A DNA stretch of 64,000 nt from Lutibacter flavus. GTDB taxonomy: Bacteria; Bacteroidota; Bacteroidia; Flavobacteriales; Flavobacteriaceae. Below, in pieces: positions 1 to 64,000 of the stretch. Location: the NCBI RefSeq assembly GCF_900188355.1, contig NZ_FZNX01000005.1, positions 124,001 to 188,000 of the forward strand. The letters run 5' to 3'. The notes beneath the pieces were generated by a model. That model saw only the letters and a program-made list of their open reading frames with translations. It ran no database searches and was not told the origin of the DNA. A program made the position numbers and the translations under genes. Position 1 is the stretch's first letter. The number at the start of each line of letters is the position of its first letter.

Positions 1-61
1 TAAGCTCTTGATAGTCATCTAGAGTTAAATAAGTTAATTCAATATTTTCTATATCTTTCAT
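1..61 (-). CDS. 5' end of a probable GNAT-type acetyltransferase gene (partial)
   Basis: An ATG on the minus strand at 61-59 opens a frame that runs off the left edge after 20 codons. The visible start, MKDIENIELTYLTLDDYQEL, looks like the first beta strand and helix of GNAT acetyltransferases, or of the GNAT/carbon-nitrogen hydrolase fusions common in Flavobacteriia. Only the N-terminus is visible, so the assignment is tentative. The next gene (corA) is on the same strand about 140 bp upstream, with AT-rich sequence between them. Confidence 0.4.
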   Translation of the reverse strand, partial: MKDIENIELTYLTLDDYQEL

Positions 62-200
62 TTTTTTTATTAATAATATGCGTAATATATTAATTTTATC
101 ACCTAATGCTTAATACATTAAGTTAGGTCAAAATTAGTTAATATTTACAATTATTTTGAAGTTTTTTTATGCGAAATAAAATGGTGTTAAAGTGTTCTTT

Positions 201-1256
201 TTAGAACCATTTTTTCCTTTTGAAATAGAGAATCATAATAATAAAAACTATTAAAATTATTGCCCAAATGCCAAAATAACCATATTTCCAAGTAAGTTCG
301 GGCATATTGCTAAAATTCATCCCATAAATTCCTGCTAAAAAGGTTAGTGGAATAAAAATTGTTGAAACTACAGTAAGGGTTTTCATAACCTGATTCATTC
401 TATGTCCTTGTATAGAAAAGAACAAATTTATATCGCTTTCAAGTCTTGCTTCTATTTTATCACAATTATCTAAAAGTGTCAAACAGATATCTTTTAGTTC
501 AAAAAAGTATTTTATATGTTTTTGTTGAATAAGGCTAAACTTTTCACGTTCAACTTTTGAAACAAAATCTCTAATTGGAAGAATCGTTTTTTTAATAGAA
601 TGCAGCTGTCTTTTATAATTTTCGATGGTGTTTAAAAGGGTAGGAGACGGATCTTCATTAATATCAATAAGCACAAAATTTTCAACAATATCTTCAATAT
701 TTTCAATAGTTTTAAAATAATTATCCAATATAGACTCCAATAATAAAAAGAGTAAATAATCTGTACCTCTTTCTCTTAAGATGCCAATTTTTTCTCTAAT
801 TCTATGTCTCACATGTTCAAAATGATCTGATTTTTTTTCTTGAAAAGAAATTAAATAGTTTTTACCCAAAATAAAACTTAATTGCTCAGATTCAATTTCA
901 GTACTATCTGAAGGCAATATTGATTTCATTGAAAAAAACCAATAATCTTCATATTCTTGAAATTTTGGACGTTGATTTACATCTAAAATATCTTGAATAA
1001 CTAAATCATGTATTTTAGCTTTTTTACAAATACTAGTAATTTGTTCAGTATCATGTATTGCATGTGTATTAAGCCAATATTGTTTTTCATCATTGTTAAA
1101 ACCGTTGAAATCTTTTTCGTAAAATTTTGAATTTTCAACATATTCATTTTCATTATAAATGAAAAGCTGCATATTAAGATCGTCTGAATATTTTACACCA
1201 GTAAAAATTTGAGTAGACGGATTTATTTTTTTTCTATTTAGTATTTTTTTACGCAT
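201..1256 (-). CDS. corA: CorA-family magnesium/cobalt transporter
   Basis: Inner-membrane divalent cation channel, homopentameric in the family. The 351-residue protein has a long soluble N-terminal domain rich in charged helices, then two C-terminal membrane segments. The signature YGMNF (GMN at about 312-314) follows the first segment and MPEL lies in the loop, both diagnostic of CorA. The C-terminus is the usual basic tail (FKRKKWF). I start at the ATG at 1256; the frame extends three codons further to a TTG, which is less likely. It is monocistronic, divergent from rsgA across about 140 bp. Ion specificity (Mg, Co, Ni) cannot be read from sequence alone. Confidence 0.93.
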   Translation of the reverse strand: MRKKILNRKKINPSTQIFTGVKYSDDLNMQLFIYNENEYVENSKFYEKDFNGFNNDEKQYWLNTHAIHDTEQITSICKKAKIHDLVIQDILDVNQRPKFQEYEDYWFFSMKSILPSDSTEIESEQLSFILGKNYLISFQEKKSDHFEHVRHRIREKIGILRERGTDYLLFLLLESILDNYFKTIENIEDIVENFVLIDINEDPSPTLLNTIENYKRQLHSIKKTILPIRDFVSKVEREKFSLIQQKHIKYFFELKDICLTLLDNCDKIEARLESDINLFFSIQGHRMNQVMKTLTVVSTIFIPLTFLAGIYGMNFSNMPELTWKYGYFGIWAIILIVFIIMILYFKRKKWF

Positions 1257-1386
1257 TTTTTTCAATTTAATTACGCTTGTGGTTAAGTTAAAAGTATAAA
1301 TTATATTTTTAATATTTAGTTTAAATATATTAATAAATGAGCCTTTTAAACTAAAATAAATGGTTATTTAGTTTAATACTTTAAAC

Positions 1387-1394
1387 TATATTTG
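1387..1394 (+). promoter_or_regulatory. Bacteroidota -7 box before rsgA
   Basis: TATATTTG fits the Bacteroidota -7 consensus TAnnTTTG. It ends only 5 bp before the rsgA ATG at 1400, so transcription would start at or next to the start codon and the mRNA could be leaderless. No clear -33 TTTG was identified. Confidence 0.45.
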
Positions 1395-1399
1395 TTCTT

Positions 1400-2338
1400 A
1401 TGAAAGGAGTTGTAACAAAATCTACAGGAAGTTGGTATACAGTATTTACTATTGAAGGTGCTAGTATTGATTGTAGGTTAAAAGGAAAATTTAGGCTTAA
1501 AGGTATAAAAAGTACCAATCCCGTTGCTGTTGGTGACCATGTTAACTTTGAATATGAAGATGGTAAAGAGACGGGTGTTATTAATCAAATTTTTGAAAGG
1601 AAGAACTATATCATTCGAAAATCTGTAAAACTTTCTAAACAAACACATATAATTGCATCAAATATAGACATAGCTTTTTTATTAGTTACCATTAATAACC
1701 CTCCAACATTTACTGGTTTTATAGATCGGTTTTTAGCAACTGCAGAAGCCTATAATATAAAAACGGTTTTACTTTTTAATAAATTAGATATTTATACAGA
1801 TGATGAGTTAGAGAAACTTGCAATGTTAGATGCTACCTATTCAGAAATTGGTTATAAATGTATTGCCATTTCTGCTACCAAAAACATTGGAATAGATAAA
1901 GTAAAGGCGTTAATGAAAGATAAAACAACTATGTTTTCAGGGCATTCTGGTGTTGGAAAGTCAACCTTAATTAATGCTATTGAACCAAACTTAAATTTAA
2001 AAACAAAAGAAGTATCTAAACAGCATAGGCAGGGAATGCATACTACTACATTTGCCGAGATGTTTCAACTAAGTTTTGGAGGCTTTATTATTGATACTCC
2101 AGGAATAAAGGGGTTTGGAGTTGTAGATTTTAAACCTGAAGAAATTACAGATTATTTTCCTGAATTTTTTAAGCTGAAATCGAAATGTAAGTATAGTAAT
2201 TGTTTGCATATAAACGAACCAAATTGCGCCATTAAAGAGGCTTTAGAAACTGGTGAAATCGCATATTCCAGATACAACAGTTATTTACAAATGGTTGAAG
2301 GAGATGAAGAGCATTATAGAACGGATATTTATAGTTAA
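1400..2338 (+). CDS. rsgA: Ribosome small subunit-dependent GTPase A
   Basis: Circularly permuted GTPase that checks and releases factors during late 30S maturation. The 312 residues show the family order: N-terminal OB fold (about 1-70), then G4 NKLD (about 126-129), G1 GHSGVGKST (about 181-189), G3 DTPG, and a C-terminal zinc-knuckle region with C-x5-H-like spacing around CKYSNCLH and EPNC. Length is normal. It stands alone between corA (divergent) and dtd, with a tandem repeat directly after the stop codon. Confidence 0.96.
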   Translation: MKGVVTKSTGSWYTVFTIEGASIDCRLKGKFRLKGIKSTNPVAVGDHVNFEYEDGKETGVINQIFERKNYIIRKSVKLSKQTHIIASNIDIAFLLVTINNPPTFTGFIDRFLATAEAYNIKTVLLFNKLDIYTDDELEKLAMLDATYSEIGYKCIAISATKNIGIDKVKALMKDKTTMFSGHSGVGKSTLINAIEPNLNLKTKEVSKQHRQGMHTTTFAEMFQLSFGGFIIDTPGIKGFGVVDFKPEEITDYFPEFFKLKSKCKYSNCLHINEPNCAIKEALETGEIAYSRYNSYLQMVEGDEEHYRTDIYS

Positions 2339-2345
2339 GATTAAA

Positions 2346-2420
2346 GTCAAAAAGTCAAAAAGTCAAAAAGTCAAAAAGTCAAAAAGTCAAAAAGTCGAAA
2401 GTTGGAAAGTTGGAAAGTGG
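2346..2420. repeat. Short tandem repeat, 8-bp unit GTCAAAAA
   Basis: Six perfect head-to-tail copies of GTCAAAAA occupy 2346-2393. A degenerate copy follows, then two copies of GTTGGAAA. The array fills the rsgA-dtd spacer and lies outside any credible gene. A related 7-bp array (GTCAAAA) occurs at 16083-16110. Confidence 0.9.
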
Positions 2421-2503
2421 AAACTAAAAGGAAGACTAAGAACTAAAAATTAATAACTAACAACAATTTAACACTTAAACAGTTTAACAATCCAACATGT
2501 ATT

Positions 2504-2956
2504 ATGAAAGTAGTTATCCAAAGGGTATTAGAAGCGTCAGTAACAATTGAAGGAATAGTTGTTAGTGAAATTAAAAACGGGTTGCTTATTTTACTTGGTA
2601 TTGTTAATGAAGATACAAATGAAGATATTGAATGGCTAACTAAAAAGGTGGCAAATCTCAGGATTTTTAATGATGAAAATGGTGTTATGAATACATCATT
2701 AATTGATGAAAATGGAGAGGCCATTGTTGTTAGTCAGTTTACACTCCAGGCAAGTACAAAAAAAGGGAATCGCCCATCTTATATAAAAGCGGCAAAACCT
2801 GAAGTTGCAATACCACTTTATAAACAATTTGTTTCTCAGTTTGAAATGGAATTAAATAAAAAAGTTGGAACAGGTGAATTTGGTGCTGATATGAAAGTTG
2901 CACTTGTAAATGATGGCCCGGTTACAATTATAATTGATTCAAAGATTAGGGATTAA
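2504..2956 (+). CDS. dtd: D-aminoacyl-tRNA deacylase
   Basis: Hydrolyses D-aminoacyl-tRNAs, recycling tRNAs mischarged with D-amino acids or glycine. At 150 residues the length is exactly that of the family. The N-terminus MKVVIQRVLEASVTI, the SQFTL motif (about residues 77-81) and the C-terminal NDGPVTI segment with the Gly-cisPro pair that reads chirality are all present. It lies downstream of rsgA on the same strand but behind a 165-bp repeat-bearing spacer, so co-transcription is uncertain. Confidence 0.96.
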   Translation: MKVVIQRVLEASVTIEGIVVSEIKNGLLILLGIVNEDTNEDIEWLTKKVANLRIFNDENGVMNTSLIDENGEAIVVSQFTLQASTKKGNRPSYIKAAKPEVAIPLYKQFVSQFEMELNKKVGTGEFGADMKVALVNDGPVTIIIDSKIRD

Positions 2957-3026
2957 TATTAGCTTCATGATAATTGTCATGTTTTGATTTAAATGAATTC
3001 TGTATTTTTAAAGAAAATTGAGTTCT

Positions 3027-4937
3027 ATGAAAATTTTAAGAATTACCCCATTCTTTTTAACCCTTTTTTTTACCTTATTTATCTATTCCCAAGAAAATAA
3101 TTTTAGTGTTACCGAAATTCCAGAAGAATTAAAAAAAAATGCAAATTCTGTAATAAGGGTCGAAAATGTTTCAATTGATATAAAATCTCAAAGAGAGATG
3201 ATTATTAATTATGAAACGGCCATTACTATATTTAATAAGTTGGCTGATAATTTTGCAAATATTACTGTTCATTATGATAACAAAAGATCAATAAACGGTG
3301 TTAAGGCATATATTTATGACGCAAATGGAGAAGAAATCAAGAAAATAAAAAAAAGTGAATTTAAAGATTATAGTGCCTATGATGGAATTTCTTTACATAA
3401 TGATGGTAGATTAATTCATTATGAGCATACCGCAATAACATACCCTTATACAGTATATTACAAGTATGAAATTAAAACTTCAAATACAGGGTTTATACCT
3501 TCTTGGAATCCCATTGACAGGTATTCTACATCTGTAATTCATAGTAGTTATTCTGTAAATTCAAACCAAGGTTTAAAATTAAGAATTAAAGAAAAATCTT
3601 TTGAAGGATACAATATCTCGATAAATAATTCAGACTACAATTTAGGTTATGAAATATCAAATCAAGAAGCAATTAAATATGAACCTTATAGTCCAGAATT
3701 AGAAAAGTTTACACCAAAATTATTTGTTGGCCTTAATAAGTATAGCTTGGAAGGTGTTAATGGAGAAGCTAATAACTGGAAAGAATTTGGAAAATGGAGG
3801 TACGAATATTTAAAAAACGGGAATGATAAAATAGATGAGAATGTTAAATTACAGATTATTGAATTGGTAAAAGGTGTTATTGATCCAATTGAAAAGGCAA
3901 AAATTATTTATGAATATGTTCAAAATAAGACAAGGTATATAAGTGTTCAGGAAGGTATTGGGGGTTGGATTCCTATTAATGCGAATGAAGTTCATCAATT
4001 GGGGTATGGAGATTGTAAAGGGCTAACAAATTATACTAAAACTTTATTAGATGCTGTTGGTGTTAAATCTCATTATTCAGTGATTTGGGCTGGTGAAGAA
4101 AATAAAAATGTTGAGAAAGATTTCTTTTCAATGCAAGGAAACCACATTATATTAAACCTCCCAACAGATAAAGGTGATTTATGGTTAGAGTGTACAAATC
4201 AAAAAATGCCTTTTGGACATATTGGTAGTTTTACAGCTGATAGAGATGTCTTGGTGGTAACCCCAGAAGGAGGGATTATAAAACATACCAAAATTTATAA
4301 AACGGAAGAGAATTGTCAGTTGACAAAGGGAACGTATGAGGTTAATGAATTAGGTGAAATAACTGCAAAAGTTTCAATTGATGCCTCGGGAACTCAATAC
4401 GACAATCACTTGTTTAGATATGATGGCGAAAGTCAAAAAAACTTAGATCTACTATTTAAAAAATATTTTTCTAATATTAACAATATTGAATTTTCAAAAA
4501 TTGAAGTTTTAAATAATAAAAGAGAATTTAAATTTGAAGAATTATTGGAGTTCAACGCTTCTAATTATGCGACATTTAGTGGAAATCAACTATTAATTGT
4601 AATAAATGCTTTTAACAGAAATTTAAGTGTTCCGAAACGGATAAGAAATCGAATATTACCATTACAAATATCAAGTGGTTTTTTAGATATAGATGAGGTT
4701 CAAATTAAACTTCCAAAGTCATTAAAGTTAGAATATATGCCTGAAGATGTTGAGTTAAATTCAAAATTTGGAAAATATTCAATTGAAATCGAAAAAATTG
4801 ATGACTACAATTATATATATAAAAGAAAACTTCAAATTGAAGAAGGAAGATATCCAAAAGAAGATTATACAGCCTATAGAGATTTTAGAAAAAAAATTAG
4901 AAAATTTGATAATTCAAAAATAATTTTAGTTAAATAA
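3027..4937 (+). CDS. DUF3857 / transglutaminase-like secreted protein
   Basis: Secreted or surface protein of 636 residues with a signal peptide (MKILRITPFFLTLFFTLFIYSQ). A DUF3857 beta-rich domain follows, then a transglutaminase-like core. The core keeps the catalytic-type Cys in YGDCKGLTNY, and downstream His and Asp positions (GNHI, DLWLECTNQ) could complete a triad. The C-terminal third is beta-rich (DUF3858-like). Substrate is unknown for this family. I start at the ATG at 3027; the frame extends three codons upstream to a TTG. It is followed after 6 bp by a second DUF3857 protein, so the two are almost certainly an operon. Confidence 0.8.
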   Translation: MKILRITPFFLTLFFTLFIYSQENNFSVTEIPEELKKNANSVIRVENVSIDIKSQREMIINYETAITIFNKLADNFANITVHYDNKRSINGVKAYIYDANGEEIKKIKKSEFKDYSAYDGISLHNDGRLIHYEHTAITYPYTVYYKYEIKTSNTGFIPSWNPIDRYSTSVIHSSYSVNSNQGLKLRIKEKSFEGYNISINNSDYNLGYEISNQEAIKYEPYSPELEKFTPKLFVGLNKYSLEGVNGEANNWKEFGKWRYEYLKNGNDKIDENVKLQIIELVKGVIDPIEKAKIIYEYVQNKTRYISVQEGIGGWIPINANEVHQLGYGDCKGLTNYTKTLLDAVGVKSHYSVIWAGEENKNVEKDFFSMQGNHIILNLPTDKGDLWLECTNQKMPFGHIGSFTADRDVLVVTPEGGIIKHTKIYKTEENCQLTKGTYEVNELGEITAKVSIDASGTQYDNHLFRYDGESQKNLDLLFKKYFSNINNIEFSKIEVLNNKREFKFEELLEFNASNYATFSGNQLLIVINAFNRNLSVPKRIRNRILPLQISSGFLDIDEVQIKLPKSLKLEYMPEDVELNSKFGKYSIEIEKIDDYNYIYKRKLQIEEGRYPKEDYTAYRDFRKKIRKFDNSKIILVK

Positions 4938-4943
4938 TTTGCT

Positions 4944-6950
4944 ATGAAAAATATTTTAATCACAATTGTTATTCTGTTTACTATAAATATTTGTAACGCA
5001 CAGGATTATAAATTTGGTAAAGTTTCCAAAGAAGAATTGGAAGAGAAGTTTTATCCACTGGATTCTTCTGCAAATACAGCCATTTTATATAGAAACAGAA
5101 GAACTTATTATTCATATAGTGATGGTTGGGTTTTGAATACAAAAGTTCATGAGCGTATTAAAATATATAACAAACAAGGTTATGACTGGGCAACAAAGAA
5201 AATTAAACTATATGCAGATAGTGATGAAGAAAAGGTAAGTATAAAAGCAGTCACTTATAATTTAGAAAATAATAAAATAGAAAAAACTAAACTTAAAAAT
5301 TCAGAGTTTTTTTTTGAAAATATTAACAAATATTGGAGTCATAAAAAATTCACAATGCCAAATTTAAAAGAGGGTTGTGTTATTGAGTGGGAATACACAA
5401 TTAGATCACCATTTATTTGGCGTATTGATGATATGGTTTTTCAGGATAAAATACCAATAAAAAATTTAGTTTCTGAAGTTGAAATACCTGAGTTTTTCGT
5501 TTTTAAAAATCAAACTAAAGGTCATTTTCCAATAAATATTAATAAAAGCACGAAGCATTCTTCAATTACAATAAATAGCAAAGAAAGAAGTGGTGGGGGG
5601 AGAATGGGAGTTACTAAAACTACTTTCAGTCAAAGTAAAATTGATTTTATCTCTAATACAACAAAGTGTATTGTAAATGATGTTCCTGCAATAATTGAAG
5701 AACCTTATACAAATAACATTGAGAATTATATAACTTCATTGAAATTTGAAATATCTGCATATAGACCTAAAAATGGAGTTCCAAAAATATATAATACAAG
5801 TTGGGAAGATGTAACAAAAACTATTAACAATAGTGATAATTTTGGCAGTCAATTGGATAAGAAATCTTATTTTAAAGAAGATTTATTAGCAGCAACAAGT
5901 TTAGATTCAACTTTAACAGAGAAAATTGGTCGAGTTTTTCAATTTGTTAAAAGTAAAATTAAATGGAACAAATATAATAGTAAATATACTCAAGATGGTG
6001 TACGAAAAGCTTATAAAGATGGAGTAGGTAATGTTGCGGAAATAAATTTATCTTTAGTAGCAATGCTTCGAGAAGTTGGGGTTGAAGCAAATCCTATTTT
6101 AGTAAGTACAAGAGATCATGGAATTCCTCTTTTTCCAACTTCAGATGGATTTAATTATGTAATTGCAGGTATTGAAACTGAGAATAGTGTTATACTTTTA
6201 GATGCTACAGAACAATATAGTACTCCAAATGTTTTGCCATTACGAGCATTAAATTGGCAGGGAAGGTTAATTAGAGAGAATGGTAGTTCAACTTGGGTTG
6301 ATTTAATGCCAAGCAAGCCTGCAGAATTAATGTCCCTTTTATCCGTATCTATAAATGAAGAAGGTTTAATTGAGGGCGCTGAACAAACAAAATACACAAA
6401 TTTAAAAGCATTAAATTATAGAAATACTTATTTAAAAATTGAAGATGAAGAAGAAGTGCTAACTAAGTTAGAAGAGGAAAAATTAGGTATAGAAATTTTT
6501 GATTATAAAATAAATAATAAAATTGAAATTGGTAAGCCCATAATAGAAGTACTTAAATTTTCATCAGAGGAATTAACTGAAGTTGTGGGAAATAAAATGT
6601 ATTTAAATCCTTTGCTATTTAACTCAACAACAGAAAATCCTTTTAAATTAGAGAAAAGGGAATTTCCTATTGATTTTGGATCGCCATTGTTATATAATTA
6701 CAGAGTTAGTATAAGAATACCTGAAGGTTATTCGGTAGAATCCTTGCCTGAAAAATTAGCTATTGGTTTACCAGATAATTATGGAGTGTATAAATTTGGC
6801 ACTTCAATTAATGGAAATATGATTAGCGTTTATTCTAGTTTACAAATTAAGAAGGCAATTTACCCAGCTAAGTATTATGCTGAAATAAAAGGATTTTATA
6901 AAATGATTGTAGAAAAAAATGTAGAACAAATAGTTTTAAATAAAATATAG
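4944..6950 (+). CDS. DUF3857 / transglutaminase-like protein, catalytic Cys apparently absent
   Basis: 668-residue secreted protein with a signal peptide (MKNILITIVILFTINICNAQ). It has the same DUF3857 plus transglutaminase-like layout as its upstream neighbour, 6 bp away. Where the neighbour has YGDCKGLT, this protein has GVGNVAEINLSLVAMLREVG, so the Cys is not present although the surrounding helix and the following STRDHG strand are recognisable. It is probably a non-enzymatic partner or a binding paralogue; that is inference. The role of the pair is unknown. Confidence 0.78.
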   Translation: MKNILITIVILFTINICNAQDYKFGKVSKEELEEKFYPLDSSANTAILYRNRRTYYSYSDGWVLNTKVHERIKIYNKQGYDWATKKIKLYADSDEEKVSIKAVTYNLENNKIEKTKLKNSEFFFENINKYWSHKKFTMPNLKEGCVIEWEYTIRSPFIWRIDDMVFQDKIPIKNLVSEVEIPEFFVFKNQTKGHFPININKSTKHSSITINSKERSGGGRMGVTKTTFSQSKIDFISNTTKCIVNDVPAIIEEPYTNNIENYITSLKFEISAYRPKNGVPKIYNTSWEDVTKTINNSDNFGSQLDKKSYFKEDLLAATSLDSTLTEKIGRVFQFVKSKIKWNKYNSKYTQDGVRKAYKDGVGNVAEINLSLVAMLREVGVEANPILVSTRDHGIPLFPTSDGFNYVIAGIETENSVILLDATEQYSTPNVLPLRALNWQGRLIRENGSSTWVDLMPSKPAELMSLLSVSINEEGLIEGAEQTKYTNLKALNYRNTYLKIEDEEEVLTKLEEEKLGIEIFDYKINNKIEIGKPIIEVLKFSSEELTEVVGNKMYLNPLLFNSTTENPFKLEKREFPIDFGSPLLYNYRVSIRIPEGYSVESLPEKLAIGLPDNYGVYKFGTSINGNMISVYSSLQIKKAIYPAKYYAEIKGFYKMIVEKNVEQIVLNKI

Positions 6951-7040
6951 AAAAGTACAGAATTTAAGGGCGAAACATAATTGAATAAGATTAAACTATT
7001 ATTTTGTATAATTGCTATTAAATTATAAACTACTATAAAA

Positions 7041-7670
7041 ATGAAAAAATTAAGTGTTATTGCATTAGTATTTAGTGTACTATTTATTTCTTGTAAAGAG
7101 AAAGCAAAAGAAGAAAAAGTTGAAGTAGTAACTGAGAAAGCTCAAGTTATAGCTGATGCAAGTTATAGTGTAAATTCTGAATCTTCAACTTTAAATTGGA
7201 AAGGTTTTAAGCCTACAGGAACTCATAATGGTACTGTTGCTATTAAAGAGGGAGTATTAAAAGTTAAAGATGGGAAATTAACAGGCGGAAAAGTTGTATT
7301 TGATATGAATACAATTACAGTGTTGGACATTCCAGCAGATGATGAGTATAATGCCAAATTAGTTGCGCATTTAAAAAGTGGAGACTTTTTTGATGTTGAA
7401 AATAATTCAACTTCAACATTTGAAATAACTGAGATAGAAGGAGAAACATTAAAAGGAAATTTAACTATAAAAGCAATTACTAAGCCAATTCAATTTCCTG
7501 TAACAATTACAAATACGGATTCCGGTATTAAACTTTCAGGGACTACTTTTAAAATTGATAGAACTGAGTTTGATATTAAATTTAAATCTCAAAAGTTTTT
7601 CAACGATTTGAAAGATAAATTTATTAATGATGAATTTGAAATTTCATTTGATTTAAGTGCTACTAAATAA
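7041..7670 (+). CDS. YceI-family lipoprotein
   Basis: 209 residues. The N-terminus MKKLSVIALVFSVLFISC is a lipoprotein signal with the lipobox Cys at residue 18, followed by a charged linker (KEKAKEEK) and a YceI beta-barrel domain. Family members bind long hydrophobic molecules such as polyisoprenoids inside the lipocalin-like barrel. Conserved stretches such as LNWKGFKPTGTHNG and FFDVENN match the next gene almost motif for motif, so the two are paralogues. They are about 100 bp apart on the same strand. Confidence 0.9.
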   Translation: MKKLSVIALVFSVLFISCKEKAKEEKVEVVTEKAQVIADASYSVNSESSTLNWKGFKPTGTHNGTVAIKEGVLKVKDGKLTGGKVVFDMNTITVLDIPADDEYNAKLVAHLKSGDFFDVENNSTSTFEITEIEGETLKGNLTIKAITKPIQFPVTITNTDSGIKLSGTTFKIDRTEFDIKFKSQKFFNDLKDKFINDEFEISFDLSATK

Positions 7671-7773
7671 ACATCTTTATTTGTTAATGATTTATTAAAT
7701 CGTTTGTAAAAATTGTAAGTATTTGTATTAAAAGTGTACTATTGTAAATACTAACAATTAATTATTATTTAAA

Positions 7774-8370
7774 ATGAAAAAATCAGGAATACTTATTTTG
7801 GCAATTGCATTGATAACAATGTCTTTTACAAACCCAATAAAATTTGGAAAAAATTCTTTAAATGTTGATGTTTCAAGTTCAACAATAACTTGGAAAGGAT
7901 ACAAGCCAACAGGTTCTCATAACGGTACAATTATGTTGCAAACAGGTACTTTAGAAATGGATGGTGAAAATTTAGTTGGAGGTTCTTTTACAGTAGAGAT
8001 GTCTTCAATTAAAGATGCAGATGGTAGCGCTAAATTAGAAGGTCATTTAAAATCAGCTGACTTTTTTGATGTTGTTACGTTTACAACATCTACATTTAAA
8101 ATTACTGATGTTGCTGAAAATGGAGAAGAGGAAGAAGGGCTTGTAATTGTTACTGGAGATATGACAATTAAAGGAATTACAAAAGAAATATCTTTTTCTG
8201 CTGAGGTTTCTCAAACTGAAGATTCAGTTGTATTTGAGAGTGAAAATTTTCAAATTAATAGAGCTGATTTTAATGTAAAATATATGTCAAAATCATTTTT
8301 TGACAATTTAAAAGATAAATTTGTAAATGATGAATTTGATTTGCAAGTTAAACTCGTAGCAAAAAAATAA
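7774..8370 (+). CDS. YceI-family periplasmic protein
   Basis: 198 residues with a Sec signal peptide (MKKSGILILAIALITMSFTNP) but no lipobox, so probably soluble in the periplasm while its upstream paralogue is lipid-anchored. The YceI domain shows ITWKGYKPTGSHNG, ADFFDV, GDMTIKGITK and FFDNLKDKFVNDEF. The paralogous pair suggests one anchored and one soluble carrier of a hydrophobic ligand (inference). A strong terminator hairpin follows the stop codon. Confidence 0.9.
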   Translation: MKKSGILILAIALITMSFTNPIKFGKNSLNVDVSSSTITWKGYKPTGSHNGTIMLQTGTLEMDGENLVGGSFTVEMSSIKDADGSAKLEGHLKSADFFDVVTFTTSTFKITDVAENGEEEEGLVIVTGDMTIKGITKEISFSAEVSQTEDSVVFESENFQINRADFNVKYMSKSFFDNLKDKFVNDEFDLQVKLVAKK

Positions 8371-8394
8371 TAGTTAAAATCAAGATTGAATTGT

Positions 8395-8427
8395 AAAGTC
8401 CAAATTGAAAAATTTGGACTTTTTTTA
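8395..8427 (+). terminator. Rho-independent terminator after the YceI gene
   Basis: A perfect 12-bp stem (AAAGTCCAAATT with AATTTGGACTTT) around a GAAA loop is followed by a T run. It lies 24 bp after the stop at 8370 and abuts the stop codon of the convergent Lrp gene. On the minus strand the hairpin is not followed by a good T run, so it acts mainly in the plus direction. Confidence 0.85.
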
Positions 8428-8889
8428 TGTCAAATTATAAATAGTTTCTTCCTTGGTAGAACTCATTACAAAAGTACTTTGAACATTTCCAACAGAATCT
8501 AAAACTGATAATTTATTTTTTAAAAAGTACTGGTAGCTATTCATATCTTTAACAATAACTTTCAGCAAATAATCATAATTTCCTGCCACGTGAAAGCACT
8601 GAAAAATTTCATCCATATTATTAACTGCTTTTTCAAATTTGGTTATCAATTCTTTGGAGTGAACCAATAAAGTAACCTGACAAAAAACCTCTAGGGTAAA
8701 ACCAATTTTTTCCTTATTTAAAACAGCAATATACTTTTCAATAATACCAGATTTTTCTAACCTTTTTATGCGTTCATAAGTTGGTGTTTGGGTTAAGCCA
8801 ATTTTTAAAGCAATCTCCTTAATGTTTGCCTTGGAATTCTTTTGAAGAATAGTTAATATTTTTTTATCTGTTAAATCTATTGCTATCAT
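8425..8889 (-). CDS. Lrp/AsnC-family transcriptional regulator
   Basis: 154 residues with the standard Lrp layout: an N-terminal winged helix-turn-helix (about 1-60; NIKEIALKIGLTQTPTYERIKRLEKSG, cited by its ends NIKEIA and RIKRLE) and a C-terminal RAM ligand-binding domain (about 65-150, with the G-x-YDY element GNYDYLLKV). It is divergent from the PLP-dependent lyase gene across a 156-bp spacer with a short palindrome, so it most likely senses an amino acid and controls that gene. The ligand (methionine or another amino acid) is not determinable here. Confidence 0.92.
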   Translation of the reverse strand: MIAIDLTDKKILTILQKNSKANIKEIALKIGLTQTPTYERIKRLEKSGIIEKYIAVLNKEKIGFTLEVFCQVTLLVHSKELITKFEKAVNNMDEIFQCFHVAGNYDYLLKVIVKDMNSYQYFLKNKLSVLDSVGNVQSTFVMSSTKEETIYNLT

Positions 8890-8969
8890 TATTAGAAAAT
8901 TTCTCTAAAAATATATAAATTATTTTATTTTAATAGAAGTTAAATCTATTATTATACTAATAAGTAGTA

Positions 8970-8987
8970 AATAAATCTAAATTTATT
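8970..8987. promoter_or_regulatory. Candidate Lrp operator palindrome
   Basis: AATAAAT-CTAA-ATTTATT is an almost perfect 18-bp palindrome in the divergent spacer between the Lrp regulator and the PLP lyase. AT-rich palindromes of this kind are typical Lrp-family sites, but in an AT-rich spacer chance is a serious alternative. Confidence 0.3.
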
Positions 8988-9045
8988 AATTAATTCAGTT
9001 TATTAAATGGATGTTTAGTAATTTTATAAGATAAATTATTTTATT

Positions 9046-10245
9046 ATGAGCAATAAACCAGCAAACAACATTCAAGATTTACAATATTTTGGCGAATTTG
9101 GAGGTGTAAATCCTTCAATATCAGATTCTGCAACCTATACATTTTTACATGCAAAAACAATGCTAGATACTTTTGAAGGTCATGCAGAAGGTTGCTATTT
9201 ATATTCACGTCATACAAGTCCAAGTAATTTATATTTAAGTGAAGCTTTGGCTGCAATGGAATTTACTGAAACGGCTAATGTAGCTGCATCAGGAATGGGA
9301 GCAATAACTTCGGTTTTCATGCAAGTTTGTGGGGCTGAAGATCATATTGTATCAAGTAGAACTATTTATGGAGGGAGTTATGCTTTCTTAAAAAACTTTG
9401 CTCCAAAGTTTAATATAACTGCTTCTTTTGTAGATATCACTTCTTTAAAAGCAGTGGAAGATGCAATAACGCCAAAAACAAAAATGATTTATTGTGAGGC
9501 AATTAGCAATCCATTGTTAGAAATCGCTAATATTGCAGAATTGTCTAAAATTGCAAAAAAACACAATGTATTATTAGTGGTAGATAATACATTTTCACCA
9601 CTTTTAATTTCACCACAAAAATTAGGTGCGGATATAACTATACATAGTTTAACTAAATTTATTAATGGAACTAATGATACGGTTGGAGGTGTTGTATGTG
9701 GAACTCAAGAATTTATTGATAGCTTAAGAAATGTGAATGATGGAGCCGCAATGTTATTAGGTCCAGTGATGGATAGTTTAAGAGCAGCGAGTATTTTAAA
9801 AAATCTTAGAACACTTCATATTAGAATGAAAAAGCACAGTGAAAATGCGTTGTATCTAGCTGAAAATTTTGAAGATGATGGATTAAAAGTAGTATATCCT
9901 GGTCTAAAAAGCCATAGTGATCATCAACTTTTTAAAGCTATGTATAATCAGGAATATGGGTTTGGAGGAATTTTAACAATTGATGTTGGTACCCTTGAAA
10001 AAGCAAATGAGCTAATGGAGTTAATGCAAAATGAAAATTTGGGTTACTTAGCAGTTAGTTTAGGTTTTTATAAAACCTTGTTTAGCGCACCAGGCACAAG
10101 TACTTCTTCTGAAATACCTGAAGAGGAACAAGCAGAAATGGGTCTTTCAGATGGGATTATTCGATTTTCAATAGGATTAGACAATGATATTGAACGAACT
10201 TATAGAGCAATGAGAAAGTGTATGAAGCAAGTAGGAGTATTGTAA
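9046..10245 (+). CDS. Cys/Met-metabolism PLP enzyme (methionine gamma-lyase / trans-sulfuration family)
   Basis: 399-residue fold-type I PLP enzyme. The Schiff-base lysine is K204 in HSLTKFINGTND, and the preceding VVDNTFSPL strand carries the Asp that binds the pyridine nitrogen. The C-terminal ISFxxGLD-like segment (RFSIGLDNDIERTYRAM) is typical of the family. In place of the Cys next to the active site of classical methionine gamma-lyases (YGC-T-F) this protein has YGGSY, so methionine lyase activity is not assured. Cystathionine or homocysteine cleavage is equally possible. The divergent Lrp gene supports amino-acid-controlled expression. A strong terminator follows. Confidence 0.85.
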   Translation: MSNKPANNIQDLQYFGEFGGVNPSISDSATYTFLHAKTMLDTFEGHAEGCYLYSRHTSPSNLYLSEALAAMEFTETANVAASGMGAITSVFMQVCGAEDHIVSSRTIYGGSYAFLKNFAPKFNITASFVDITSLKAVEDAITPKTKMIYCEAISNPLLEIANIAELSKIAKKHNVLLVVDNTFSPLLISPQKLGADITIHSLTKFINGTNDTVGGVVCGTQEFIDSLRNVNDGAAMLLGPVMDSLRAASILKNLRTLHIRMKKHSENALYLAENFEDDGLKVVYPGLKSHSDHQLFKAMYNQEYGFGGILTIDVGTLEKANELMELMQNENLGYLAVSLGFYKTLFSAPGTSTSSEIPEEEQAEMGLSDGIIRFSIGLDNDIERTYRAMRKCMKQVGVL

Positions 10246-10268
10246 ATTAGCGTTCATTTTTTATACTT

Positions 10269-10300
10269 AGCCCCAATCAATTAGTTGATTGGGGCTTTTT
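10269..10300 (+). terminator. Rho-independent terminator
   Basis: A perfect 12-bp stem (AGCCCCAATCAA with TTGATTGGGGCT), loop TTAG, is followed by a T run. It lies 24 bp after the PLP lyase stop and separates that gene from the nhaC-type gene. Confidence 0.93.
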
Positions 10301-10351
10301 AGTTGTAAAAACTTTCAAATTTGCGTATTATTACAATCCTAAAATTAGAGA

Positions 10352-11818
10352 ATGCAAGAAAAAAATAACTTATCACAAATAGAAATCGAAAATCAAAAAA
10401 TAATTGATAATATAGAGTTAAATATTTGGGAGGCGTTAATTCCTGTTATTATTCTAATGTTTATGCTGGCATATAACATTTTTTATGCCGGTGGTGAGTT
10501 ACTTGGGGAATATTCTAATCAGTTTATATTATTATTGGGAGGATTGGTTGCCGCAACTGTAGGCTTTTTTAACAAAGTAAACATTAAAACAATGGTTGCT
10601 GAAATTATTGAAAATTTAAAAAGTGTATTTGTTCCAATTATGATTTTGTTTTTAGTTGGAGCGCTTGCAGGATCCTGGTTGGTAAGTGGAATAATTCCAG
10701 CAATGGTTTATTATGGACTTCAAGTTTTAAATCCTTCAATATTTTTACCTGCTTCAGTTATTATTGCCGCAATTATTTCTATTGCAACAGGGAGTTCCTG
10801 GACAACTTCAGCAACCGTTGGTATTGCATTGGTTGGAATTGGTACAGCTCTCGGAATTCCTTCTGGAATGATAGCTGGTGCAGTAATCTCAGGGGCTTAT
10901 TTTGGAGATAAAATGTCACCATTGAGTGATACTACTAATTTGGCTCCAGCAATGGCAGGAACCGACTTATTTACGCATATTAGGTATATGACTTTAACCA
11001 CTGTTCCAACAATAATTATAACTTTAATTGTTTTTAGTATTATAAGTTTAAATATTGATACAACTGGAAATGCAAATGTTACCGGTTTATTAAATACAAT
11101 TGATAGTACGTTTAACATTTCCCTTTATTTATTTATAGTTCCTTTGGCAGTTATTGTTTTAATTGTAACTAAAACAAAACCGTTAATCGCTTTGGGGGTT
11201 GGTGTGTTATTAGCCGCTGTTTTTGCGTTTATTTTTCAATCGGAAATATTAAGTACTCTTTCTTCATCAAATTTTAAAGCTATTATAAATTCAATTTTTA
11301 TTGATACTGAGATTGTTACTGATAATGAAAAATTGAATGAACTTTTTAGTGCAGGAGGAATGAAAGGAATGTTATGGACCATATTTCTTATTATTTGTGC
11401 GATGGTATTTGGAGGAATAATGGATGCAATTGGGGCATTAGCTAGAATTACAAGTGCTTTGTTAAAAGTTGCTTCTTCTGTATTTGGATTATTTGCCAGC
11501 ACTGTTATAAGTTGTTTAGGATTAAATACTATTGCATCTGATCAATATTTGGCAATTGTAATTCCAGGGAAAATGTTTAAAAAGGCTTTTGAAGATAAAG
11601 GTTTAGCGCCTGAAAATTTAAGTAGAAGTTTAGAAGATTCAGGTACTGTAACTTCAGTATTAATTCCTTGGAACACTTGTGGAGCCTATCAATCTACAGT
11701 ATTAGGAGTTGGAGTGGGAGAGTATTTTATTTACGCAATATTTAATTGGTTAAGTCCTTTTATGACCCTGTTTTTTGCAGCCTTAAATATCAAAATAAAA
11801 CAGTTATCTTCTAAATAA
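10352..11818 (+). CDS. NhaC-family Na+/H+ antiporter
   Basis: 488-residue integral membrane protein with about 11-12 hydrophobic segments. The family motif region ATGSSWTTSATVGIAL, then SGAYFGDKMSPLSDTTNLA, is clear, and a second repeat half carries GTVTSVLIPWNTCGA. NhaC/MleN proteins exchange Na+ for H+, some coupled to organic acids. It stands alone behind a terminator. Its stop overlaps the end of the convergent porin gene by 8 bp. It could support Na+ cycling together with the Rnf complex encoded about 15 kb away (inference). Confidence 0.9.
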   Translation: MQEKNNLSQIEIENQKIIDNIELNIWEALIPVIILMFMLAYNIFYAGGELLGEYSNQFILLLGGLVAATVGFFNKVNIKTMVAEIIENLKSVFVPIMILFLVGALAGSWLVSGIIPAMVYYGLQVLNPSIFLPASVIIAAIISIATGSSWTTSATVGIALVGIGTALGIPSGMIAGAVISGAYFGDKMSPLSDTTNLAPAMAGTDLFTHIRYMTLTTVPTIIITLIVFSIISLNIDTTGNANVTGLLNTIDSTFNISLYLFIVPLAVIVLIVTKTKPLIALGVGVLLAAVFAFIFQSEILSTLSSSNFKAIINSIFIDTEIVTDNEKLNELFSAGGMKGMLWTIFLIICAMVFGGIMDAIGALARITSALLKVASSVFGLFASTVISCLGLNTIASDQYLAIVIPGKMFKKAFEDKGLAPENLSRSLEDSGTVTSVLIPWNTCGAYQSTVLGVGVGEYFIYAIFNWLSPFMTLFFAALNIKIKQLSSK

Positions 11819-14267
11819 AGAAGTTCCAAACCAAACCAAATCGAACTGTTAAATCTCTATATGGGTAATTGGGTGCAGAATAATAGTTTCTCCCTGTAAA
11901 ACTAGCCCCAAAATTTTCGACTTTAAAAAATATTCGAGTTCTTTGAACCTGCATATTAAAAAAGAAATCTAATATAGGGAAGTTACCAATTTCAGTATCG
12001 TTCTGTAAAACAAACTCGCTTAATAATGGATTGTATGCATTAGATTTAAATGCAGTAAAATATTTAAACGTAACTCCAGTTTGCAGATACAAAGGTTTTC
12101 CTTTGAATACATAATTTGAATAATACAGTGTATTTCTTGTTATAATTTGAGGTACACGAAAAAAGGATTCACCTTCTAATACATTTTGGTACATTACAGT
12201 ATTATCTAATGTAAAATTTCTAAAAGTGAAATATTGATTTGCTTTTACTTTAACGTAGTTTAGTGTTTCTTTTGCTTGTTGCGGACGAGAAATGGTATCA
12301 AAATAAGTGAAATTATCAATTAAATTATAAGAAGCTTTTATGCTTCCCCACTTATTTAATGCAAACTCTACTCCAGCAGTTTTAATTTCTTCATTATCAA
12401 AATTATTTTGCCAATTGTAATCTTTGAATCCACTTTGAAATAAAATTTTGTTAAAATTAGGCGATTTTGAAGTGATTTCGCCATACCCTTTTAAACTATA
12501 AACACTGTCTTTTTTATAAGAAATTGAAGCTTTTAAAGAGTTACCCGCTAAGTCTCCAGAAACAATTGAAGTTGCATCTGCCTTTATGGCCAACTTTCCA
12601 ATAGTGGCTTTCCAATCAGCACCAGCCGAAAGAGCATTTCCTTTTAATTTATCTGAAATGGTAAAAGAATCTAAATATAAAATACTGTTATAGTGGTAAT
12701 TGTATTTATAATAATTGGCCTTAGCTCTTAAAGTTCCAATAAATGGAGTATTAACCTCTAAATAAAGTTGGTTGTCCATTTGTTGATAAGCTGTGTGATC
12801 CGTTACATTTGAATCATAAGTATCACCAAAAATAGCACTACCAGAACTGTTTTTAAATCGATAATGCTTTGTTTCGTACATAAATTTATGTCCGATTTTC
12901 AGTTCAAAATTATCCTTAATCCCTTTTATAGAATCAAGTGTTGAAATAGTGACTTTCACTGAGTCTTTTGAAGTATTTTTTTCTATGCTTTTGTCAATTG
13001 GAGGGCCTTTCTTCTTTTTTGGTCCTAAAATAGGACCTTTCTTAATACTTGCAATTGGAATAGAATCTGAAATCAATTTTGGTGCAATTATAGAATCCTT
13101 TTTTATTGATTTAATATTTACTGTATCTTTTTTAACCCTTGGTTTTTTAATTGAAGCGATTTCCTTTTGGGTTATTTTTGAAATAATTGAATCACTTACA
13201 ATAATTGAATCGTTTTGTTTTGAAATTGAAATAGAATCTTTTTTTATTGATTTAGTATCTATTGAGTCTTTTTTAATTGAAGTGAATTTCTTTTCAGCTA
13301 TTTGTGAGTTAATTGAATCACTTGCAATAATTGAGTCATTATATTTAGCTAATAAAATTGCGGCATTTATAGAGTCTAATTTAAACTGCTTAATAATATT
13401 TACTTTTTTAATATAGCCTTTTGTAAGTTTGTTTTTTTTAGAAAATAAGATAAGAGATTGATCTAAATAATAGCGTTTTCCTTCCAGCATATTTTCTGTG
13501 TCTGATAAATTCACATCTAAACGTCCTCTGTCTATGTAATTTGGATCATTACTTTCAAAATAACCTATTGATATTTCTGGTAATCCACCATTCTCATTAT
13601 TAAATAAATCATATGAAGCAAAATGACCTTTGGCATAATAAACCTTGTTTTTAGAATGATAATTAAAAGTTGTTCTAAAATTACCATGACTGCTTAAAGA
13701 TTCTCTGTATTTCCCTAACGATCTTAGGCCTTTATATGCTAATGAAAAATTAAATTGTTTAGAAGTATTCATTGTTAAAAATGCATCTAAAACCTGCCCT
13801 TGTTCTAAACCAGTTCTATACATTAATTCTGTTGTTGGAGTTGGCACATAATAGTATTTAACATCTTCAACCGAATAATAGTTATACTGCTTTGCATCCA
13901 TTCCCATTAAAGGAAAAAGAGAATTATTTTCAAAATTATAATGCAATCTGTTAAAAGTTTGCCCCTGATTATGAAAAGGCAATAGACCAAAGTTATCTTT
14001 ACGTAGATAATTAAATCTAAAATCTTTTTTTAAAGTTAATGTGGTGTCAACTATAGTAGTATCATTATCGGAGCTAATAATTTTAAAATCAGTATAGTTA
14101 GTTTTGGCACTTAGTTTAATTTTTACGCTTTTGTTAGAATCTGAGGACTGGTTTGTCATAGAGTTATTATTACCTCCTACTACTACTCCTCCTCCTTCTC
14201 GTTTTAATTGAGCGCTGGCATTTAAAAAATAAAACCCTAAAAATAAAACTAATAATACTTTTTTCAT
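11811..14267 (-). CDS. Putative porin, outer-membrane beta-barrel protein with a KKDSI-rich insertion
   Basis: 818-residue outer-membrane protein. I choose the ATG at 14267 (MKKVLLVLFLGFYFLNASAQ), which gives a clean signal peptide; an upstream ATG at 14327 would put 20 residues before it. The Bacteroidota putative-porin family has an N-terminal beta region and a C-terminal barrel ending in aromatic strands; the final residues VRFGLVWNFFI fit a BAM recognition signal. Residues about 300-440 form a Lys/Ser/Asp/Ile-rich low-complexity block of repeated KKDSI and SDSI units interrupting the barrel. A TACCTTTG box lies 16 bp upstream of the ATG. Confidence 0.8.
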   Translation of the reverse strand: MKKVLLVLFLGFYFLNASAQLKREGGGVVVGGNNNSMTNQSSDSNKSVKIKLSAKTNYTDFKIISSDNDTTIVDTTLTLKKDFRFNYLRKDNFGLLPFHNQGQTFNRLHYNFENNSLFPLMGMDAKQYNYYSVEDVKYYYVPTPTTELMYRTGLEQGQVLDAFLTMNTSKQFNFSLAYKGLRSLGKYRESLSSHGNFRTTFNYHSKNKVYYAKGHFASYDLFNNENGGLPEISIGYFESNDPNYIDRGRLDVNLSDTENMLEGKRYYLDQSLILFSKKNKLTKGYIKKVNIIKQFKLDSINAAILLAKYNDSIIASDSINSQIAEKKFTSIKKDSIDTKSIKKDSISISKQNDSIIVSDSIISKITQKEIASIKKPRVKKDTVNIKSIKKDSIIAPKLISDSIPIASIKKGPILGPKKKKGPPIDKSIEKNTSKDSVKVTISTLDSIKGIKDNFELKIGHKFMYETKHYRFKNSSGSAIFGDTYDSNVTDHTAYQQMDNQLYLEVNTPFIGTLRAKANYYKYNYHYNSILYLDSFTISDKLKGNALSAGADWKATIGKLAIKADATSIVSGDLAGNSLKASISYKKDSVYSLKGYGEITSKSPNFNKILFQSGFKDYNWQNNFDNEEIKTAGVEFALNKWGSIKASYNLIDNFTYFDTISRPQQAKETLNYVKVKANQYFTFRNFTLDNTVMYQNVLEGESFFRVPQIITRNTLYYSNYVFKGKPLYLQTGVTFKYFTAFKSNAYNPLLSEFVLQNDTEIGNFPILDFFFNMQVQRTRIFFKVENFGASFTGRNYYSAPNYPYRDLTVRFGLVWNFFI
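12949..13416 (-). repeat. Internal coding repeat in the porin gene (KKDSI/SDSI units)
   Basis: The encoded segment contains two imperfect copies of a unit of about 45 residues. One runs from NDSIIASDSI through SIKKDSIDTKSIKKDSI, the other from NDSIIVSDSI through VKKDTVNIKSIKKDSI. A Lys/Pro/Gly-rich tail (GPKKKKGPP) follows. The unit is hydrophilic and would extend outside the barrel. Confidence 0.75.
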
Positions 14268-14283
14268 ATAAAACTTTAAGTGG

Positions 14284-14291
14284 CAAAGGTA
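14284..14291 (-). promoter_or_regulatory. -7 box of the porin gene
   Basis: On the minus strand this reads TACCTTTG, an exact TAnnTTTG match, 16 bp before the ATG at 14267. It supports that start over the longer frame, whose ATG at 14327 lies upstream of the box. Confidence 0.5.
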
Positions 14292-14340
14292 AAATATTTG
14301 AACGAAAATAATAATAGTAAATTGCAATGATAAGTTTTAT

Positions 14341-14348
14341 TAATTTTG
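14341..14348 (+). promoter_or_regulatory. -7 box of rnhB
   Basis: TAATTTTG matches TAnnTTTG exactly and lies 17 bp before the rnhB start codon. The porin box lies about 50 bp away on the other strand, so the spacer is a compact divergent promoter region. Confidence 0.45.
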
Positions 14349-14365
14349 TTGTTCAAATATAACAA

Positions 14366-14968
14366 ATGGGACTCAAAAAACATTTCTTAAAAAACCAACT
14401 GGAAGCCGGTACAGATGAAGCTGGTAGAGGTTGTTTAGCTGGTCCAGTTGTTGCGGCAGCAGTTATTCTTCCTAAGAATTTTGAGCATCCGTTATTAAAC
14501 GATTCTAAACAATTAACTGAAAAACAAAGAGAACTGTTAAGACCATATATTGAAGAAAACGCTTTGGCATTTGGAGTAGCATTTGTGGATGAACTAAAAA
14601 TAGATGAAATAAATATATTGCAATCTTCAATTTTAGCAATGCATAAATCTATTGGTAAGTTGGCAATTGTACCAGAACATATTATTGTTGATGGAAATAA
14701 ATTTAAATCCTATAAAAGCATTCCTCATACTACAATTATAAAAGGAGATGCCAAATTTATGAGTATTGCTGCGGCATCGGTTTTAGCAAAAACATATAGA
14801 GATGAATTTATGCGAAAAATTGATTTAGAATTCCCAAATTATTGTTGGAAAAAGAACAAAGGATATCCAACAAAGCAACATAGAGATGCTATTAGAGAAT
14901 TTGGAATTACTAATTATCACAGAAAATCTTTTCGATTGTTACCAGAACAGCTAAAATTAGATTTGTAA
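14366..14968 (+). CDS. rnhB: Ribonuclease HII
   Basis: Removes ribonucleotides embedded in DNA and RNA in RNA-DNA hybrids. The 200-residue protein has the type 2 RNase H signature [14 protein letters not shown] (about residues 17-30) with the paired Asp-Glu. Further acidic residues lie in IIVDGNK and in the [17 protein letters not shown] helix. Length is normal. It is divergent from the porin gene and 56 bp before the nucleoid-associated protein gene. Confidence 0.96.
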
Positions 14969-14994
14969 TTTCTTAAAAATTGTCATTAAAATTT

Positions 14995-15002
14995 TACATT
15001 TG
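14995..15002 (+). promoter_or_regulatory. -7 box of the nucleoid-associated protein gene
   Basis: TACATTTG is an exact TAnnTTTG match ending 22 bp before the ATG at 15025. A TTG lies about 15-20 bp upstream as a possible -33 element. This suggests the gene is transcribed independently of rnhB. Confidence 0.5.
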
Positions 15003-15024
15003 CGTTCGATAAAAAATGTAAAAA

Positions 15025-16077
15025 ATGATTAAAAGAAATAGAGTTTCAATTTCAAAGTTTATAATTCATAAAGTAGGAAACAAATTTAATAGTGCTACTA
15101 ATATTTTTTCAGAAAGTGCTATCACTTTTGATGAAGAAAGTTATGAACTAATGAAACCTTTTTTATTAAAGCCTTTTGGGAATGTAGCTGAAAGTTTTCG
15201 TTTTAACCATCATGCAAATATAGAGCTGAATGAAATAAATAATTATTCGACCGAAATATTTAATGACGAATCATCATTTATTGATATCTCTAAGCACATT
15301 GTAAATCATTTGTTCGAACAATCTAATTCTGCACAAATAAAAACAGGTGATGTTATTGTTGCCCTTTTTGAAGATGTTGAATATAAGGATGTTGTAACAC
15401 AGGCACTTGGTATTTTTAAAATTGAAAACAAAATAAACTTTTTTCAAACTTTTATGGAAAAAGATGTGTTAGATGTTTTTGTACAACAAGGAATTAGTAC
15501 TAAAAAATTAGATAAAGGTTGCTTAATTATCAATTCAACTGATGCCGAAGGTAGAGTGGTTTTAAGTGTTGATACCAATAATTATGATGCCCAATACTGG
15601 ATTAAAAACTTTTTAAATGTAAAATATGCCGATGATAGTAATCAGCATACACAAAATTACATTGAAATGTGTAAAGATTTTTCTGAAGAGGTTATAAAAG
15701 AAGATTATGGAGTTCAGGAAAAAAGTAAGTTTTTAGCTAAAACAGTCGACTTTTTTAAAGAAAATGAAGATGTAAATATTCACGATTTTAAGGATGAAGT
15801 TTTTGAAGAAAATGAAGACTTTAAACCATTATTCGATAATTATAAAAAACAATTTGAAGAAATAAATGATGTGTTGGTTAGAAATCAATTTGCAATCTCA
15901 GACATTGTTTTAAAGAAACAAAAGCAAAAGATTAAAACTGAAATAAAATTGGATACCAATATTCAAATAAAGTTAGATATAGACGCTCCAGATGCAGCAA
16001 GTGAATTTTTGGAAAAAGGATATGATGAAGAAAAGAAAATGAAATACTATAAAGTCTATTTTAACGAGGAAGATTAG
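15025..16077 (+). CDS. Nucleoid-associated protein, NdpA/YejK family
   Basis: 350-residue soluble protein resembling the NA37/YejK nucleoid-associated family (PF04245). The N-terminus is beta-rich (KFIIHKVGNKFN) followed by helical segments and a charged C-terminal tail. The function of Bacteroidota members is not well established; the E. coli member binds DNA in the nucleoid. It has its own likely promoter and is followed by a tandem repeat and a palindromic intergenic element. Confidence 0.72.
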   Translation: MIKRNRVSISKFIIHKVGNKFNSATNIFSESAITFDEESYELMKPFLLKPFGNVAESFRFNHHANIELNEINNYSTEIFNDESSFIDISKHIVNHLFEQSNSAQIKTGDVIVALFEDVEYKDVVTQALGIFKIENKINFFQTFMEKDVLDVFVQQGISTKKLDKGCLIINSTDAEGRVVLSVDTNNYDAQYWIKNFLNVKYADDSNQHTQNYIEMCKDFSEEVIKEDYGVQEKSKFLAKTVDFFKENEDVNIHDFKDEVFEENEDFKPLFDNYKKQFEEINDVLVRNQFAISDIVLKKQKQKIKTEIKLDTNIQIKLDIDAPDAASEFLEKGYDEEKKMKYYKVYFNEED

Positions 16078-16082
16078 TTTTT

Positions 16083-16110
16083 GTCAAAAGTCAAAAGTCA
16101 AAAGTCAAAA
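16083..16110. repeat. Short tandem repeat, 7-bp unit GTCAAAA
   Basis: Four perfect copies of GTCAAAA start 6 bp after the stop at 16077. The unit differs from the 8-bp GTCAAAAA array at 2346 by one A. Both arrays sit directly downstream of a gene. Confidence 0.85.
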
Positions 16111-16116
16111 GTTCTC

Positions 16117-16241
16117 TGTCATTGCGAAGTTTTTGATAAAAAAACTGCGGCAATCTGTTCATCAAGTATGAAATTGTAATATGACCATTAAAAAGGTCTT
16201 TTGCTAATATTATTATTATTCCAGTGAAGGCAGGAATGACA
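16117..16241. repeat. MITE-like intergenic element bounded by TGTCATT/AATGACA
   Basis: A noncoding segment of about 125 bp opens with TGTCATTGCGAAG, contains CGGCAATCTG, and closes with CCAGTGAAGGCAGGAATGACA, giving 7-bp terminal inverted repeats. Similar GTCATTGCGA...GCAATC and CAGCGAAGGC-GGAATGACA sequences are widespread intergenic repeats in Bacteroidota genomes (recalled, not searched). It lies between two convergent genes. Confidence 0.5.
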
Positions 16242-16245
16242 CTAT

Positions 16246-16938
16246 TTATACAAATTCAACTTCAAACAACTCTTTAAAGTGTTTTAAAATTTTAGTTTTT
16301 ACTTCTTCTAAATCAACTTTTTTACCCAATTCTGCTTCTAAAGAAGTAACAGCTTTGCCTTTAATTCCGCAGGGAATAATATTGTCAAAATAACCTAAAT
16401 TAGTATTGGTGTTTAGTGCAAAACCGTGCATTGTTACCCAACGGCTGGTTCTAACTCCCAAAGCACAAATTTTACGAGCAAAAGGTGTTCCAACATCTAA
16501 CCAAACTCCAGTTTCTCCTTCACTTCGTTCCGATTTTATTCCGTATTCAGCTAATGTATTTATAATTATCTCTTCTAAAAAGCGTAAATATTTATGAATA
16601 TCCGTAAAAAAATTATCCAAATCTAATATTGGGTATCCAACAATTTGCCCCGGTCCGTGATACGTAATATCTCCACCACGGTTTATTTTATAGAAAGTAG
16701 CACCTTTATTGGTAAGTTGCTCTTCATTTAAGAGCAAATTACTCATATCACCACTTTTCCCTAAAGTATAAACGTGAGGATGTTCAACAAACACAAAATA
16801 ATTTGGTGTTTCTGTAGTTAAATTATTTCGTCTGTTATCAATTTTAATATTTATGGTGTCTTGAAAAAGCACTTCTTGATAATCCCAGGTTTCTTTATAA
16901 TCTTTTAAGCCTAAATCAATTAATTTAACTTTCTGCAT
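16246..16938 (-). CDS. lipB: Octanoyltransferase LipB
   Basis: Transfers octanoate from acyl carrier protein to lipoyl domains, the first step of endogenous lipoate synthesis. The 230-residue protein has the family motif RGGDITYHGPGQIVGYP. The catalytic Lys (K156, in ARKICALGVR) and Cys (C190, in IIPCGIKGKAVTSL) are spaced 34 residues apart, as in E. coli LipB. The start codon overlaps the stop of the upstream YqaE-like gene (TAATG), so the two are translationally coupled. lipA is not in the window. Confidence 0.97.
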   Translation of the reverse strand: MQKVKLIDLGLKDYKETWDYQEVLFQDTINIKIDNRRNNLTTETPNYFVFVEHPHVYTLGKSGDMSNLLLNEEQLTNKGATFYKINRGGDITYHGPGQIVGYPILDLDNFFTDIHKYLRFLEEIIINTLAEYGIKSERSEGETGVWLDVGTPFARKICALGVRTSRWVTMHGFALNTNTNLGYFDNIIPCGIKGKAVTSLEAELGKKVDLEEVKTKILKHFKELFEVEFV

Positions 16939-17096
16939 TAGTTTTTAGGATTGTTATTAATAATTAAAGCTGCTATTACTCCTGGTATCCAACCTAAACA
17001 AGTTAGAATAAATACAATTATAATAGATCCACAGCCTTTATCAATAACTGCTAACGGTGGAAAAATGATACAAAGTAATACTCTAAAACAACCCAT
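16938..17096 (-). CDS. YqaE/Pmp3-family small membrane protein
   Basis: A 52-residue frame, MGCFRVLLCIIFPP to IINNNPKN, with two hydrophobic segments. FPPLAVIDKGCG and LTCLGWIPGVIAAL are the hallmark Pmp3/YqaE motifs; the family consists of about 50-residue proteins linked to membrane potential and stress in other organisms. It was found by reading the minus strand of the lipB-gldA spacer. Its stop codon shares a base with the lipB start (TAATG), so it probably heads a two-gene operon. Confidence 0.85.
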   Translation of the reverse strand: MGCFRVLLCIIFPPLAVIDKGCGSIIIVFILTCLGWIPGVIAALIINNNPKN

Positions 17097-17173
17097 AATT
17101 ATATTTTTCAAAGTTCTTAAAATTATATGACGTTTACAACGTTATTTTGTAACAACTAATTGTAATTAAAATG

Positions 17174-17181
17174 TATTTTTG
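17174..17181 (+). promoter_or_regulatory. -7 box of gldA
   Basis: TATTTTTG is an exact TAnnTTTG match ending 4 bp before the gldA ATG at 17186, so a leaderless or nearly leaderless mRNA is expected. The same arrangement is seen at rsgA. Confidence 0.4.
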
Positions 17182-17185
17182 TTAA

Positions 17186-18079
17186 ATGTCTATTGAAGTA
17201 AAAAATATAACGAAGTTTTATGGAGAACAAAAAGCGCTTGATGCCGTTAACTTTTCAATACATAAAGGTGAAATAGTTGGATTTTTAGGTCCAAATGGTG
17301 CGGGAAAATCTACAATGATGAAAATTATTACCGGATTTATAGCTGCTTCTGAAGGCGAGGTTTTAGTAAATAATTTTGATTTAAAATCACATAAATTAGA
17401 AGCTCAAAAGAATATTGGTTATTTGCCTGAGCACAACCCTCTGTATTTGGAAATGTATGTTAGAGAGTATTTGCTATTTAATGCAAGCATTCATAAGGTT
17501 TCAAAAGATAAGGTTGAAAATATAATTTCTAAAGTTGGATTAACGCCTGAAGCACATAAAAAAATCAATCAACTTTCAAAAGGTTATAGACAAAGAGTTG
17601 GCTTAGCAGCTGCTTTATTACACAATCCAGAAGTTTTAATTTTAGATGAACCAACTACAGGTTTAGATCCAAACCAATTATTAGAAATTAGAAATTTAAT
17701 TAAAGAGATTGGGAAAGATAAAACTGTACTTTTTTCAACACATATCATGCAAGAAGTAGAGGCCATTTGTGATCGTGTAATTTTAATTAATAAGGGTAAA
17801 ATAGTTGCAGATAAAAGTTTAAAAGAGCTTCAGAAAAATCAAGAACAAGTTATAGAAGTTGAATTCGATTTTAAAATTGAAAAGCAATTTGTTGAAACAA
17901 TTCCGTATTTAAAATCGGCTAATAATATCCATGATACCAATTGGGAACTAGTTTTTAATACAACCGAAGATATGAGGTCAATCGTTTTTGATTTCGCGCA
18001 AGAAAATGGGTTAAAAACCTTAAAATTGAATTCAAAAAATAAAAATTTAGAAAGTTTATTTAGAGAGCTAACTACTTAA
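17186..18079 (+). CDS. gldA: Gliding-motility ABC transporter ATP-binding subunit GldA
   Basis: 297-residue ABC ATPase. Walker A is GPNGAGKST (about 35-43), the signature is LSKGYRQRVG (about 131-140), and Walker B is VLILDEPTTGLDP followed by the H-loop STHIMQE. A C-terminal domain of about 80 residues follows, as in GldA of Flavobacterium. GldA works with GldF and GldG; those genes are not in this window, although in many Flavobacteriia gldFG is also separate from gldA. The 3' end overlaps the convergent GIN-domain gene by 8 bp. Confidence 0.85.
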   Translation: MSIEVKNITKFYGEQKALDAVNFSIHKGEIVGFLGPNGAGKSTMMKIITGFIAASEGEVLVNNFDLKSHKLEAQKNIGYLPEHNPLYLEMYVREYLLFNASIHKVSKDKVENIISKVGLTPEAHKKINQLSKGYRQRVGLAAALLHNPEVLILDEPTTGLDPNQLLEIRNLIKEIGKDKTVLFSTHIMQEVEAICDRVILINKGKIVADKSLKELQKNQEQVIEVEFDFKIEKQFVETIPYLKSANNIHDTNWELVFNTTEDMRSIVFDFAQENGLKTLKLNSKNKNLESLFRELTT

Positions 18080-18815
18080 AAATTAATTCGCCTTTACTTT
18101 GCACATCAACTTCAACAATTGGAGGTGTGTTAAATGAAATTACATTTCCAACTGAATGAATGGAACCCTTTAAACTTTGGATTGGATTTATTAAAATATC
18201 ATTAGAACTTACCTGACTAACTTTAACATTTTGAGCAATAAAATTTTCACCTTCAAAACGAGTATCTCCATCGGTAAAACTAATATTTAAATTTGTTGTA
18301 GTTCCATTTATAAAAAATGTAGAAATTCCATTGCTCCAAATAACAACATTTTCATTTTCAATAGTTAAATGCCAATCTCCAACCCCTAAAAACTTAGCTT
18401 TTTCACCTGTAGATCTTAAATATAACGAAGGGAAAGTTAGTATTCCGTTTGACGTTACATTAAGCTCCGAAGCATTTCTTATTTCAGTAATATTAGGGGA
18501 GGTAATATACACCTTGGTCAATCCGTAATCTCTAACAATATTACAAGTATTATGATTTTCTAAAATTATCTGATTATCTATTACTTGTATTTCAATATCA
18601 GGCATTAGATTTTTGCCAGTTTCAACAATCACTTTTTGAACAGGACCTTCACTAATAATGAGTTCAACTTTTTTCTGAACTAAAATTCTAGAAAAAATTG
18701 GAACATCAATTTCTTGTTGAATTATATCTCCAGCGGTCTGAAAACAATCCCCAGCATCTTCACTATTGCAACTAATTAAGCTAATCAAACAAATTAGGTA
18801 AACTATTTTTTTCAT
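18072..18815 (-). CDS. Head-GIN-domain lipoprotein (DUF2807)
   Basis: 247-residue putative surface lipoprotein. The signal MKKIVYLICLISLISC has a lipobox Cys at residue 16. The rest is a beta-solenoid-like DUF2807 region with repeated short strands (ILVQKKVELIISEG, ITEIRNASELNV). Function is unknown for this family. I start at the ATG at 18815: the frame extends 31 codons further, but that part lies in a spacer repeated before the next gene and contains a palindromic insertion, so it is not coding. It is the last gene of the minus-strand group with the two PagL-like genes. Confidence 0.8.
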   Translation of the reverse strand: MKKIVYLICLISLISCNSEDAGDCFQTAGDIIQQEIDVPIFSRILVQKKVELIISEGPVQKVIVETGKNLMPDIEIQVIDNQIILENHNTCNIVRDYGLTKVYITSPNITEIRNASELNVTSNGILTFPSLYLRSTGEKAKFLGVGDWHLTIENENVVIWSNGISTFFINGTTTNLNISFTDGDTRFEGENFIAQNVKVSQVSSNDILINPIQSLKGSIHSVGNVISFNTPPIVEVDVQSKGELIFK

Positions 18816-18847
18816 GTGTCTATTTTGTTTTAAACGTTCACATGTTG

Positions 18848-18866
18848 CCTTCCTGCCGCAGGCAGG
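18848..18866. repeat. GC-rich REP-like palindrome inserted in a spacer
   Basis: CCTGCCGCAGGCAGG (18852-18866) is a 6-bp inverted repeat around GCA, preceded by CCTT. The otherwise homologous spacer at 20063-20075 reads CACATG-CTG-TTCGCT with nothing at this place, so the 19 bp look like a discrete insertion. Palindromes of this type recur in Flavobacteriia (recalled, not searched). Confidence 0.65.
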
Positions 18867-18934
18867 TTCGCTATTAATCATTTTATTAGGTGATAAACTT
18901 TTTAACATGCTCGTTTCATATATAATTATTAAAT

Positions 18935-20035
18935 CTAAAATCGATAACCTAAACCAAACTCTAACGCTTCCGCTCTAAAAAGATTAATTTTCATTGTAAC
19001 TTCAGAAAATATATGTTCATTTAATTTATACTTTAAACCAAAACGTTCATAAACCCTACTAACGTATGGAAATGGGTAATAAATATTATAACCGATTTGA
19101 GAAATAAAAGAAAAGTTGTTTTGAATTAATTCGTGACCAATAAATATTCCAACTCTGGTAAAATCATTGTCATTATGATTTGTGCCTTTCTCAATATTGG
19201 TGTTTATAATATGATTTTTCAAAAAATCTGATTTAAAATAATCAGTCCCAAAAGTGAATTTTGAATAGTTGTTAAGAGTTTTACTTCCGTAAAATGTTAC
19301 AGTATAAAATGGAAATAACCCACTATCAATAATCAAAGATTCATTATATCCACCTCTTAAAACTAAATTGAAATATAGTTTTTTATCTAGTTCTTTTATA
19401 GAATCTTCACCTTCAAAAGGTACCGTTTTTACTCGTTCAAATAAATAATTCACACCTAAATTTATATTCACTGTGTTAATTCCCAAATTAGGATTGTTTA
19501 AACTCATATTAGAAAAGTGAATTAAACTGATACCTGTATTTAAACTAATTCTTTCTTTTTTTAGTAATTGAAAAAATTGTAATTTCAAATATGCTGAAGC
19601 CAATAAATGAGAGCCAATAGCTTCATTTTTAGGATTTGTAATTGGGTCGTAAATTTTGTTTACATAGCCTAAACCAAAACCAGTAAAAAGCTTTAATTGA
19701 TTTCTAGGTTTATTTCTTAAATTATAAATATAATGTCTGTATCCGGCATAAACTTCGCCTAAAATACTCGAGTTGAAATTTTGGTATAGGAATGAAAAAC
19801 CTCTTTCTGGATAGTTGTAAAGTTTGTTGAAATTAGAGTTTCTAGTGCTAATATTATTAATACTTAATAAAACTCCATATGAGTTTCCTTCAATAGCTTC
19901 TTTTAGTTTTTTATCGTGTTCAATTGGACGTCCAAAAAAGAAATCTGTCTGAATATTATTGTATTTTACACTTTCAGATTGTGAAAAACCTGTAAATGTG
20001 ATTAATATTAAAAAGACAAAAAAGTTAGTTTTCAT
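18935..20035 (-). CDS. PagL-like (lipid A 3-O-deacylase-related) outer-membrane protein, copy 1
   Basis: 366 residues with a signal peptide (MKTNFFVFLILITFTGFSQ) and alternating beta strands ending in GLGYRF, as expected for an outer-membrane barrel. HFSNMSLNNPNLGIN matches the PagL active-site segment H-x-SN...PN-x-G. As I recall PagL from Pseudomonas, the third catalytic residue is Glu, 14 residues after His; here it is Asn, so deacylase activity is doubtful or uses another residue. It is a tandem paralogue of the upstream gene, 98 bp away. Bacteroidota members are often called acyloxyacyl hydrolases. Confidence 0.72.
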   Translation of the reverse strand: MKTNFFVFLILITFTGFSQSESVKYNNIQTDFFFGRPIEHDKKLKEAIEGNSYGVLLSINNISTRNSNFNKLYNYPERGFSFLYQNFNSSILGEVYAGYRHYIYNLRNKPRNQLKLFTGFGLGYVNKIYDPITNPKNEAIGSHLLASAYLKLQFFQLLKKERISLNTGISLIHFSNMSLNNPNLGINTVNINLGVNYLFERVKTVPFEGEDSIKELDKKLYFNLVLRGGYNESLIIDSGLFPFYTVTFYGSKTLNNYSKFTFGTDYFKSDFLKNHIINTNIEKGTNHNDNDFTRVGIFIGHELIQNNFSFISQIGYNIYYPFPYVSRVYERFGLKYKLNEHIFSEVTMKINLFRAEALEFGLGYRF

Positions 20036-20133
20036 GTGTCTAAGTTATTCTTTTTTATGGTCACATGCTGTTCGCTATTTGTCATTTTCTTGGGGAATAA
20101 TCTTTTTAGCATGCTCGTTTCATATCCAATTTA
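20036..20133. repeat. Spacer duplicated before two successive genes (copy 2; copy 1 at 18816-18925)
   Basis: Both spacers start CATGTGTCTA, share a CACATG...TTCGCTATT core and ATCATTTT/GTCATTTT, and end CATGCTCGTTTCATAT (identical). Copy 1 additionally holds the palindrome at 18848-18866. This indicates a duplication unit of gene plus spacer. Confidence 0.75.
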
Positions 20134-21231
20134 TTAAAGTCTTATACCTACACCAAATTCAACTGTTTCTGCATCTGCTGCGTGCGCTTTTAATCGTATT
20201 GAAGCGAACCATTTATCATTTATATACCTCTTTAATCCTAAAGTTTCATACAGTCTGCCATGATATTCAAAAGGATATTTGGCATAGTAACCTATTTGTG
20301 TTTCAATTGATAGTTTATTGATAAACAATTCATGTCCAACAAAAATTCCAACTCTCGAAAAATCGGAAGTTTCTTTTAAATTGGTATGAGGAATTGTTAT
20401 GTTTAAGTTGTAAAATTCTTTTAAAATTGGCGAAATAAATAACTCTGCACCTAATTGAATTGCAGATTTTCTATTTAATCGTTTGTCTGCATATGCAGAA
20501 ATCACGTAAAAAGGTTTAATACCGCTGCCAATAATTTCCGACTCATTTATTCCTGTTCTAACTACAAAATTATATTTAATTGGTTCTGTAAAATGCTTAC
20601 TTTCTGAAGAAGGTATGTAGTTACTAATTGTGTTTTCAGCTTCTAAATCGTAATTTAGCCCTAAAGTTAAAGCCCAAACATTCATACCCGAATTTGGCGA
20701 TTTAATATTAGAATTTGAAGCATGAATAAATGTTAAACCAGCATTCACACCTAAATTGTCAAGTAGTTTTTCTCGTTGAAAATACAATTTAAAATACGTG
20801 CTCGAATTTAAATGAGTTCCAAAAGCAGTATTTTTATTATTTGTTTCTTTATCATACGGATTTGTATTGTAGGCCAATCCGATTCCAGTTCTAAAAATTA
20901 ATTGATTCTTTGAAGCGTGATTTGTAAAATAGAAATTATAATGACCATAAACAGCGTATAACTTCCCCAATATATCTGATTTGTAATCCTGATAACCAAT
21001 TGAATATCCAAAATCTGGGTAGTTATAATGTTCTTGCCAATTTTCTTCTCCAAAAGTTTTTTTATTATAACTTAAATAAATTCCTGTTGGATGCCCTTGC
21101 AAAAGGACAGCTGCATCTGGACTTTGACGTAAAATATTACCATAAAAATAATCTGCTTGTATGTAGCTGGAATTTGTTTGACTATAACTTATGGAATAAA
21201 TTAATAAAAATAAATAAAGAATTTTTTTCAT
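20134..21231 (-). CDS. PagL-like outer-membrane protein, copy 2
   Basis: 365 residues, signal peptide MKKILYLFLLIYSISYSQ, and a barrel ending GVGIRL. The PagL-type segment reads HASNSNIKSPNSGMN, again with His, Ser-Asn and Pro-Asn kept and Asn at the expected Glu place. It aligns with the downstream copy along its whole length (YSIGYQDYKSDILGKLYA against FSFLYQNFNSSILGEVYA). The spacer between them resembles the spacer before the GIN-domain gene, showing that duplication included intergenic DNA. dnaE ends 16 bp upstream on the same strand. Confidence 0.72.
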   Translation of the reverse strand: MKKILYLFLLIYSISYSQTNSSYIQADYFYGNILRQSPDAAVLLQGHPTGIYLSYNKKTFGEENWQEHYNYPDFGYSIGYQDYKSDILGKLYAVYGHYNFYFTNHASKNQLIFRTGIGLAYNTNPYDKETNNKNTAFGTHLNSSTYFKLYFQREKLLDNLGVNAGLTFIHASNSNIKSPNSGMNVWALTLGLNYDLEAENTISNYIPSSESKHFTEPIKYNFVVRTGINESEIIGSGIKPFYVISAYADKRLNRKSAIQLGAELFISPILKEFYNLNITIPHTNLKETSDFSRVGIFVGHELFINKLSIETQIGYYAKYPFEYHGRLYETLGLKRYINDKWFASIRLKAHAADAETVEFGVGIRL

Positions 21232-21247
21232 ATAATATTTACACTAT

Positions 21248-24200
21248 TTAATTAAGTTTAAAACTTAATTCCTGATCTTTTAGAACTTTTAAAAATTCAT
21301 TTGTAACTTTTACTTTAACAGATCTACTGCGTAAATTTAATTTTAGCTGATTGCTTCTATCATATACCACAAAATCTAATGGAACAGTTCCTTCGTTCGC
21401 TTTTAATAACGAATTTATTTCGTTAATCTTACTATTATTTATTTTATTAATATCCAAATGAAGGGTTATTTTTTTACTCAGCTTTTCTAGCACATCTTGT
21501 AAAATTTGGAAATCTGTAAATTTAACTCTTGGCTCACCAATTTTTCCATCTTTATTTCTCCAGCCAGGACTTATATTTACTTTTATATGACGGAACGCAT
21601 TTTCTGATAAAAAAGGTTTGAAATTTAGATAGTCTTCTTTAAAAATTCTAAATTCATGACTGTCTTCAAAATCTTGAACAATAAAAGATGCCCATTCATT
21701 TCCGTTTTGTGAAACCCGATGTTGTACATCAGTTAATATCCCTGCCAAAGAAATATTAGAACCAACATATTTAGATAAATCTTCTTTAAATATTGAAACA
21801 GACGAGCTACAAAAATACTTGATTTCATTTTTGAATTCGTCTAGAGGGTGACCTGAAATGTAAATTCCAACCAGTTCTTTTTCTTTTGATAATTCTTCCA
21901 TCATTCCCCATTTTTCAGCATAAGGTATTTCTGGCTCTGGAAATTGAATTTCAGAAGCTTCACCAAATAATGAAACTTGGGCAGAATTTTTATTTTCTTG
22001 GTATTTATTACCGTAACGAATTGCTCTTTCAATAAAAGTTACTCCTTTTTCATCTAATTGATAATATTGGGCGCGATGCACATTTTTAAATGAATCTAAA
22101 CCGCCTGCCATTACCAATCCATCAAAAGCTCTTTTGTTAGCAGCTCTTAAATCTACTCGTTTTGTAAGGTCAAATATAGAAGTGTATGGGCCGTTGTTTT
22201 TACGTTCCTCAACAATTGCTTCTACTGCAGAGGCTCCAACACCTTTAATTGCTCCCATTCCAAATCGAATTGCACCTTCTTTATTTACCGCAAATTTGTA
22301 ATAAGATTCATTTACATCAGGCCCTAAAACTGGAATTCCTGCACGTTTACATTCTTCCATAAAAAATGTAACTTGCTTAATGTCATTCATATTATTTGAA
22401 AGAACCGAAGCCATATACTCAGCAGGATAATGGGCTTTTAAATAGGCTGTTTGGTACGCTATGTATGCATAACAAGTTGAGTGCGACTTATTAAAAGCAT
22501 AGGCTGCAAATGCTTCCCAATCCTTCCAGATTTTTTCTAAAACTTCTTCGGGATGCTTATTTGCTTTTCCACCTTCAATAAACTGTGGTTTTAGTTTTTC
22601 AAGCAGCGCAAATATTTTTTTACCCATCGCTTTACGCAACATATCAGCTTCACCTTTTGTAAAACCTGCTAGTTTTTGCGAAAGTAACATCACTTGCTCC
22701 TGATATACTGTAACTCCGTAAGTTTCTTTAAGGTACTCTTCCATTTCTGGTAAATCGTACTCAATAGCCTCTTCACCATGTTTACGCATAATAAACAATG
22801 GTATATATTCCATTGGACCTGGACGGTACAAGGCATTCATTGCAATTAAATCGGCAAACTCTGTAGGTTTAAGCGATTTCATATGCTTTTGCATTCCGGG
22901 AGATTCATATTGAAATACTCCAACAGTTTCTCCTTTTTGAAAAAGTTCATATGTTTTTTCATCATCTAAAGGAAAATCATCTGGAATTAATTCAATTCCG
23001 TGCTTGGCTTTTATAATTTTAACTGAATCTTTTATTAGGGTTAATGTTTTTAAGCCTAAAAAATCCATTTTTAGTAAACCAGCATTTTCAACCACATTAT
23101 TATCAAACTGCGTAACATACATGTCACTATCTTTTGCAGTAGCAACCGGAATTAAATTGGTGATTTTTTCTGGTGTAATAATTACTCCACACGCATGAGT
23201 TCCAGTATTTCTAACCGAGCCTTCCAATGCTCTAGCCTGATTAATTGTTTGCGCTCCTAAATCATCTCCTTCTGAAATTCGTATTAATTCCTGAACGTTT
23301 TCAAGCTCTTCAGCTCTTAAACCTTTAACTTTTGCTTTGCTTTTAGCGTCTTCACCAAAAATATTTTGAAGTTTTAATCCAGGAATCAACTTCGCAATTC
23401 TATCGGCTTCAAATAGCGGTAGATCTAATGCTCTTGCGGTATCTCTAATGGAAGATTTAGCTGCCATAGTTCCATAAGTAATAATTTGAGCAACCTGACT
23501 TGCGCCATATTTTTCAATTACAAAATCAATCACTTTTTGACGACCTTCATCATCAAAATCAATATCAATATCGGGTAAGGATACACGATCCGGATTTAAG
23601 AAACGCTCAAAAAGTAAATCGTATTTTATAGGATCTATGTTTGTAATCCATAAACAATACGCTGCAGCGGAGCCTGCTGCTGAACCCCGTCCGGGACCAA
23701 CCGAAACGCCCATTTTACGGGCTTCTAAAATAAAATCCCAAACAATTAGAAAGTAACCTGGGTATCCTGTTTTTTCAATAATTGAAAGTTCAAAATCTAA
23801 TCGTTCTTGAGTTTCTTTATTTAAAACCTCACCATATCTTTTTTTAGCACCTTCAAAAGTTAAATATTTTAAATAGGCGTTTTCACCTCGTACCCCTCCA
23901 TCTATTGCATCTTGAGGGTCTACAAATTGTTGTGGGATGTCAAACTTTGGAAGTAAAACATCTCGTTCTAATGTGTAAATTTCAATTTTATCTACAATAT
24001 CCTGAATATTTGAAATTGCTTCGGGAATATCCAAGAACAAATTTTTCATTTGTTCTTGAGATTTAAAATAGTATTCGTTATTTGGCAATCCGTATCTAAA
24101 CCCTCTTCCTCGACCTTTAGGAGTTGCTATTTTTTCCCCATCTTTTACACACAACAAAATATCATGAGCTTCAGCTTCTTCCTCTCTTGTATAAAAAGTA

Positions 24201-25624
24201 TTATTTGTAGCAATTAGTTTTATAGCATGTTTTTTTGAAAACCCAATCAATACATCATTTACATGATTTTCGTTTTCTTGGTTATGGCGCATCATTTCCA
24301 AATAGAAATCATCGCCAAATTGTTCTTTCCACCAAATTAGAGCTTCTTCAGCTTGTTTTTCTCCAATGTTTAATATCTTACTAGGTATTTCTCCGTAAAG
24401 ATTTCCAGATAAAACAATTAGGTCTTCTTTATGTTCTTCAATTATTTTCTTATCAATTCTTGGAACATAATAAAAGCCATCAGTATGGGAAAGAGATGAC
24501 ATTTTAGCTAAGTTGTGATAACCATTCTTATTTTTTGCTAATATCACAATTTGGTAACCATTATCTTTGTGCGAACGGTCTAAGTGATCTTCACAAACAT
24601 TAAATTCACAACCTAAAATTGGTGTAATTGGGAGTTTAGGTTCTAAACCATCGCCTAAGTTTTTATTAAACTTTTCAACAGAGGCATTATGCCCTAATGC
24701 TTCTCTAACAAAGTAAAAAGCACCCATCATATTACCAGTGTCAGTTAAAGCAACCGCAGGCATTTTATTTTTAACAGCTGCATTTATTAGGTTGCTAATA
24801 CTTGAAGTAGATTGCAAAACAGAAAACTGAGAGTGGCAATGTAAATGTGCGAACTGTGCTTCTTCTAAAGCTGAAATACTATCTGTAGTAGTTTCAACTA
24901 AATTACTTTTTAGTTCTGATTTTTCTTTTAATTTTTTGCTTTCTTTCTTTAAATTTAAATGTTTTAAACCAATAACATTTACTACTGCAGGATTTTTAGC
25001 ATCAAAGTGTGTAAAATAATCAGAAGGAACGTCTAATTGTTCTTTTGTAAAAATCCGTCTTCGTATTAATTCTAAAAAACAACGAGTTGTTGCCTCAACA
25101 TCGGCAGTAGCATTATGAGCTTCAGAAAAAGGAGAGTGAAATAAATTTTCATGTAATTCTGTTAAGGTTGGCAATTTAAATTTCCCACCTCTACCTCCGG
25201 GTATTTGACACATTGTTGCAGTAACTTCTGTACAAGTATCTAAAACAGGTAACCCATTTAAAGTTGTGTTTATTTCTTTTCTGAAATATTCACAACCCAT
25301 AATATTCAAGTCAAATTTCACATTTTGACCAACAACAAATTTTGTTTTTGAAAGCGCTTCATTAAATAATGCTAATACAGTATTTAAATCTTCACCTTTT
25401 GCTTCTGCAAGTTCTGTAGAGATTCCATGTATTTGTTCGGCATCGTAGGGAATATTGTAACCTTCAGGTTTAATTAAATAATCCTGTTGTTCTATTAATT
25501 CACCATATTCATTATGTAATTGCCAGGCAATTTGGACACATCTAGGCCAATTATCGGTATCGGTAATTGGAGCATTCCATTTTTTTGGTAAACCTGTGGT
25601 TTCTGTGTCAAAAATTAAAAACAT
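21248..25624 (-). CDS. dnaE: DNA polymerase III alpha subunit with N-terminal 3'-5' exonuclease domain
   Basis: Replicative polymerase of 1458 residues. Order of domains: DEDDh exonuclease (about 1-185; MFLIFDTETTGLP with the Asp/Glu pair, later SEAHNATADVEAT), PHP domain from about 258 (AHLHCHSQFSVLQ), palm with the catalytic acidic motif PDIDIDFDDEG (about 690-700), fingers and beta-binding region, and an OB fold (about 1230-1300; SLAGILTDVQHRVS). The fused proofreading domain makes the protein longer than E. coli DnaE and is, to my knowledge, usual in Bacteroidota. It precedes the PagL-like genes by 16 bp, though co-regulation seems unlikely. Confidence 0.96.
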   Translation of the reverse strand: MFLIFDTETTGLPKKWNAPITDTDNWPRCVQIAWQLHNEYGELIEQQDYLIKPEGYNIPYDAEQIHGISTELAEAKGEDLNTVLALFNEALSKTKFVVGQNVKFDLNIMGCEYFRKEINTTLNGLPVLDTCTEVTATMCQIPGGRGGKFKLPTLTELHENLFHSPFSEAHNATADVEATTRCFLELIRRRIFTKEQLDVPSDYFTHFDAKNPAVVNVIGLKHLNLKKESKKLKEKSELKSNLVETTTDSISALEEAQFAHLHCHSQFSVLQSTSSISNLINAAVKNKMPAVALTDTGNMMGAFYFVREALGHNASVEKFNKNLGDGLEPKLPITPILGCEFNVCEDHLDRSHKDNGYQIVILAKNKNGYHNLAKMSSLSHTDGFYYVPRIDKKIIEEHKEDLIVLSGNLYGEIPSKILNIGEKQAEEALIWWKEQFGDDFYLEMMRHNQENENHVNDVLIGFSKKHAIKLIATNNTFYTREEEAEAHDILLCVKDGEKIATPKGRGRGFRYGLPNNEYYFKSQEQMKNLFLDIPEAISNIQDIVDKIEIYTLERDVLLPKFDIPQQFVDPQDAIDGGVRGENAYLKYLTFEGAKKRYGEVLNKETQERLDFELSIIEKTGYPGYFLIVWDFILEARKMGVSVGPGRGSAAGSAAAYCLWITNIDPIKYDLLFERFLNPDRVSLPDIDIDFDDEGRQKVIDFVIEKYGASQVAQIITYGTMAAKSSIRDTARALDLPLFEADRIAKLIPGLKLQNIFGEDAKSKAKVKGLRAEELENVQELIRISEGDDLGAQTINQARALEGSVRNTGTHACGVIITPEKITNLIPVATAKDSDMYVTQFDNNVVENAGLLKMDFLGLKTLTLIKDSVKIIKAKHGIELIPDDFPLDDEKTYELFQKGETVGVFQYESPGMQKHMKSLKPTEFADLIAMNALYRPGPMEYIPLFIMRKHGEEAIEYDLPEMEEYLKETYGVTVYQEQVMLLSQKLAGFTKGEADMLRKAMGKKIFALLEKLKPQFIEGGKANKHPEEVLEKIWKDWEAFAAYAFNKSHSTCYAYIAYQTAYLKAHYPAEYMASVLSNNMNDIKQVTFFMEECKRAGIPVLGPDVNESYYKFAVNKEGAIRFGMGAIKGVGASAVEAIVEERKNNGPYTSIFDLTKRVDLRAANKRAFDGLVMAGGLDSFKNVHRAQYYQLDEKGVTFIERAIRYGNKYQENKNSAQVSLFGEASEIQFPEPEIPYAEKWGMMEELSKEKELVGIYISGHPLDEFKNEIKYFCSSSVSIFKEDLSKYVGSNISLAGILTDVQHRVSQNGNEWASFIVQDFEDSHEFRIFKEDYLNFKPFLSENAFRHIKVNISPGWRNKDGKIGEPRVKFTDFQILQDVLEKLSKKITLHLDINKINNSKINEINSLLKANEGTVPLDFVVYDRSNQLKLNLRSRSVKVKVTNEFLKVLKDQELSFKLN

Positions 25625-25874
25625 GAATTGTATTTTCCTATAAATAATGAGTTTTTAAAAGTATGAATTTAAAAAAAATCTATATTCTATAATTCGCCTT
25701 TTTTATTAACAATCCTATTATTTTAAATATTCATTAATAAAATGAATTGATTTTTAACTTTTAACAGACGGTAATAATTATGTTAAATATTGAATCAATC
25801 GGTTTTTTTGATAAAACACTAACATTCGTCAGTTTTTAAACTTTTTATAAGTGTTAATTTTACCATTCCGTTTA
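25625..25874. other. Divergent spacer between dnaE and the rseC-rnf operon
   Basis: 250 bp of AT-rich sequence with no credible gene. It must hold the promoters of dnaE and of the Rnf operon; I could not pick a convincing TAnnTTTG box for either. Confidence 0.5.
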
Positions 25875-26339
25875 ATGAAGAATTATGATATGGAGAAACT
25901 GGATCTCGAAAGCTACAAAGCTGTTAGTAAAGAAGGAATAAAACATGAAGGTTATATTTCTAATATTGCTAATGGATTAGTAACGGTTTCACTTAAAGGA
26001 AATATTAATTGTGAAGGTTGCAAAGCTCAATCTGCTTGTGGAGTATCTGAATCTAATGATAAGGAAATTGAAATTCTTGATGCACATCATACTTTTCGAC
26101 TTAATGAAACAGTTGATATAGTTTTAGAAAAAAGTTTAGGTTTAAAGGCTGTTTTTTGGGCTTATGTTTTTCCTTTTATTTTAATAATACTTACACTTAT
26201 AGTTACTACTAATTTTTTTAAAGAATGGATTGCTGGGTTGGTATCGCTTTTTATACTAATTCCATATTATTTCATGCTTTTTGTTTTAAAAGATACTTTT
26301 CAAAAAGCATTTAGAATTTCAATATTAAAAAATAATTAA
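25875..26339 (+). CDS. rseC: RseC/MucC-family (SoxR-reducing system) protein
   Basis: 154 residues from the ATG at 25875; a GTG at 25851 and an ATG at 25890 are alternatives. An N-terminal beta domain carries the Cys cluster C-x2-C-x5-C (CEGCKAQSAC), followed by two membrane segments (about 80-130), the RseC/MucC layout. Homologues accompany Rnf/Rsx complexes and are thought to help reduce or assemble them. Here it lies 2 bp before rnfB, so it is the first gene of the Rnf operon. Confidence 0.85.
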   Translation: MKNYDMEKLDLESYKAVSKEGIKHEGYISNIANGLVTVSLKGNINCEGCKAQSACGVSESNDKEIEILDAHHTFRLNETVDIVLEKSLGLKAVFWAYVFPFILIILTLIVTTNFFKEWIAGLVSLFILIPYYFMLFVLKDTFQKAFRISILKNN

Positions 26340-26341
26340 AA

Positions 26342-27262
26342 ATGACAGATTCAGTTTTATATAGTGTATTGCTGTTGGTTTCTTTAGGGGTTGTTGCAGC
26401 AGTGGTGTTGTACATAGTTTCTAAAAAGTTTTATGTGTATGAAAATCCATTAATTGCTGAAGTTGATGAATTATTACCTGGAGCAAATTGTGCAGGTTGT
26501 GGTTCTCCAGGTTGTAAATCTTTTGCTGAGAAGTTGGTGAATACCGAAGATATTTCAAGTTTATTTTGTCCGGTAGGAGGAAATGATGTTATGAAAGAAG
26601 TAGCTGCAATATTGGGGAAAGAAGTTGTGGAAAGAGATCCAACTGTGGCAGTTTTGCGTTGTCAGGGAAGTTGTGAGGTTAGACCAAAAACTACAGAATA
26701 TCAAGGGCCAAGAACTTGTGCTATTTCAGCAATGGTTTATAGTGGTGAAACCGATTGCCAATATGGTTGTTTGGGCGATGGTGATTGTGTAAAGGTATGT
26801 AAGTTTGATGCCATGTATATGGATGAAACAACAGGTTTGCCTTTAATAATTACTGATAATTGTACTTCATGTGGCGCTTGCGTTGAAGAATGTCCGAGAG
26901 ACATAATTGAAATGAGACCTAGAAATAAACGCGACCTAAAAGTATTTGTTGGTTGTTTAAATGAAGATAAAGGAGGGATTGCAAAAAAATCGTGTTCAGT
27001 GGCTTGTATAGGTTGCTCTAAATGTGAAGATATTTGTCCTAAAGATGCAGTTATAATGGTAAATAATTTAGCATATATAGATCCGGTTTTATGTACGCTT
27101 TGTAGAAAATGTGTAGATATTTGTCCAACACATTCTATTATAGAAACTAATTTTCCTCCTAAAAAAGTAAAAAAAGTTGTTGAGAAAAAAGTAGTTGAAA
27201 ATGTAGCGGTTATAAAGGAAGAAGTAATTGCTGAATCAAAAAATATCAAAACGGATGCTTAA
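26342..27262 (+). CDS. rnfB: Rnf electron-transport complex subunit B (ferredoxin-like)
   Basis: 306 residues. An N-terminal membrane anchor (about 5-27) is followed by the Fe-S domain CAGCGSPGCKSF plus a later Cys, typical of RnfB. Then come several ferredoxin-type clusters (CTSCGACVEECP, CIGCSKCEDICP, CTLCRKCVDICP). The tail is Lys/Val/Glu-rich. RnfB takes electrons from ferredoxin and passes them into the membrane complex. Its last codons overlap the rnfC start by 8 bp. Confidence 0.96.
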   Translation: MTDSVLYSVLLLVSLGVVAAVVLYIVSKKFYVYENPLIAEVDELLPGANCAGCGSPGCKSFAEKLVNTEDISSLFCPVGGNDVMKEVAAILGKEVVERDPTVAVLRCQGSCEVRPKTTEYQGPRTCAISAMVYSGETDCQYGCLGDGDCVKVCKFDAMYMDETTGLPLIITDNCTSCGACVEECPRDIIEMRPRNKRDLKVFVGCLNEDKGGIAKKSCSVACIGCSKCEDICPKDAVIMVNNLAYIDPVLCTLCRKCVDICPTHSIIETNFPPKKVKKVVEKKVVENVAVIKEEVIAESKNIKTDA

Positions 27263-28583
27263 AACATTTCCAAAAGGAGGAATTCATCCTCCAGAAAATA
27301 AAATCACAGCTGAAAAAGGGATAAAAAGAATGGCAGTGCCTAAGGTAGTGAATGTGCCTATTGCACAACATATTGGAATTCCTGCTGAAATTGTTGTTGA
27401 TAGAAAAGATAAGGTTGTAAAAGGGCAAATTATCGCAAAATCAGGCGGATTTGTTTCTTCAAATATTCACTCTCCTGTTGCAGGAACTGTAACTAAATTA
27501 GATTTAATTATAGATAGCAGTGGTTATAAAAAGCAGTGTATTGTTATTAGAACTGATGCTAAAGATCCTTCAAATTTTGAAGAAGTTGAGAATCCTTTAA
27601 AAACTGATATTGAATTAGAACCAAAAGAGATTTTACAACGAATTACAGATTGTGGAATAGTTGGTTTAGGTGGGGCAACATTTCCATCGCAAGTAAAACT
27701 GAATGTTAGAGAAGGAACAACATTAGATTATCTTATTATTAACGGTGTAGAATGTGAGCCATATTTAACAGCCGATCATAGATTAATGTTGGAAAAGGCT
27801 GAAGAAATTGTTGTTGGAATTAAAATTTTAATGAAGGCTTTACATTTGAAAAAAGTAGTTATTGGAATTGAAAATAATAAAAAAGACGCCATTAGCCTTT
27901 TCAAAAAAGTTATAAAAAAAGAAGATGGAATTCAAGTTGCTGCTTTACAAGTTAAATATCCTCAAGGTGGAGAAAAGCAATTGGTAAGAGCAATTTTAGG
28001 TAGAGAAGTCCCAAAAAACGGATTGCCTTTAGATGTTGGTGTAATTGTGCATAATGTAGGAACCATTTTTGCTATTTATCAGGCCATTCAATATGATAAA
28101 CCATTAATTGAACGTGTTGTTACTGTAACAGGTAAAAAATTACAAAACCCTTCTAACTTTTGGGTAAAAATAGGAACTCCAATAAAAGATTTAATTGCTG
28201 AAGTTGGCGGATTACCTGAAGGAACAAGAAAATTAGTGAATGGAGGACCAATGATGGGGAAAGCCATTAAAAATACCGATGTTCCAGTAACCAAAGGAAC
28301 TTCAGGAATTTTAGTGATTGATGAAGAAGAGGCAAGTAGAGGAGAAGCAAAAAATTGTATTCGTTGTGGTCAGTGTGTTTTTGTATGCCCTATGGGATTA
28401 GAACCTCATTTATTAATGAACTTATCAGAAAAAGGAATGTACGATAAGGCTTCTGCAGAAGATATTATGACTTGCATTGAATGTGGTTCGTGTAGTTATG
28501 TATGTCCTTCTCACCGTCCTTTATTGGATTATATCCGTTTCGGAAAAAATATTGTTAAAAAATTAGAAACCTCTAAAAATTAA
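27255..28583 (+). CDS. rnfC: Rnf complex subunit C (NADH-binding)
   Basis: 442 residues from the ATG at 27255, inside the end of rnfB; the frame also extends to 27228, but FPKGGIHPPENK right after the chosen start is the conserved RnfC N-terminus. A nucleotide-binding segment (GIVGLGGATFPSQVK) and FMN/NAD-binding core precede two C-terminal [4Fe-4S] motifs (CIRCGQCVFVCP and CIECGSCSYVCP). It exchanges electrons with NAD+/NADH on the cytoplasmic side. Confidence 0.96.
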   Translation: MLKTFPKGGIHPPENKITAEKGIKRMAVPKVVNVPIAQHIGIPAEIVVDRKDKVVKGQIIAKSGGFVSSNIHSPVAGTVTKLDLIIDSSGYKKQCIVIRTDAKDPSNFEEVENPLKTDIELEPKEILQRITDCGIVGLGGATFPSQVKLNVREGTTLDYLIINGVECEPYLTADHRLMLEKAEEIVVGIKILMKALHLKKVVIGIENNKKDAISLFKKVIKKEDGIQVAALQVKYPQGGEKQLVRAILGREVPKNGLPLDVGVIVHNVGTIFAIYQAIQYDKPLIERVVTVTGKKLQNPSNFWVKIGTPIKDLIAEVGGLPEGTRKLVNGGPMMGKAIKNTDVPVTKGTSGILVIDEEEASRGEAKNCIRCGQCVFVCPMGLEPHLLMNLSEKGMYDKASAEDIMTCIECGSCSYVCPSHRPLLDYIRFGKNIVKKLETSKN

Positions 28584-28584
28584 A

Positions 28585-29592
28585 ATGAGTCAACCTATTA
28601 TTATATCGGCCTCACCTCATGTGCATTCAGATAGAACATCAAAAAAACTGATGTACGATGTTGTGATCGCTTTAATTCCAGCATTTTTAGTTTCACTATA
28701 TGTATTTGGTATTGGAGCATTTATAGTTACTGCCGTTGCAGTAATCTCTTGTTTGTTGTTTGAATATTTAATTCAGAAATTTTTGATGAAAACTGATGTA
28801 ACAATTGGTGATGGTTCAGCCTTAATTACTGGAATTTTATTAGCGTTTAATTTACCTTCAGGATTGCCAATTTGGATGATTATTGTGGGAAGTTTAGTAG
28901 CTATTGGAGTTGCTAAATTATCTTTTGGCGGTCTCGGTTTTAACATTTTTAATCCAGCCTTAGTTGGTCGTGTATTTTTATTGGTCTCATTTCCGGTACA
29001 AATGACTATGTGGCCTACAGCTGTTGAAAATAATACAACAATGGCAGATGCTGTAACTGGAGCAACACCTTTAGGGATGATCAAAGAAGGATTAATGTTT
29101 GGAGATACAATGACTAATATTACCGCCAATCTTCCTTCAAACCTAGAACTATTTTTAGGCTTATCAGGAGGGTCAATTGGTGAAATGTCTGGTTTAGCGT
29201 TACTTTTAGGTGGGATTTACTTGTTGTATAGAAAAGTAATCACTTGGCATATTCCTGTTACAATGTTAGTAACAATGGCTGTTATGACTGGAATTTTTTG
29301 GGTAATTGATCCAGAAAGTTATGCGAGTCCATTAATTCATATTTTATCTGGTGGTGCTTTATTAGGAGCTTTCTTTATGGCAACTGATTTAGTAACAAGC
29401 CCAATGACAAAAAAAGGAATGATAATTTTCGCCATTGGTATTGCTGTAATTACTGTGGTTATTAGATTATTTGGAGCTTATCCAGAAGGAGTTTCATTCG
29501 CTATTTTAATTATGAATGCGTTTGTACCATTAATCAACACCTATTTTAAACCAAGAAGATTTGGCTCTAAAATCAAATCTAAAATTGTGTAA
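28585..29592 (+). CDS. rnfD: Rnf complex subunit D
   Basis: 335-residue membrane protein with about 9-10 hydrophobic segments. TGATPLGMI (about residue 155) is the covalent FMN attachment site (S/T-GAT) of RnfD/NqrB. It starts one base after the rnfC stop. The family takes part in ion translocation, Na+ or H+ depending on organism. Confidence 0.95.
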   Translation: MSQPIIISASPHVHSDRTSKKLMYDVVIALIPAFLVSLYVFGIGAFIVTAVAVISCLLFEYLIQKFLMKTDVTIGDGSALITGILLAFNLPSGLPIWMIIVGSLVAIGVAKLSFGGLGFNIFNPALVGRVFLLVSFPVQMTMWPTAVENNTTMADAVTGATPLGMIKEGLMFGDTMTNITANLPSNLELFLGLSGGSIGEMSGLALLLGGIYLLYRKVITWHIPVTMLVTMAVMTGIFWVIDPESYASPLIHILSGGALLGAFFMATDLVTSPMTKKGMIIFAIGIAVITVVIRLFGAYPEGVSFAILIMNAFVPLINTYFKPRRFGSKIKSKIV

Positions 29593-29594
29593 TT

Positions 29595-30191
29595 ATGAGT
29601 AAGAAGAAAGATACATTTATAAATATGGTGGTATCACTATTTGTGATTACTATAATTTCAGGTTTTTCGTTAGGATATGTAAATGAACTAACTGTTGGGC
29701 CAATTGAAAAAGGTAAAATTGAACGTAAAGTAAATGCCTTAAAATTGGTGTTACCGACTTTTGATAATAATCCAGTGGAAGATGTTCAAATGATAAAATC
29801 TCCACTTGCAAAAGACAGTGTTGAGGTGTTTCCTGCTTTTGAAAGGAACAAATTTGTTGGTGCTGCTATAATCGGATCAACTGAGAAAGGTTTTAGTGGA
29901 TTAATTAAATTGATGGTTGGTTTTACACCAGACGGAATCGTTCAAAACATTGTTGTATTAGAACAAAAAGAGACTCCTGGTTTAGGAACAAAAATGAAAG
30001 ATGAAAAGTTTTTAGCTCAGTTTAGAGAAAAAAATCCATCAACATTTAATTTAAAAGTAACTAAAGATGGAGGTGAAGTTGATGCTTTAACCGGTGCAAC
30101 TATTACTTCACGTGCATTTGGGGAAGCAGTTCAAATGGCGTACGACGAGTTTATGAAAAATAATGGTTCATTAATGGAACTTAAAAATTAA
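29595..30191 (+). CDS. rnfG: Rnf complex subunit G
   Basis: 198 residues with one N-terminal membrane segment (about 10-30) and a periplasmic FMN-binding domain. TPGLGTKM and DALTGATITSRAF carry the flavinylation motif, whose Thr receives FMN from ApbE. An apbE gene is not in the window. It lies 2 bp after rnfD and 5 bp before rnfE. Confidence 0.95.
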   Translation: MSKKKDTFINMVVSLFVITIISGFSLGYVNELTVGPIEKGKIERKVNALKLVLPTFDNNPVEDVQMIKSPLAKDSVEVFPAFERNKFVGAAIIGSTEKGFSGLIKLMVGFTPDGIVQNIVVLEQKETPGLGTKMKDEKFLAQFREKNPSTFNLKVTKDGGEVDALTGATITSRAFGEAVQMAYDEFMKNNGSLMELKN

Positions 30192-30196
30192 GAATT

Positions 30197-30802
30197 ATGG
30201 CTGAAAAAGTAAATCAAACCCAAAATTTCTTAAAAGGTATAATAAAGGAAAATCCTGTATTTGTAATGTTGTTAGGTATGTGTCCAACACTGGGAGTAAC
30301 TTCATCTGCATTTAACGGATTAGGAATGGGAGTAGCAACAATGTTTGTATTGTTAATGAGTAATATTGTAGTTTCATTGGTAAAATCTCAAATACCAAGT
30401 AAAGTGCGTATTCCTGCATTTATCATCATTATTGCATCATTTGTAACTATTGTAGAAATGGTTTTAGAAGCATTTATCCCATTTTTATATGAGCAATTAG
30501 GAATCTTTATTCCTTTAATTGTGGTAAACTGTTTAATCTTAGGAAGAGCAGAAGCATATGCTTCAAAAAACAATATAATGTCATCTATATTAGATGCATT
30601 AGGAATGGGATTAGGTTTTGTAGTTGCACTAACTATTTTAGGAGCAACAAGGGAAATTTTAGGAAGTGGAAGTATCTTCGAGTTTAAATTTGTGCCAGAA
30701 GATGCAAATACATTCATTCTATTTATTTTACCTCCGGGTGCTTTTATCGCACTTGCTTATTTAACCGTATTTTTTAACAAAATTTCAATTAAAACTACAT
30801 AA
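30197..30802 (+). CDS. rnfE: Rnf complex subunit E
   Basis: 201-residue membrane protein with six predicted segments. MLGMCPTLGVTSSAFNGLGM and VVNCLILGRAEAYASKN are characteristic of RnfE/NqrD; the Cys residues correspond to the membrane iron site shared by RnfA and RnfE. It is followed 2 bp later by rnfA. Confidence 0.95.
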   Translation: MAEKVNQTQNFLKGIIKENPVFVMLLGMCPTLGVTSSAFNGLGMGVATMFVLLMSNIVVSLVKSQIPSKVRIPAFIIIIASFVTIVEMVLEAFIPFLYEQLGIFIPLIVVNCLILGRAEAYASKNNIMSSILDALGMGLGFVVALTILGATREILGSGSIFEFKFVPEDANTFILFILPPGAFIALAYLTVFFNKISIKTT

Positions 30803-30804
30803 AA

Positions 30805-31380
30805 ATGGATTATATAATTATACTTATTGCAGCTGTTTTTGTAAACAACATTGTACTTTCTCAGTTTTTAGGAATTTGTCCGTTTTTAGGCGTTTCAAGT
30901 AAAGTATCAACTTCGGTTGGTATGTCTGGAGCAGTACTATTTGTAATGACAATTGCTACCATGGCTACTTATTTATTATATCAATATATATTAGTTCCAG
31001 CAGGTTTAGACTATTTAAGAACCATTACTTTTATATTGGTGATTGCTGCTTTGGTGCAAATGGTTGAAATTATTCTAAAAAAAGTGAGTCCGCCGTTATA
31101 TCAGGCACTTGGAGTGTTTTTACCATTAATTACTACTAACTGTGCCGTTTTGGGTGTAGCAATTTTAGCATTAGGACTAGAAGGTGGAAGTTTAATGAAA
31201 GCTGTATTTTTTGCAGTTTCAAACTCAATTGGTTTTGGGTTGGCATTAATTGTTTTTGCAAGTATTAGAGAATCTTTAGAATTGGCAAATATACCTAAAG
31301 GAATGAAAGGAGTTCCAATTAATTTATTAGTAGCAGGTTTGTTGTCATTAGCTTTTTTAGGATTTACAGGACTGGTTTAG
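30805..31380 (+). CDS. rnfA: Rnf complex subunit A
   Basis: 191 residues, six membrane segments, paralogous to rnfE. FVNNIVLSQFLGICPFLGVS and TTNCAVLGVAIL carry the paired Cys positions. It closes the operon rseC-rnfBCDGEA, in which all six core subunits are present. The complex couples ferredoxin:NAD+ electron transfer to ion pumping. Confidence 0.95.
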   Translation: MDYIIILIAAVFVNNIVLSQFLGICPFLGVSSKVSTSVGMSGAVLFVMTIATMATYLLYQYILVPAGLDYLRTITFILVIAALVQMVEIILKKVSPPLYQALGVFLPLITTNCAVLGVAILALGLEGGSLMKAVFFAVSNSIGFGLALIVFASIRESLELANIPKGMKGVPINLLVAGLLSLAFLGFTGLV

Positions 31381-31392
31381 TTGGAAGCAGAA

Positions 31393-31457
31393 AAGTTCAA
31401 AATCAAAAGTTGAAATGTCATTCTGAACGATAGTGAAGAATCTGAACTTTTGAACTT
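31393..31457. repeat. Intergenic hairpin with a TCATTCTGAAC-type repeat
   Basis: AAGTTCAAAA (31393-31402) pairs with TTTTGAACTT (31448-31457). The loop contains TGTCATTCTGAACGATAGTG and GAAGAATCTGAAC, a sequence type repeated in many Bacteroidota spacers (recalled, not searched). CAATTTTT follows, so it may also terminate the Rnf transcript. Confidence 0.5.
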
Positions 31458-31512
31458 CAATTTTTAAAATAAAATATACTGTAATAGAGTGTGTTATTTA
31501 AAGATTACTCAC

Positions 31513-31520
31513 TATATTTG
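31513..31520 (+). promoter_or_regulatory. -7 box of rpsP-rimM
   Basis: TATATTTG matches TAnnTTTG exactly, 50 bp before the rpsP ATG. The leader between them contains GGTCGAGAACC, a small hairpin that might allow translational control. Confidence 0.5.
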
Positions 31521-31570
31521 CAAACTTAAAATTTATAACCAAGGTCGAGAACCTTAAAAATTAAAAAAGA

Positions 31571-32149
31571 ATGCCAGTAAAAATTAGATTACAAAGACAC
31601 GGTAAAAAAGGAAAACCATTTTATTGGATCGTTGCAGCAGATGCACGCTCAAAAAGAGATGGTAAATACTTAGAAAAAATTGGGACTTATAATCCTAACG
31701 TAAACCCTGCAGCAATTGACGTAGATATTGATGGAGCTGTAAAATGGTTACAAAACGGAGCACAACCTACAGATACTGCAAAAGCAATTTTATCTTACAA
31801 AGGTGTAATGCTTAAAAATCACTTAGCAGGTGGAGTTAAAAAAGGTGCATTAACTGAAGAGCAAGCAGAAGAGAAATTCCAAGCTTGGTCAGATGAAAAA
31901 GCTGGTAAAATTTCTGCAAAAGTTGATAGTTTAGCAAAAGTTGAAGAAGATGCTAAAACGAAAGCTTTTGAAGCTGAAGTTAAAGTAAATGAAGAAAGAG
32001 CTGCTGCTGCACATGAAGTGGAAGAAGCTGCAATTAAGGCTGAAGCCGATGCAAAAGCCGCTGTAGCTGCTGCAAATGCAGAGCCAGTTGAAGAAAAAGG
32101 GCCAGAATCTATTGATGATGCTCAAAACGCTGCAAGCGAAGAAGGTTAA
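31571..32149 (+). CDS. rpsP: 30S ribosomal protein S16 with long C-terminal extension
   Basis: 192 residues. The first 80 or so are the S16 core (MPVKIRLQRHGKKGKPFYWI, then RDGKYLEKIGTYNP). The rest is an Ala/Glu/Lys-rich helical extension (for example KVEEDAKTKAFEAEVK and ADAKAAVAAANAEP), unlike the roughly 80-residue E. coli protein. Such tails are usual in Bacteroidota S16. rimM follows after 12 bp, the classical pairing. Confidence 0.97.
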   Translation: MPVKIRLQRHGKKGKPFYWIVAADARSKRDGKYLEKIGTYNPNVNPAAIDVDIDGAVKWLQNGAQPTDTAKAILSYKGVMLKNHLAGGVKKGALTEEQAEEKFQAWSDEKAGKISAKVDSLAKVEEDAKTKAFEAEVKVNEERAAAAHEVEEAAIKAEADAKAAVAAANAEPVEEKGPESIDDAQNAASEEG

Positions 32150-32161
32150 TTTTTTCTGATA

Positions 32162-32692
32162 ATGCGTAAAGAAGATTGTTTTTATTTAGGCAAAATCGTT
32201 AGAAAACATAGTTTTAGAGGTGAAGTTGTAGCTAAGTTAGATACAGACGAACCTGAAATTTATCAAAATTTGGAATCAGTATTCGTTGCGTTAGGCAATG
32301 ATCTGGTTCCATTTTTTATTGAAGAAAGTTTGCTTCAAAAAGGGAACCAATTACGTATTAGGTTTGAAGATGTTGCTAGTGAAGATGATGCTGATGCTAT
32401 TATGGGTTCGGGATTGTATTTACCTATTGAATTTCTTCCAAAATTAACAGGGAATAAATTTTATTTCCACGAAATTATCGGTTTTGACATTGAAGATGTG
32501 AATCACGGATATGTTGGGGTAATTACCGGAATTAATGATTCTTCGGCACAACCTTTGTTTGAAATAAATTCTAACGGTACTGAAATTTTGATTCCAATGA
32601 TAGATGATTTTATTAAAAAAGTAGATAGAGATAATATGAGAATTATTGTTGAATCTCCTGCCGGATTAATAGATCTGTATTTAAATAATTAA
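32162..32692 (+). CDS. rimM: Ribosome maturation factor RimM
   Basis: 176 residues, the usual length. The N-terminal beta-barrel domain begins CFYLGKIVRKHSFRGEV, and the C-terminal PRC-barrel has KFYFHEIIGF and LIPMIDDFIKKVD. It binds S19 and helps mature the 30S head. It lies 12 bp after rpsP and 4 bp before the tRNA-Ser gene. trmD and rplS, often next in other phyla, are absent here. Confidence 0.96.
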   Translation: MRKEDCFYLGKIVRKHSFRGEVVAKLDTDEPEIYQNLESVFVALGNDLVPFFIEESLLQKGNQLRIRFEDVASEDDADAIMGSGLYLPIEFLPKLTGNKFYFHEIIGFDIEDVNHGYVGVITGINDSSAQPLFEINSNGTEILIPMIDDFIKKVDRDNMRIIVESPAGLIDLYLNN

Positions 32693-32696
32693 TTTT

Positions 32697-32781
32697 AGAG
32701 AGGTGGCCGAGTGGTCGAAGGCGCACGCCTGGAAAGTGTGTATACGGCAACGTATCGAGGGTTCGAATCCCTTCCTCTCTG
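32697..32781 (+). tRNA. tRNA-Ser (anticodon GGA)
   Basis: An 85-nt class II tRNA. Acceptor stem AGAGAGG pairs with CCTCTCT (7 bp), discriminator G. D-arm GCC...GGC, anticodon stem CACGC/GTGTG with loop CTGGAAA giving anticodon GGA at 32731-32733, long variable arm with stem ATACG/CGTAT, and T-arm with TTCGAAT. CCA is not encoded. It reads UCC and UCU codons. tRNA-Ser genes are common integration sites, and a damaged recombinase gene follows. Confidence 0.96.
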
Positions 32782-32804
32782 CGAGAAATCAACCAAAAAA
32801 TAAC

Positions 32805-32843
32805 AAAACCCTATAAACACTATGTTTATAGGGTTTTTATTTT
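32805..32843 (+). terminator. Strong terminator after tRNA-Ser
   Basis: A 15-bp perfect stem (32805-32819 with 32823-32837; AAAACCCTATAAACA against TGTTTATAGGGTTTT) with a 3-nt loop is followed by TATTTTT. It ends the rpsP-rimM-tRNA transcript. Confidence 0.9.
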
Positions 32844-32884
32844 TCCTAAAGTTTATTTAAAACCATTAAAAACCAAATAAAAAG

Positions 32885-32936
32885 GAGCTAATTCGGTGTC
32901 AGTAAATACAAAATAAAAAGTGACACCGAATAGCTC
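32885..32936. repeat. Long imperfect inverted repeat next to the recombinase remnant
   Basis: GAGCTAATTCGGTGTCA (32885-32901) pairs with TGACACCGAATAGCTC (32921-32936) with one bulged base, around a 19-nt A-rich loop. It is not followed by a T run, so it is unlikely to be a terminator. It could be a recombination site or element end. Confidence 0.6.
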
Positions 32937-33029
32937 TGTAGCACAGTAAAATAAGAGGGTTCAGAAAATTTTTATAATATCTTTTAATATAATTTTTGAA
33001 TATTTATACTATTAAAGTTGCTAAAAACT

Positions 33030-34138
33030 ATGAAAAACTCAATTTCACTACTATTTTATATCAAAAAGACCAAAATAGACCGTAATAATCAAACGAATAT
33101 TTATTTAAGAATTACGGTAAATAGTAAGAGAGCTGAGTTTAGTATTCAACGAAAAATTAGTTTAGATAAATGGAATCAGGACGCAAATAGAGTTCTTGGT
33201 TTTTCTAAAGAAGCCCAAGAAATAAATCAATACATAGATTTAATTTCAAATAAAATCAATAAGATTCATCAGAAGTTTATTGAAAATGATAAGCGATTTA
33301 CTTCATTAGATATTCGAGATACCTATCTAGGAAAAAATGAAAATCATAAAATGTTGCTAGCAATTTTTCAAAACCATAATAATCAAATTGAAAGACTAAT
33401 TGGCAAAGATTATGCGGCAGGAATAGCTTTACGCTATAGAACTGCAAAAGCCATGTAGAAGAATTTATAAAATTTGAGTATAAGGTAAATGATATTCCTG
33501 CTAAAGATGTGGACCATAAATTCATAAACGGTTTAGAATATTATTTAAAAACAGAACGAAACTGTGCTCACAATACAACAATTAAATATATCACTAATTT
33601 TAAAAAAGTAATTCGTATTGCATATGCAAATGATTGGATTAGCAAAGACCCATTCTTTAATTGGAAGTCAAGGTTAAAAACAGTAGATAAAGAATTTTTA
33701 TCAGAAGAAGAAATTCAAACTATGGTTGAGAAGGAATTTGAAATTCCTCGTTTAAATCAAGTTAGAGACATATTTATATTTAGTTGTTTTACTGGTTTAG
33801 CTTACACAGACGTAAAAAAACTTTCTAAATCAAGCATTGTTCTCGGCATAGATGGAGGTCAGTGGATTAAAACCAATACAATAAGAAACATTCCCATTTT
33901 ACCAAGAGTAACAGCTGTAATTGAGAAATATTCAAATCATAAAGAAGTAATAAATAGCGAAAAATTACTCCCAGTTTTAAGTAATCAAAAAATGAATTCC
34001 TATTTAAAAGAAATAGCCGACTTATGTGGAATCACAAAAAACCTAACATTCCATTTAGCACGTCATACTTTTGCAACAAGAGTAACTTTAACGAACGGAG
34101 TTCCAATTGAATCTGTTAGTAAAAGCCATGTCGCTTAA
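33030..34138 (+). pseudogene. Tyrosine recombinase (integrase), frameshifted and truncated
   Basis: An N-terminal frame (33030-33458) encodes the arm-binding domain of a Bacteroidota site-specific integrase (SISLLFYIKKTK, ISLDKWNQ). It breaks after RTAKA; reading on in another frame from about 33450 gives HVEEFIKFEY and joins the second frame (33509-34138). That frame has the SAM-like and catalytic domains (FSCFTGLAYTDV, HLARHTFATRV). The protein then stops after ESVSKSHVA, just where LGH and the catalytic Tyr of the family should follow. One frameshift plus loss of the nucleophile makes it almost certainly inactive. It lies 250 bp after tRNA-Ser. Confidence 0.88.
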
Positions 34139-34154
34139 AATAAGCGACACGGTA
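34124..34154. repeat. Short palindrome at the integrase truncation point
   Basis: GTCGCTTA-AAA-TAAGCGAC is an 8-bp inverted repeat with a 3-nt loop. It begins exactly where integrase homology ends and supplies its present stop codon. It probably marks the breakpoint or the end of the element that removed the integrase C-terminus. Confidence 0.5.
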
Positions 34155-34270
34155 GTTATACTTGATCTTTCTAAAGTAGCACAATTCTAACCGATATGCC
34201 TGGCACAATTTGATTTGAAATATCCAACAATTTAAATGAACGATTTATTCGTTTTAGACCATTATCGGAT

Positions 34271-34363
34271 TTAAGAATGTGTTCTAGGCTTCACTTTTTC
34301 AAATTCTTTGCAGAATTCGTCAATAATAAAGAAAATTTCTGAAATTTTGGTTGTAGAAATCAT
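34271..34363 (-). pseudogene. Possible IS982-type transposase N-terminal remnant
   Basis: A 30-codon minus-strand frame begins MISTTKISEIFFIIDEFCKE, which resembles the start of IS982-family transposases (T-x-I-x-EIF-x-x-DEFCKEF). Homology seems to end after about 26 residues and the frame stops. The remaining sequence down to the integrase shows no transposase, and no terminal repeats were recognised. The call rests on a short remembered motif. Confidence 0.4.
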
Positions 34364-34471
34364 AGAGATAATTTTTAGTTATATGTTTGTTTTCAGAATA
34401 TTAAATATAAAAACTATCACTTATTTTATAAATATTTTTAACTTTTTTATATCGAACTCAAGTTAACTAGG

Positions 34472-35464
34472 CTATATTTTACTTAAAATTTTATCCATTA
34501 CCCAACTGGTATGAGTTGCAGAAAGTCCGGTTGATGGATGTGCTTTATTCTCATAAAGTTGGTCTCTTATGTTTTTCACGTGATAAAATTGAATGTTTCT
34601 AGGATTTTCGATTAAAACATTTTGTTGCTGAATACTGCTGTTTAAGACTAATGGAGCTTCGTCAAAAACCGAAAATTCTATTTTGCCTTTACTGCCGTAA
34701 ATTTCGACCTTGTCTTCTCTTATATTGCTTCCGAAATTCCAACTCCCCGCACCAGTAACACCATTCTCATGAAGCCAGCAAGCACTAATTGCATCTTTTG
34801 AAGAATACAATCCTTGCTGATTTAAACTTATACCATGCGCCGTTTTTACATTACCTAGCAGAAATACAAATAAATCTAATCCGTGACTTGCCAAATCATC
34901 AAAATAACCTCCATCAGCAATTAATTTGTCTGTTCTCCAATTATAATTTTTAGACACATCCAAACTATTTGCCGGCTTACTCAAATGCCAATCTATATGC
35001 CTAATCTCACCAATATTCCCATTATCAATCCAATCTTTAACTTGCTTAAATCTAGGAAGTGATCGTCTGTAATAGGCAACAAACAAAGGCACCCCGCTCT
35101 TTTCAAATGCTTCATGAATTTCCATACTATCTTTATAGCAAGGTGCTAAAGGTTTTTCGATACAACATGGTTTTCCTGCTGCTGCGACTTTAAGACCATA
35201 ATATTTATGACTATCAGGAGGCGTGGCAATATAAATAGCATCAATTTCAGGATCCTCAATTAAGTCAACTGCATTGGTATAATATTTTTTTACCCCATGT
35301 CTATTCGCATAATCTATAACTTTAATCTCGTCACGCCTCATTACTGCAGCAAGCTCAAATCCATCTACTTTATAATAGGGTGGCCCGCTTTTAATTTCCG
35401 TAACACTTCCACATCCAATAATTCCCCAACGAATTAATTTTAATTGCTCATTACTACTTTTCAT
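34472..35464 (-). CDS. Gfo/Idh/MocA-family NAD(P)-dependent oxidoreductase
   Basis: 330 residues. The N-terminal Rossmann fold has GIIGCGSV (about 13-20) and YIATPPDSHKYYG. The conserved EKPLAPCY carries the catalytic-type Lys, and a C-terminal alpha/beta dimerisation domain follows. Family members oxidise or epimerise sugars and cyclitols; some act as glycosidases through a redox mechanism. As the last gene of the PUL minus-strand group it presumably acts on a sugar released from the glycan. Substrate unknown. It lies 228 bp downstream of the NahK-like gene. Confidence 0.87.
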   Translation of the reverse strand: MKSSNEQLKLIRWGIIGCGSVTEIKSGPPYYKVDGFELAAVMRRDEIKVIDYANRHGVKKYYTNAVDLIEDPEIDAIYIATPPDSHKYYGLKVAAAGKPCCIEKPLAPCYKDSMEIHEAFEKSGVPLFVAYYRRSLPRFKQVKDWIDNGNIGEIRHIDWHLSKPANSLDVSKNYNWRTDKLIADGGYFDDLASHGLDLFVFLLGNVKTAHGISLNQQGLYSSKDAISACWLHENGVTGAGSWNFGSNIREDKVEIYGSKGKIEFSVFDEAPLVLNSSIQQQNVLIENPRNIQFYHVKNIRDQLYENKAHPSTGLSATHTSWVMDKILSKI

Positions 35465-35692
35465 TCCTTGTTATTTAATAAATTTATTAATTTTTTATAG
35501 GGATTAAGGTTCGCTTCTTTAAAGAAAGTCACCTCAGAAGTGTCAAAGCCGGCACTTCATAAAAGCTTGGCTTCAAGCAAAATATTTTTCAAATTTATTG
35601 CATTAAATAGATTAAACATAAACATTCTTTTTCTGATAATATTTATGCATTTAATTAGATAAATCTTAAAATGAAGAATTGCTTATTTCCAT

Positions 35693-36754
35693 CTATTCAA
35701 ATTTTTCGGAAAGGCTTTCTATAAGTTTAAATTGATTTTTGGCACGATCCAAATTGTGCTCCGGATAATCTATTTTATAATAAATATCTCCATTTAAAAA
35801 ATCTGTTAAAAAGCGAATTGCCATAATAAATATCATTGTTTTTGCGCCAAGAGGAAGGTGTTTTATTTCTATTGGAGAAAGTGCTGATTTCATCTCTTCC
35901 AGGAATCCTTTAACATAAGCTTTATAATAAACCTGATTAAAATTTACGAGTTCAAGATTTTTTTCATCTTCGGCAGCCGTATTACAAATGGTTCGTATGG
36001 CATCCCCAAAATCATAATGAACAATTCCCGGCATTACGGTATCTGTATCAATTACACATAGTCCTTTATTGTTTAAATCAAACAATGCGTTTGATATTTT
36101 GGTATCGTTATGAGTTACCCTTAATTTTATTTCACCAGATTCTTTTAATCGTTGCAGAATATGCATTTCTTCCCTTAAACTCCCTACTTGAGCTATATAT
36201 TTCTTGCCTTGTTTTAATCTTCCAGCTGTAGCGACTTTTAAAGCATCCTCAAATTGCGAAAAGCGAAAAGACATATCATGAAATTTTGGAATAACCTCCG
36301 TTAATTTAGCCGCATCAAAATCGCTTGTGAGATTTAAAAAATACCCGAATAATTTTCCGCCTTCATAAGCAATCTCTTCGTTTTTTACCGTTTCAAATGT
36401 CGTGCTATCAGCTATAAAAACCATCATATTCCAATAATTTCCATCATGCTCGAAATAATATGATTCTCCTTTTTTTATTTTCACAAATGAAAGTACACGT
36501 CGTTTTAGTTCACTTTCAGGTAAATATGCCAATTTTTTTTGCAAATGCTTGCTGACATTTACCTTATTCGTAATAAGACCAGGAACATCTTTAAATACGG
36601 AATGATTAACACGTTGTAACACAAAATATGGTTTTTGGGTAGTTCTTATTAAATAAGTATCATTAATATGCCCAGATGCTAACACCTCATATGACAGAAA
36701 TTCAGAAGAATGCTCAAACTGATTAAATATAAATTTTAGTCGCTCTATTATCAT
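35693..36754 (-). CDS. Aminoglycoside-phosphotransferase-fold kinase, NahK-like
   Basis: 353 residues. GHINDTYLI (about 28-36) is the nucleotide-loop motif of N-acetylhexosamine 1-kinase (NahK); VTHNDTKISNALFD holds the catalytic Asp and CVIDTDTVMPG the metal-binding Asp of the APH fold. NahK phosphorylates GlcNAc or GalNAc at C1 in lacto-N-biose pathways. In this locus it would give a second entry for N-acetylhexosamines besides the BadF-type kinase at 41188. Exact sugar and position are inferred. It is 96 bp downstream of the CBM9-like gene. Confidence 0.72.
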   Translation of the reverse strand: MIIERLKFIFNQFEHSSEFLSYEVLASGHINDTYLIRTTQKPYFVLQRVNHSVFKDVPGLITNKVNVSKHLQKKLAYLPESELKRRVLSFVKIKKGESYYFEHDGNYWNMMVFIADSTTFETVKNEEIAYEGGKLFGYFLNLTSDFDAAKLTEVIPKFHDMSFRFSQFEDALKVATAGRLKQGKKYIAQVGSLREEMHILQRLKESGEIKLRVTHNDTKISNALFDLNNKGLCVIDTDTVMPGIVHYDFGDAIRTICNTAAEDEKNLELVNFNQVYYKAYVKGFLEEMKSALSPIEIKHLPLGAKTMIFIMAIRFLTDFLNGDIYYKIDYPEHNLDRAKNQFKLIESLSEKFE

Positions 36755-36850
36755 TTTATGAAAGTTTAGTTGGATATATTATTTTTGATTTCTTAACTTT
36801 TCAATTTATTTTTGTGTTGATTTTTTGTTAAATTGTTATTTAAATTCTTT

Positions 36851-37501
36851 TTACTGTTCCATTAAATTTAACACACCAAAAGAACTAGGAGTGTGAAAGT
36901 TAGGGGTTTCAGTATTTAGATTGACCCAGGATATCCAAGTAGGTTCATAAATTGAATTTTCTTGTTCATTATATTTTGCACGAAAAATCCCAGCTTCAAT
37001 TTTATTACCATTTATCAGATTTAAATTTCTTAATGATGCTATACTAATTGCTATTTCAACCGTGAAATTATTACAGCTTATTTGAGATTTAACAATAAGG
37101 TCATTTTTTGGCCAGCTCCAGTTGAAATTAAAATTTTTATTTGGATATGCCATAAAATCCATAATTCTTGGGACAGGATCAATTTCTAAACAATAATAAG
37201 GATTAAGTGATTTATCAGTTCTGAAAAAAAGTTCTACCCTGTCAGAATTTCCAATGCTGTCAACACTATCATCTTTTTCATCTATGTGAACCATCTTATC
37301 ATAAACGGTAAAACAAAAAAATAGATTTTTAGTATCCCATATAGCCCGGAATTCTATTTTTTCTGGCTCTTTTTTATCCCAAGGAGACACAAAATCAGTT
37401 AAAACCTCCGCTTTATTCCATATGGAATTGACTCCATTGCCAGTTATTGTCAATGTGTCTTTTTCAATACATTTTACATTATAATTTTTCATCCTACTCA
37501 T
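36851..37501 (-). CDS. CBM9-like carbohydrate-binding protein
   Basis: 216 residues, mostly beta strands, with the DOMON/CBM9-like pattern: FRAIWDTKNLFFCFTVYD, a DRVELFFRTD strand, and a closing AGIFRAKYN segment. No signal peptide is seen, so it may be cytoplasmic or the start may be misplaced (M1 and M4 are both possible). Such proteins usually bind sugars alongside glycosidases in PULs. It lies 50 bp downstream of a GH20 gene. Confidence 0.7.
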   Translation of the reverse strand: MSRMKNYNVKCIEKDTLTITGNGVNSIWNKAEVLTDFVSPWDKKEPEKIEFRAIWDTKNLFFCFTVYDKMVHIDEKDDSVDSIGNSDRVELFFRTDKSLNPYYCLEIDPVPRIMDFMAYPNKNFNFNWSWPKNDLIVKSQISCNNFTVEIAISIASLRNLNLINGNKIEAGIFRAKYNEQENSIYEPTWISWVNLNTETPNFHTPSSFGVLNLMEQ

Positions 37502-37551
37502 TTACCTCAAATAAAAAATGGTTTTTATAATTAATTTACATAAATTAAAAG

Positions 37552-39114
37552 TCAACCCTTTAATTTAGTTAATCGATTGTACAATATATTTAATCCAAGA
37601 TTCCTAATCCTGTTTTGGTCATCTATCTCAGAGTCATACAAAAATCCTTTGTTCAATTCAAAAAAACGCTGATCTAATTCTTTAGATTGGACCAACAACT
37701 CTTTCAGTTCTTCAATCAATTTTTTTGAATGATTGACTGTAAATTGATCTGAATTATAGAAAGATTCAAGTTCCCTAAAGGCTAAATAATGATTCCGAAA
37801 ATCTGCCATTAACTTATAGTGTTCAAATTCTTTTTTATTCTTTAAGGGCTTTAAACTATACAATAATTCACGAGCCAGATTTGAATTTGACCTCATTTCA
37901 GCTATCGAATTACTGACTTCAGGTTTGCCATTGAATATTAGTTCAGGAGAAGAGGAAAGAGCCTGCCATAATTTTTCTCCATCTCTTTTTATAAAACCAA
38001 ATCTTTCAATACCATAATTAATTACAAAGTTTTTCGGGTTTATAGGTTCTTCATTTTTTAATGCCTCGGAATAAGATGCGACCAGTATGCGAAAACCAGA
38101 CAATGGATATGTATTTCTTATTTGTTCCATATCTATTACCTTATTACCTACATCCCATGTGAACCCATACAGGCCAGAAGTAGACCAAGAAGTCATTATC
38201 AATCCCTCATATTCAGCCTTTCTGGCATAAGGTATAAAGTCTCGTTGATTATTAAAATGCTTCTCCCAATAGGTAATGTACCAATTATCTGGATGGCTTC
38301 TGATAGCGGGTGCTCCCCAAAAGGTAAATCCTTTTTGCTGAAGATTTTCTATATCGCCAAAGTGGTTTGTTTTCCATCCATAGTTCCAATCGATGAAAAT
38401 GGTTTCCTTAGGCAATTCATCAACTGCCTCAGGATACTTCAAAAGGATATCGGCCCACATAATAGGTTTTTTCCCTAATTTAACCACAATTTCACACATC
38501 ATTTTCATATAATCAACAAATAATTTTGATTTGCCTTCATTAGCCGCTTTTAGTGAGCATTCTGAACAATGACCAAGTAAATAAGTTTCATCACCTCCAA
38601 TGTGAATATAATCAGAGTTGTGCATCAATGCCATATCCGTAAATAAATCTGTAAAAAGATTTCTATTTTCCTCAATTTTGAGAGGGCAAAGTTGCGATAT
38701 ATCCTTCTTGTCTTCCTTTAATTGACTATACCGTTCATTTCTAAGAATATATTCCACATGTCCAAAACATTGCTGAAGCGGAATTACTTCAATTCCAATC
38801 TGTTGACAATAATCAATAAATGATTTCACCTCTTCTCTTGTATAAGAAAGTTCATTTGATATTGTTGCTTGTTTTTCGAAGGGATAAGTAGCTTCCCATT
38901 CAAGTACCAATGCGTTAATGCCAAAACCAGCCAGTTCTTTGGTAAAGCTTTTTAATGCTTCCGGAGTCATTACTTGAATACGTAAATCAAGATGAAACCC
39001 TCTTACTTTAAATGTTACAATTGTTTCGACTAAAGTTTTTTCCTGTGAAACAACCTTTAAGTTTAAACCTAAAATAAAAATAAGTAACGATGATATTAAT
39101 ACTTTCTTTGTCAT
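37552..39114 (-). CDS. GH20-type beta-N-acetylhexosaminidase (variant architecture)
   Basis: 520 residues with a signal peptide (MTKKVLISSLLIFILGLNLKVVSQ). The TIM barrel starts soon after (VRGFHLDLRIQVMTPEALK), without the usual GH20b N-terminal domain. The catalytic pair is D175-E176 in IHIGGDETYLL. About 180 residues follow the barrel, mostly helical. It presumably releases terminal GlcNAc or GalNAc in the periplasm by substrate-assisted catalysis. The unusual architecture suggests a specificity different from the two classical GH20 enzymes of this locus. Confidence 0.82.
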   Translation of the reverse strand: MTKKVLISSLLIFILGLNLKVVSQEKTLVETIVTFKVRGFHLDLRIQVMTPEALKSFTKELAGFGINALVLEWEATYPFEKQATISNELSYTREEVKSFIDYCQQIGIEVIPLQQCFGHVEYILRNERYSQLKEDKKDISQLCPLKIEENRNLFTDLFTDMALMHNSDYIHIGGDETYLLGHCSECSLKAANEGKSKLFVDYMKMMCEIVVKLGKKPIMWADILLKYPEAVDELPKETIFIDWNYGWKTNHFGDIENLQQKGFTFWGAPAIRSHPDNWYITYWEKHFNNQRDFIPYARKAEYEGLIMTSWSTSGLYGFTWDVGNKVIDMEQIRNTYPLSGFRILVASYSEALKNEEPINPKNFVINYGIERFGFIKRDGEKLWQALSSSPELIFNGKPEVSNSIAEMRSNSNLARELLYSLKPLKNKKEFEHYKLMADFRNHYLAFRELESFYNSDQFTVNHSKKLIEELKELLVQSKELDQRFFELNKGFLYDSEIDDQNRIRNLGLNILYNRLTKLKG

Positions 39115-39303
39115 TTGTTATTTTTATATTTCATATTTACTTAACAATAGCTTCAAGTGTTAAGGATTTTATTTCTTCATCAAGGGGATTGTTTCCTTGC
39201 TTCCTAAACTATATATTGAAAAATAAAATCAATAAAACTAATTTCAAGGTGAATGCTAATCGCTTAAGACAAGTATTAATTTATACAGTACATTTAGTAA
39301 ATA

Positions 39304-40992
39304 TTAATTTTTAAATGTGTGTTTAGCGTAATTTAAACCCATAGCATCATACCTTTTCGTAAAATATTTTAAACGTTTACTAAAATCTTGCCAATTTCTA
39401 GATTCTTTAGAAGACCAAACTACTTCGGACAAGGCAGTCATTCTTGGCAAAATCATATATTCAACATAATCTGTAGTTTCCATATATTCGCTCCAAACAT
39501 TTGCTTGGGCTCCTAAAATGTACTTTTGTTCTTCATTTGTTAATTCTATTGGAGTTGGTTCATAGCTATAAACATCTTCAACAGTTGTCAATCCTCCAAT
39601 TGCTAATGGTTCATTGTTTTTGTCTTTATTTTGATAATAATCAAAATAAACAGTATGTTCAGGCGTCATAACAACATCGTGATGTTGCTTTGCTGCCTCT
39701 ATTCCCCCTTTTGTTCCCCTCCAAGACATTATTGCCGCATTAGGTGCTAGCCCTCCTTCTAGAACCTCATCCCAACCAATAATTTTTTTACCATTGGCAT
39801 TTACATATTTTTCAATACGATTAATAAAATAGCTTTGTAGTTCGAGTTCATCCTTTAAGCCCAAGCTTTCCATTCTTTTTTGACACTGGTCACATCTTTT
39901 CCAATTCCCTTTTGGACATTCATCCCCTCCAATATGGATATATTGTGATGGAAATAATGGAATAACTTCAGCCAAAACATCTTCTAAAAATTTAAATGTT
40001 TCCTCTTTTCCAGCACAAAACACATCATCCATTACTCCCCAAGTTTCCACAACAATTTTCGGGGTACCATTGGCTTGAATTTCTTTTCCTTGTTTAGAAC
40101 CCATGTCGTTAAAAATTTTTGTAGGTTCTTCAGGAAAACAACTTAAAAAAGGATATGCTGCAATTGCCGCCCCACCGTGCCCAGGTAATTCAATTTCAGG
40201 AATTACATTTACGTGCCTTTCTGATGCGTATTTTACAATATCTTTAATTTCTTCTTGTGTATAAAAACCCCCATATTCTTTTTCATCATTACCTGTACCT
40301 GGATGGTGCCCAATTATTGTTCCATTTCTCCAAGCTCCAACCTCAGTTAATTTTGGGTATTTTTTTATTTCAATTCTCCAACCTTGATCTTCTGTTAAAT
40401 GCCAATGAAAGGTATTCATTTTGTGCATTGCTATTAAATCAATGTACTTTTTAACAAAGTCTACTGAAAAAAAATGGCGAGCAACATCTAAATGCATTCC
40501 TCTATATTGATATCTTGGATTGTCCTTAATAGTTACCGCAGGAATTGTTAATCCATTTAATGTAACATCATCCTTCTTCATTGCAATAGGAATCAATTGT
40601 CTTAAGGTTTGTATTCCATAAAAAACACCTTTAGAGGTCTTACCCGATATTACAATTTTATTGTATTTTACAGTTAATTCATAACCTTCTTCATTTTCAA
40701 TTGTAGAATCTAATTTAAGAATGATATTTCCATTATTAACTTCCGAAGAAAATGGTACATTTTGTCCTGAATCTGCACTTAAAATATCGGCTAAAAATTG
40801 CCCTTCTTTTTCTAAATAATTGTCACCTGCAACTTTAGTATTAGCATCTATTAAAAATTTTCCAGTTAAAATTTCCATTGATAATGGTTGCGGGATTATT
40901 AAATAATCTTGACTAGAATTTTCTGCTACGCTATATTTATTCGAACAGGAAACAGTTAACAAACAGGATAGAATAAAAATTGTTACTCTCAT
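39304..40992 (-). CDS. GH20 beta-N-acetylhexosaminidase, lipoprotein
   Basis: 562 residues. The signal MRVTIFILSCLLTVSC has a lipobox Cys at residue 16. The GH20b domain (about 30-160) ends in YGIQTLRQL, and the barrel starts YRGMHLDVARHFF and HWHLTEDQGWRIEIKKYP. Catalytic residues are D357-E358 in HIGGDECPKG. The C-terminal WSEYM and WQDF motifs are conserved. It removes non-reducing GlcNAc/GalNAc, probably at the cell surface or periplasmic face. It is 195 bp downstream of the GlcNAc kinase gene. Confidence 0.95.
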   Translation of the reverse strand: MRVTIFILSCLLTVSCSNKYSVAENSSQDYLIIPQPLSMEILTGKFLIDANTKVAGDNYLEKEGQFLADILSADSGQNVPFSSEVNNGNIILKLDSTIENEEGYELTVKYNKIVISGKTSKGVFYGIQTLRQLIPIAMKKDDVTLNGLTIPAVTIKDNPRYQYRGMHLDVARHFFSVDFVKKYIDLIAMHKMNTFHWHLTEDQGWRIEIKKYPKLTEVGAWRNGTIIGHHPGTGNDEKEYGGFYTQEEIKDIVKYASERHVNVIPEIELPGHGGAAIAAYPFLSCFPEEPTKIFNDMGSKQGKEIQANGTPKIVVETWGVMDDVFCAGKEETFKFLEDVLAEVIPLFPSQYIHIGGDECPKGNWKRCDQCQKRMESLGLKDELELQSYFINRIEKYVNANGKKIIGWDEVLEGGLAPNAAIMSWRGTKGGIEAAKQHHDVVMTPEHTVYFDYYQNKDKNNEPLAIGGLTTVEDVYSYEPTPIELTNEEQKYILGAQANVWSEYMETTDYVEYMILPRMTALSEVVWSSKESRNWQDFSKRLKYFTKRYDAMGLNYAKHTFKN

Positions 40993-41187
40993 TATATTTT
41001 AATTTTTTATTTAATTATTTTTTTGCGTCAAATAAGATATTTTGTTTACTAATACCCATTTGTCTTTTTTTTAATAAAAGGTCATCATAGCTAATAGCTA
41101 TTTGAAAAATAATATTGGCCAATACTCCTTTTTTCTTAACATTAATTATTTTCTATTCTAATCTAATTGCGTAAATATTTATGAAAC

Positions 41188-42045
41188 TTAGACTAAAATA
41201 TTTTCTGCTTTTATTTTGAGAATTACATTCTCAATAGGTCTTTTTATAAAACCTGAAACCTTAATTCCTTTTTCCTTTAATGCTGAATTAATATAGTCTT
41301 GTGCGTAATAAGCAATAGAACCTACAAAATACAAAGGCAAAGTTTTCAATTCTTCTCTAAATTGTAAGAGCTGGTTATCTATAAATTTAGCAATACCTTC
41401 TCGAATAATCCTGTCCATTAAATCATGTTCTTTATATTTAAACAAGAACACAGCAAATTCAGCTAAATATTTATTAGGTGTTTCAGATTGATATAAATTG
41501 TTAATCACATCATTTACATTTAAAAGAAAATCATTTTCAAACGCAACTTTTAATTCATTTGGCATTTGATTGTAATAGTAACTTTTTAAAAGCTCTTTTC
41601 CATAGTAATTACCGCTTGCTTCATCCATTAATAAATAGCCCATTGAAGGTGTTTTTGACTGTATATTTTTACCATCATAAAAACAACAATTAGAGCCCGT
41701 TCCTAAAATACACAACACAGCAGGTTTATTTGTAGTAGCCCAAATAGCAGCCATAGTGTCTTCTTTTACAATAAATGTTGCATTTGTAAAAAAAGTAGAT
41801 AAAATATCTTCAATTAATTGAATACTGTTTTGAGTATTGCAACCAGCGCCAAAAAAATAAATTGAGGTAATTTCATTAGAAAAACTTAAAAGAGTTTCAT
41901 TTTCAGAAATTATTTGTTGAAGCGCCTCTCTTTTTAAGATTGAAGGATTTAATCCCTTTGTTCTAAATCTGATTGGTTCCTTTTCGTTACTTTTGAACAA
42001 CACCCAATCACATTTTGTTGAACCACTATCTGCAATTAAAAACAT
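41188..42045 (-). CDS. BadF/BadG-type N-acetylglucosamine kinase
   Basis: 285-residue ASKHA-fold kinase. FLIADSGSTKCDWVLF is the N-terminal phosphate-1 motif, and CILGTGSNCCFYDG the phosphate-2/sugar motif. Relatives phosphorylate GlcNAc (and MurNAc) at C6. Between the deaminase/deacetylase gene (21 bp) and a GH20 gene, it should make GlcNAc-6-phosphate from imported GlcNAc. A stretch of 195 bp without a gene follows before the GH20 gene. Confidence 0.85.
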   Translation of the reverse strand: MFLIADSGSTKCDWVLFKSNEKEPIRFRTKGLNPSILKREALQQIISENETLLSFSNEITSIYFFGAGCNTQNSIQLIEDILSTFFTNATFIVKEDTMAAIWATTNKPAVLCILGTGSNCCFYDGKNIQSKTPSMGYLLMDEASGNYYGKELLKSYYYNQMPNELKVAFENDFLLNVNDVINNLYQSETPNKYLAEFAVFLFKYKEHDLMDRIIREGIAKFIDNQLLQFREELKTLPLYFVGSIAYYAQDYINSALKEKGIKVSGFIKRPIENVILKIKAENILV

Positions 42046-42066
42046 GCTCTTAATTTTATTTATTAA

Positions 42067-43995
42067 TTAAAACTTCCATCTCACAAAAGCCTCCATAGCT
42101 GCATAACTTGCCATTCCTAACTGGTCATATAAAGCTGCCGTTTCGCTGTTTCTAACTTCAGCTCTTTGCCAAAATTCTCGACTGTCGGTTCCTTGAAAAA
42201 CGACACCATCTTTTTGCGATTGGTGAATAAAAATACCATGTCGTTTTTCTAATACCTGGTCCGGGCTTAATGGGACTGCCATTTCAATTTCATCAATTTC
42301 CCATTCTTGCCATGCACCTCTGTACAACCAAACCCAACAATCCTTCATAAATGGTTTTGGTTTTAATATTTTAACTGCTTCAAAAATAGCGTCTAAACAA
42401 ACTTTATGAGTGCCATGTGGATCGGCTAAATCACCTGCCGCATAAATTTGATGTGGTTTTATTTTCTCAATAAGATTCATTGTTAATTGAACATCTTCTT
42501 CACCTAAAGGCTTTTTTTCAATGGTTCCTGTTTCGTAAAAAGGTAGTTCCATAAAATGGATTTGACTATCTGGCAGTCCTACAAAATGTGAAGTTGACCT
42601 AGCCTCACCTTTACGAATCAATCCTTTGATATAACGAACCTCCGAAATATCAATTTCACTATCTTTTTTATTCTTTAAAAACTTAATTGCTTTTTTATAG
42701 ATATTCTCAGCCTCTACACTTTTTATTCCAAACTTATCATTGTAATCACAAACAAAACTTGCAAACCTTAGTGCTTCACTATCCGCAACTGCTATATTTC
42801 CTGAAGTTTGATATGCCACGTGAACTTCGTGTCCTTGTTGTTGTAAACGAATAAAAGTACCTCCCATACTTATGATATCATCGTCAGGATGAGGACTAAA
42901 AATAAGTACCTTCTTTTTTGCTGGAATGGCTCTTTCTGGTCTTTTACTATCGTCTGCATTTGGTTTACCCCCTGGCCAACCTGTAATGGTATTTTGTAAT
43001 TTGTTAAATATTAGAATATTGATATCGTATGCCGGACCAGAATCAGCTAACAAATCACTCATACCGTTTTCAATATAATCTGCATCGGTAAGCATTAAAA
43101 TTGGTTTCTTTAAATGTTGTGCTAAACCTAAAACAGCTTTTCGTATCATTTTATCTGTCCACTCAATTTGCTCTACCAGCCAAGGTGTATTGATTCTTGT
43201 TAATTTTGAAGAGGCTTCTTTGTCTAAAATAAAAACAGCATTATTGTGTTCTTGTAAAAAAGAAGCTGGCACTTGATTGGTAACTTCTCCTTCAACTGAT
43301 GTTCTAACTATATTTGATTTTCCTTCCCCCCAAGCCATTAAAATAACTCGCTTGGCTTCCATTATTTTTTTAACTCCTAATGTAATTGCTGTTCTTGGGG
43401 TATTTCCCAATCCTAAAAAATCTTTACTGGCAGCTACTCTTGTGATATGATCTAAAGCAACCAATCGAGTTTTTGAATTTTGTAATGAACCAGATTCATT
43501 AAATCCGATATGTCCATTACCTCCAATTCCTAAAATTTGCAAATCAAGTCCACCTAATGCTTCTATTTTGGCTTCATAGTCGTTACAATATTCTGCAATT
43601 TCCGCTTTGGTCAATGTTCCATCAGGAATGTGATAATTTTCTTTTAGTATATCTACCTTATCCAGCAATAATTCTTTCATAAAACGCACATAGCTATTTA
43701 CTGAATTAGGATCCATAGGATAGTATTCATCTAAATTAAAAGTGATTACATTTTTAAAACTCAATCCTTCTTCTTTATGCAAACGCACAAGCTCTGCATA
43801 TAAACTCTTAGGTGAAGACCCTGTTGCAAGCCCTAATATACAAGGCTGTTTTTGAGCTTGTTTCACCCTAATTAGCGCTGCTATTTCTTTTGCAACAGCT
43901 TTAGATGCTGAAATTGAGTCTTCAAAAACTACCGTATCTATATTCTCAAATCGCTTTTCAAATCCTGTGGCTTTGTCAATATTACTTTTTAACAT
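42067..43995 (-). CDS. nagB: Glucosamine-6-phosphate deaminase fused to a PIG-L deacetylase domain
   Basis: 642 residues from the ATG at 43995; the frame extends 19 Lys-rich codons to an ATG at 44052 inside the transporter gene. N-terminal NagB domain (to about 280): LGLATGSSPKSLY, FNLDEYYPMD with the catalytic Asp, and GGNGHIGFNESGS with the ring-opening His and Glu (Asn replaces the E. coli Asp, as in Bacillus NagB). C-terminal PIG-L/LmbE domain (about 360-642): SPHPDDDIISMGG and DPHGTHKVC supply the zinc ligands. The fusion is known in Bacteroidota. No separate nagA is visible, so the second domain may deacetylate GlcNAc-6-P (inference). Confidence 0.9.
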   Translation of the reverse strand: MLKSNIDKATGFEKRFENIDTVVFEDSISASKAVAKEIAALIRVKQAQKQPCILGLATGSSPKSLYAELVRLHKEEGLSFKNVITFNLDEYYPMDPNSVNSYVRFMKELLLDKVDILKENYHIPDGTLTKAEIAEYCNDYEAKIEALGGLDLQILGIGGNGHIGFNESGSLQNSKTRLVALDHITRVAASKDFLGLGNTPRTAITLGVKKIMEAKRVILMAWGEGKSNIVRTSVEGEVTNQVPASFLQEHNNAVFILDKEASSKLTRINTPWLVEQIEWTDKMIRKAVLGLAQHLKKPILMLTDADYIENGMSDLLADSGPAYDINILIFNKLQNTITGWPGGKPNADDSKRPERAIPAKKKVLIFSPHPDDDIISMGGTFIRLQQQGHEVHVAYQTSGNIAVADSEALRFASFVCDYNDKFGIKSVEAENIYKKAIKFLKNKKDSEIDISEVRYIKGLIRKGEARSTSHFVGLPDSQIHFMELPFYETGTIEKKPLGEEDVQLTMNLIEKIKPHQIYAAGDLADPHGTHKVCLDAIFEAVKILKPKPFMKDCWVWLYRGAWQEWEIDEIEMAVPLSPDQVLEKRHGIFIHQSQKDGVVFQGTDSREFWQRAEVRNSETAALYDQLGMASYAAMEAFVRWKF

Positions 43996-44036
43996 TGTAT
44001 TTTTCTTTAAGTTTTCAATTCTTTTTTCTAGTTTTT

Positions 44037-45365
44037 TTATTTTCTTAACCAACTTTTGTATTTATGCCCCCAAATGGCAAAAAACAGAATGAATGCATAA
44101 CACGGAATTAAAATCCAGTAACTGCTTGTTGCAGCAGTTGCCAAGGCATCAGATTCATTAATTCCATTTGCAATCAATTCATGCTTATTTGCATCTACTA
44201 ACCTTCCATATAAGGGTGGTATGATAGCGCCTCCAGAAATTGCCATAATTAATAAGGCTGAAGCTGTTTTTGTGAATTTACCTAATCCTTCTAATGTTAA
44301 AGGCCATACTGCAGGCCAAACCAAAGCATTGGCGATACCCAAGGCAGCTACAAATAAAATGGAGGTAAATCCAGTTGTTGATAAAATACATATGCTAAAT
44401 ATAATTCCTAAGGCTGCACTAATTCTAAGTGCTGTTCCTTGTTTTAAATACTTTGGAATTAAAAACACACCCAATGCATAAGTAGCTACCATAGCTAAAA
44501 GGGTAAGTGTTGTAAAGAATTTTGCATCAGTAGCTGGAAAACCTAATGAAATACCATAAGCAATTATGGTATCACCTGCTATAACTTCTGCTCCTACGTA
44601 AACAAATAGTGTTAAAACGCCCAACCATAAATGTGGAAACTGAAAGATATTGGTCTTTGCTGTTTTTCCAACGTTCTTTTCATCTACTGGGGCTGCTTCT
44701 ACGTGCGGAAGAGGTGCTTTTCTAATTAATAGTGCCAATACAAATAACACTATTGCCATCACTAAATATGGAGTAAAAACACTATCTGCCATGGTATCTA
44801 ACAGTACAGCTTTCTCCTCAAGAGAAACTGTTCCTAACTTTTCTTTGACTTCATCTATGCCTGAAAGTAATAACGCTCCAAAAATTAAAGATCCCAAAGC
44901 ACCTGCAGTTTTATTGGCTATTCCCATAATAGCTATACGCTTTGCACCGCTTTCAATCGGTCCTAAAATAGTAATATATGGATTGGCTGCAGTTTGTAAT
45001 ATCGTCATTCCTACACCTTGTATAAAGATTCCCGTTAAAAATACCCAATAAGTTCTTGCTTCTGCTGCTGGTATAAAAACCAAAGCTCCAATAGCCATTA
45101 TAAATAGTCCCAAAGACATCCCTTTTCTATAGCCTATTTTATTTAAAATGTAAGAAGCTGGCAATGCCATTACTACAAAAGAAATATATGACGCTGATGC
45201 TACTAAGTAGGATTGAGCATCAGTTAATTCATTAATGGTTTTCATAAATGGAATTAATGCACCATTAATCCAAGTAACAAAACCGAATATAAAAAATAAG
45301 CCTGCAATAATAATTATTGGAATTAAAGTGTTTCTTTTATTATTCTCTATTGTAGATTTAATCAT
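44037..45365 (-). CDS. Sugar MFS transporter, NagP/FucP-like
   Basis: 442 residues with about 12 membrane segments, of the FucP/GlcP sugar:H+ symporter group common in Bacteroidota. FIFGFVTWINGALIPFMK and QTAANPYITILGP are family signatures. In this locus it most likely imports GlcNAc (NagP-like) or another released amino sugar across the inner membrane. Its 3' end overlaps the longer reading of the deaminase gene, and it lies 44 bp after the sulfotransferase gene. Confidence 0.88.
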   Translation of the reverse strand: MIKSTIENNKRNTLIPIIIIAGLFFIFGFVTWINGALIPFMKTINELTDAQSYLVASASYISFVVMALPASYILNKIGYRKGMSLGLFIMAIGALVFIPAAEARTYWVFLTGIFIQGVGMTILQTAANPYITILGPIESGAKRIAIMGIANKTAGALGSLIFGALLLSGIDEVKEKLGTVSLEEKAVLLDTMADSVFTPYLVMAIVLFVLALLIRKAPLPHVEAAPVDEKNVGKTAKTNIFQFPHLWLGVLTLFVYVGAEVIAGDTIIAYGISLGFPATDAKFFTTLTLLAMVATYALGVFLIPKYLKQGTALRISAALGIIFSICILSTTGFTSILFVAALGIANALVWPAVWPLTLEGLGKFTKTASALLIMAISGGAIIPPLYGRLVDANKHELIANGINESDALATAATSSYWILIPCYAFILFFAIWGHKYKSWLRK

Positions 45366-45409
45366 TTTTGAATATTATATTATTAGAATTAATAAATTTC
45401 CTTATATTT

Positions 45410-46414
45410 TTATCTTTCAATAATTTCTTTTACTAAATTGGATTGACCTTTTCTTTTTTCACGATCTTTTTCGCTTAAATTTGAAGCGGCTATCTGTTTT
45501 AATAATTTATTTTCAACATTGAATTTTTCAATTTCATCTTCTGAATAAAAATTATCTCCTACTTCTGCTAAATATCTATTGTAATTCAATCTTAAAAGAG
45601 TCGACCCTGCAACATGTTCAAATATTTTAATTTGGTCATCACTCAATTCTTTTGAAAACTTATTAAAATTGTTTTTTATAATAGGTTGTGATAAATTTTC
45701 CCACATTTTGCCAGAATCTGCTGTAATATTAGATTCATTTGAACTATAGTAGGTTAACATGGAATTATTATAAGGCACTTTTAAAAAGTTACATAGTCGC
45801 TTTAAAACCCCCTCAGAGTCATTCAAAAGTTCTTCATAACTAATTAGGAAAACTCTACTATTTCCTAATTTTTCTTTCAATTGAACACATAAATCTTGTT
45901 CCTCTTTCCATTTTTTTGCTAAATGGTACATGTGTTTTTCTCCTACAATTGCCTTTCTAAAAGAAAGTGCAACATCTCTTCCATCACGATATAAATAAAT
46001 GTATAGAGGTTTTATCCCTGATTCTTCTATTTTATCAGCATAATGTATGTTCGACATACTTTTGCAACACCAATAAGTAGCCTTAGAAAAACTTGCCTTT
46101 AACTCATAGATTACTTTAAAAATCTCAATTAATGAGTTGGATTTGCAATATGATTTTATCTTAGTTCTATTTAATTGAAATCCTTCCCATGGTACTGGAT
46201 TTAATTCAACCAATTTGCAGATATCATCTATTAAATTATCAAAATTTCCCTCAATATTCAAGTCACCATACTTTGGTAACAACGGAAAGAATCTTTCTAA
46301 TATATGAGGTGGATGAGGTGCATCAACTTCACTAAGTTGATTAAGAATTACCCTTAATAAATTTGACCCAGATCTTTGTGTACCAATAATTTGTATTGAT
46401 TTTATTGTTTTCAT
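45410..46414 (-). CDS. PAPS-dependent sulfotransferase-family protein
   Basis: 334 residues. IQIIGTQRSGSNLLRVIL near the N-terminus is the 5'-phosphosulfate-binding P-loop of the sulfotransferase family, and YLYRDGRDVALSFRKAI is the 3'-phosphate-binding segment with Arg and Ser. The C-terminus is Lys/Glu-rich. No signal peptide, so cytoplasmic. It would transfer sulfate from PAPS to a hydroxyl or amino group; acceptor unknown. The ChrA-family gene ends directly before its start (0 bp gap), so the two are tightly coupled, which is unusual for a PUL. Confidence 0.85.
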   Translation of the reverse strand: MKTIKSIQIIGTQRSGSNLLRVILNQLSEVDAPHPPHILERFFPLLPKYGDLNIEGNFDNLIDDICKLVELNPVPWEGFQLNRTKIKSYCKSNSLIEIFKVIYELKASFSKATYWCCKSMSNIHYADKIEESGIKPLYIYLYRDGRDVALSFRKAIVGEKHMYHLAKKWKEEQDLCVQLKEKLGNSRVFLISYEELLNDSEGVLKRLCNFLKVPYNNSMLTYYSSNESNITADSGKMWENLSQPIIKNNFNKFSKELSDDQIKIFEHVAGSTLLRLNYNRYLAEVGDNFYSEDEIEKFNVENKLLKQIAASNLSEKDREKRKGQSNLVKEIIER

Positions 46415-47647
46415 CTAAAAATAATTAAAAAATATTAATCCTGCTATTCCGGACAATGGAATTAAATAAACTACATCTATTTTAAATTTAAGAGACGCTA
46501 TTAATACACCTAAAAAGACTACAACCGCAAACCAAGAAAAAGATATGCTAATTCCAATGGTGTAGGCTGCTGCAAATATCATCCCTATTACTGCCGGTCT
46601 CAAACCCTTAAAAGCAGCTTTGATAACTTTTGAATTTCTAATTTTATTGAAAAATTCAGAAAATAAAATCATAACTAAACCTGGTGGAATAAAAATTGCT
46701 AGAGTAGCTGTTACAGCACCAATAATACCACCAACCTTAAAACCTATAAATGTTGCACTGATAAAAATAGGTCCAGGAGTTAATTGCCCCATAGCTATGG
46801 CATCTGCAAATTCTTTTTCTGTTAACCAATGAAGTCCTGATACAATTATTTCTTGCATTGTAGGAATAATTACATAACCTCCTCCAAACAGCGTAACACT
46901 AATACTTGAAAAAGTTGTCATTAATTCTTTTTGAATAGTAGTAATTTTAGAAGTTTCTCCAGAGGTTAATGAAGGTAAAATCAATACTACAAACATCACA
47001 ATAGCTACTACTAATAAACTTGGAATTAATTGTTTTGCATATTTTGAATGTTTTACAACTGAGATAGCTTCCGTTTTGAAAGAATTCTTAAAAAGTACAA
47101 ACCCTAAAAATCCACTTACAATAATTATAATAATTGTTATAAATACAGATTTAATAAAAAGTATTGTTCCTATTGCTAAAATACAAATGATTACTTGTAT
47201 GAAATCTTTTATATGTTTTTTCGCCATATTAGCCGCAACTGCAACAATTATAGCTGATACCGCAGGTAAAACACCTTTAAAAAAGTTAGTTAAAGCAGGT
47301 AGCTGGCCATATTCAAGATATATAAAAGAGAGCAATAACATAATAACAAAAGACGGAAGTAAAATACCTAACATACTAACAAGTGCTCCTTTAATTCCTT
47401 TTAAATAATAACCTATATAAATAATTACATTAAAAGCCATTGGGCCAGGTAAAACAGAAGCTAATGAAATTCCGTCTAAAATTACCTGATCTTTAAGTAT
47501 GCCTCTTTTTTCAATCAATTCTTTTTGAACTACAGAAATTAAAGCCATAAATCCACCAAAAGAAGTTGCTCCAATTTTTAGAAATGATAAAAACAAGAAT
47601 AACAATGTTATATCTTCATTTTGTTTACTACCTTTTGTTTTTATCAT
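46415..47647 (-). CDS. chrA: ChrA-family (CHR) oxyanion transporter
   Basis: 410 residues with two CHR repeats, each opening with the family motif: FLKIGATSFGGFMALISVVQ in the N-terminal half and LFGGGYVIIPTMQEI in the C-terminal half, plus SVLPGPMAFN and GQLTPGPIF. Long-chain CHR proteins export chromate; chromate is a sulfate analogue, and the physiological ion of many members is unknown. Here it sits between two sulfate-transfer genes in a glycan locus, so sulfate or another oxyanion is a reasonable guess (inference). Gap to the sulfotransferase gene 0 bp, to the arylsulfotransferase gene 32 bp. Confidence 0.88.
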   Translation of the reverse strand: MIKTKGSKQNEDITLLFLFLSFLKIGATSFGGFMALISVVQKELIEKRGILKDQVILDGISLASVLPGPMAFNVIIYIGYYLKGIKGALVSMLGILLPSFVIMLLLSFIYLEYGQLPALTNFFKGVLPAVSAIIVAVAANMAKKHIKDFIQVIICILAIGTILFIKSVFITIIIIIVSGFLGFVLFKNSFKTEAISVVKHSKYAKQLIPSLLVVAIVMFVVLILPSLTSGETSKITTIQKELMTTFSSISVTLFGGGYVIIPTMQEIIVSGLHWLTEKEFADAIAMGQLTPGPIFISATFIGFKVGGIIGAVTATLAIFIPPGLVMILFSEFFNKIRNSKVIKAAFKGLRPAVIGMIFAAAYTIGISISFSWFAVVVFLGVLIASLKFKIDVVYLIPLSGIAGLIFFNYF

Positions 47648-47679
47648 TTATTTATAGAATTAACTTATTCATAATACTA

Positions 47680-49152
47680 TTAATTTGCAAAACTTGTATC
47701 ATATAGCATTTTAATATATTGAGTCCTATATGTTGAATATTCTAGCGGAATAATACCTAACAAACTCCCTTCACTATTTGTAAAAACTAATCTTTTCGTA
47801 TTTGTGCTACAGAAAATCACTAAACTATCATTAATATATTCTGCACTTCCTTGCGAATGTGTAAAATATTTATGTGGAAAATTGACAATTTTTAATGGGT
47901 GCACTTTCATTTTTATGGTATCCAATGAAAGTGTTAATAATCTAGAATGTGTGGTTTTATTAATATCTGAAATTTTTAAATTTCCTGAACTTTGAATATG
48001 CCCTGGTTTAAATCTCAAATTTCCGTTATCTAACAAAACTAATTCTCCATTTTCGTTAAACCTAATATTGTGTTGCCCAGAAAATACTGTATTTTCAGGC
48101 ATTTCAAAATCACTATTCAAGCCACCTAACTTCCATATTAATTCTCCCGTCTGTCCATTAATTTTCCATATCTGACTAATGTTTCTAAATGAGATGATAT
48201 AGTTTCCTTGTTTGTCTTTTGATAAAGAGTTGGCATGCAACCAATCTTTTTTACTTTTTAATATTTTTTTATCTTCTAATGGGTTCATTACGTCAAAGAC
48301 TGACCATTCCCAAACTTTTTCCCCATTATGATTTAAAACCATAATTCCATCTCCTTTTACAGTGTCTTTTTTTATGCCGCCTACAGAAGATAAATCAATT
48401 ATTCTTTCATCATAAACCAATGTAATAATGTTTCCATTTTCATCTAAATCAACTTCATGATGAAATAATTTATCAATTCCATTTTTACCAGTTTCTGCTT
48501 CAAATAAGATATTTCCAAATTTATCATATTCAATTATTTTATTTCCATTTGTAAAATGTAGCGTATCATTACTAAGAATACCCAACATTGTTTCATTTTT
48601 TGTCCATTTGGAAACCTTAAAATTTTGATTATTTCTTTGATAAGACACTAATTCTCCGTTGCCATTAATAATAAAAAGATAGCCTGGTACTTGTCTAGAA
48701 TGAAAATGTAAATATCCTTCAAAACCAACATTTGCCATACTATCTAAATTTTTAAAGTAAGGAACCCAAGGTGTTTTTACTGATGTTTTAAAGTGATACG
48801 TTTTACTGATTTTTTTTTGCTCTTCCTTTTGTACAATAACATTAAAAAAGTATTTAGTATTTAAATTTAAATCAACTAATATTAATTTATGTTGATTTGA
48901 ATCTTTTGATATTGGCGAATAAAATATAATGGAATCTTTTTCTTCTTTGTCAAGATATTTCCAATACCTAATATATGCATCTGTTCCTTCTGAAGTCGTA
49001 ACATTTATGTTTATCTTCAAGGCATTATCAGAAATTGATTTCATTTCAATTAATCCAATTTCACATTTATTTTTGGATTTCCCAGAAAAAAAACTACACG
49101 AGTGCATTACCAAAAGCAAACTCAATAAAAAAAATAAATTTTTCATAAACAT
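47680..49152 (-). CDS. Arylsulfotransferase (ASST)-family lipoprotein
   Basis: 490 residues (or 488 from M3). The signal ends LLVMHSC, a lipobox, so it is anchored in the cell envelope. A fibronectin-like N-terminal region (about 30-125) precedes a six-bladed propeller with the family motifs DWLHANSLSKD (H306), ISFRNISQIWKI (R323), SGQHNIRFNENGE (H361) and SRLLTL (R404). ASSTs move sulfate from a phenolic sulfate ester to an acceptor through a sulfo-histidine, without PAPS. Donor and acceptor are unknown. It lies between susD and chrA, separated from susD by a terminator-like hairpin. Confidence 0.85.
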   Translation of the reverse strand: MFMKNLFFLLSLLLVMHSCSFFSGKSKNKCEIGLIEMKSISDNALKININVTTSEGTDAYIRYWKYLDKEEKDSIIFYSPISKDSNQHKLILVDLNLNTKYFFNVIVQKEEQKKISKTYHFKTSVKTPWVPYFKNLDSMANVGFEGYLHFHSRQVPGYLFIINGNGELVSYQRNNQNFKVSKWTKNETMLGILSNDTLHFTNGNKIIEYDKFGNILFEAETGKNGIDKLFHHEVDLDENGNIITLVYDERIIDLSSVGGIKKDTVKGDGIMVLNHNGEKVWEWSVFDVMNPLEDKKILKSKKDWLHANSLSKDKQGNYIISFRNISQIWKINGQTGELIWKLGGLNSDFEMPENTVFSGQHNIRFNENGELVLLDNGNLRFKPGHIQSSGNLKISDINKTTHSRLLTLSLDTIKMKVHPLKIVNFPHKYFTHSQGSAEYINDSLVIFCSTNTKRLVFTNSEGSLLGIIPLEYSTYRTQYIKMLYDTSFAN

Positions 49153-49157
49153 TAAAT

Positions 49158-49200
49158 AACTAAATAAAAATCAATGGCCTTCAATAGGAAGACCATTGAT
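49158..49200 (-). terminator. Terminator-like hairpin after susD
   Basis: On the minus strand ATCAATGGTCTTC pairs with GAAGGCCATTGAT (stem arms 49170-49182 and 49188-49200, one G-U pair, 5-nt loop) and TTTTTATTTAG follows. It lies 14 bp after the susD stop and ends just before the ASST gene start, so it probably lowers expression of downstream genes relative to susCD. Confidence 0.8.
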
Positions 49201-49213
49201 TACTCAAATTAAC

Positions 49214-50716
49214 CTAAAAATTATTTGAAGGGTTTGGTTCCATATTAGGATTCAAATCTAACTCCAAACGAGGAATTGGCATCAACTGATGGTTAACAGT
49301 TACATTTACAGGATATCCTTGATCACTTAAATATCGTGTCATTGTAGATTCAAATAAACCATGTCTTATCAAATCATCTTTTCTGTGACCTTCTCCTGCT
49401 AATTCTATTGCTCTTTCTTTAAGTACAGCATCTCTAAAATCTTCTTTACTTAAACCTGCTTGAAGATTGCCTAGCCCCGATCTGTTCCTTACTTGATTAA
49501 TAGCCTCGTAAGCTTCACCATTTGGACCATTTAATTCATTTTCAATATCAGCTTTTAAGAGTAATACATCTGCGTAACGTAATACCGGAACACCTAATTT
49601 GGATATACCATAGTTTTTATACGCATCATATCCAGTACCAGGTGCTGTTACGTCTCTATTATAATGTCCAAATTTTCTATTAATTGCAAATCCAAATTGA
49701 TCAATTGCGCTTCTTAGAGCACCTCCATATAATTGAGGGTAATCATCTAAATATACTTCTAATCTCTCATCACCTTCTTCTATTGTATTATATATTGTTG
49801 GAGGTAAACCAACATTAGCCCACCCTGTATCATAACTCCATGGTGTAAAAAACTTTACATGATGATTTGAAGCTGTACTATAAGATTCTCCCATAGATAA
49901 AATAGAAAAGATAAATTCATTGTCCAATATTTTTGATTCATAAAATAATTTCAAAAACGAATCTTCTGTGAATAAATCATAAACACCTAATGCTATAAGG
50001 GCATCAATATTTTCTCCTGCTTCAGCCCATTTTAATTGTCTTAATTGTGCTTTTGCCAATATTCCGTAAGCAGCACCTTTAGATGCACGACCAGGTGAGC
50101 TGCCATTAGCTGGTAAATTTGCAATTGCGAACTCAAGATCTTTTTCAATCTGAACATAGACATCACTTGCTGAACTTCTAGATAGACCAGGTATATCAGT
50201 TGTAGTAGGTTCAAGTTTTAACGGCACTCCACCAAACATACCAACCAAATCAAAATATGCCATTCCTCTCAAAAAAGAAGCTTCACCTAACAATTTGTTT
50301 TTTGTTCCAATTTCACCAAAATAACTATCATCCATCCCTTCAATTAACTGAAGAGCCCAGTTTGCTCTGTCAATTACCTTATATATACTTACCCAAATAG
50401 GAGCTACAATATTCTCATTACTCCATTGATATTTTTCCAATTCGGCATAATGGATATCGCTAATTTTGAATACATCAGTAATTCCATCTGTGGCACGAGC
50501 CATAACTCCAGCTCCGTAATATCCCCATCCGTCATCGAACATTCCATTATGAATGCCATCAATTAAAGCAATAGCATCACTTTCTGTAGTTAATGTTGAT
50601 ATGGAAAGATCTCCTTTTAATTCTTCTGTTAGATCATCATCACATGAACTTATTGTAATAAAAAACAATAAATACAGGCAAGTTTTGATAATTTTATTTA
50701 TTCTATTTATTTTCAT
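49214..50716 (-). CDS. susD: SusD/RagB-family glycan-binding lipoprotein
   Basis: 500 residues. The signal ends FITISSCDDDL, a lipobox with the acidic residues after Cys typical of surface-exposed Bacteroidota lipoproteins. TPR-like helices and the family segments GEASFLRGMAYFDLVGMFGGVPL and a C-terminal RVPVLRYADVLLLKAE-like stretch (GVPVLRYADVLLLKADIENE) identify SusD. It caps the SusC barrel and binds the glycan. It is 12 bp downstream of susC. Confidence 0.96.
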   Translation of the reverse strand: MKINRINKIIKTCLYLLFFITISSCDDDLTEELKGDLSISTLTTESDAIALIDGIHNGMFDDGWGYYGAGVMARATDGITDVFKISDIHYAELEKYQWSNENIVAPIWVSIYKVIDRANWALQLIEGMDDSYFGEIGTKNKLLGEASFLRGMAYFDLVGMFGGVPLKLEPTTTDIPGLSRSSASDVYVQIEKDLEFAIANLPANGSSPGRASKGAAYGILAKAQLRQLKWAEAGENIDALIALGVYDLFTEDSFLKLFYESKILDNEFIFSILSMGESYSTASNHHVKFFTPWSYDTGWANVGLPPTIYNTIEEGDERLEVYLDDYPQLYGGALRSAIDQFGFAINRKFGHYNRDVTAPGTGYDAYKNYGISKLGVPVLRYADVLLLKADIENELNGPNGEAYEAINQVRNRSGLGNLQAGLSKEDFRDAVLKERAIELAGEGHRKDDLIRHGLFESTMTRYLSDQGYPVNVTVNHQLMPIPRLELDLNPNMEPNPSNNF

Positions 50717-50728
50717 GATATTTATATT

Positions 50729-53700
50729 TTATATTCCTATTTTTAATCCTAAGCTAAATGATCGTTGATACGGATAAGAATAGGCATCAAGACCTGAAGC
50801 TACATTAAGATTTGTTCCGCCATTCCCCTTTGAATTTACCTCTGGATCAAATCCTGAATAACTATCCCAAGTTAATAAATTTAACCCTGTAACATTGATT
50901 TGCAGACTAGTTAAACCTATTTTTTCTAATGTTTTAGAATTAAAATTATAAGCCAAGCTTATGTTTTTCATTCTAACATATGAAGCATCTTCAATAAAAC
51001 GATCATTTACCCATCTATCCCCAGACCATAGCTTTTGTGGTAAAGTTCCTTCTAAATTATTAGGTGTCCAGCGTTCTTTTGCAATTTCTAAAGTATTGTA
51101 TTGATATCCTATTATATTATTACCATTGATTTTATCAACACCTACTACTCCAGCAAAAAATGCAGATAAAGTGAAATTTTTATAGCTAACTGAATTATTA
51201 AAACCGAATGTGTATTTAGGATATCCATTCCCTAAAACTTCTTTGTCATCAGCACTAATTACTCCATCTCCATTAAGATCTTTAAACAAAGGATCTCCAG
51301 GTTGTGCATTTGGTTGTGGTTCATATACATCTCCAGGTTGTAATATCCCTAAAAATCTATAACCATAAATAGAATTAATCGGCAATCCTTCTTTTAATAT
51401 TGTGTAAGATCCAAATACAGATCCATCAATTCTTGCTTGAGGTCCTTGCAAAAAGTCAATTCCTGCAGGTAAAATCAACTCTTTCACTTCATTTTCATTA
51501 TAGGCAATTGAAAAATTAGAATTCCAATTAAGACCAGATTTGAAATTGTGATTAAAGTTCAAGTTTAATTCAATCCCACTGTTTTGAACTTCACCTGAAT
51601 TGGTTAATATTGAACTAATACCATTTGAAGGCGGTAAGCTCTTTTGTAATAATAATTTTGAAGTATTATTTTTATAAGCGGCAATTTCCATAGTTAATTC
51701 ATCATTGAAAAATCCCATTTCAAGACCAAGATCAATTTTCTGAGTTTCTTCCCATTGTAAATCGCTATTTCCCACTCTTGATGAAATTGTTCCCATATCT
51801 AAATTAGCTCCGTCTGTTGTCACGGGAGCCGATGCGGAAAATGTGCTTTGACCAAGACCTACTCTAAATCGATCACTACCAGTAATTCCATAACTAGCTC
51901 TCAATTTTAAAGTTGAGATAGCATCGCTTTTAAAAAAGTCTTCATTATTAACCTTCCATGCGACAGCTGCTGCTGGAAAATTTCCCCATTTATTACCAGC
52001 TCCAAATTTTGATGATCCATCTCTTCTGAAAGTAAAGGTAAATAGGTATTTATCATCGTAAGAATAATTAATTCTTGACAAATAAGATATAAGTTCCGTA
52101 GAAGAAACATATGAAACTGGGGTTAAAGGAGTAGCTCCCGATTGTAGGCTGTAGTATCCTAAAGCATCTGTTGTGAAATCTTTAGCCCCAGCCGAGAAAT
52201 ATTCATTATCGCTCCACTCATGAGTTGCCCCAAGTATTGCATTTATGGTATGTTTATCAATAACTTTATCAAAACTAAGAACATTTTCAAAAGTATAATA
52301 TTTATACAAACCACTGTCTAAAGTTGCAGCACCAGGTTCTAATGATGAGGCTACTAAATTTGAATATGATGGTAAAAATCTTCTAACCTTTGAATTTGTA
52401 ACTCGAACACCTCCTTGTGTTTTAAATTTAAAGTCTTTTGAAATAGAAAAATCTAAAAATGCATTAGCTAGAACAAAATAATTACTTGATTTATTATCTG
52501 CAATATCTATTGATTGCAATGGATTTCCTGGTTTAGAGTCACCTCCAAAAATCAAAATTTTATCTAAATCTGATAATGTACTCCAAGCTTCTGATGTTGG
52601 AACTATTGGATTTGCCCTAAAAATTCCTCTTAATATATTATCCTGTAAAGAATTTCCTGAAAAACCAAGAAAGTTAGTTTCAGTTGTTGAAAGTGAAGTA
52701 TTGATACCAAACTTTAATTTACCATCTAATAAGTTTTGATCGGCATTCAAACGCACATTGTAACGGTCAAAAGACGTGTTTTTAACTACTCCATCCCATG
52801 AATAAGCACCAGCACTAAAGAAAAATTTAGTATCCTTTGAGCCGCCTTTAATTGATAATTGATGATCGCTTGTAGTTCCTGTTCTAAAGGCTTCATCCAT
52901 CCAATTTGTTTGTAATCCTAATGCATCAATTCTAGCTATTGCCTCCTGTGAATAAGTTGGTTGAAAACCACTTAGAACGTCTGTTTCATTTTTTATATTG
53001 GCATAATCAGCTCCATTAAGAAAATCATAAGCATTAACATCCACCTCATGTGTAGAATAACTCCCTGAATATGATATTATTGATTTTCCTTCCTTTCCTC
53101 TTTTTGTAGTAACAACAACAACACCATTAGCACCTCTTGTACCATAAATTGCAGTTGCAGATGCATCCTTTAAAATATTAATAGATTCAATATCCGATGG
53201 ATTAAGACTATTATCAAGGGATTCCATAGGAAACCCATCAACTACGTATAATGGACTGTTATTGCTGTTAACCGAATTATTACCTCTTATTCTAATTAAC
53301 ATTTCTCCTCCAGGTTCAGAACTAACTGTCGAAATTTGTACTCCTGGGGCTCTCCCTTGTATCAAATTTTCCACACCTGTCATAGGTCCCGTATTAAAAT
53401 CCTTTGTTGAAAGCACACTAACTGATCCTGTTAAATCTTTCTTTTTAACACTACCATAACCTATTACAATTTCATCTAACTGACTTATATCTGACGTCAG
53501 CACTACATTTAGCGTCGTTTGAGTAGTTAATGTAATCTCCCTAGATTTATAACCTAAAAATGAAATTAAAAGAACATCACCACTGGAAGCATTAATAGAA
53601 AAATTTCCATTAAAATCAGTTGAAACTCCTTTTGAAACTCCTTTAATTAGAATTGTAGCTCCAGGAAGTGGAACCCCATCTGAATCAGAAACTGTTCCTT

Positions 53701-53782
53701 TCACTTCTTTCTGCTGTGCTTGAATGGCAAAAGTCACTCCAAACAATAGTAGAAATAAAAATTTAAAAATTCTTTTTTTCAT
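50729..53782 (-). CDS. susC: SusC/RagA-family TonB-dependent outer-membrane transporter
   Basis: 1017 residues with a signal peptide (MKKRIFKFLFLLLFGVTFAIQAQ). A carboxypeptidase-regulatory-like domain (about 25-100; GTVSDSDGVPLPGATI), then a plug with the SusC signature NPSDIESINILKDASATAIYG and RGANGVVVVTTKRGK, then a 22-strand barrel. It imports oligosaccharides with SusD. A single predicted activator-dependent promoter lies 84-150 bp upstream. It is the first gene of the long minus-strand PUL operon. Confidence 0.97.
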   Translation of the reverse strand: MKKRIFKFLFLLLFGVTFAIQAQQKEVKGTVSDSDGVPLPGATILIKGVSKGVSTDFNGNFSINASSGDVLLISFLGYKSREITLTTQTTLNVVLTSDISQLDEIVIGYGSVKKKDLTGSVSVLSTKDFNTGPMTGVENLIQGRAPGVQISTVSSEPGGEMLIRIRGNNSVNSNNSPLYVVDGFPMESLDNSLNPSDIESINILKDASATAIYGTRGANGVVVVTTKRGKEGKSIISYSGSYSTHEVDVNAYDFLNGADYANIKNETDVLSGFQPTYSQEAIARIDALGLQTNWMDEAFRTGTTSDHQLSIKGGSKDTKFFFSAGAYSWDGVVKNTSFDRYNVRLNADQNLLDGKLKFGINTSLSTTETNFLGFSGNSLQDNILRGIFRANPIVPTSEAWSTLSDLDKILIFGGDSKPGNPLQSIDIADNKSSNYFVLANAFLDFSISKDFKFKTQGGVRVTNSKVRRFLPSYSNLVASSLEPGAATLDSGLYKYYTFENVLSFDKVIDKHTINAILGATHEWSDNEYFSAGAKDFTTDALGYYSLQSGATPLTPVSYVSSTELISYLSRINYSYDDKYLFTFTFRRDGSSKFGAGNKWGNFPAAAVAWKVNNEDFFKSDAISTLKLRASYGITGSDRFRVGLGQSTFSASAPVTTDGANLDMGTISSRVGNSDLQWEETQKIDLGLEMGFFNDELTMEIAAYKNNTSKLLLQKSLPPSNGISSILTNSGEVQNSGIELNLNFNHNFKSGLNWNSNFSIAYNENEVKELILPAGIDFLQGPQARIDGSVFGSYTILKEGLPINSIYGYRFLGILQPGDVYEPQPNAQPGDPLFKDLNGDGVISADDKEVLGNGYPKYTFGFNNSVSYKNFTLSAFFAGVVGVDKINGNNIIGYQYNTLEIAKERWTPNNLEGTLPQKLWSGDRWVNDRFIEDASYVRMKNISLAYNFNSKTLEKIGLTSLQINVTGLNLLTWDSYSGFDPEVNSKGNGGTNLNVASGLDAYSYPYQRSFSLGLKIGI

Positions 53783-53833
53783 AAGATAAAGTTTAATTAA
53801 TATTATTTTAATATGTTAATAAGGGCCAGAATA

Positions 53834-53851
53834 TTTAGGTGTTTACCTAAA
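53834..53851 (-). other. 5' stem-loop in the susC leader
   Basis: On the minus strand TTTAGGT-AAAC-ACCTAAA forms a 7-bp stem with a 4-nt loop. From the -7 box at 53866-53873 the transcript should begin about 53859, so this hairpin would sit close to the mRNA 5' end. A second similar hairpin (53854-53870) overlaps the -7 box. Confidence 0.4.
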
Positions 53852-53865
53852 CTTTTAGCTTGAAG

Positions 53866-53873
53866 CTAAATTA
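53866..53873 (-). promoter_or_regulatory. -7 box of susC promoter
   Basis: Reads TAATTTAG on the minus strand, one mismatch to TAnnTTTG, 18 bp downstream of operator copy A. No separate -33 element is evident; the operator occupies that place. Confidence 0.5.
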
Positions 53874-53891
53874 TATACAATCATAATAGTA

Positions 53892-53932
53892 GAGGTGAAT
53901 ATTTTCTGCAATATGGTATTACATATTAATAA
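53892..53932 (-). promoter_or_regulatory. 41-bp operator motif, copy A (before susC)
   Basis: On the minus strand it begins TTATTAATATG, has ATATTGCAGAAAA in the middle and ends TCACCTC. It aligns without gaps to copies at 57962, 62483 and 63892; 27 of 41 columns are identical in all four by my count. It lies 110 bp before the susC ATG and 18 bp before a -7 box. Proposed binding site of the hybrid two-component regulator. Confidence 0.8.
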
Positions 53933-54241
53933 ATACGCTTTTTTTAGACTCTAATATCATATTTATATTAAATAATTGTCATTATTCATTAAAATCAAAA
54001 TAATTTAAATGTAAATATTATTTTAAGAATATGGAATTATTTTAAATATGATACAATTAAAAAACTCTTAAGAGAATGGAAATATATAAATATTGATATT
54101 TATTTTTAGTTCTTTTAAGAATTGGATTACTTTTTAATAGAGAAATCAATAGAAATTAAGCATAACTTAATCACTTAATTTTAAGCCAAGAATAAACATT
54201 GTTAGTGTGTGAAGTTTGCTAAGTTTATTACAACTTTAAGC
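53933..54241. other. Spacer upstream of the susC promoter
   Basis: About 310 bp, extremely AT-rich, between the susC promoter and the end of the GH16 gene. I see no gene, RNA or convincing terminator in it. Confidence 0.5.
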
Positions 54242-55117
54242 TTATTTATTTGGTTCAATAGTTTCTATTTTAACCCAATCAATAAGCATGGTATGGGTCC
54301 CTGACCAATTCAATGATCCAGTCCAATTCATTTGGCGAAATCCCATTATTACACCTGATGGGCCATCAGGAACCGGAGAATTTATTGTTTGTTGGAGTAC
54401 ATTATCGATATAAAAATCAATTCTGCCGTTCCTTTTATCCCCGCCAGGGAAATGGAGCCAATCAATGGTATAAGTATGGAAACGATCATCATTGAGAGAG
54501 AATTTTCTTCCATTACTATCAGCAACCGGCTTTTTAAAAGAAGCTTCTGGCATATAATCAGTTAGGCTTGAATTACTCCATGAATTAAAACGAGCATCCG
54601 TCCATCCATCAGGTGGGTCTGTTTGATGACCCACCTGTAAGGTACCTGTATCATCAGGCACAATTTCAATATCAATTTCGTCAAAAGTAGTGTCTTCATT
54701 GTATGTGAATATAAATCCACCCACTCCAGATACGGCAAGACCTTTTGCAAACATTTCCAGGCGATGGCCTGGTCCTATATTTTTGAATGATATGGTTTGA
54801 AAAGGAAATGTGTCATCGGTATCATTTTCAGTATCGGAATCAATTGTAATATAGGCATAACCATCTCCGGGCACAAAATCTTCCCATTTTTGTTGATTTG
54901 GATACATATCATTTACAAAAGACCATTCAAAACCAACATCTGATAAGGGCTTCCCTGGTTTATCAAACTCCTCAAACATGATGATTTGAGATTCAAATTC
55001 ATTCGATATCTCCTTGTTGTTGGTGTCTTCATTCTTGCAACTTATAAATAACAGGAAGCACAAAATAGATGTGACATGAACTAAATGGCAATTGTATATT
55101 TTTAAATGATGATACAT
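54242..55117 (-). CDS. GH16-like family lipoprotein
   Basis: 291 residues. The signal ends LCFLLFISC, a lipobox. A concanavalin-like beta sandwich carries FDEIDIEIV, where E147, D149 and E151 form the ExDxE catalytic signature of GH16 (nucleophile, assisting Asp, acid/base). HTYTIDWLHFPGG and IDFYIDNVLQQTI are typical later strands. GH16 enzymes are endo-acting on beta-galactans, laminarins and related glycans, including keratan-type chains in some subfamilies; the substrate here is unknown. It is third in the operon GH20, GH20-like, GH16 (20 bp gap). Confidence 0.82.
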   Translation of the reverse strand: MYHHLKIYNCHLVHVTSILCFLLFISCKNEDTNNKEISNEFESQIIMFEEFDKPGKPLSDVGFEWSFVNDMYPNQQKWEDFVPGDGYAYITIDSDTENDTDDTFPFQTISFKNIGPGHRLEMFAKGLAVSGVGGFIFTYNEDTTFDEIDIEIVPDDTGTLQVGHQTDPPDGWTDARFNSWSNSSLTDYMPEASFKKPVADSNGRKFSLNDDRFHTYTIDWLHFPGGDKRNGRIDFYIDNVLQQTINSPVPDGPSGVIMGFRQMNWTGSLNWSGTHTMLIDWVKIETIEPNK

Positions 55118-55137
55118 ATTATTATTTCTTTAAATGC

Positions 55138-56112
55138 TCATTTTATAAATTTAAATCTATCTATATGGCTTAACAATATCTCTCTATTTTCATCTGAGCA
55201 CTTTATCCATTTAGTAAACAAAAATCCATCTCCGCCTTCATTTTTCATAACTTCATCCCATTTTTCAATTCGCTCAAGATTATCGCCTGGAGCTACCCAA
55301 ACCTCAAAGCCAAAATTTGTTAATCGTTGCACAAGATCTCTGTGCACCAAGTCATAATCCCACACCACATGTGTAATATCTTTAGGCAAATCTGGTTCGG
55401 CTGCCTTCATTTTATCCGCATGTACTTGTGCAATAACATCGCGATTCTCATAGGCGGTATCATTCCATACTATAGTCTGAAGCCCTTTATTTTTAAGGTA
55501 GTCATGAAAAAATTTAATGGTTTCCACATACTGGGTTAAGGATCTGTGGTGGTCCTCATCCATACCAATGTGAAAATAGTTATTAGGCTTACATACATTT
55601 ATAATCTCATCCATTACCTCTAACGCAACCTTTCTGTAATCGTCTCGTTTGCTAACAAAATTAAGCTCATCCCAGTGAGGGTATAGCCATTTGTCATGCA
55701 AATTTCTTCCGCTTCTTGAAAAATTTAATTTAGGAATAAAGTCAATCCCCAATTCTCTGGCTCTATCTGCGAATTGTTTTAGGTCATCCATTGGGACACT
55801 GTAATTCCGAGTTAATTCCGGATGTGAATTATATATTACGCCATCTGCAATATCTAATATGACAGTATTAAATCCCGATTCTTTCATATTATTCAGAATT
55901 GCTAAACCTACCTCTAAAGAGAAAGGTGGCTCAGATTCTTTTCTTATGTTCCAAGAAGGATCGTAATGTGCCATGTGCAAAAGAAACGCTTTTACTTTTG
56001 GTTTTTCAAATAGATGAGCCTCCTTACTGCTTGATACTTGTTCGCCCTTAGAATTCAAAGTATTAAAACAAATCAGTGTAGAGAGCGTAAAAATCAGTAT
56101 GAAGTATTTCAT
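55138..56112 (-). CDS. Small GH20-related TIM-barrel protein with HIGMDE motif
   Basis: 324 residues with a signal peptide (MKYFILIFTLSTLICFNTLNS). It is essentially a bare TIM barrel: VKAFLLHMAHYDPSWNI, GFNTVILDIADG, ELGIDFIPKLNFSRSG, then FHIGMDEDHHRS with D185-E186. The catalytic Asp-Glu pair of GH20 is kept but the second Gly of HxGGDE is Met, and no GH20b domain exists. It may be a divergent hexosaminidase or a new branch of the GH20 clan. It lies between the GH16 and GH20 genes in one operon. Confidence 0.68.
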   Translation of the reverse strand: MKYFILIFTLSTLICFNTLNSKGEQVSSSKEAHLFEKPKVKAFLLHMAHYDPSWNIRKESEPPFSLEVGLAILNNMKESGFNTVILDIADGVIYNSHPELTRNYSVPMDDLKQFADRARELGIDFIPKLNFSRSGRNLHDKWLYPHWDELNFVSKRDDYRKVALEVMDEIINVCKPNNYFHIGMDEDHHRSLTQYVETIKFFHDYLKNKGLQTIVWNDTAYENRDVIAQVHADKMKAAEPDLPKDITHVVWDYDLVHRDLVQRLTNFGFEVWVAPGDNLERIEKWDEVMKNEGGDGFLFTKWIKCSDENREILLSHIDRFKFIK

Positions 56113-56211
56113 AATAGTTAGTAATTAATTGTTTTCTTAATCAGAATATTTTTTCATTTGAGTAGGTAGATAATATTAAGAATGCAGGTTATCTGAATTT
56201 TTAAGTTCTGA

Positions 56212-57864
56212 TTATTTTTTCACCTCATCATTTACTACCGAGGAATCTGGAGCATAATAAATACTTCTTTGCTCCCAAATTTTTTGTAAACTCTTTAGTC
56301 TTAACTTAAAATTATCAAAATTTTTATTTTCTTTTTTGGTCCATCCAACTTCTGCATAAGCAGCTATTCTTGGAAATACTAAAAATTGCATTTCGCCATT
56401 TGTTGGAATCCATTCACTCCACATTTGACAGCCCAAACCAATTACCTTGTCGTAGTATTTAGGATCAAGATTATCTGGAATAGGATCGAAAGCATATGCT
56501 TTTGACAATGGCAGAGTCTTATAATTATAATCTAAGTAAGTGTTTGAATGTAAAGAATTTACAATTTCATAACCATTACTGGCAGCTTCTATTAGTAGCG
56601 ATATATCGCCTTTCCAGAAATGAATAATTGTTCCCTTTGCCAATTCTTGACCCAACGCTATATTATCTTCAGATTCCTGATAAGAATGTAGCTGATGACC
56701 CATTATTTCGTTCCATCCCATCATATGTCTTCCTTTACTCTCCAAATATTTTGAAATTCTATTTGTAAAGAAAACCTGCAATTCAGCTGGCGTAGCCAAT
56801 TTGTTTTCTTTCAAGTAGGTTTGCACAGTATCAGAATTTTTCCAATGAGTGTACTTTACTTCATCTCCACCTATATGGATTACTTTGGATGGAAATAAAT
56901 CCATAACTTCATCAAGTACATCTGTTAGGAATTGATAAACTTTAGGATCGCTAATATCATATACTTCCTCACTAACACCAAATTTAATTGGTACTTCAAT
57001 TTCTTTTTTAGTAGTGCCTAACCAAGAATAAGAAGCAATAGCGGCCGTTGCATGTCCAGGCATTTCAATTTCTGGCACTATGGTTATATGTCTTTCCGAA
57101 GCATATTTAACAATCTCTTTTATTTCATTTTGAGTATAAAAACCGCTATGTGATTCAGCAGATTGAATAGGGCTATCCCAAAGTAAAGGCCCAACTTGGG
57201 TGCTTGCTCTAGTGGAGCCAATTTCTGTAAGCAATGGGTATTTTTTAATTTCTATCCTCCATCCCTGATCATCTACCAAATGCCAATGAAAAACGTTCAT
57301 TTTTAATCGAGCCATTTCATCTAAAAGCATTTTCACCTGTTTCATTCCTTTAAAATATCTGGCTTCATCAAGCATAAATGCACGCCAAGAAAATCTTGGG
57401 GCATCTTTAATTTTAACTTTAGGAATGTTAATAGATGTGCCTTCTAATAGAGATGAACCAAAGCTTTCCGGAAATAATTGCTTTAAACTTTGAATTCCAT
57501 AAAACCAACCAGTATTAGTGGAAGCTATAATTTGTATACCATTTTTAGATACGTCAAGTTCGTAGCTCTCTTTTTCAAGTTCTGAGTTTTGCTTAAATAT
57601 GATACTTCCAGAATGCTGTTTATTTGATTGAACAGTTACTATTTTACTACCTAACCCATTTTGAATAAATTCTTGTAATATGATTGCTTCATGCTTGCTT
57701 TCAGCCAAATACAAAATCTCTGTTTGACTATTAATTGTAAAAACACCTTTTCCAATAATGAGCTCTTGTGGCTGTGGAATAATATTAATATTGGATTGTG
57801 CTAATAAGTTTGAAACTGCCATTAGATAAAAGATACCTATCAGGGATATGTATTTGATTTTCAT
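56212..57864 (-). CDS. GH20 beta-N-acetylhexosaminidase
   Basis: 550 residues from the ATG at 57864, which gives a clean signal peptide (MKIKYISLIGIFYLMAVSNLLAQ); the frame runs 39 codons further upstream, which is unlikely since it would include the promoter. GH20b domain, then FSWRAFMLDEARYF and HWHLVDDQGWRIEIKKYP. Catalytic D334-E335 lie in HIGGDEVKYTHW. It is the first gene of the operon driven from operator copy B and a second classical GH20 beside the lipoprotein at 39304. Confidence 0.95.
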   Translation of the reverse strand: MKIKYISLIGIFYLMAVSNLLAQSNINIIPQPQELIIGKGVFTINSQTEILYLAESKHEAIILQEFIQNGLGSKIVTVQSNKQHSGSIIFKQNSELEKESYELDVSKNGIQIIASTNTGWFYGIQSLKQLFPESFGSSLLEGTSINIPKVKIKDAPRFSWRAFMLDEARYFKGMKQVKMLLDEMARLKMNVFHWHLVDDQGWRIEIKKYPLLTEIGSTRASTQVGPLLWDSPIQSAESHSGFYTQNEIKEIVKYASERHITIVPEIEMPGHATAAIASYSWLGTTKKEIEVPIKFGVSEEVYDISDPKVYQFLTDVLDEVMDLFPSKVIHIGGDEVKYTHWKNSDTVQTYLKENKLATPAELQVFFTNRISKYLESKGRHMMGWNEIMGHQLHSYQESEDNIALGQELAKGTIIHFWKGDISLLIEAASNGYEIVNSLHSNTYLDYNYKTLPLSKAYAFDPIPDNLDPKYYDKVIGLGCQMWSEWIPTNGEMQFLVFPRIAAYAEVGWTKKENKNFDNFKLRLKSLQKIWEQRSIYYAPDSSVVNDEVKK

Positions 57865-57935
57865 GTTATTGTTATTTATTTGATTAATCGTGGTTTTGAA
57901 AACTAATTTGCACACACAACATAGAATTCTCTTAA

Positions 57936-57943
57936 CAATATTA
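57936..57943 (-). promoter_or_regulatory. -7 box of the GH20-GH16 operon
   Basis: Reads TAATATTG on the minus strand, one mismatch to TAnnTTTG, 18 bp downstream of operator copy B. It lies 71 bp before the ATG at 57864, which supports that start over the longer frame. Confidence 0.5.
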
Positions 57944-57961
57944 CATTCAATCTTATTACAA

Positions 57962-58002
57962 TAGGTAAATATTTTCTGCAATAACGTATGATATATTAGT
58001 AA
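57962..58002 (-). promoter_or_regulatory. 41-bp operator motif, copy B (before GH20)
   Basis: On the minus strand it begins TTACTAATATA, has TTATTGCAGAAAA in the middle and ends TTACCTA. It lies 98 bp before the GH20 start and 110 bp before the ATG of the divergent regulator gene, so it could also serve autoregulation. Confidence 0.8.
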
Positions 58003-58112
58003 AATACCATTTTATAGCAACTCAAATAGAAATAAATGTTAAAATAGTATTAATAATTTGTGAACTCAAAAGAATAAGTCATATTATTGCGAAATAATTG
58101 TTTTCTTCAAAA

Positions 58113-61100
58113 ATGACAAAATCATATTTAATTTTCCTATTCATTATAATTAATATCATTAATTTAAGAAGTCAGAATAATGTTAATTTTTCACATTTGT
58201 CTCCCAAAACAGATAGTGGGTACCGGATGATAAAAAACACGGTTGAGGACCGTTTAGGGTATGTCTGGATGTCACAAGATACAGGAATTTTAAAATTTGA
58301 TGGTTATGAATATTGGTTTGATTCGATTGATTCTATTTTTAATAAAAAAGAAATTAAAGATGCCATAGAAAGAATAGAAATAGATTCAAAAGGAAATATC
58401 TTAATTCTTTCGAGAAATGGATTACTTGCCAGAAGAGAAATCAATGGAAATTATACTCAACTAAATTACTTGTTTTCTGAATCAGATAAGATTGTTTTAG
58501 TTAATAAAATCTTTACAATTAAAAATCAAGTTTGGTTGACAGATTATTTAGGAACCATTTACCTAGAAAATAAAATCACTTCTAAATTTGATAGCATTAC
58601 AACTATTCCAAATATTAAATTCACTAAAACTGAAATAGTAGATTTTGAAATTACAAAAAATAACGATCTTATAATAAGCACAAATATTGGAGTACTTTAT
58701 AAATATTCAAAAGCTAAAGATAAATTACATGAAATAAAAGGCCCCTTTAATAAATATCCTGGTATCCTTTATCTAACCTTAGGAAAAAATGATGATTTAT
58801 GGATTGGTTCAGAATACATGGGTTTATTTCAATATAATCAGGCTGAAAATAAATTCATTCAACATTCATATTATCAAGATAATGTGGATATTTTAGCTAA
58901 GGATATGATATTGGCTCTTTATTGTGATAGTGAAGGGATTGTTTGGGCAGGCTCAGATGGAGAAGGGTTATATCGTATTAATCCGAGTAACGGAGAAATA
59001 ATGCTTTTTAAACATAATTCTTTTGATCAATACGCTCTAAGCAGTAATTCTATTATTAACATAAATGAAGATTCCAATAATAACTTATGGGTAATCACAA
59101 ATTATGGAGACATTAATATACTCCCAAATTATGAAAATAATATTTATCATCATAAAGGTTCCATAAAAAATATATCAGCAAGAGTATTGTCAGTTTTTAA
59201 AGATTCCAATAATAATCTTTGGATAGGAACAGATGGTAAAGGATTGACAAAAACAAACCTTACAACAGGTAGTGAAAATCAATTTTTAAATATTAAAAAC
59301 TCTCTCGAAGGTGATTATATTCAATCAATTATAGAAGATGAAAATGGTAATATCTGGATTGGTTCTTATAAAAATGGATTATGGTTTTATAACTCAAAAA
59401 CAAAGGGTATTTCTAAAATACCGATTTCTAACTCTAAAGGAATTCAAGCCACCGACGTTTTAACAATATTTAATGATTCAAAAGGCAGAATTTGGGCGGG
59501 GTCTGATATTGGTTTATACCTTTATAATTCTAAAAAAGAAAAAATAGCCTCTTTTCCCTTTGATGAGAAGGGACTTTTTGGTGATTTGGTTAGGTGCATT
59601 GTTGAGGATTCCGATAACAATATTTGGATAGGTATGGATAGAGGTGGTCTTTTTAAATTTAATGAAAAGCAAATCTTTGTAGATTCCAATTTTCAAAGAT
59701 TTCAATATGCCAAAGAAATCAATCAAGTAGCTGAAGATTATTCAATTACTTCTATGGCAGCTGATACTAAAAAAGGAATTTGGATAGTAAATTCTCTAGG
59801 CGAACTTTTTTATTATAACACTATTAATCAAATATTTAAAGAATATAAGGACTATGAATCTTTTAAAAATGTTACTTTCCAAACTGTATTAATGGAAGAT
59901 GAAAATAACCTTTGGCTAAGCTCTACTCATGGTCTATGGAATTATAATATTAAGGATTCAATCATAAAAAACTATTATAGGACAGATGGCTTTCAGAACG
60001 ATTATTATATTAAGAGGAGTGCCTTTAAAGACAAGTCTGGTTTTCTTTATTTTGGCGGCATGAATGGTGTGAATGGCTTTAATCCTAATGATATTTCAAA
60101 AGTTCCTATCATTTCTCAGCTACACATAAATTCAATTGAAGTCCTTAACAAATCAGCATCCTCATTAATTCCAGAACAAGTTAAAAATGGGATAGAACAA
60201 GTAAAACGGTTAGACTTAAACTATAATCAATCATCATTTTCCTTTCGTTTTTCCTCAATAGGAACTATTTTAAATTCGAATTATTTTTATGCCTACAGAT
60301 TGAAAGGTTTTAATGATGAATGGAAAATTACTCAAAATGAGCGAATAGCTACTTATACTAATATTCCTCCGGGGGATTACACTTTTGAAGTAAAAGCGGC
60401 AACTAAAAATGGAAATTGGGATATTCCGGTAAAAACCATCCAAATTAAAGTTCACCCTCCAATTTGGAACCACCCTTTAGCATATTTATTATATTTCATT
60501 ATGTTCTGTGTTGTCATTTATAGTATTTATAGATGGGTTAAGCTTAGAAAAAATTTACTTCTACAAAAATTAAAAAATAACCAAGAAAAAGAAATCTATG
60601 CTGAGAAAATGAACTTTTTTTCAAAAATGTCTCATGAAATTCAGACACCATTAACCTTAATTTTAAGCCCTATTGAAAAAATGCTTACAAATTCAGAGGA
60701 AAAGGGAGATTTATTATTAACCCAACGATTAAAAATTATATCCAATAATGCAAAACGCCTTTCAAGGATTGCCAATGAACTCACAACAATTAGAAATAAG
60801 GAAATAGGTCAATTAAAGTTAAAAGTTTCTAAAAAGGATATTATAAAAGAAATAAAAGAGATTGCTGAATCATTTACTGAGCAGGCACGATTTAAAAAAA
60901 TTGATTTTGAGCAAAAGAATTTTGAGGAATCATTTAAATTGTGGTTTGATATTGAACTCTTTGAACATATTATTTATAATCTACTTTCAAATGCATTTAA
61001 ATTCACTCCACGTGAAGGGAAAATCAAGCTTGAAACAAAATTAAATATCGAAAAAAGTATGTTTATGATTTCAATTGCGGATTCTGGACTTGGAATTTCA

Positions 61101-62195
61101 AAAGAAGAACATGCCAATGTTTTTAAATTATTTTATAGAACTAATAAAGGGAAAAAATTTAGAGGAACTGGAATTGGATTGGCACTTGTAAAAGAATTGA
61201 TTGATCTTCATAAAGGGAAAATAATTATTAATTCCGAACGAAATAAAGGTACAGAATTCATTGTGTATTTACCTTTGAATAAATCAAAATATTCTAAAAA
61301 AGAAATAGTTAATTGTGAAAAAAAACCAATTAGCGAATTAAAAACAAGCTTAAAACAACCGCTTGAGTTAGCTCAAATTGAAAATTCAAAATATAGTAAA
61401 TCAACACTTTTAATTGTAGAAGATAATTTTGAAATGCAAAATTTTTTACATGATATATTTCGTAATAATTATAAAATACTTTTGGCTGACAATGGAGCTG
61501 AAGGACTAGCTATTGCCAAAAAAGAGCAGCCAAATATTATAATTTCTGACATTTCAATGCCAATTATGAATGGTTTGGAAATGTGTGAAAACCTACAAAA
61601 TAATAATGAAACTTCTCACATACCAATAATATTGTTAACTGCAAAAAATACAACCGAAACTAAATTAAAAGGATTGGAATATGGTGCAATTGAATTTATT
61701 AGAAAACCATTTGACATTAAAGAACTGCAGTTAAAAACTCATAATATTTTGGCATCACATGAGAAGGCTTTTTCTAATTTTACTTCTCAGTACATTAGCA
61801 CTCCTGAACAAAGTAATTCAAAATCAAAAGATATCCTCTTTTTGGAAAAATTAATTGGAATCTTAAATTCTGAATTAGGAAATGCTGAATTCAAATTAGA
61901 AAACCTTTCTGAAACATTGAATATGAGTTATTCATCTCTTTATAGGAAATGTCAAAATTTAACAGGAAAAACAATAGTTGATTTATTTCGGTTAATGCGT
62001 CTGAAAAAAGCTGCTATTTTAATTTGTAAAGATGGCTATTCAATTTCAGAAGCCTGTTTTGAAGTTGGTTTTAATGATCCTAAGTACTTTTCAAAATCTT
62101 TTAAAGTACATTTCAAAAAAACACCAACTAATTTTAAAAAAGAAGCTGAAAATTCGGATTTAGATTCTTTTTTAACCAAATATGAACTAATATAA
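58113..62195 (+). CDS. Hybrid two-component system sensor/AraC regulator (HTCS)
   Basis: 1360 residues from the ATG at 58113. A signal peptide is followed by two seven-bladed-type propeller regions of repeated LWIG/WIG strands (about 30-680), a Y_Y_Y domain (about 690-780), and one membrane helix (about 788-810). The kinase core follows: HisKA with H841 in SHEIQTP, ATPase motifs NLLSNAFKF, DSGLGIS and GTGIGLALV, a receiver with D1146 in ISDISMPIMNG, and a C-terminal AraC domain (about 1250-1350; GFNDPKYFSKSFK). It senses periplasmic oligosaccharide and activates the PUL. It is divergent from the GH20 operon. Confidence 0.96.
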   Translation: MTKSYLIFLFIIINIINLRSQNNVNFSHLSPKTDSGYRMIKNTVEDRLGYVWMSQDTGILKFDGYEYWFDSIDSIFNKKEIKDAIERIEIDSKGNILILSRNGLLARREINGNYTQLNYLFSESDKIVLVNKIFTIKNQVWLTDYLGTIYLENKITSKFDSITTIPNIKFTKTEIVDFEITKNNDLIISTNIGVLYKYSKAKDKLHEIKGPFNKYPGILYLTLGKNDDLWIGSEYMGLFQYNQAENKFIQHSYYQDNVDILAKDMILALYCDSEGIVWAGSDGEGLYRINPSNGEIMLFKHNSFDQYALSSNSIININEDSNNNLWVITNYGDINILPNYENNIYHHKGSIKNISARVLSVFKDSNNNLWIGTDGKGLTKTNLTTGSENQFLNIKNSLEGDYIQSIIEDENGNIWIGSYKNGLWFYNSKTKGISKIPISNSKGIQATDVLTIFNDSKGRIWAGSDIGLYLYNSKKEKIASFPFDEKGLFGDLVRCIVEDSDNNIWIGMDRGGLFKFNEKQIFVDSNFQRFQYAKEINQVAEDYSITSMAADTKKGIWIVNSLGELFYYNTINQIFKEYKDYESFKNVTFQTVLMEDENNLWLSSTHGLWNYNIKDSIIKNYYRTDGFQNDYYIKRSAFKDKSGFLYFGGMNGVNGFNPNDISKVPIISQLHINSIEVLNKSASSLIPEQVKNGIEQVKRLDLNYNQSSFSFRFSSIGTILNSNYFYAYRLKGFNDEWKITQNERIATYTNIPPGDYTFEVKAATKNGNWDIPVKTIQIKVHPPIWNHPLAYLLYFIMFCVVIYSIYRWVKLRKNLLLQKLKNNQEKEIYAEKMNFFSKMSHEIQTPLTLILSPIEKMLTNSEEKGDLLLTQRLKIISNNAKRLSRIANELTTIRNKEIGQLKLKVSKKDIIKEIKEIAESFTEQARFKKIDFEQKNFEESFKLWFDIELFEHIIYNLLSNAFKFTPREGKIKLETKLNIEKSMFMISIADSGLGISKEEHANVFKLFYRTNKGKKFRGTGIGLALVKELIDLHKGKIIINSERNKGTEFIVYLPLNKSKYSKKEIVNCEKKPISELKTSLKQPLELAQIENSKYSKSTLLIVEDNFEMQNFLHDIFRNNYKILLADNGAEGLAIAKKEQPNIIISDISMPIMNGLEMCENLQNNNETSHIPIILLTAKNTTETKLKGLEYGAIEFIRKPFDIKELQLKTHNILASHEKAFSNFTSQYISTPEQSNSKSKDILFLEKLIGILNSELGNAEFKLENLSETLNMSYSSLYRKCQNLTGKTIVDLFRLMRLKKAAILICKDGYSISEACFEVGFNDPKYFSKSFKVHFKKTPTNFKKEAENSDLDSFLTKYELI

Positions 62196-62482
62196 AATTT
62201 GAAATATTATTGATACCTCCTGTTTTCTTGCAATCATATAGAAAGTGCTTTTCCAAACATGCCACTTTTCATGACGAAAAATTTGATTTACAAAAAATAT
62301 TTTTTTCTATTTTAAAATAATTACTAAAGAAATAAAATATATCTCTATAAAAGCTATTCATAATTATCTATCCAAATCATTATTTCAATATTTGGAGAAC
62401 ATGTAAAATAATATCAAATTAACTCAAATTACACGGTACTGGTTAATATTAAATTCTACAAGAATTAATAATAGATACAAAC
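62196..62482. other. Spacer upstream of operator copy C
   Basis: No gene. An AAAGTG/CACTTT stem with a long loop near 62240-62265 might be a weak terminator for the regulator gene. From about 62443 the sequence is duplicated before the right edge of the window (see the repeat entry). Confidence 0.5.
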
Positions 62483-62523
62483 TCACTAATATGCCCTACC
62501 ATATTGCAGAAAATATCCACCTG
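62483..62523 (+). promoter_or_regulatory. 41-bp operator motif, copy C (before the last GH16-like gene)
   Basis: Begins TCACTAATATG, has ATATTGCAGAAAA in the middle and ends CCACCTG, 99 bp before the ATG at 62622. An exact -7 box, TACTTTTG, follows 17 bp downstream. Confidence 0.82.
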
Positions 62524-62540
62524 TCTTAATGCTATATTTA

Positions 62541-62548
62541 TACTTTTG
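62541..62548 (+). promoter_or_regulatory. -7 box of the gene at 62622
   Basis: TACTTTTG is an exact TAnnTTTG match, 17 bp after operator copy C and 73 bp before the start codon. Confidence 0.6.
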
Positions 62549-62621
62549 TAAAGAAAATTACAGCTTAATTTTACTTAAGTTTAATTTTTAAATTTTATAC
62601 TAATTTATAGGATATAGCAAA

Positions 62622-63389
62622 ATGAAAAATATTATAATTTATAATCAACCAAATAAAACTTCTAATCTGAAAAATTTAATCAGATTTTTTGGGTTTGTAA
62701 TTTTTGCATTGTCTGTTCCCGGTTGCTCATACAATACATATAGTATAGTTGAATTTGAAAAACCAATTAAATACATTAATGATTATACCCGTTGGGATTT
62801 TGAAACACTTTACGGATGGGTTGATGGTTCCCAAAACATGAACGAAGTAATTAATTATAATGGGAATGGAGTCTTAAACATTTATACCAGAGCCAATACT
62901 TGGGATCGACCAAAAATCAGGACTAAAGATAGAATATACAATACAGGAAAATACTCCTGGAGAGTTTTTGTTCCAGAAATGGGCGTTGGAGATATGACAA
63001 GTATAGGAGCTTTTCTCTATTTTGATGAATCACACGAATTGGATTTTGAAATTGGTTATGGAACGTCTGCTGTTCGCCAAAATCTAAATGCAACAATTGA
63101 TGATTTGATTGTATATACTACTTCACAAGGTAATCCATACAATACTGCTAAGCATAAAATAAAGAGAAATCAATGGTACACTTTAGAGATTGAATTACTA
63201 GTTGTAAATGGAAAATATCAAGCAGTATGGTCTATTGATAATTCTGAATTGGTTCGATTAGATCTTTCATATGGTAGCTCAATTCCTTTTTATATTTTTT
63301 GTAGTGTAGAAAACTTAACTTTTTTAGGAGATCATATACCACATCAAGATAACTATGCGCTTTTTGATTATGTAGAATTCTCTAAATGA
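62622..63389 (+). CDS. GH16-like concanavalin-fold lipoprotein
   Basis: 255 residues. A hydrophobic segment after about 20 polar residues ends LSVPGCS, a probable lipobox with a rather long n-region. The beta-sandwich domain has KYSWRVFVPEMG, then SHELDFEIGYG, where E139, D141 and E143 form an ExDxE pattern like GH16. WYTLEIELLVVNGKY and LFDYVEF resemble late GH16 strands. It may be a hydrolase or a binding protein derived from one. It has its own predicted regulator-controlled promoter (operator C). Confidence 0.7.
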   Translation: MKNIIIYNQPNKTSNLKNLIRFFGFVIFALSVPGCSYNTYSIVEFEKPIKYINDYTRWDFETLYGWVDGSQNMNEVINYNGNGVLNIYTRANTWDRPKIRTKDRIYNTGKYSWRVFVPEMGVGDMTSIGAFLYFDESHELDFEIGYGTSAVRQNLNATIDDLIVYTTSQGNPYNTAKHKIKRNQWYTLEIELLVVNGKYQAVWSIDNSELVRLDLSYGSSIPFYIFCSVENLTFLGDHIPHQDNYALFDYVEFSK

Positions 63390-63852
63390 TAAAACTCCTA
63401 GTTTCAATAATCCATTTTTAGACACAACCTTGATGATCCAAAAAAATATTTAAAATAATTTCATTATCGGACCGTAATATATTCTTTAATAAAATATTTT
63501 AAACATTGGTTTAAACAAGCGATCTACGATGTAATAGAGAAGTAGGATCCAAGCAAATATAATTTTATTAAAATTCTCTTATAGAAACAAATTCACCTAT
63601 CATTAGTGAGGTAAATAAGCAAGCAAATTACACTAAAAGGAAGAATTGGAAACTTGTTAAATAGTTGACTCCTTAGTTGCACTATAGAATTCATAAAATA
63701 AAATGGATAATTTATGGCTAATGTAGCCGTAATTCAAAAGAACAAGCCTATTCTGGCTGTAGTTTATAAACTGTTTAGTAAAAAATAAACCAACTTATTT
63801 TTAGGAAAGTATATCGCATTTTAAAACCAACGCTAAGTGTGCATAATTCAAA
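63390..63852. other. Noncoding stretch with a possible transposase tail remnant
   Basis: About 460 bp without a convincing gene. A 24-codon frame at 63714-63788, starting MANVAVIQKNKPILAV, slightly resembles the C-terminal end of IS110-type transposases, but it is short and isolated. Confidence 0.3.
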
Positions 63853-63891
63853 TTAATATTAAATTCTATAAGAGTCAATAAAATAAGAATT

Positions 63892-63932
63892 TTACTAATA
63901 TGACCTACTATATCGCAGAAAACACCCACCTA
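63892..63932 (+). promoter_or_regulatory. 41-bp operator motif, copy D (right edge)
   Basis: Begins TTACTAATATG, has ATATCGCAGAAAA in the middle and ends CCACCTA. TAGGTTTG, an exact -7 box, follows 18 bp later at 63951-63958. No gene starts before the window ends; by analogy with the other copies its start codon should lie near 64030. Confidence 0.82.
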
Positions 63933-63950
63933 TTTTAAGGAGGTTATTTA

Positions 63951-63958
63951 TAGGTTTG
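63951..63958 (+). promoter_or_regulatory. -7 box at the right edge
   Basis: TAGGTTTG is an exact TAnnTTTG match 18 bp downstream of operator copy D, predicting rightward transcription out of the window. Confidence 0.6.
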
Positions 63959-64000
63959 TAGAGGACATTACAAGCTAATCACTCGTTAAGTTTTCTAATT

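Follow-up and report, generated by a model that had tools for sequence, protein, structure and literature searches.

The window analysed here, 64,000 nucleotides of Lutibacter flavus DNA, contains a PUL with a gene for a hybrid two-component system (HTCS; Table 1), a type of protein that plays a major part in PUL regulation in Bacteroidetes. The protein displays the full HTCS architecture, that is, a Reg_prop propeller followed by Y_Y_Y, HisKA, HATPase, receiver and AraC-type HTH_18 domains (Pfam PF07494, PF07495, PF00512, PF02518, PF00072 and PF12833, respectively), and its receiver carries SHIP, part of the S/CHIP-DK receiver-DBD contact motif, at residue 1173 (numbered in the frame that opens at 58098). 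One of the 21 HTH_18 domains found genome-wide lies in the window, so that the HTCS is indeed, as an earlier note on this DNA had claimed, the only AraC-type regulator there.

Table 1 Features of the PUL and its putative operators (positions in the window)
Feature	Position	Strand	Remarks
Probable rest of A unit	41188..49152	-	same strand, short gaps; co-transcription inferred
BadF/BcrA ATPase family	41188-42045	-	probable A unit; weak match below cut-off
Glucosamine-6-P deaminase-like	42067-44052	-	probable A unit
Sugar MFS transporter, NagP-like	44037-45365	-	probable A unit
Sulfotransferase family	45410-46414	-	probable A unit
ChrA-like, chromate-efflux family	46415-47647	-	probable A unit
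ASST-type arylsulfotransferase	47680-49152	-	probable A unit; domain matches
susD-type lipoprotein	49214..50716	-	PF07980
susC-type TonB-dependent transporter	50729..53782	-	first A-unit gene; TIGR04056, 872 bits
-7-like box TAATTTAG	53866..53873	-	susC promoter; 5/6 consensus bases; 18-bp gap from A
Operator copy A (putative)	53892..53932	-	before susC; sequence search and matrix
B unit, GH20-GH16	54242..57864	-
GH16	54242-55117	-	B unit
GH20-like	55138-56112	-	B unit; below cut-off
GH20	56212-57864	-	B unit; ATG start assigned
-7-like box TAATATTG	57936..57943	-	B unit; 5/6; 18-bp gap from B
Operator copy B (putative)	57962..58002	-	between GH20-GH16 unit and divergent HTCS gene
HTCS, proposed binder	58113..62195	+	domain matches
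Operator copy C (putative)	62483..62523	+	before X1
-7-like box TACTTTTG	62541..62548	+	6/6; 17-bp gap from C
X1, GH16-like putative lipoprotein	62622..63389	+	alignment, fold search
Decayed remnant resembling 5' part of cysQ	63559..63767	+	inside tandem duplication
Operator copy D (putative)	63892..63932	+	before X2
-7-like box TAGGTTTG	63951..63958	+	6/6; 18-bp gap from D
X2, paralogue of X1	64024-64785		after copy D; extended coordinates, outside window

X1 has no match in Pfam, NCBIfam or PDB sequences. The stretch HELDFEIGYG is invariant in all seven aligned sequences, and we take its ELDFE motif to be GH16-like; the top PDB matches in a fold search are GH16 enzymes (TM-scores 0.3–0.4), and galectins match too. 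Given the low confidence of the predicted structure (mean pLDDT 59.6), the GH16-like assignment to which motif and fold point is a lead. The unseen gene that the earlier note had placed to the right of copy D exists and is a paralogue of X1, the two being parts of a tandem duplication that includes both promoter and gene (866 of 1,152 alignment columns identical). The cysQ remnant in this duplication matches the downstream cysQ-cysC gene in 156 of 212 columns.

A repeated element and its distance to the -7 box

The 41-bp motif described in the earlier note is present at all four positions and on the strands given there; the copies align without gaps, with 27 of 41 columns identical in all four and pairwise identities of 31–34/41. 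All four are located upstream of PUL operons adjoining the HTCS gene, at distances of 109 (A), 97 (B), 98 (C) and 91 bp (D, measured in flanking sequence) from the start codon. A matrix made from the four copies scores them at 51.5–60.7 bits, which is circular for the copies themselves, but the gap to the next-best place in the window on either strand (3.7 bits) is still informative. Throughout the genome (3,888,341 bases), a 36-position pattern with at most three mismatches retrieves the four copies and nothing further, the reversed control pattern yields 0 matches, and a sequence profile (E ≤ 0.1; the filters used miss weak matches) returns copies A–D alone. In these searches of the genome, the element is found at this PUL only.

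Two points of the earlier description are corrected here, and a third, on the -33 element, below. First, C and D lie within a single duplication and are therefore not independent, so that the four real copies amount to about three independent ones; between C and D, the motif (34/41) is better preserved than the upstream (57/93) and downstream (41/72) flanks. Second, the motif consists of two half-sites 22 bp apart, approximately TTACTAATAT and TGCAGAAAAT in the window (about 53919–53932 and 53897–53910 in copy A). Among direct-repeat offsets of 16–28 bp, the best is 22 bp, with 0.449 of the positions identical compared to 0.338 at 21 bp and 0.298 at 23 bp (permutation p = 0.0004, uncorrected for the offsets examined). 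Among the inverted-repeat centres listed, the best had a raw value of 0.39 over 10 pairs.

Each copy is followed at 17–18 bp by a TAnnTTTG-type box, exact for C and D and with one mismatch for A and B, in agreement with the earlier note. When the window copies are combined with sites from relatives, 18 of the 21 sites have a box with at least five of the six consensus bases 17–19 bp downstream, compared to a mean of 0.34 of the 21 per offset elsewhere; the three sites without a good box precede X2 in G073 and two Formosa loci. Left out of this set are the best match in L070 of G296 (15.5 bits), L085 (18.6), L086 (27.0) and other 9–15-bit matches in the distant clade, L036 and L094. The parts of PMC7366714 covered here give TAnnTTTG at -7 and TTTG at -33 for Bacteroidetes sigma-ABfr promoters. 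The same -7 consensus appears in 18 of the 21 sites; in contrast, TTTG is present 14–25 bp before the box in none of the four window sites and in 2 of the 21 altogether. For the proposal that the operator replaces the -33 element, the weight comes from the constancy of the 17–19 bp distance across genera. The missing -33 box is weak evidence because for Flavobacterium, too, no -33 motif was identified according to the same parts of PMC7366714.

The element in related Flavobacteriaceae

Among 397 genomes of the family, motif matches at E ≤ 1e-6 occur in five of the six that encode an HTCS at least 53% identical and in 0 of the 391 others. Four of these genomes had contributed sites to the model. 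The remaining one, G392, has two strong matches but is not an independent test, since 3 kb of its DNA are about 98% identical to a contributing locus, Algibacter L100. The exception is G296 (HTCS 54% identical), which has no clear site, the best scores in its two stretches being 7.6 and 9.2 bits. The sites recur before PUL genes beside the close HTCS orthologues: before susC, GH20 and X1 in G027 (HTCS 84% identical), and before susC, X2, GH20, NagP or ChrA in the Formosa, Flavivirga and Algibacter loci and in those of G201, G073 and G179, where two of the sites precede other genes (encoding 828 and 379 aa). In Formosa algae, both the susC site and its box match. The co-occurrence of PUL genes is confounded with HTCS presence.

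Matrices from other genera also recover the window copies, with copy A at rank 1 in 42 kb. When built only from the four sites that a de novo search gave in G201 and G073, which belong to two other genera, a matrix ranks the window copies 1–4 in 42 kb (14.5–20.4 bits vs 9.6 for the best other place). In this stricter test, the third G027 site falls to rank 4, and one column-permuted matrix out of 20 attained 20.9 bits at some place in the 42 kb. For G179 and G296, de novo pairing gave no counterpart. With a held-out matrix of 14 sites, the window copies score 22.7–27.8 bits vs 6.6 for the best other place, two of three X2 sites fail (ranks 8 and 3), and several scores fall within the simulated range; this test is not fully blind because most sites beyond G201 and G073 were first chosen by means of a matrix to which the window clade had contributed. 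A de novo search of regions still holding start codons found only the coding similarity of a neighbouring gene and was redone on trimmed regions. The resulting matrix from all 23 other loci is blurred, with the window copies at ranks 2, 3, 6 and 8, and is therefore not the main evidence; it does not cleanly separate the window copies (9.3–13.3) from ten stretches near more distant HTCS homologues (L058–L067; 0.8–13.1), since the scores overlap.

The promoter spacing seems to extend to distant HTCS loci. There, without refitting, 14 of the 19 promoters that point away from the HTCS have a box at 18 or 19 bp, as against 0 of the 19 that point towards it. Of 25 column-permuted starting matrices, four gave 14–16 boxed sites at one adjacent spacing pair and the remaining ones gave 1–9, some of these with a likelihood (about 255) as high as the lowest of the four.

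The HTCS as the putative activator

We consider it very likely that the 41-bp element is the operator through which the adjacent HTCS activates a local regulon of four units. The restriction of the motif to this PUL within the genome, its recurrence with HTCS orthologues, the 22-bp repeat and the fixed spacing support this interpretation, which was already that of the earlier note; binding, activation, the ligand and the operon extents are what we infer from sequence. The regulon would comprise susCD with the sulfur-transfer and GlcNAc-catabolism genes, the GH20-GH16 unit and the two duplicated GH16-like genes. The propeller would sense, in the periplasm, an oligosaccharide that probably contains N-acetylglucosamine, and the kinase would phosphorylate the protein's own receiver, freeing the AraC-type domain. 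A dimer of this domain may then occupy the two half-sites, whose 22-bp spacing would place them on the same DNA face. The inner half-site would be directly upstream of the -7 box and, given the fixed distance of 17–19 bp, the bound protein could recruit RNA polymerase without a TTTG -33 element.

The HTCS might instead use the operator to repress the units when the glycan is absent; the covered parts of PMC11253607 report repression of their PULs by some HTCSs whose contact residues deviate. This is unlikely here because SHIP, tied to phosphorylation-gated DNA binding in those parts of that source, is present, and because the operator is upstream of the -7 box, without overlap, in 18 of 21 sites. 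Control of the PUL through the element by another AraC-type or global regulator is distinctly improbable: the genome does hold 21 HTH_18 matches, and the motif co-occurs with the PUL genes, so that the HTCS is not its sole correlate. However, a global regulator would be expected to have sites elsewhere, and none were found in the genome searches; the HTCS has the sole HTH_18 domain of the window; the sites stay at the HTCS locus in relatives that differ in gene content; a related site with equal promoter spacing adjoins distant HTCS homologues that have different neighbour genes; and a 22-bp direct repeat is the form of an HTCS operator. It is very improbable that the similarity is a relic of promoters copied by duplication or gene conversion: the C/D duplication does include the gene and part of cysQ, and at copy B the motif (37/41) is hardly better preserved in G027 than the upstream flank (77/92), but the motif outlasts the flank at C (34/41 vs 28/91) and A (40/41 vs 67/92) and stands, in several genera and at equal -7 spacing, in front of genes that are unrelated to one another (susC, GH20, NagP, X1).

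Operation as the operator of the HTCS would also agree with known systems. The covered parts of PMC3878776 deal with 16 Bacteroides thetaiotaomicron HTCSs, whose predicted operators are direct repeats averaging 21 bp that precede PUL operons near the HTCS gene and are conserved with orthologous regulators, as here. The present element differs in coming from another family, in its 22-bp spacing and in what is presumably its own half-site sequence; its fixed 17–19 bp distance to the -7 box, measured here, is not mentioned in those parts of PMC3878776. The mode of control is ordinary for these bacteria, and here it is traceable across related genera.

There is about an even chance that HTCS promoters of this family share a rigid grammar, a 22-bp repeat, 17–19 bp and TAnnTTTG, with the -33 contact replaced; if so, the regulator and the spacing would suffice to predict HTCS targets in any of the family's genomes. 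In this reading, the present regulon would also couple the breakdown of a GlcNAc glycan with sulfotransferases and a chromate/sulfate-exporter-like gene. The predicted HTCS operators in the literature covered come from gut Bacteroides (PMC3878776, in part). Here, one genome and its relatives yield a candidate operator, regulon and promoter spacing precise enough to test directly. The spacing seems transferable to distant HTCS homologues, which would help to link uncharacterised flavobacterial HTCSs to their target genes and, thereby, to glycans.

The four copies and their counterparts in relatives

The four copies of the 41-bp motif (A to D) lie where the earlier note had placed them, with 27 of 41 columns invariant in an ungapped alignment, and a matrix built from them leaves a gap of more than 47 bits between the copies and all else in the window. 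Nowhere else in the assembly (3,888,341 bases in 8 contigs, 99.98% complete) does a copy turn up: the pattern with up to 3 mismatches recovers the four copies only, the reversed control gives none, and a sequence-only profile at E<=0.1 returns the same four. Because copy C with the gene behind it (X1) and copy D with its paralogue (X2) form a single tandem duplication (identical at 866 of 1,152 columns, the two units being separated by a decayed remnant that resembles cysQ), the four copies amount to about three independent ones.

Among 60 genomes drawn for the profile search, own included and 37 of them from one genus, the sole other genome with strong matches is G027, from the same genus (three sites, 32–47 bits, preceding susC, GH20 and X1); all remaining matches are at most 18 bits. 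Compared with the window, the G027 motif exceeds its flanks in conservation at A (40/41 positions identical; flanks 67/92 upstream, 58/70 downstream) and C (34/41; 28/91, 42/69), but hardly at B (37/41; 77/92, 55/69). De novo pairwise comparison of upstream regions inside each locus yielded counterparts before susC and an 828-aa gene in genome G201 and before susC and an X2 orthologue in G073, and none in G179 or G296. An 11-site matrix (7 window-clade sites and these four) gives the two top matches in each of four loci outside the matrix, from Flavivirga jejuensis, an uncultured Formosa, Formosa algae and Algibacter miyuki. These eight matches (14.8–31.1 bits; next best place in those loci, 10.8) are all upstream of susC, X2, NagP, GH20 or ChrA genes; when one 20-kb locus was shuffled 30 times, the best score averaged 9.2 and reached at most 20.0, so that the weakest ones among the eight are non-significant on score alone. 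With the same matrix, the short upstream stretches of two Arenibacter loci (HTCS 38–39% identical) reach 5.4 at best.

Held-out scoring addressed circularity. With one clade left out at a time, 19 of 21 sites fall within the top ranks expected for their locus, the failures being the X2 sites of the two Formosa loci (ranks 8 and 3). A 14-site matrix from other genera ranks the window copies 1–4 (22.7–27.8 bits; best other place in 42 kb, 6.6; maximum in simulated sequence, 17.9 in 20 runs); for other held-out loci, scores of 12.6, 13.8, 14.2 and 18.3 are inside the simulated range. Since 10 of these 14 sites were originally chosen with a matrix containing the window clade, the test was rerun on the four de novo G201/G073 sites only. 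The window copies again occupy ranks 1–4 (20.4, 18.9, 16.5 and 14.5; best other, 9.6), the Flavivirga, Algibacter and G179 sites, two each, are ranks 1–2, and the third G027 site drops to rank 4 (9.4 bits); column-permuted four-site matrices give a mean of 11.8 and a maximum of 20.9 in 42 kb (20 runs).

Association with the adjoining HTCS

The hybrid two-component system (HTCS) gene adjoining copy B, the proposed binder of the motif, is indeed the window's only AraC-type regulator, carrying one of the genome's 21 HTH_18 domains. The motif had been expected only near this PUL and its orthologues, and a family-wide search with profile R2, under strict filters that may lose weak sites, found it at E<=1e-6 in 5 of 397 genomes (the own genome G000, G073, G179, G201 and G392); R2 was built from 21 sites and is thus not blind for the first four. 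HTCS identity of at least 53% occurs in six of the 397, namely these five and G296, the next being at most 47%. The G392 and Algibacter loci are almost identical. Five more genomes have one R2 match each (3.0e-4 to 8.4e-4), of which only that in G308 adjoins an HTCS homologue; the other four stretches have no similarity to window proteins.

The 21-site matrix, which does not include the −7-like box TAnnTTTG, was also applied without refitting to nineteen loci with an HTCS 40–47% identical. The top-scoring place directed away from the HTCS gene has a box at 18 or 19 bp in 14 of 19 loci and the top-scoring place directed toward it in 0 of 19 (16/18 and 0/17 after refitting); in nine other loci, a box at two adjacent spacings has a chance of 0.025. 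The result points to an operator and a spacing that are passed on together with this HTCS group, beyond this PUL alone. Loci L072–L090 also contain motif-like places facing the HTCS gene, without a box at 18 or 19 bp; after refitting, 5 of 17 have one at 49 or 50 bp. These places may represent a second operator or autoregulation.

Genes behind the copies

Copy A faces a susC-susD unit, beyond which the same strand encodes an ASST-type arylsulfotransferase, a ChrA-like transporter, a sulfotransferase, a NagP-like transporter, a glucosamine-6-phosphate deaminase-like protein and a weak BadF-family match. Copy B sits between a GH20, GH20-like, GH16 unit, which it faces, and the divergent HTCS gene, and copy C faces X1 (255 aa). 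The gene predicted to the right of D exists in the flanking sequence: X2, with 76% protein identity to X1, followed by cysQ-cysC, then cysD and more genes. The GH20, NagP-like and deaminase content points to a GlcNAc-containing glycan, and the sulfotransferase and ChrA-like genes suggest that sulfate is somehow involved.

No Pfam or NCBIfam model recognises X1. The X1/X2 family of putative lipoproteins, found again near HTCS orthologues in several genera, shares an invariant HELDFEIGYG in 7 sequences and gives GH16-like hits at the fold level. In Flavivirga (L097), ChrA- and sulfotransferase-like genes likewise lie behind a motif. The fused frame right of the window directly precedes a full GH30 gene, and the neighbouring cysQ-cysC gene likewise has an incomplete APS-kinase match. 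Relative to L101, a relative's locus (HTCS 84% identical) with a 420-aa cysN-like gene, the sulfate-activation cluster seems to have been rearranged.

Features of the locus and its right flank
Feature	Position	Strand	Remark
Copies A, B, C, D	53892–63932	−, −, +, +	41 bp each
HTCS gene	58113–62195	+	
X1	62622–63389		GH16-like putative lipoprotein
GlcNAc-type PUL part	45410–49152		ASST-type arylsulfotransferase, sulfotransferase, chromate-transporter-like gene
cysQ-cysC and cysD genes	65070–68574 (extended; L005:5070–8574)		close to the PUL
Fused open frame	67489–68574 (extended; L005:7489–8574)		single frame, N-terminal GTPase part (cysN-like) joined to GH30-like piece

Repeat form, promoter spacing and mode of action

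Similarity between the two halves of the element peaks at an offset of 22 bp (identity 0.449; p 0.0004 by permutation, uncorrected), against 0.338 and 0.298 at offsets 21 and 23. Published HTCS motifs are described, in the text excerpted from PMC3878776, as direct repeats with a mean of 21 bp, interpreted as dimers bound to a single face of the helix. The fixed distance to the box is borne out: TAnnTTTG (5 or 6 of 6 bases) follows the element by 17–19 bp in 18 of 21 sites, against a mean of 0.34 sites per offset elsewhere, the exceptions being the X2 sites of the two Formosa loci and of G073, three in all. The −33 element had been thought replaced by the operator; although 19 of 21 sites have no TTTG 14–25 bp before the box, the absence carries no special weight because, according to an excerpt of PMC7366714, no −33 motif was identified in Flavobacterium johnsoniae in general.

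The HTCS has the full domain set and the SHIP motif, which a portion of PMC11253607 ties to phosphorylation-gated DNA binding. Most likely, it would sense an oligosaccharide, phosphorylate itself, bind the direct repeat and activate transcription from a site adjoining the polymerase. By most testable features, the element is a predicted HTCS operator that would work like those already described. In listings of the open-access literature and in passages of PMC3878776, PMC11253607, PMC12125979, PMC7366714 and PMC10994844, we recognised no account of the present operator or of a fixed HTCS-operator-to-box spacing. The regulon prediction is solid and of a type already known, its newest part being the conserved operator-to-box spacing.
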